A stretch of 16,002 nt of DNA from Oscillospiraceae bacterium (GTDB taxonomy: Bacteria; Bacillota; Clostridia; Oscillospirales; Oscillospiraceae): NCBI GenBank assembly GCA_017936205.1, contig JAGBGB010000041.1, positions 1 through 16,002 of the forward strand, given 5' to 3'. Position numbers and translations under genes: made by a program. A model generated the notes under the pieces. It did not search any database and had not been told where the DNA came from. It was given only the letters and a program-made list of their open reading frames with translations. Every line of letters starts with the position of its first letter. Position 1 is the first letter of the stretch. This document shows positions 1-16,002 of the stretch, piece by piece.

Positions 1-18
1 ATGGCAGTCCTTAGGTGC

Positions 19-47
19 TTGATTTTATTCTATCCTTTGTGTATAAT
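19..47 (+). promoter_or_regulatory. Sigma-A type promoter of the surface-glycan operon
   Basis: TTGATT at 19-24, a 17-base spacer, and a perfect TATAAT at 42-47. It lies 35 bases ahead of the first start codon of the eight-gene operon, giving a short leader with no room for a riboswitch. No other comparable promoter was seen inside the operon, so it is likely the main promoter. Confidence 0.75.
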
Positions 48-82
48 ACTGTCATATCTATGCTTTTTTCGGAGGAATTCTT

Positions 83-1561
83 ATGATCCGATCTGTTATG
101 GCTGTGTGGAAGGAGAAGAAGCTCTCCTTCTTCCTTGCTCTGATCCCTTGGCTTGCAAGCTTCTTGTTAGAGGGGCGGTTTTTTGTGGTTGCCCGATCTG
201 CCCATTTGCTTACCTATGTGGGCTGCAAGGGGATCCTGCTTGTGGGGCTGTTTCTGTTTGCGGATTTCCTGCTCAGAGCTATCCGTGAGCCCATGGGAGA
301 TTCACGTTACACCCTGCTCTATGCCATGAGCTACTTCCTGATCCTGTTAGGCTGGATGCTGTGGAAGCTGCCTCTGTATTTACAGGGGGACGAGCTGAAC
401 ATTTATATCCAAGCCAAGCAGCTTGATCCTATGGCCTATTGGTTCAACTACTTCACAGGCTGCTACTGGATCAGCTGCGGTATGCTGCTGCCCTTTGAGA
501 TGGGGCCTATTCTGATCAAGCTGCTGCTCCATTCCCTGACTATGGGCTACTGTGCCCAGAGACTGCGGAAGCACAGCTCCGCTGTGTGGGCACTGCTGCT
601 GTACATCCCCTATTTGCAGCCCTTTGTGATGGATCTGGGTGCTTCTGCCCACCGTCTGCCCCTGTACGGCATTCTGTACCTGTTCTTGGCTGCTAAGCTG
701 TTCTTCGATCACAAGGAGCAGAAAAAGCTGGACGGGAAGACTCTGCTTCTCCTCAGTGTAGTGATCGGGATCCTGAGCTACTGGAGAACGGAAGGCATTT
801 ATATGGTAGTTGCAGGTGCGATCCTGATTCCCGTAGCATACCGTTTGCCGGTGAGGAAGCAGCTTTCCCGTCTGTGGAAGCCTGCTGTGTGCTACGTGCT
901 GATCCTGCTGATTTTGGCTCTGCCTCAGTTCGCTGCCTATGCCGATGACAGTAAGCCCTCTATGATGGTTCGTTCTGCACCCTTGTGTGGCTATGCCCTT
1001 GCCAATATGCTCCGCAGCGGGTTGGAAGAAGCAGATATTGAGCCTGCTACCTATGAAGCCATTGATGTTTACATTCCCTTTGAAAAGTTGAGAGAAATGA
1101 ACGCAGTCCAGGGGGATGCTGCCTATTCCCATGCTATGGCGATGGATCTGGCAGATCCCAAGGCAGACTTTGCTGTCCGTGGTGCCTTCTGTGATGCGGT
1201 CAAGGGTTTGATCCTGAAGCATCCCCTGATTTTCCTACGTTCCCAGTGGAACGGCTTCTGCTACACCTCTGCCCAATACAGCTATGAGGGAGATTTGCAG
1301 ACCTTCCTCCGTTATGGGAGCTATCGTCAGTGGCTGCCACTGCTGTTGTGCGGAATTTTCTTGATCTTCGGTCTGCTCCGTAAACGCTTCGTGACCATGC
1401 TGCTGAGTCTGTGTGGACTTGGGAATTGGGCTCTGATCACTGCCCTCATGCCCGCTGCCTATGCGAAATACTTCTATGTAGACTACCTGCTGGGCTACTT
1501 CCTGCTGTTCCTTGGTCTTGCCTGCCTGTTGAGTAGAAGGAAGGAGCAGATCTATGAATAA
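83..1561 (+). CDS. Polytopic membrane glycosyltransferase, GT-C / GtrII-like
   Basis: A 492-residue multi-pass membrane protein with about ten hydrophobic segments. After the early membrane segments it carries an acidic pair D103-E104 in a loop, as expected for the catalytic/metal loop of GT-C enzymes that use lipid-phosphate sugar donors. A W-R-T-E-G-I-Y motif at about 234-240 is typical of this type of membrane transferase. A larger polar domain at about 280-405 probably faces outside. The ATG at 83 is preceded by GGAGG (71-75) with 7-base spacing. The gene overlaps the GtrA-family gene by 8 bases and is followed by a GT2 gene. This is the composition of the GtrA/GtrB/GtrC three-component system, in which the polytopic protein moves the sugar from undecaprenyl phosphate onto a surface polymer or protein. 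The acceptor and the sugar are unknown. Alternative: another GT39/GT-C family, or a polymerase-like membrane protein. Confidence 0.7.
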   Translation: MIRSVMAVWKEKKLSFFLALIPWLASFLLEGRFFVVARSAHLLTYVGCKGILLVGLFLFADFLLRAIREPMGDSRYTLLYAMSYFLILLGWMLWKLPLYLQGDELNIYIQAKQLDPMAYWFNYFTGCYWISCGMLLPFEMGPILIKLLLHSLTMGYCAQRLRKHSSAVWALLLYIPYLQPFVMDLGASAHRLPLYGILYLFLAAKLFFDHKEQKKLDGKTLLLLSVVIGILSYWRTEGIYMVVAGAILIPVAYRLPVRKQLSRLWKPAVCYVLILLILALPQFAAYADDSKPSMMVRSAPLCGYALANMLRSGLEEADIEPATYEAIDVYIPFEKLREMNAVQGDAAYSHAMAMDLADPKADFAVRGAFCDAVKGLILKHPLIFLRSQWNGFCYTSAQYSYEGDLQTFLRYGSYRQWLPLLLCGIFLIFGLLRKRFVTMLLSLCGLGNWALITALMPAAYAKYFYVDYLLGYFLLFLGLACLLSRRKEQIYE

Positions 1562-1964
1562 GCTGCTACGGAAGCTGGGAGCCTTCCTGCTGTTTTCCGG
1601 CATTGGCTGGGTCATAGACTTCGGGATCTATACCCTGCTTACAGGCTTCTTGGACTTCCCGGTGGCAGGAGCCAATTATCTGAGCTCCGTTCCTGCCATT
1701 ACCTTCGTATTCTTCGCCTCTACCAGGAAGACCTTCCTCTGCCGTCCCGACGGACTGAAAAAGGGGCATAAATATCTGATCTATGTGCTCTACCAGCTTC
1801 TGCTGCTGACCACAGTATCCTTCCTCGCACAGTGGTTAGAACCGTTGTTGAGTTCTATTCCTGCTCTCGGAGAGTACTCCAAGCTGTTGGCAAAGATCTG
1901 TATTACCCCTGTGACCATGCTGTGTAATTTCTTCGTGCTGCGACTGATCGCAGAGAAATGGTGA
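1554..1964 (+). CDS. GtrA-family membrane protein (putative lipid-linked sugar flippase)
   Basis: A 136-residue protein with four membrane helices, the normal size for GtrA. The first helix contains the typical F-x-x-x-G-x-x-x-W-x-x-D pattern (FSGIGWVIDFGIY, residues about 14-26), followed by the family's aromatic/basic turn (FVFFASTRKTF). GtrA proteins are thought to flip undecaprenyl-phosphate-linked sugars across the cytoplasmic membrane. The start overlaps the end of the upstream gene by 8 bases (ATGAATAA), which suggests translational coupling. The next gene, a DPM-synthase-like GT2 enzyme, starts 4 bases after its stop. That neighbour is the expected source of the lipid-linked sugar. 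Family assignment is firm; the cargo is not known. Confidence 0.88.
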   Translation: MNKLLRKLGAFLLFSGIGWVIDFGIYTLLTGFLDFPVAGANYLSSVPAITFVFFASTRKTFLCRPDGLKKGHKYLIYVLYQLLLLTTVSFLAQWLEPLLSSIPALGEYSKLLAKICITPVTMLCNFFVLRLIAEKW

Positions 1965-1968
1965 TATT

Positions 1969-2778
1969 ATGGAAAAGATCTTGATCTTCATCCCTATGTA
2001 TAATTGTGAAAAGCAGATCCCCCGTGTACTGGGTCGCATTGCCGCTCTGGGAGAGGAACAAAGCCTCTTTACAGAAGTCCTCATTGTGGACAACCGCAGC
2101 GCAGACCATAGTTTGGAGGCGGCACAGTCTGCTATGCAGGAGCTGTCTATTCCCGTGACCTTGATCCGTAATGTGGAGAACTACAGCTTAGGTGGCTCCC
2201 ACAAGGTCGCCTTCAACTATGGATTGGAGAAGGGCTTTGACTTTGTAGTTGTCCTCCACGGAGACGATCAGGGAGATATTGGGGATCTTGTTCCCCTGCT
2301 GAAGAAGGGAGAGCACAGAGAATTGGATTCTCTCTTAGGCTCTCGCTTCTCCAAGGGCTCTAAATTGGTGAATTACAGCTCCTTCCGCATTTTCGGCAAC
2401 CATGTATTCAATCTGTTTGCCTCAGTCTGTGCCGGACGGCGGATCTATGATTTAGGCTCCGGACTGAATATTTACAAAACAAGCTATTTGAAGGATCGGT
2501 TCTATAGGCCCTTCCCCAATGATCTGAGCTTCAATGTCTTCCTGCTGCTGTACGGCATCTATGCAAAATCTTCCTTCCGTTTCTTCCCCCTGTGCTGGCG
2601 AGAGGAGGATCAGATCAGCAACGCCCGACTGTGGAAGCAGACCAAGAGGATGCTCAAGCTGCTGTTTACCTATGTATTCCGCAGAAAGACTGTCTTCTCC
2701 GGGAAGAAAACGGAATACAGCCGCATCCAATACCGTTATGAGATCATAGCACGGAAGGAGGGCTCTTCATGCATCTGA
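1969..2778 (+). CDS. Family 2 glycosyltransferase, DPM-synthase/GtrB-like
   Basis: A 269-residue GT2 enzyme with a GT-A fold. The N-terminal strand and nucleotide-binding region (I-P-M-Y-N at 8-12, V-D-N-R-S with D41) is followed by the acidic metal/donor motif H-G-D-D-Q-G-D at 97-103. A G-S-R-F-S-K-G motif follows, as in polyprenyl-phosphate mannose/glucose synthases. It should use a nucleotide sugar to make a polyprenyl-phosphate sugar at the inner membrane face. Unlike classical GtrB it has no clear pair of C-terminal membrane helices; the tail is basic and may bind the membrane peripherally. It lies 4 bases after the GtrA-family gene and overlaps the nucleotidyltransferase gene by 10 bases. 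Sugar specificity cannot be read from the sequence. Confidence 0.85.
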   Translation: MEKILIFIPMYNCEKQIPRVLGRIAALGEEQSLFTEVLIVDNRSADHSLEAAQSAMQELSIPVTLIRNVENYSLGGSHKVAFNYGLEKGFDFVVVLHGDDQGDIGDLVPLLKKGEHRELDSLLGSRFSKGSKLVNYSSFRIFGNHVFNLFASVCAGRRIYDLGSGLNIYKTSYLKDRFYRPFPNDLSFNVFLLLYGIYAKSSFRFFPLCWREEDQISNARLWKQTKRMLKLLFTYVFRRKTVFSGKKTEYSRIQYRYEIIARKEGSSCI

Positions 2779-3500
2779 TCATGCCTATGGGAGGAGCGGG
2801 AACCCGTTTCTTTGACAAGGGCTTTGAGTGCCCTAAGCCTCTGTTGGAGCTGTTGGGGAAGCCCTTTTTCTATTGGGCGACCCAGTCTGTTTTAAAGAGC
2901 ATAGCTGTAGAAAGTCTCACCTTTGTGGTCCTACAGGAGCACATTGACCGCTTTTCTATTGATCAAAAAATATTGGAATACTACCCACAGGCACAGATCG
3001 TGGTGCTGCCCAAGGTGCTGCCCGGTGCGGTGCTGACCTGTCTGGCAGGGATCGAGGGCTTAGAGCCCTCTGCCTCTGTGCTGTTTAATGACTGTGATCA
3101 TGCCTTCGGCGCTTCAAAGCTCGCTGCCTTCCTGAAAGAAGGGAATGAGGCAGAGGGGGCTCTGCTGACCTTCCGATCTCAGGAGCCCAAGTTCAGCTTC
3201 TTGGCATACAGGGAGGATGGCTTCGTCAGCCATACCGTGGAGAAGCAGGTCATCAGCTCGGATGCCATCTGCGGTGCCTATTACTTCCGTAGTGTGGGAC
3301 AGTTCCGGGAGGCTGCGGAGCGCTACCTTACAAGCTGCACCTATCGGGAATTCTTCATGAGCGGAGTCTATAACGAGCTGATCCGTGCCGGTGGAAGGGT
3401 ACGGGGCTTGCAGGTAGACTTCCATGTTCCCTTCGGTACCCCCGAGGAGTATTATGCGGCGGAGCAGGAAGGAGAGCTTCTGCGGAGGCTGCTAAAATGA
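2769..3500 (+). CDS. Sugar/alcohol-phosphate nucleotidyltransferase
   Basis: A 243-residue protein of the NTP_transferase family. The signature loop is complete: G-G-A-G-T-R at 8-13, then P-K-P with K23. The metal-binding N-D-C-D-H lies at 107-111 (D108 and D110). It should couple an NTP to a phosphorylated sugar or alcohol, releasing pyrophosphate. The length is short, with no left-handed beta-helix or second domain, so it resembles LicC-type cytidylyltransferases and capsule-locus nucleotidyltransferases more than bifunctional GlmU. The start overlaps the GT2 gene by 10 bases and the stop overlaps the kinase-fusion gene in ATGA. The adjacent kinase and phosphatase suggest that it activates a substrate phosphorylated within the same operon. 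The nucleotide and substrate are not known. Confidence 0.82.
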   Translation: MHLIMPMGGAGTRFFDKGFECPKPLLELLGKPFFYWATQSVLKSIAVESLTFVVLQEHIDRFSIDQKILEYYPQAQIVVLPKVLPGAVLTCLAGIEGLEPSASVLFNDCDHAFGASKLAAFLKEGNEAEGALLTFRSQEPKFSFLAYREDGFVSHTVEKQVISSDAICGAYYFRSVGQFREAAERYLTSCTYREFFMSGVYNELIRAGGRVRGLQVDFHVPFGTPEEYYAAEQEGELLRRLLK

Positions 3501-5404
3501 TCGGACTGTATCTGGTGCTTGCCATTGGCTTGCTGACTCTGGGACATTTGTGCAAGGCTCACCGTTGGAGACTGTTTACCTCTGTGTATGAAACTCTGCC
3601 CGCCCACTGTCTGATCACCTCCCTGTCTGCAGGCTATTTGATCAACTTCTTCGTCCCCTTCCATATGGGGGACCTGTTCCGCATATGGTTTGCAGGACGG
3701 AGAATGAAGAACGGCTACGGCTATGCCTCTGCAACGGTGATCGTGGATCGCTGTCTGGATGTGCTCTGTGTCACAGGGATCTTTCTGCTTCTGTGGCTGT
3801 CAGAGCCTACAGCTGCCCTCCGCCGGATCACTGTGACCTACGGGATCATGCTGGGACTGATCCTGATCCTGTTTTTCTTGGGGATCTTCTGGAATCGGGG
3901 CTTCAAGCAGCTGGCACTGTCCTTCTGCTCTATTTTTAATGAAGCCATTCAGTTCCGCCTGCTGTTCTTCCTCTGGTCTCTGATCTCCTCCTTTAAGGAT
4001 GTGTTCCGCAAGGTGTCCTTCTGGAAGCTGCTGCTGGACAGCCTGCTGATGTGGGGTGCTTATTTGGCATCCTACTTCTTCCTTGGGAAGACGCTGCAAC
4101 AATTGGGCTATGCTATGGGACTGCGGGAATGTTTTAGCCTGATCTTTGGCGGAAGCGCCCTATTCGGCTCCACCTTCCTGTCTACCACCGGATTGCTGCA
4201 GCCCTTTGCGGAGCTGCTGCTGTGCCTGTATATTCTTCTGCCCCTGCCCTTGCTGCTGTGTGGCTCTTTGCTCCACTCCCGAAAGGAGCCCACATGCAGA
4301 GCCTCCCTCCTGCTGCCCCATCGGAAGCCGGAGGAACAGCTTCACTTCCTCCATCTGTATTTTGAAGGAAATCAGCGGCAAGCCCTCCACGAATATCTGA
4401 ATATGAATGCGGATGCCGCCATTCTTCGGGACTATTCCTCCGGCTCCGATGCTACTACCATGCTGTGCTTGCGGGATAATGAGACGGTATTCCGAAAATA
4501 TGCCTTCGGTACTGCAGCGGTGAAGTTAGAGGAGCAGGCGCAGTGGATCAAGTCCCTGTCCCACAAGCTGCCTCTGCCGGAGATCTCTATGGAGAAGCAC
4601 GGAACAGACTCCTTCTGCTACGATATGCGCTACCCCAAGCCGGGTATGGGGCTGTTCCAGTACATATATTGCCATTCCGTAGAGGAAAGCTGGTCTGTTT
4701 TAGAGCAGGTCTTAGAGGATCTGTGTGAAAAGCTCTATCCCAAGGAGGGAGAGCCTGTCTCTCAGACTGCCATTGCAGACTATGTGAAAACGAAGGTGGA
4801 AGCCAATGTTCGGAGTATTTGTCAGAGCAAGATCCTACGACCTCTGACAGAGACGGATCATATTATGATCAACGGTGTGAAATATCGGAACCTGCCTCTG
4901 CTCCTTCCCCTCCTGAGCAAGGAGCGGCTGAGTCGGATCTTTGCACAGGATCCCCGATCTGAGGTTCACGGAGATCTGACCTTAGAGAACATCATCTGCT
5001 ACACCCAGCCGGAGGAAGGGAAACCCTATTATCTCATCGATCCCAACCCCGGCAATCCTGTTAAGAGTCCCTACATTGACTTCGCCAAGCTGCTCCAGTC
5101 CCTCCACGGAAAGTATGAATTTTTAGAAACCTGCCACCCCACCCATATGGAGGAGGGGAAGATCCAGTTCCTGCTGCCGGATTCTCCCCAATCAAGGCAG
5201 ATCTACAGCAAGCTTCGAGAATGGTTAGAAGCTCATTTTCCACCGGAGGCGGTATGCAGCATTTACCACCATGAACTGATCCACTGGCTCCGCCTTATGC
5301 CCTACCGCCTGAGACGGAACGAAAACACTGCACCATGCTACTATGCTGCTATGATTCTTGTTATGAATGATATCGCTGATCTATATGGAGAGAACGGAGT
5401 ATGA
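3497..5404 (+). CDS. Fusion: LPG-synthase-type membrane domain + APH/choline-kinase-like kinase
   Basis: A 635-residue two-part protein. Residues about 1-265 hold roughly seven membrane helices and match the lysylphosphatidylglycerol-synthase TM (UPF0104/flippase-like) family. The family's core pattern is visible at about 44-78: a polar-proline turn (N-F-F-V-P-F-H-M-G-D-L-F-R), R-R, then V-D-R-C-L-D. Residues about 290-635 form a soluble kinase-like domain. K334 is a candidate ATP-binding lysine, the catalytic loop is H491-G-D493-x4-N498, and the metal motif D515-P-N-P-G lies 22 residues after D493. These are the diagnostic residues of aminoglycoside phosphotransferase/choline kinase (LicA-like) enzymes and all are intact. 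Likely role: phosphorylating a small hydroxylated molecule at the membrane, possibly linked to lipid or intermediate transport. ATGA overlaps on both sides tie it to the nucleotidyltransferase and the HAD phosphatase. No frameshift is needed, and the two domains run continuously. Confidence 0.8.
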   Translation: MIGLYLVLAIGLLTLGHLCKAHRWRLFTSVYETLPAHCLITSLSAGYLINFFVPFHMGDLFRIWFAGRRMKNGYGYASATVIVDRCLDVLCVTGIFLLLWLSEPTAALRRITVTYGIMLGLILILFFLGIFWNRGFKQLALSFCSIFNEAIQFRLLFFLWSLISSFKDVFRKVSFWKLLLDSLLMWGAYLASYFFLGKTLQQLGYAMGLRECFSLIFGGSALFGSTFLSTTGLLQPFAELLLCLYILLPLPLLLCGSLLHSRKEPTCRASLLLPHRKPEEQLHFLHLYFEGNQRQALHEYLNMNADAAILRDYSSGSDATTMLCLRDNETVFRKYAFGTAAVKLEEQAQWIKSLSHKLPLPEISMEKHGTDSFCYDMRYPKPGMGLFQYIYCHSVEESWSVLEQVLEDLCEKLYPKEGEPVSQTAIADYVKTKVEANVRSICQSKILRPLTETDHIMINGVKYRNLPLLLPLLSKERLSRIFAQDPRSEVHGDLTLENIICYTQPEEGKPYYLIDPNPGNPVKSPYIDFAKLLQSLHGKYEFLETCHPTHMEEGKIQFLLPDSPQSRQIYSKLREWLEAHFPPEAVCSIYHHELIHWLRLMPYRLRRNENTAPCYYAAMILVMNDIADLYGENGV

Positions 5405-5976
5405 AAAATAAACTGGCTATTTTTGATCTGGACGGAACCTTGTTCGATACGGTTCCCGCAAACTTTGCCGCCTATGAAAGGGTGCTGCGGAAGTACGGCT
5501 TCTCCCTGAATGAAGCATACTTCGCCAAGCACTGCAACGGTAGATATTACAAAGACTTTCTGCCGGAGATCATCGGCTCAGATCCGGAGCTGCTGGAACG
5601 GATCCATCAAGAGAAAATCGCCTGTTACCCTGATTTCTTCCCTAAAATTCGGGAAAACAGGGCACTGTTCTCCCTATTAGAGGCTCTTTCTCCTACCTAT
5701 CACATTGCTCTGGTCAGCACCGCTGCCAAGAAAAGTGTTTATGAGATCTTAGAGCTGTTCCATCGGAAGGACTGCTTTGAACTGATCCTGACCCAAGCAG
5801 AGGTGCCTCGGAAAAAGCCTGCTCCCGATGGCTTCCTTATGGCAATGGAGCATTTCTCCCTGTCCCCGGAGCAGACCATCATCTTCGAGGATTCCCCGGA
5901 GGGCATTGCCGCCGCCAAAGCAAGCGGAGCCCAGTGCTTCGTGATCCCTTCCATCGCCCCATACTATATCATGTAG
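5401..5976 (+). CDS. HAD-superfamily phosphatase, beta-phosphoglucomutase-like subfamily
   Basis: A 191-residue HAD hydrolase with all four motifs. Motif I is F-D9-L-D11-G-T (nucleophile D9, acid/base D11), motif II is S106-T-A-A, motif III is the lysine in K-K-P-A-P-D at 138-143, and motif IV is E163-D164-S-P-E-G. The helical cap lies between motifs I and II (about 17-85), as in phosphoglycolate phosphatase/beta-PGM-like enzymes. It starts in a 4-base ATGA overlap with the kinase-fusion gene and ends 13 bases ahead of the MBOAT start. It may dephosphorylate an intermediate of the nucleotide-activated precursor, or recycle phosphorylated by-products. The exact substrate is not visible, and a mutase function cannot be excluded from sequence alone. 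Confidence 0.85.
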   Translation: MKNKLAIFDLDGTLFDTVPANFAAYERVLRKYGFSLNEAYFAKHCNGRYYKDFLPEIIGSDPELLERIHQEKIACYPDFFPKIRENRALFSLLEALSPTYHIALVSTAAKKSVYEILELFHRKDCFELILTQAEVPRKKPAPDGFLMAMEHFSLSPEQTIIFEDSPEGIAAAKASGAQCFVIPSIAPYYIM

Positions 5977-5989
5977 ATTGGAGATGCCT

Positions 5990-7441
5990 ATGTCACTGAT
6001 ATCACTGAGTTTTCTGGCATTTATGACTGTGGCTTTTCTGGGGTATTTCATTCTGCCCATGAAGCTGCGGCCCTACTTCCTGCTGCTGGCAAGCCTGTTC
6101 TTCTATTCTTGCTTCGGTTGGAAGGCCTTCTTCTACTTGGGCTTCACCACTTTGAGCAGCTTTTTCCTCAGTCTGTGGATGCCGAAGGCGAAGCCCTCTG
6201 TAAAAAAGCTCCTGCTGATCCTGTCCCTTGTGCTGAATTTGGGCTTACTGATCCTTGTAAAGTATCTGAACTTCACTTTAGATCTGGTATTTGGGCTGTT
6301 TGGTGCAGAGGCGCCGGTGCTGTCTATTTTGGTTCCCTTGGGCATTGCCTTCTATACCATGCAGGCAGTCAGCTACTGTGTGGATGTGTATAAGGGGAAG
6401 TATGCCCCTGAGAGAAGCTTCTGCAAATATCTCCTCTATATGAGCTACTTCCCCATTATTATGCAGGGGCCGATCTCCCGTTATGATCAGCTGGGCTCTC
6501 AGGTGTTTACCCCTCACCGTTTCTCCTTTGATAGACTAAAGGCAGGTCTGTGTTTGGCTCTGTTCGGCTTCTTCAAGAAAATGGTCATTGCAGATCGGGC
6601 TGCCATACTGGTGGATCAGGTTTTTGGAAGCTACCTGTCCCACAGCGGCATGGAGTTGTTGATCGCCGCTGTTTTGTATACCATCCAGATCTATGCAGAT
6701 TTCTCCGGCTGTGTGGATATTTGCCGAGGGGTATCTCAGGTTCTGGGGATCGAGCTGGCGGAAAACTTCAAGCATCCCTATTTTTCCGTTTCCATTAAGG
6801 ACTTCTGGCGCAGATGGCACTGCTCCCTGTCCTCCTGGTTCCGGGATTACATCTACATTCCCTTAGGCGGCAGTCGGAGAGGGACGGGACGGAAGTATCT
6901 GAACCTGACCGTGGTGTTCTTAGTCAGTGGCCTGTGGCACGGTGTAGGTCTGCAATTCATTGCATGGGGACTGCTCCATGCAGGCTACCAGATCTTCGGA
7001 GAGCTGAGTTCCGACCTCCGATACAGGCTGTATGACCGCTGCAGGATCAACAGAAGCAGCAGACTTTTCCGTCTGGGGCAGCAGATCTTCACCTTCGGTC
7101 TGTTAGTGATCTCTTGGATCTTTTTCCGTGCCCCCTCGCTCTCTTCTGCTCTGTATATCCTCAAAACCATTGCCCTGCAGCTGGATCCCTTCTTCCTCCT
7201 GCGTGGACCCTTCCCCAATTTGGGACTGGATTCCAAGGACCTTCTGGTGTTCCTCCTTGCAGTGGCTGTGCTCTGGGTGGTTTCCCTGCTGCAGCAGAAG
7301 GGTTTCCTACGACAGCGAGTGGAGAAGCAGAGCTTCTTGATCCGTTATCCTGTGTATCTCATAGCTATTTTTGTCATTCTGATCTTCGGAATCTACGGCC
7401 CCGGCTATGATGTGGCACAATTCATCTATATGCAGTTCTAA
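5990..7441 (+). CDS. MBOAT-family membrane O-acyltransferase (AlgI/DltB-like)
   Basis: A 483-residue polytopic protein from the ATG at 5990, which is preceded by GGAG (5980-5983) with 6-base spacing. TTG at 5978 and ATG at 5984 are in frame but have worse spacing. About eleven membrane segments are visible. The AlgI/DltB region has W-R-R-W-H (H277), then an aromatic/basic stretch ending P-L-G-G, and the family's invariant histidine in L-W-H-G at H317, with a second histidine at H330. Such proteins pass acyl groups (often acetyl) across the membrane to exported polymers, usually with an SGNH partner, which is the next gene 11 bases downstream. Here it probably O-acylates the glycan built by the operon. 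Length and motifs are normal for the family. Confidence 0.92.
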   Translation: MSLISLSFLAFMTVAFLGYFILPMKLRPYFLLLASLFFYSCFGWKAFFYLGFTTLSSFFLSLWMPKAKPSVKKLLLILSLVLNLGLLILVKYLNFTLDLVFGLFGAEAPVLSILVPLGIAFYTMQAVSYCVDVYKGKYAPERSFCKYLLYMSYFPIIMQGPISRYDQLGSQVFTPHRFSFDRLKAGLCLALFGFFKKMVIADRAAILVDQVFGSYLSHSGMELLIAAVLYTIQIYADFSGCVDICRGVSQVLGIELAENFKHPYFSVSIKDFWRRWHCSLSSWFRDYIYIPLGGSRRGTGRKYLNLTVVFLVSGLWHGVGLQFIAWGLLHAGYQIFGELSSDLRYRLYDRCRINRSSRLFRLGQQIFTFGLLVISWIFFRAPSLSSALYILKTIALQLDPFFLLRGPFPNLGLDSKDLLVFLLAVAVLWVVSLLQQKGFLRQRVEKQSFLIRYPVYLIAIFVILIFGIYGPGYDVAQFIYMQF

Positions 7442-7452
7442 GGAGGGCAGCT

Positions 7453-8478
7453 ATGACAAAGAAAAATCTGTTCCTCATTCTGCGGCGGCTGCTATTTGTT
7501 GTGCTGCTGCTTTCTCTGCTGATCTATACCTTCTTAGTCTTCGAGCGTAAAACCCTGTATGATTCCTGGAATTATACCCTAAAAGTCAACGGCTTCACCA
7601 ATGAGCCGGAGAACAGCTTCAATCTCCTTGGCTTCGGTTCCAGTCATATGTACTGCACCATGGATCCCCTGCATATTTACGAAGGCAGCGGGCTCCGTTC
7701 CTATGTTCTGGCGACCCAGCAGCAGCCTGTGGAGGCGACTTATTACTATGTGAAGGAAGCCTTAGAAACCCAGAACCCCGATGTGGTGGTGCTGGAAGCT
7801 TATATGTATCTGCTCAACGATTTCACCGCCCCGGAGGGAACCCTCCATGATGCCATTGACCCCTTCCCGGAGGGATGGAATAAGATGGGGATGATAGAGA
7901 ATCTGGATCCTGCAGACGGGAAGGAGAATTATTACATCAACTTCCTGAAATATCATACCCGTTGGAAGGATCTGAGCCTTCGGGACTTCGACCTGAGCTA
8001 TCGCTCTGAGACCGATCCCATGCATGGCTATGTGTTCCTGACCAACAGTGCCCCCAATGAGATGGCACAGCAGGATTATTCTCAGGAAGAGGAGATCCCT
8101 CTGAGTGATAAAAATCTGGAATATTTGCAGAAGACCATTGATTTGATCCATGAGCAGGGAAGTGAAGTCGTTTTGCTCCTGACCCCCTACATTCCCAAGG
8201 GATATACGGGGCAAACCAAGGCACTCCACCGCTACGCACAGGAGCAGGGGATCCCACTGCTGGATATGAATCTGTGTTACAACGATATCGGACTGGATTC
8301 TACCACGGATTACTACGACAAGGAACATCTGAATGTCTACGGTGCAGAAAAGGCCAGCGAATATCTGGTGCAATTCATACAGGAGCACTTCCCCATGAGC
8401 CCCCGCAGTATAGAAGACACCGCCCTCTGGCAGGAGGATCTGCGGCAATACCACCAAGCAAAAAACGATCCCGCATAA
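7453..8478 (+). CDS. Membrane-anchored SGNH/DltD-like acyltransferase partner
   Basis: A 341-residue protein with an N-terminal membrane anchor at about 8-28 (uncleaved signal-anchor type) and an extracellular SGNH-like domain. The nucleophile region is G62-S-S-H65 (S63 or S64 as nucleophile). The C-terminal catalytic pair is D289-x-x-H292 in D-K-E-H-L-N, the D-x-x-H arrangement of SGNH/GDSL and DltD/AlgJ-like proteins. A strong AAGGAGG ribosome site precedes the ATG. It directly follows the MBOAT gene and ends at the operon terminator. In known MBOAT pairs the SGNH protein receives the acyl group outside and places it on the polymer, or trims it. Which polymer is modified here is inferred only from the neighbours. 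Confidence 0.83.
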   Translation: MTKKNLFLILRRLLFVVLLLSLLIYTFLVFERKTLYDSWNYTLKVNGFTNEPENSFNLLGFGSSHMYCTMDPLHIYEGSGLRSYVLATQQQPVEATYYYVKEALETQNPDVVVLEAYMYLLNDFTAPEGTLHDAIDPFPEGWNKMGMIENLDPADGKENYYINFLKYHTRWKDLSLRDFDLSYRSETDPMHGYVFLTNSAPNEMAQQDYSQEEEIPLSDKNLEYLQKTIDLIHEQGSEVVLLLTPYIPKGYTGQTKALHRYAQEQGIPLLDMNLCYNDIGLDSTTDYYDKEHLNVYGAEKASEYLVQFIQEHFPMSPRSIEDTALWQEDLRQYHQAKNDPA

Positions 8479-8480
8479 AA

Positions 8481-8525
8481 AACGCTTCCGATGGGGTGTA
8501 TTCCCCTTCGGAAGCGTTGTTTTTA
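8481..8525. terminator. Bidirectional intrinsic terminator between convergent operons
   Basis: A 16-base arm at 8481-8496 pairs with 8503-8518, with one mismatch and a 6-base loop. It is followed by GTTTTT on the plus strand. Read on the minus strand, the same hairpin is followed by TTTTTT. It starts 2 bases after the SGNH stop and lies just past the PfkB stop, so it can end both transcripts. Confidence 0.88.
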
Positions 8526-8537
8526 TGGAAAAAATGA

Positions 8538-9464
8538 TCAGCCGGGGTAGTTCAGGCCCAGCTCTTCGGGACGGAAGCGGGGGCATACATTCTCTGCAGA
8601 GGTAATAACGGAAGCAGCCAAGTGTGTGCCGATCTCTACAGCCTCTGCCAGCGTCTTTCCGTAGGTCATGCCGCTGACCACACCTGCACAGAAGGCATCA
8701 CCGGCACCGGTGGTATCCTTAACCTGCACATTTCTGGCAGGGCAGTAGCCCTTCAAACCGTTCCGATCCGCATACACAGCACCGTCCTTGCCCAAGGTGA
8801 CGACCATGGATTTTATGTTTGCACGAGTGATCTTATCTGAAAGGATCTGCTGCAGCTCGTCTGCGGGAGTTTTGGAATAATCGTCTAAGAACAGCAGACC
8901 TGCCTCTTGACGGTTGCAGATGAAACATTCAAATTCCTGCAGGAAGTCACGACGCTCTGCGGCAATGCTCATATTGGAAACCAGAGCATAGTTCTTAACA
9001 TTGTACTTTTTAGACAGCTCGAAGACACGCTTGACAATATCCTTATGGAGATCCACTTGGAGAACCACAGAGCTTGCGTTCTGGAAGATCTCATCTCCCT
9101 TCTCCATCAGTATCTCGAGGATGGGATAGGCATTGGGACGCTTGGAAATGGAGCCTGCCACATCCCCGTTGTTGTCGAAAACAGCCAGCCACAGACCCAT
9201 ACCGTCAGGAACGGTGATCACATAGTCTGTATTGACCTTGTGCTTCTTCAGCTTGGTCAGAACCTCATTCCCCATAGGGGTGTCATCCACAATACCAATG
9301 TAGGTGGGACGCAGCTCCAGATTGGCGATATCCTCTACCACGTTACGGGCAACTCCACCATGGACGTATTCTACTCTGCCCACATTTCTGCCGGTGGGAA
9401 TGTAGCTGTCCTCAGGGAAGCCCTTGATGTCCACGAATACATCACCAATGACTACAATGCTCAT
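8538..9464 (-). CDS. PfkB-family carbohydrate/nucleoside kinase
   Basis: A 308-residue ribokinase-superfamily protein of normal length. The N-terminal substrate signature G-G-V-A-R-N lies at 36-41. The N-x-x-E metal motif is N184-R-Q-E187. The C-terminal signature D-T-T-G-A-G-D is at 250-256, with D256 the catalytic base and the anion hole in G253-A-G. It phosphorylates a sugar or nucleoside with ATP in the cytoplasm. The G-G-V-A-R-N start resembles pseudouridine kinases (PsuK), but no pseudouridine glycosidase gene is nearby, so no substrate is assigned. The ATG at 9464 has GGAGG about 8 bases upstream. It has its own promoter in the 84-base gap after the pyrophosphatase gene and ends at the shared terminator. 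Confidence 0.88.
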   Translation of the reverse strand: MSIVVIGDVFVDIKGFPEDSYIPTGRNVGRVEYVHGGVARNVVEDIANLELRPTYIGIVDDTPMGNEVLTKLKKHKVNTDYVITVPDGMGLWLAVFDNNGDVAGSISKRPNAYPILEILMEKGDEIFQNASSVVLQVDLHKDIVKRVFELSKKYNVKNYALVSNMSIAAERRDFLQEFECFICNRQEAGLLFLDDYSKTPADELQQILSDKITRANIKSMVVTLGKDGAVYADRNGLKGYCPARNVQVKDTTGAGDAFCAGVVSGMTYGKTLAEAVEIGTHLAASVITSAENVCPRFRPEELGLNYPG

Positions 9465-9494
9465 AAGCCTTACCTCCGTTTTTTAGTTTTAGAT

Positions 9495-9523
9495 ATTATA
9501 GCAGACTTCGACCAAAAGCACAA
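9495..9523 (-). promoter_or_regulatory. Promoter of the PfkB kinase gene
   Basis: On the minus strand TTGTGC (9523-9518), a 17-base spacer and a perfect TATAAT (9500-9495) lie about 30 bases ahead of the kinase ATG. The kinase can therefore be expressed separately from the upstream pyrophosphatase gene. No clear terminator was seen between the two genes, so read-through is also possible. Confidence 0.7.
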
Positions 9524-9548
9524 CACCCATATCGATTCTTTTTTTATC

Positions 9549-11165
9549 TTAACCCCACATAGCGGAGAGGGCAGGGATGACCTGCTTCTTACGGGACATG
9601 ACTTTGGGAAGAAAAACAGAGTGATTCTTGGCATCCTGGGAGAAGGCGGTACGGATATCCTCTTCGTCACCTAAATACAGCAGCTGCGTGCCTTCCAACA
9701 GCACGTCTGTAAGCATTAGAAGAACCATGTCATACTTCTTACGTTCCACAGCTGCCTTCATTTCTGCAATGAATTCGTCCTTTCGCTTCAGGATGTGCTC
9801 AGAATTAACGCAGGTGATCTGACCTACGCCCAGACTGTGCTCTGCAATGTGGAATTCCTTAAAGTCAGAGAACAGCAGCTCCTTGGCAGTCTTGTCATCG
9901 GACCAGGAGGAGGAGAAGATCTGCTGCCCCAGCTCATCCAGAGATACATTGGCGATCCGTGCCATACGCTCTGCCATGCTCCGATCTCGACGGGTGCAGG
10001 TAGGGGATTTGAACATGACTGTGTCAGAAACAATAGCTGCTGCCATCATACCCGCTAACTTGGGAGAGGGCATAAGCCCTCGCTCCTGATACATCCCTGC
10101 AATGATGGTGGTGGTGCTGCCCACAGGCTCATTGCGGAAGTAAATGGGATTGCCTGTCTGAATATCTGCCAGACGGTGATGGTCAATGATCTCCAGAATA
10201 TCTGCCTGATCCAGACCGGGAACAGACTGCGCAGCTTCATTATGATCTACCAGAACGACTCTCTTCCGTCTGGGGCGGATCAAATGGTAACGGGACAGGG
10301 TGCCTACCACCCGTTCATTCTCATCCAGAATGGGGTAGCAGCGGTAGCGGCTCCGGAGCATTCCCTCCCGTACATCATCTACGAAGTCATCCAGATGGAA
10401 GCATTCTAAATTCTCTGTCCGACACACACGAGCGACAGGAATGGACTGGTAGATCAGCCTCACTGCACGGTAGGCTTCAAAGGGAGTGGAAATGATACAG
10501 GTATCTGTAGGATAGTTCCGCAGCTCCTCGGACAGCTCTGCCTGGCAAACGATGACACATTTGACACCGATTTCCAGAGCACGGCGAACCATATCCGGCT
10601 GGTCTCCGCAGACGACAATGCTGTCCTTACTCTTAAATAGCAGGTTCTCGCAGCTCTGAGGCATGGCGATGGTCACCTCGCCGGAAATGCTGTCTAACAG
10701 ATTTCCTGCTTCGTTAAGGATCCGCCCCTCTAAAACACTGACCAGATTGAATACGGGAATTTGATCTACAAAGGGATGCTCGATGGAGCGCATATCATAA
10801 GCCGCAATGTCACCGGAGGACAAGAGTCCATAGAGGCTACCGTCCTCGTTGGTCACAGGAATCGCTGCAATAGAGCGGTCTGCAGTCAGAATGGACCATG
10901 CCCGACTGACTGCCACCGCAGAGGACAGGGCGGGGGGTGTATCATAGTCCAGATCTCGAACCTGAGTTCTTACGGTTTTGATCCACTGGGGTGCGGAGAA
11001 GCCAAAGCGATCCAAGACTATTTGGGTTTCGTCACTGATATGACCGATCCGAGCCGCACGATACTGTCCCTCCCCCAGTGCGTTCCGCAGTGCCGCATAG
11101 GCCATGGCAGAAACAATGGAATCTGTATCGGGATTTCGGTGTCCGGTAACATAAATCGTATCCAT
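9549..11165 (-). CDS. ppaC: Family II manganese-dependent inorganic pyrophosphatase with CBS and DRTGG domains
   Basis: A 538-residue DHH-superfamily pyrophosphatase that hydrolyses PPi to phosphate in the cytoplasm. The metal-binding N terminus is G-H9-R-N-P-D13-T-D15. A first CBS domain lies at about 70-130, a DRTGG-like domain at about 135-245 and a second CBS domain at about 248-300. The catalytic core then resumes with V-D307-H-N-E, D328-H-H, S-D381-T and the C-terminal S-R-K-K-Q motif at about 524-528, which binds phosphate. Family II enzymes without inserts have about 310 residues, so the extra length is the regulatory insert. In known clostridial members the insert binds AMP/ADP, and with DRTGG also diadenosine polyphosphates. 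The ATG at 11165 follows AGGAGG. All key residues are present. It removes PPi, including that from nucleotidyltransferase reactions. Confidence 0.93.
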   Translation of the reverse strand: MDTIYVTGHRNPDTDSIVSAMAYAALRNALGEGQYRAARIGHISDETQIVLDRFGFSAPQWIKTVRTQVRDLDYDTPPALSSAVAVSRAWSILTADRSIAAIPVTNEDGSLYGLLSSGDIAAYDMRSIEHPFVDQIPVFNLVSVLEGRILNEAGNLLDSISGEVTIAMPQSCENLLFKSKDSIVVCGDQPDMVRRALEIGVKCVIVCQAELSEELRNYPTDTCIISTPFEAYRAVRLIYQSIPVARVCRTENLECFHLDDFVDDVREGMLRSRYRCYPILDENERVVGTLSRYHLIRPRRKRVVLVDHNEAAQSVPGLDQADILEIIDHHRLADIQTGNPIYFRNEPVGSTTTIIAGMYQERGLMPSPKLAGMMAAAIVSDTVMFKSPTCTRRDRSMAERMARIANVSLDELGQQIFSSSWSDDKTAKELLFSDFKEFHIAEHSLGVGQITCVNSEHILKRKDEFIAEMKAAVERKKYDMVLLMLTDVLLEGTQLLYLGDEEDIRTAFSQDAKNHSVFLPKVMSRKKQVIPALSAMWG

Positions 11166-11196
11166 AGCTTGACCTCCTATTTGCTATATTATAGTT

Positions 11197-11225
11197 ATCG
11201 TACCCATTTTCTTTCTAAATGTCAA
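11197..11225 (-). promoter_or_regulatory. Promoter of the pyrophosphatase gene
   Basis: A perfect TTGACA on the minus strand (11225-11220), a 17-base spacer and TACGAT (11202-11197). It lies about 32 bases ahead of the ATG. A nearby TATAAT on the same strand has no matching -35 element at proper distance and may be incidental. Confidence 0.68.
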
Positions 11226-11246
11226 CGGTTTTTATAATAAAAATTC

Positions 11247-11275
11247 TTGCGAAGTGAAGGATTTTTTGGTATGAT
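11247..11275 (+). promoter_or_regulatory. Promoter of the AraC-family regulator
   Basis: TTGCGA at 11247-11252, a 17-base spacer and TATGAT at 11270-11275. It is divergent from the pyrophosphatase promoter; the two -35 boxes are only 21 bases apart, so a regulator bound between them could affect both. Confidence 0.6.
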
Positions 11276-11308
11276 ATAGCAAGTGATTGGATCAGGGGGG
11301 ATTCGGCA

Positions 11309-12475
11309 TTGATTGAGAATTTAAACAAACAGCTGTTTACATCCTACGGAAGGATCTTGACGGACAGCCTTGTTAACCAGCGCTTGGAGCAGAGTGAGGG
11401 CTGGATCCAGTGTACCAGGACCTTCTTCTATGATAGCGTACATTATTATCGAGCTGTCAGTGAGACATATCTGGATTTCGATATAGGGATGACCGTTCTC
11501 ATTCTTCGGAAGGGTGGAAGCTCCACAGCCTTCTACTTGGACAAGGCAATCTGCTTGCCGGTAGGAACGGAGTTTGCCCTGATGCCCTATCAGCGGGAAT
11601 GTTCCGTACGGATGGCATATCGTACAGATTACGAGCCTCAGCAGTTAGAGCCTTGTCAGGACTGCCGAGATCTGAAGATCACCTCAAGACTCCACTTAGG
11701 GGAAATCTATACCCTGTTCTACAGAGTGGGGGAGAGTGGCTTCCTGTTCAAGGGTGAGAAGCACTCTGCCTATGAGCTGACCTATGTGGATCGGGGACAG
11801 CTTCACTGTGTGGTCGATGGAGTAGGCTATGCCCTGAAGCAGGGGCAGATGATGATCTTCCAGCCCAATCAGTGGCATATGCAGTACACAGATCTGAATG
11901 TAACTGCTCACTTCCTGACCGTCTCCTTTGATCTGCTGTCGGATATGGAGCTTCCCTTCGGAGATCGGATTTTCGAGTTGTCCTCTATTGAAGCTACTTA
12001 TTTGAAGCAGCTGCTGCAGGAGCCGGAGATCATGGATGCTTACAGCAATGACGTGATCCGCTCCAACCTGAAGCTCCTGCTGCTGTCCATCCTGCGGGAT
12101 ACCAATAAGCGTAGGAAGCGTCTGAAAACCCCCACCGCCCTGCGGAATGAGAACACCATTGTGGGTCGTACTCTCCAATATATAGCAGACCATGTGTATG
12201 ACCGCTTGTCCGTTGAGGTGGTGGCAAAGGAGACCGGTGTCAGCGCCTCCCATCTGACTGCCCTGTTCCGTCGGCAAATGAGCATCTCTCCCGGTGAATA
12301 CATCCGCCGTGTGAAGTTAGAGGAAAGCAAGAGCCTGATCCGGGAAGGCAGAATGAACTTCTCCCAAATCGCCGCTGCTCTGCAATATTCTACCATCCAC
12401 CACTTTTCCAGACAATTTAAGGAAAACTTCGGCATTTCCCCCTCGGAGTATGCAAAATCCCTGAAGAACGAATAG
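11309..12475 (+). CDS. AraC-family transcriptional regulator with cupin-like sensor domain
   Basis: A 388-residue regulator. The C-terminal 105 residues (about 281-385) form the two helix-turn-helix AraC domain. The first recognition unit is A-x-E-T-G-V-S-A-S-H-L, and the second ends in the typical H-H-F-S-R-Q-F-K and G-I-S-P-S-E-Y. A cupin/jelly-roll segment lies at about 150-200 (E-L-T-Y-V-D-R-G, then P-N-Q-W-H), as in sugar-sensing AraC proteins. The 140 residues before it resemble no domain I can name. The start is TTG at 11309, with a G-rich site (11294-11300) 8 bases ahead; no ATG near the N terminus fits. It has its own promoter and terminator and is therefore monocistronic. Its target is unknown. 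Confidence 0.9.
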   Translation: MIENLNKQLFTSYGRILTDSLVNQRLEQSEGWIQCTRTFFYDSVHYYRAVSETYLDFDIGMTVLILRKGGSSTAFYLDKAICLPVGTEFALMPYQRECSVRMAYRTDYEPQQLEPCQDCRDLKITSRLHLGEIYTLFYRVGESGFLFKGEKHSAYELTYVDRGQLHCVVDGVGYALKQGQMMIFQPNQWHMQYTDLNVTAHFLTVSFDLLSDMELPFGDRIFELSSIEATYLKQLLQEPEIMDAYSNDVIRSNLKLLLLSILRDTNKRRKRLKTPTALRNENTIVGRTLQYIADHVYDRLSVEVVAKETGVSASHLTALFRRQMSISPGEYIRRVKLEESKSLIREGRMNFSQIAAALQYSTIHHFSRQFKENFGISPSEYAKSLKNE

Positions 12476-12501
12476 GCATCCCCTATGGGGATCGTATCAA
12501 A

Positions 12502-12539
12502 GAGACCTCCACTATCAAAACAGCGGAGGTCTCATTTTT
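12502..12539 (+). terminator. Intrinsic terminator after the AraC-family gene
   Basis: A 9-bp stem (GAGACCTCC at 12502-12510 with GGAGGTCTC at 12525-12533), a 14-base loop and TTTTT at 12535-12539. A smaller perfect 6-bp hairpin with a 3-base loop (ATCCCC/GGGGAT, 12478-12492) starts 2 bases after the AraC stop codon. Confidence 0.82.
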
Positions 12540-12572
12540 AGTCTATTTCCCACAGCGGAGAGAAGCTGTGTC

Positions 12573-12606
12573 TTGCTTTTTCTGTCGATTTGTGTTATTC
12601 TATAAT
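12573..12606 (+). promoter_or_regulatory. Probable promoter of the DUF2207-yfbR operon
   Basis: TTGCTT at 12573-12578 with a 17-base spacer to TATTCT (12596-12601), immediately overlapped by a perfect TATAAT at 12601-12606 whose own -35 region is weak. One of these -10 boxes is likely used. The start codon lies about 50 bases downstream. Confidence 0.5.
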
Positions 12607-12655
12607 ATCATGCGTAGAATATGCAATACTTTATAGATTGAAGGGAGGTGCAGCC

Positions 12656-14539
12656 TTGCGTAAGCTGTTTTTGATTCTTCTGTGTGTCTGCCTTCTGCTG
12701 AGTCATAGCTCTGCAGCCTCAGATGAGATCACCATGCTGGATGCTCAGGTCACTGTAGATTCCAGCGGTATTTCCCGCGTTACGGTCATGGCTCAGGTTC
12801 GCTTCGTGAGCCGCCCCACCCGTTTCGTATTCCCTCTGGGTACTGATGCAGAGGATATTACCGCCGCCGGTGCCGCTTATGAAGAAGATCGCATTGACGG
12901 TGTGGAGTACCTCATTTTTGAGAATGAATCCGGCTTCTCCGGAACATTGAGCTTCCAGTGCAGCTACACTCTCCCCTGTACCATGACAGAGAGCGGCGAG
13001 GAGCAGCATTTCTTCCTGGAACTGCCGGAGCGAGGCTGGGAGCTTCCTATTAACCGTTTCCAGCTAACTGTGACCTTCCCGTCAGAGATCACGGCCTTCC
13101 CCCGTTGGCACAGCTCCTACTATGGGGATGTTATCGACAATTACTTAAATATTCAGATCAAGGAGAATACCGTTACTGCCGACTCTGCCATTGTGTTCCG
13201 TGACCATGAAACTCTGTCCATGGAGCTGGATTTCCAGCCGAACACCTTTGTTCTGCGGCATTTGGCGGAGCAGACCGTTCCCCTTGATCGCATTGCTTTC
13301 CTTGTACTTTACGGATGCTGCATTCTCTATTGGATCCTTGTCTTCCGTCGGAAGAGGGAGGAAGCCAAGAAGCTTTATACCCTGAGCTTCCAGGCATCCG
13401 CCGGTGAGATCCCCTGTCAGCTTTACGGCATTCTTCCTGATGCAGGTGCCCTCCTCGCTCATTGGGGAAATCTGGGATACATTCTCCTCCATCGCACTCG
13501 GCGCGGTAGCTTCCGCATTGAGAAGCAGATGGAAATGGGAAATGAACGCAGTGCTGCAGAAAGGCGAGTTTTTAAAGCTATTTTCCGCAGTACCGCCTTC
13601 GTAGAGGTGCCCGGAAGTCGTTTCCTGACAGCCTTTAGCACAGAGGCCCCTGTTCTCAGAGCCCATTGGAGGAATCGAATGTTCAAGGGCAGGAAGGGGA
13701 GACCCAAGCCCTTACGGCGGCTCTGTCTGGCAGTAGGTCTGTGCCTGTCTCTGATGATTTTTGACACCCTCCTCCCCGCCACCCCCAGCCGTTGGTTCTG
13801 GCTGGTGGTACTGACCCTGTTGAGTATGCCTCTTCACTGGCTCCTGCAACAGATCACCCTGTATTTCTATCGCCCACAGCGATGGCTGTATATGCTTCTG
13901 GGCACAGCTGCAGCATTCGTGCTGTATTTGCTGGCATCTCCTGCGGACTGTGGAAGTTATCTGTTCTTCCACCTTCTGTTGCAGCTTGGTGTTGGCTATG
14001 TTACTCGCTTCGGCGGTGGTCGCAGCGTTCCCGGTCAGGAGACTGTGGAGGAGTTGATGAGCTTCCGCAAATTCGTTACCCATGCCAATCGGGAATCTGC
14101 CAAAACCATGGTACAGAAGGACGGACAGTACTTCTTCCGTGCGCTGCCCTATGCTGAAATGCTGGGGATCGGCAACCGCTTTGTCAAGCACTTCGGTGCA
14201 GTATCTACAGAAGCTTGCCCCTGGTTGGTAGACGAGAAGAACATGGTTCGCAGCCCCAGCGACTTCTACAGTCTATATAAGGAGATGCTGCGACAGCTTC
14301 GTATGCAGGATCGGATAAGCTTTTTCCGTTCTCTGGGTCAGAGAATTGTCACAAACACTCCGAGAGTTCGACCCGGAAATGACCGCAGCAGAGGCAAGGG
14401 CTCCTCTTCCTATAAAAATAAGGCAAGACGACCTGCATCCCGCTCCGACAATGCTACCTCTCGTGCCTCTAACCGCAGACGAACAACCACACGCAGAACC
14501 CAGCACAGAGCAAATACCCAAGGTACCGTCAGAAGGTGA
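12656..14539 (+). CDS. DUF2207-type exported membrane protein with basic C-terminal tail
   Basis: 627 residues from the TTG at 12656, which has GGGAGG (12643-12648) 7 bases upstream. An upstream in-frame TTG at 12590 would add 22 residues without a ribosome site. The N terminus is a signal peptide (about 1-20, ending S-S-A-A-S). An extracellular beta-rich domain follows at about 22-205, with the layout of the DUF2207 N-terminal domain. A membrane helix lies at about 212-230, then a cytoplasmic segment, then three or four membrane helices at about 350-450. A further soluble domain (about 460-570) contains a W-L-V segment typical of the family's C-terminal half. The last ~55 residues are almost only Arg, Ser, Thr, Asn and Lys. 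The function of the family is unknown. The stop overlaps the region ahead of yfbR, so the two genes are probably coupled. Confidence 0.75.
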   Translation: MRKLFLILLCVCLLLSHSSAASDEITMLDAQVTVDSSGISRVTVMAQVRFVSRPTRFVFPLGTDAEDITAAGAAYEEDRIDGVEYLIFENESGFSGTLSFQCSYTLPCTMTESGEEQHFFLELPERGWELPINRFQLTVTFPSEITAFPRWHSSYYGDVIDNYLNIQIKENTVTADSAIVFRDHETLSMELDFQPNTFVLRHLAEQTVPLDRIAFLVLYGCCILYWILVFRRKREEAKKLYTLSFQASAGEIPCQLYGILPDAGALLAHWGNLGYILLHRTRRGSFRIEKQMEMGNERSAAERRVFKAIFRSTAFVEVPGSRFLTAFSTEAPVLRAHWRNRMFKGRKGRPKPLRRLCLAVGLCLSLMIFDTLLPATPSRWFWLVVLTLLSMPLHWLLQQITLYFYRPQRWLYMLLGTAAAFVLYLLASPADCGSYLFFHLLLQLGVGYVTRFGGGRSVPGQETVEELMSFRKFVTHANRESAKTMVQKDGQYFFRALPYAEMLGIGNRFVKHFGAVSTEACPWLVDEKNMVRSPSDFYSLYKEMLRQLRMQDRISFFRSLGQRIVTNTPRVRPGNDRSRGKGSSSYKNKARRPASRSDNATSRASNRRRTTTRRTQHRANTQGTVRR

Positions 14540-14547
14540 GGCAAGTT

Positions 14548-15126
14548 ATGGAAGACTATCGTTTCTTTGCCTTCCTCTCCCGTATGCGCTATATTACACG
14601 CTGGGGACTGATGAGGAATACCTTCTCGGAGAATGTTCAGGAGCATAGCCATATGGTGGCTGTGCTGGCTCATGGCTTGGCTATGATCCGTCGGGAGATC
14701 TTAGGTCTGTCTGCAGATCCGGAACGGTGTGCAACAGCAGCCTTGTTCCACGATGCCTCTGAGATCCTGACCGGAGATCTGCCTACTCCCATCAAATATT
14801 TCAACCCGGAGATCAAGGCTGCCTACAAGCAGGTAGAATACATCAGCGGCACTAAGCTGCTGGATATGCTCCCGGAAGAACTGCGGGAACATTATGCTCC
14901 TCTGGTTTATGAAAATGACGAGACGGTTCTGCCGATCGTAAAGGCTGCAGACAAGCTTTCTGCCCACATCAAATGCCTGGAGGAATTGAAGGCAGGGAAT
15001 ACCGAATTCGAAGCTGCCGCAGCCCAAACCAAAGAAGCCCTCCTGGCTATGAAGCTGCCGGAGCTGGACTGGTTCATGGAGCATTGCCTGCCCGCTTTCT
15101 CTCGTAGCTTAGACGAGCTGGAATGA
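14548..15126 (+). CDS. yfbR: 5'-deoxynucleotidase YfbR (HD domain)
   Basis: 192 residues, close to E. coli YfbR in length. The HD-domain metal ligands are H33, H68-D69 and D135, and the catalytic residues E72 and D77 sit in H-D-A-S-E-I-L-T-G-D-L-P-T-P. R18-W19, known in the E. coli enzyme for selecting deoxynucleotides, also fall at 18-19. This numbering supports the ATG at 14548 (GAGG 6 bases ahead) over the in-frame GTG at 14536. The enzyme removes phosphate from dNMPs in the cytoplasm. It has no promoter of its own, lies 8 bases after the DUF2207 stop and is followed by a strong terminator. Confidence 0.94.
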   Translation: MEDYRFFAFLSRMRYITRWGLMRNTFSENVQEHSHMVAVLAHGLAMIRREILGLSADPERCATAALFHDASEILTGDLPTPIKYFNPEIKAAYKQVEYISGTKLLDMLPEELREHYAPLVYENDETVLPIVKAADKLSAHIKCLEELKAGNTEFEAAAAQTKEALLAMKLPELDWFMEHCLPAFSRSLDELE

Positions 15127-15160
15127 GCAAAGCTGTTCAGAAAACCACTACGATACACAG

Positions 15161-15197
15161 ACGGAGAGTCTCAATCGAGACTCTCCGTTGATTTTTT
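15161..15197 (+). terminator. Strong intrinsic terminator after yfbR
   Basis: A perfect 12-bp stem (15161-15172 with 15177-15188), a 4-base AATC loop, and a T-rich tail with TTTTTT at 15192-15197. There is no T run on the other strand, so it acts only on the plus strand. Confidence 0.92.
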
Positions 15198-15391
15198 ATG
15201 TTGAATGATACAATAGAGGCTGCTTTGCACCGAGACAAGGGGCTCTCAGGAGGTCGTTTTCAAACGGACAACCACAGCAGTGCCATCCCTACAATCGGCT
15301 GAGAGGTGGACTTCAAGCTATGCCAAGCTGATCTGCTACGGTAAAAAAATCGGTCTTTCAGGGCAATCGACAGGGCTCCCTGCAGATGAAG
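15198..15391. other. Unassigned convergent intergenic region
   Basis: 194 bases between the yfbR terminator and the end of the minus-strand regulator. It holds no open frame with a ribosome site that I trust. A 7-bp inverted pair CTCTCAG/CTGAGAG (15243-15249 with 15299-15305) encloses a smaller imperfect hairpin around 15253-15272. A weak TTGATT-15-TACAAT (15188-15214) precedes it on the plus strand. No terminator for the minus-strand gene was found here. It could be a small RNA or an untranslated region; I cannot name it. Confidence 0.35.
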
Positions 15392-15847
15392 CTACGACAT
15401 GGAGGCAGGCAGGGCATAGAATTCGTTTACAAGCTTCAGCACTATTTCGGGTTTTCCTGTCAGGATGACACGGCGAGCCTTTTGACTTCCGTCGAAAGAA
15501 AAATGCACCCCCTGAATATCCTCTTGGCAGATGCGTTTACAGAAAAACTGATTGATCTGCATTCTGCTTCTTCCAGGCAGATCCAGAATCATGCACAGAG
15601 CTTCTTCCTTTTTATCATCACATGCAAGGAAGTCATAGATCTGTCCGTTTTGTTTGGCAAGAATTCCGGGGCGGACCGACGGATGGGTCAAGAATGCCTC
15701 CACATCCTCTCGGCTAAAATGCCATGCACCATCTATTTTCTTTCCTGTCAAAAAGCCCTTTGCCAAATGGCTGCGAATGGTTCGATCCGTAAGACCGGTC
15801 ATCATAACCAGCTGCTCCATTACATATGGATATTCCTTCTCCGTCAT
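15392..15847 (-). CDS. Small helix-turn-helix DNA-binding protein
   Basis: 151 residues from the ATG at 15847. An ATG at 15856 would add three residues but sits only 1 base after the AAGGAG site, while 15847 is 10 bases away. Residues about 5-50 form a MerR/excisionase-like winged helix: the turn is M-T-G-L-T-D-R-T-I-R, then L-T-G-K-K-I-D-G-A-W-H-F and E-D-V-E-A-F. The remaining ~95 residues are an alpha/beta domain (Y-D-F-L-A onward) that may serve for dimerisation or sensing; I do not recognise it. Many clostridia have single-domain regulators of this layout. A perfect inverted repeat lies 32-58 bases upstream of the start and is a likely autoregulatory operator. There are no integrase or phage genes next to it. 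Confidence 0.75.
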   Translation of the reverse strand: MTEKEYPYVMEQLVMMTGLTDRTIRSHLAKGFLTGKKIDGAWHFSREDVEAFLTHPSVRPGILAKQNGQIYDFLACDDKKEEALCMILDLPGRSRMQINQFFCKRICQEDIQGVHFSFDGSQKARRVILTGKPEIVLKLVNEFYALPASMS

Positions 15848-15878
15848 TGTGTCCATGCTCCTTTTTTATACTTATTTC

Positions 15879-15905
15879 TAATAAAACGGATTAACCGTTT
15901 TATTA
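15879..15905. promoter_or_regulatory. 11-bp perfect inverted repeat, candidate operator of the HTH gene
   Basis: TAATAAAACGG (15879-15889) and CCGTTTTATTA (15895-15905) are exact reverse complements around ATTAA. It lies 32 bases before the HTH start codon. A minus-strand CATAAT (15907-15902) overlaps its distal edge and could be the -10 box, which would place the repeat over the transcription start. Its AT-rich arms with a CGG core suit a dimeric regulator. Confidence 0.55.
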
Positions 15906-15999
15906 TGCCGCTGGTAAGCGGCATGGCGGCAAAGCCGCCAAGAAATGCCGTGTAATACTGTTCTTGCCGCCATAGGCGGTGCAGGATATTCATCCTGCA
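15905..15999. repeat. Cluster of four tandem stem-loops
   Basis: Four hairpins in 95 bases: 15905-15924 (8-bp stem ATGCCGCT/AGCGGCAT, loop GGTA), 15924-15940 (7-bp stem TGGCGGC/GCCGCCA, loop AAA), 15966-15980 (6-bp stem GCCGCC/GGCGGT, loop ATA, one G-T pair), and 15980-15999 (8-bp stem TGCAGGAT/ATCCTGCA, loop ATTC). The second and third share a GCCGCC arm. The cluster carries no open frame and may continue past the window edge. It could be a dispersed palindromic repeat element, a structured RNA or a protein-binding array. Confidence 0.6.
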
Positions 16000-16002
16000 A
16001 TA

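Follow-up and report, generated by a model that had tools for sequence, protein, structure and literature searches.

The first six genes of an eight-gene operon probably encode a self-contained Gtr-type three-component glycosylation system with its own nucleotide-sugar supply, to which the last two genes would add an optional O-acylation step. The operon lies in a 16,002-nucleotide stretch of DNA from a gut-type bacterium, analysed here as a whole (the window). This reading draws on the linkage of the genes in related loci, the folds computed for gene 1 and for the kinase part of gene 5, the motifs of that kinase, and the coupling of kinase, sugar-phosphate nucleotidyltransferase (NTP) and HAD functions through protein fusions.

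Organisation of the operon

The operon comprises eight ORFs, all on the + strand, with the following features:

19..47, + strand: promoter-like site, TTGATT-17-TATAAT, 10/12 matches
83..1561, + strand: gene 1, 492 aa, GT-C fold (AlphaFold model)
1554..1964, + strand: gene 2, GtrA-family small membrane protein, putative flippase
1969..2778, + strand: gene 3, GT2, dolichyl/polyprenyl-phosphate sugar synthase-like
2769..3500, + strand: gene 4, NTP family
3497..5404, + strand: gene 5, MprF/AglD-type putative flippase domain (residues ~1-260) fused to an APH-fold kinase (~292-635)
5401..5976, + strand: gene 6, HAD superfamily, beta-PGM/phosphatase branch, read as a probable phosphatase
5984 (or 5990)..7441, + strand: gene 7, MBOAT O-acyltransferase, DltB-like
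7453..8478, + strand: gene 8, SGNH-like, a single TM segment at the N-terminus
8481..8524, + strand: intrinsic terminator, RNA fold -28.3 kcal/mol, z -6.6

The predicted coupling of eight same-strand genes was borne out, as all ORFs are present and the junctions between consecutive genes measure -8, +4, -10, -4, -4, +7 (or +13) and +11 bases. The single terminator expected at the operon end is a strong hairpin that sits between convergent genes and was equalled by none of 200 shuffles. The single promoter fared less well: the site exists, but the window contains 16 such sites against 13.4 expected from shuffles, so the site by itself is no evidence. In addition, the contig (C139) begins where the window does, at base 1, which leaves the promoter and the upstream end of the operon unproven and allows for further upstream genes.

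Conservation of the gene set in related loci

Conservation was assessed around relatives of the gene 5 fusion, using ORFs from a codon-scored caller rather than a gene finder; the well-flanked set comprised the 40 loci in which 6 kb or more lay to each side of the fusion. Near the fusion, NTP was found in all 40 of these loci, HAD and GT2 in 38 each, GT-C in 18, GtrA in 13, and MBOAT and SGNH in only 2 each. The eight genes were therefore rejected as a conserved system, and the natural division is a six-gene kit plus a two-gene acylation add-on, not three genes plus five. O-acylation is regarded as optional because of the rarity of MBOAT and SGNH and because a locus from the same genus (L004) has exactly genes 1-6 and lacks both. 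The original prediction that the genes form one set is thus supported for genes 1-6 and not for the last two, while linkage of the first three genes to the rest is clear for GT2, with GT-C and GtrA detected less often.

NTP is the immediate 5' neighbour of the fusion in 65/81 loci and never more than 100 bases away; HAD is the immediate 3' neighbour in 73/81, within 100 bases in 72. Tree distances of the fusion correlate with those of NTP (0.80), HAD (0.78), GT-C (0.70) and GtrA (0.58), where the maxima of 500 permutations were 0.11-0.27; the value for GT2 is 0.31, against a permutation maximum of 0.21. A Pseudochrobactrum plasmid carries GtrA, GT2, NTP, fusion and HAD in the same five-gene order as the window, and a 532-aa hypothetical gene on this plasmid did not match the GT-C profile (probability 0.7%). 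An SDR resembling GalE and 4,6-dehydratases occurs near the fusion in 22 of the 40 well-flanked loci and is absent from the window; elsewhere in the genome (72.5% complete) the best match to this conserved type scored 139 bits over a partial profile, and such matches are read as generic relatives. A search of E. coli genomes for the Gallibacterium cassette, in the hope of a known O-antigen, found none at blastn sensitivity, and no description of the six-gene kit appeared among the matches listed from open-licence PMC papers. G132 carries NTPs as a tandem pair (89 and 66 bits) beside what appears by eye to be a class II aldolase.

Assignment of the gene products

Most of the predicted family assignments survived profile searches: GtrA, GT2, LPG_synthase_TM, HAD_2 and MBOAT scored above the gathering score, whereas NTP and SGNH were sub-cut-off. 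Gene 1 has no Pfam match, and its modelled fold is GT-C; it is predicted to transfer sugar from a polyprenyl phosphate on the outer side of the membrane. Gene 2 matches PF04138 (GtrA, 40.8 bits, cut-off 26.1), from which a transport role is predicted. Gene 3 matches PF00535 (GT2, 54.4 bits), and its profile finds dolichol monophosphate mannose synthase as the top PDB match (5mlz, E 4e-9), nearly equalled by a chondroitin synthase over a shorter stretch (5.6e-9); hydropathy prediction gave no TM segment for this protein.

Gene 4 falls just under the gathering score of the NTP transferase Pfam family (19.7 against 21.2 bits), with sub-cut-off matches to PF00483/PF01128. Its profile matches 4evw best in the PDB (E 6e-24), followed by nucleotidyltransferase entries from a 6-deoxyheptose pathway and RmlA. 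The N-terminal domain of gene 5 matches PF03706 (48.3 bits, gathering 33.4, profile positions 35-233 of 302), which makes it a putative flippase. The C-terminal half gave no APH Pfam match in the window, only a weak one to TCAD9, and neither the fusion profile nor the kinase profile found a meaningful PDB match by sequence; this half nevertheless has the APH kinase fold. HGDxxxxN is the catalytic motif and IDP the metal-binding motif of APH-fold kinases. The corresponding residues H491-G492-D493-L494-T495, E497, N498 and I514-D515-P516-N517 are invariant in 20/20 sequences. The records covered name the flippase-kinase fusion only as a flippase-like or LPG-synthase TM protein. Gene 6 matches PF13419 (HAD_2) with 101.7 bits.

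Gene 7 matches PF03062 (MBOAT, 104 bits) and DltB structures (E 1e-24); against the DltB model TIGR04091 it scores 142.6 bits, below the equivalog cut-off of 375. A WHG motif, with the conserved His of MBOATs, occurs at residue 318 and in 7/8 cluster members. The SGNH assignment of gene 8 comes from two weak sub-cut-off matches (PF19040/PF13472) together with the motifs GSSH (residue 62) and DKEH (residue 289), which occur as a pair in 2/4 family members; no meaningful PDB match was found. With a TM segment predicted at residues 6-24, gene 8 is a candidate extracytoplasmic acyl-transfer partner of gene 7.

Kinase relatives in viral contigs

Relatives of the kinase occur mostly in viral contigs. 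Among 56 non-redundant kinase-relative ORFs, 43 are coupled to an NTP match, 12 of them within a single ORF and 31 at a distance of up to 1 kb, compared with 5/224 control ORFs of the same loci; of 88 kinase matches none scored under 30 bits, so that there were no weak ones to serve as a control. Nine of 11 scanned ORFs of 594-708 aa combine NTP, HAD-type and kinase matches in one polypeptide, and in Bacillus phage G the kinase (gp311), HAD (gp310) and NTP (gp309) genes are adjacent and lie beside two annotated alpha-glucosyltransferases. These NTP-kinase and NTP-HAD-kinase fusions support the earlier proposal that a small molecule is phosphorylated and nucleotide-activated. A further ORF, of 718 aa in G513, has a weak kinase match (43 bits) without NTP or HAD matches, and a weak GT2 match (39 bits) nearby.

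Proposed pathway and alternatives

The order of steps that we infer begins with HAD, which would take the phosphate off a sugar phosphate; the APH-type kinase would then phosphorylate the freed sugar anew, with the anomeric carbon as the likeliest position, and NTP would convert the sugar-1-phosphate to an NDP-sugar, a logic like that of MupP-AmgK-MurU. GT2 would transfer the sugar from the NDP-sugar to undecaprenyl phosphate, the presumed lipid carrier, after which GtrA, the kinase-fused MprF-like domain or both may move the lipid-linked sugar to the outer leaflet. There, GT-C would pass the sugar to a surface polymer or protein encoded elsewhere, and genes 7-8 would O-acylate, probably acetylate, the product outside.

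The identity of the activated molecule and the role of HAD are where other readings diverge. It is unlikely that HAD acts as a beta-phosphomutase, which would turn a 6-phosphate made by the kinase into a beta-sugar-1-phosphate for NTP. Its closest subfamily model is a beta-PGM one (TIGR02009, 89 bits, cut-off 153) and a TTASxKN-like motif runs through the family, but the score with the bPGM model TIGR01990 stays below the cut-off (65 bits, cut-off 189), the best PDB match is the sugar phosphatase TM_1254 (3kbb), and in the viral fusions the HAD-type domains have their matches in other HAD families. Arg49 of bPGM holds the second phosphate; since this position is an invariant Tyr (Tyr50) in 23/23 sequences, the mutase role is disfavoured. 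Unlikely, too, is a pathway in which kinase and NTP activate a polyol, amino alcohol or similar non-sugar for a phosphotransferase, with GT2, GtrA and GT-C serving separately. LicA-LicC activates choline in this manner, by a kinase and a nucleotidyltransferase, choline kinases are among the APH-fold kinases, and 18 of the 40 well-flanked loci have no SDR near the fusion. Against this stand the near-constant GT2, the GalE/4,6-dehydratase-like character of the recurrent SDR and the annotated alpha-glucosyltransferases beside the phage G trio. The 75 chosen neighbours matched 110 families in all, and the 25 of these that were listed include no LicD type, which weighs against the reading only within that list. 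We consider it very unlikely that the kinase phosphorylates polyprenol or a lipid-linked sugar presented by the membrane domain. The kinase is joined to a lipid-flippase-type domain throughout the 635-aa fusion family, which would suit such a role, but relatives that lack the membrane domain lie next to NTP or are joined to it, both in viral contigs and at a polysaccharide-type locus of G081, and this coupling points to a soluble substrate.

A stronger competitor, although one we do not favour, sees in genes 7-8 a pair for acylation that has no functional relation to the other genes and has only the transcript in common with them, as their rarity near the fusion and their absence from the same-genus relative would suggest. 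On the other side, an MBOAT lies within 6 kb of the fusion on the same strand in 5/81 loci including the window, and AT3 acyltransferases make up 4 of the 75 chosen neighbours. The genome (2.46 Mb) holds 3 MBOATs, so that by a rough estimate about one would be expected by chance in the ~1 Mb of flanks, against the 5/81 loci observed, and the MBOAT enrichment is therefore weak.

For the preferred glycosylation pathway, we tentatively suggest a wider role: GT2, NTP, the flippase-kinase fusion and HAD may form a sugar-activation-and-export cassette that spreads horizontally. Attachment of the kinase to the flippase would physically tie activation to membrane export, and the cassette would provide a donor beyond the housekeeping supply, while phages might use the membrane-free kinase-NTP-HAD engine, sometimes as a single protein, probably for their own glycosylation. 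If true, this would offer a testable pathway for surface-polysaccharide loci that lack an assignment in Firmicutes, Treponema, Leptotrichia and Gallibacterium, as well as a function for the flippase-kinase fusion and a tie to phage genes of obscure purpose. Every step is open to assay with purified proteins.

Comparison with known systems

AmgK is a sugar kinase of the APH-fold family. In MurNAc recycling, as outlined in an excerpt of PMC5371407, the HAD phosphatase MupP precedes this anomeric sugar kinase and the sugar-1-phosphate nucleotidyltransferase MurU, functions to which HAD, kinase and NTP of the window may correspond. The HAD is not a MupP orthologue (model NF009696: 24.7 bits for the window, 37.9 bits for a related locus, L045; cut-off 359), and the product made by the window's enzymes would presumably go into a lipid-linked donor.

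The Gtr/CsbB-GtcA-YfhO three-component systems consist of a GT2 polyprenyl-P-sugar synthase, a GtrA-type flippase and a GT-C transferase (excerpt of PMC8035078), and the window has a GT-C fold protein, a GtrA-type protein and a GT2 that is a candidate synthase of this type. Unlike these systems, it has its own kinase, HAD and NTP to supply the donor, carries another flippase-type domain on the kinase and includes the acylation pair, and its GT2 has no predicted TM segment. The alpha-pentofuranose three-component systems likewise combine dedicated donor synthesis involving a HAD phosphatase with a flippase, GT-C and auxiliary epimerases; in the portion available of PMC11127046, they use a phosphoribosyltransferase with PRPP, a MATE-family flippase and a donor route without nucleotide sugar, in place of the nucleotide-sugar route proposed for the window. 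PF03706 proteins have been proposed as lipid-linked saccharide flippases, and in the AglD-type pairing with UPF0104/PF03706 this domain likewise goes together with a DPM-like GT2 at a locus for glycosylation; there, in the extract of PMC5898192, PF03706 is fused to the GT2, whereas in the window it is fused to the APH-fold kinase.

Genes 7-8 resemble DltB/DltD in pairing an MBOAT with a predicted extracytoplasmic partner. DltD, the partner of DltB, is the parallel of gene 8. They differ in the sub-equivalog score of gene 7 and in having no adjacent DltA or DltC. D-alanylation is disfavoured, as the window contains neither of these two genes. Elsewhere in the genome, contig C219 carries another MBOAT together with a gene resembling DltA (278 bits, cut-off 560).

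Gene neighbourhoods of the fusion protein

The fusion family, to which gene 5 belongs, keeps its full length in distant relatives, with 171 matches at E ≤ 0.001 among 8000 candidates scored. A genome-contig scan confirmed 132 places, and the best 80 (loci L004-L083) carry titles from Oscillospiraceae, Lachnospiraceae, Bacilli, Treponema, Leptotrichia, Gallibacterium, Paenibacillus, Desulfovibrionaceae and Planctomycetaceae. This sample is uneven, since 19 of the 80 are labelled Gemmiger, and is also skewed to close relatives. Together with the window they make 81 loci with a fusion ORF (custom ORF caller); 40 of these, excluding the window, are well flanked (at least 6 kb on either side).

Neighbours of the fusion, detected with family profiles derived from those same fusion loci. 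Columns: well-flanked loci (n = 40; same-strand genes within 6 kb); all 81 loci, many of which end early at contig edges; tree-distance correlation with the fusion, which always includes a contribution from host shared descent (n; maximum of 500 permutations).
NTP: 40; 75; 0.80 (73; 0.11)
HAD: 38; 77; 0.78 (75; 0.16)
GT2: 38; 64; 0.31 (59; 0.21)
SDR: 22; 37; 0.35 (35; 0.35)
GT-C: 18; 31; 0.70 (28; 0.22)
GtrA: 13; 30; 0.58 (25; 0.27)
MBOAT: 2; 5
SGNH: 2; 4 (profile rests on four sequences; relatives will be missed)

The operon of the original prediction is real, but the proposal that its eight genes form one set, with the fusion as the query for their co-occurrence, was borne out only in part. 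Six genes make up a recurrent glycosylation kit that includes its own sugar activation, NTP accompanying the fusion in 40/40 well-flanked loci and HAD and GT2 in 38/40 each, whereas MBOAT and SGNH (2/40 each) are an add-on. The gene directly 5' of the fusion is NTP in 65 of the 81 loci, and that directly 3' is HAD in 73. GT-C enzymes diverge rapidly in sequence, so their 18/40 is probably an underestimate. In a same-genus relative from goat caecum, Oscillospiraceae bacterium RGIG1706 (L004), GT-C, GtrA, GT2, NTP, fusion and HAD follow the window's order; opposite-strand genes come after HAD, and both acylation genes are absent. Correlations for NTP, HAD, GT-C and GtrA exceed all permutations; that for SDR stays within the range of its permutations, and the excess for GT2 is modest, which counts against strict GT2-fusion co-evolution.

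Distribution and surface-glycan setting

The distribution of the fusion is patchy, resembling that of serotype-like accessory loci. A search of relatives found it in 2 of 199 genomes, one being the window's own; in a search of the phylum, 10 of 398 genomes matched the fusion profile at E ≤ 0.001, with a full-length match only in the window's own genome and coverage of part of the profile in the other matches listed. A Pseudochrobactrum plasmid carries five of the families in the window's order, its fusion being 26.5% identical:
L126:7061-11465, GtrA-GT2-NTP-fusion-HAD cassette, Pseudochrobactrum algeriensis plasmid pPB17_3
It adjoins the dTDP-rhamnose genes rfbABCD; genes for an IS3 transposase and a recombinase are also alongside, and this plasmid-borne setting suggests mobility.

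From 164 candidate neighbours at the 40 well-flanked loci, a script picked 115, taking no more than two from any cluster, and 75 of these were analysed, after 40, mainly short or housekeeping-looking ones from Gemmiger loci, were dropped by hand. Among the 25 of 110 Pfam families listed were AT3 acyltransferases, Polysacc_synt flippases and Glycos_transf_1 (four each) and O-antigen-ligase-like proteins (two), which place the cassette, as judged from domain matches biased by the hand selection, in surface-glycan loci. Gene 7 is a DltB-like MBOAT with a WHG motif. Gene 8 has one TM segment and GSSH and DKEH motifs, a pair found in two of four family members. Because neither DltA nor DltC adjoins genes 7-8, O-acetylation would be their likelier chemistry.

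Predicted sugar activation

The predicted three-step logic is that of MupP-AmgK-MurU, namely phosphatase, anomeric kinase and nucleotidyltransferase, as described in PMC5371407. The HAD protein did not score as MupP on the MupP family model. Its closest PDB match is the sugar phosphatase TM_1254 (3kbb, 104 bits), with beta-PGM second (85 bits), and an invariant Tyr of the family aligns with bPGM Arg49; for these two reasons a phosphatase is more likely than a mutase. NTP is closest to 4evw, listed as a nucleoside-diphosphate-sugar pyrophosphorylase, followed by 6-deoxyheptose-pathway and RmlA-type entries. For the GT2 profile the closest is archaeal DPM synthase, with chondroitin synthase little behind.

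The SDR, where present, is an extended SDR close to GalE and 4,6-dehydratases, suggesting that the NDP-sugar is sometimes remodelled. In many loci it lies between GT2 and NTP (cluster 4, e.g. L041:6345-7370), with conserved stretches GIAPLPDCQ and ASTNAMYEN; among 12 aligned copies, identity to the Gemmiger copy is 60-80%, and 34% for the Planctomycete copy. A second GT2 type (~237 aa) occurs upstream of SDR or NTP (L070:7478-8194; cluster 15 in L033, L063, L074 and L077), and in these five loci the main GT2 cluster is absent from the genes nearest the fusion.

Kinase coupling in viral contigs

Genome G081 has a locus that contains glycosyltransferases and no membrane fusion, and there an NTP of the same family (364 bits) adjoins a 297-aa APH-family kinase that stands alone and is a homologue of the kinase half of the fusion. 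Two scans, one of viral contigs with the kinase profile (best 80 of 124 confirmed relatives) and one with the phage G kinase (6 relatives), together with loci L108, L126, L127, L128 and L215, yielded 88 kinase ORFs, reduced to 56 by near-duplicate removal at 90% (52 IMG/VR viral ORFs plus L108, L126, L128 and L215). NTP matches lay inside the same ORF in 12 of the 56 and within 1 kb in 31 more, totalling 43 (IMG/VR ORFs: 12 fused and 28 within 1 kb of 52), against an NTP within 1 kb for 5 of 224 other ORFs of the same loci (at least 240 aa, more than 2.5 kb from any kinase ORF). HAD-profile matches lay within 1 kb in 9/56, and 8/56 had neither. On these grounds kinase, NTP and HAD are predicted to be one pathway. 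Counting against this, many kinase matches are short; of the 20 that span 180 or more profile positions, NTP was fused or adjacent in 13.

Pfam scanning of 11 viral ORFs (594-708 aa) placed a HAD-type match ahead of the kinase region in all except L134 (10/11; best E 4e-6 to 0.0035, mostly under gathering score; LNS2 matches are taken as HAD-type). NTP matched in the same ORF in 10/11, and in a neighbouring ORF for L147. Nine of the 11 unite NTP, HAD-type and APH-like kinase regions in a single chain, apparently a complete phage sugar-activation enzyme. In L141 and L140 the NTP region exceeds the Pfam cut-off as MobA-like. Representative viral and phage loci, with triple fusions in the 650-710 aa range, are:
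L133:761-2818, triple-fusion ORF
L141:4909-6990, triple-fusion ORF
L140:4780-6870, triple-fusion ORF
L127:6980-9409, Bacillus phage G consecutive genes gp311 (kinase), gp310 (HAD) and gp309 (RmlA-like NTP)
The phage G proteins match the family profiles at E 6e-19, 6e-18 and 1e-5, respectively. Flanked by two annotated alpha glucosyl transferase genes, with a DNA cytosine methyltransferase nearby, the trio possibly supplies a donor with which DNA or the virion is glycosylated.

The membrane half of gene 5

In PMC5898192, PF03706 domains are proposed flippases of lipid-linked saccharides, and AglD joins a DPM-like GT to such a domain. Among the 88 ORFs, both membrane-fused kinase ORFs (L126 and L128) have a GT2-family match within 3 kb (320 and 410 bits), compared with 4 of 86 others (L197, L142, L215 and L192; 18-54 bits), so the fused domain appears to track the lipid-linked route and would fit a flippase or docking role; this correlation comprises two cases plus 81 loci picked for carrying the fusion, and phages are in any case not known to have such glycans. 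Since GtrA was detected in only 13/40 well-flanked loci, the fused domain may itself flip where GtrA is absent.

Novelty and other genes

The individual activities of the operon proteins are of known kinds; in listings of the open-licence PMC literature, no description was found of the gene combination, the flippase-kinase fusion or the phage NTP-HAD-kinase proteins. Downstream of the operon, the window encodes:
8541-9464, minus strand, PfkB-family kinase, adjoining the next gene
9552-11165, minus strand, DHH/DHHA2 protein with CBS and DRTGG domains
11309-12472, AraC-type regulator
12590-15123, plus strand, DUF2207 membrane protein, then YfbR-like 5'-deoxynucleotidase (249 bits)
The domain make-up of the DHH/DHHA2 protein is that of regulated family II inorganic pyrophosphatases. 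Elsewhere in this genome (G000), contig C171 contains an open frame of 3211 aa in which several adenylation domains are matched; it probably encodes a nonribosomal peptide synthetase.
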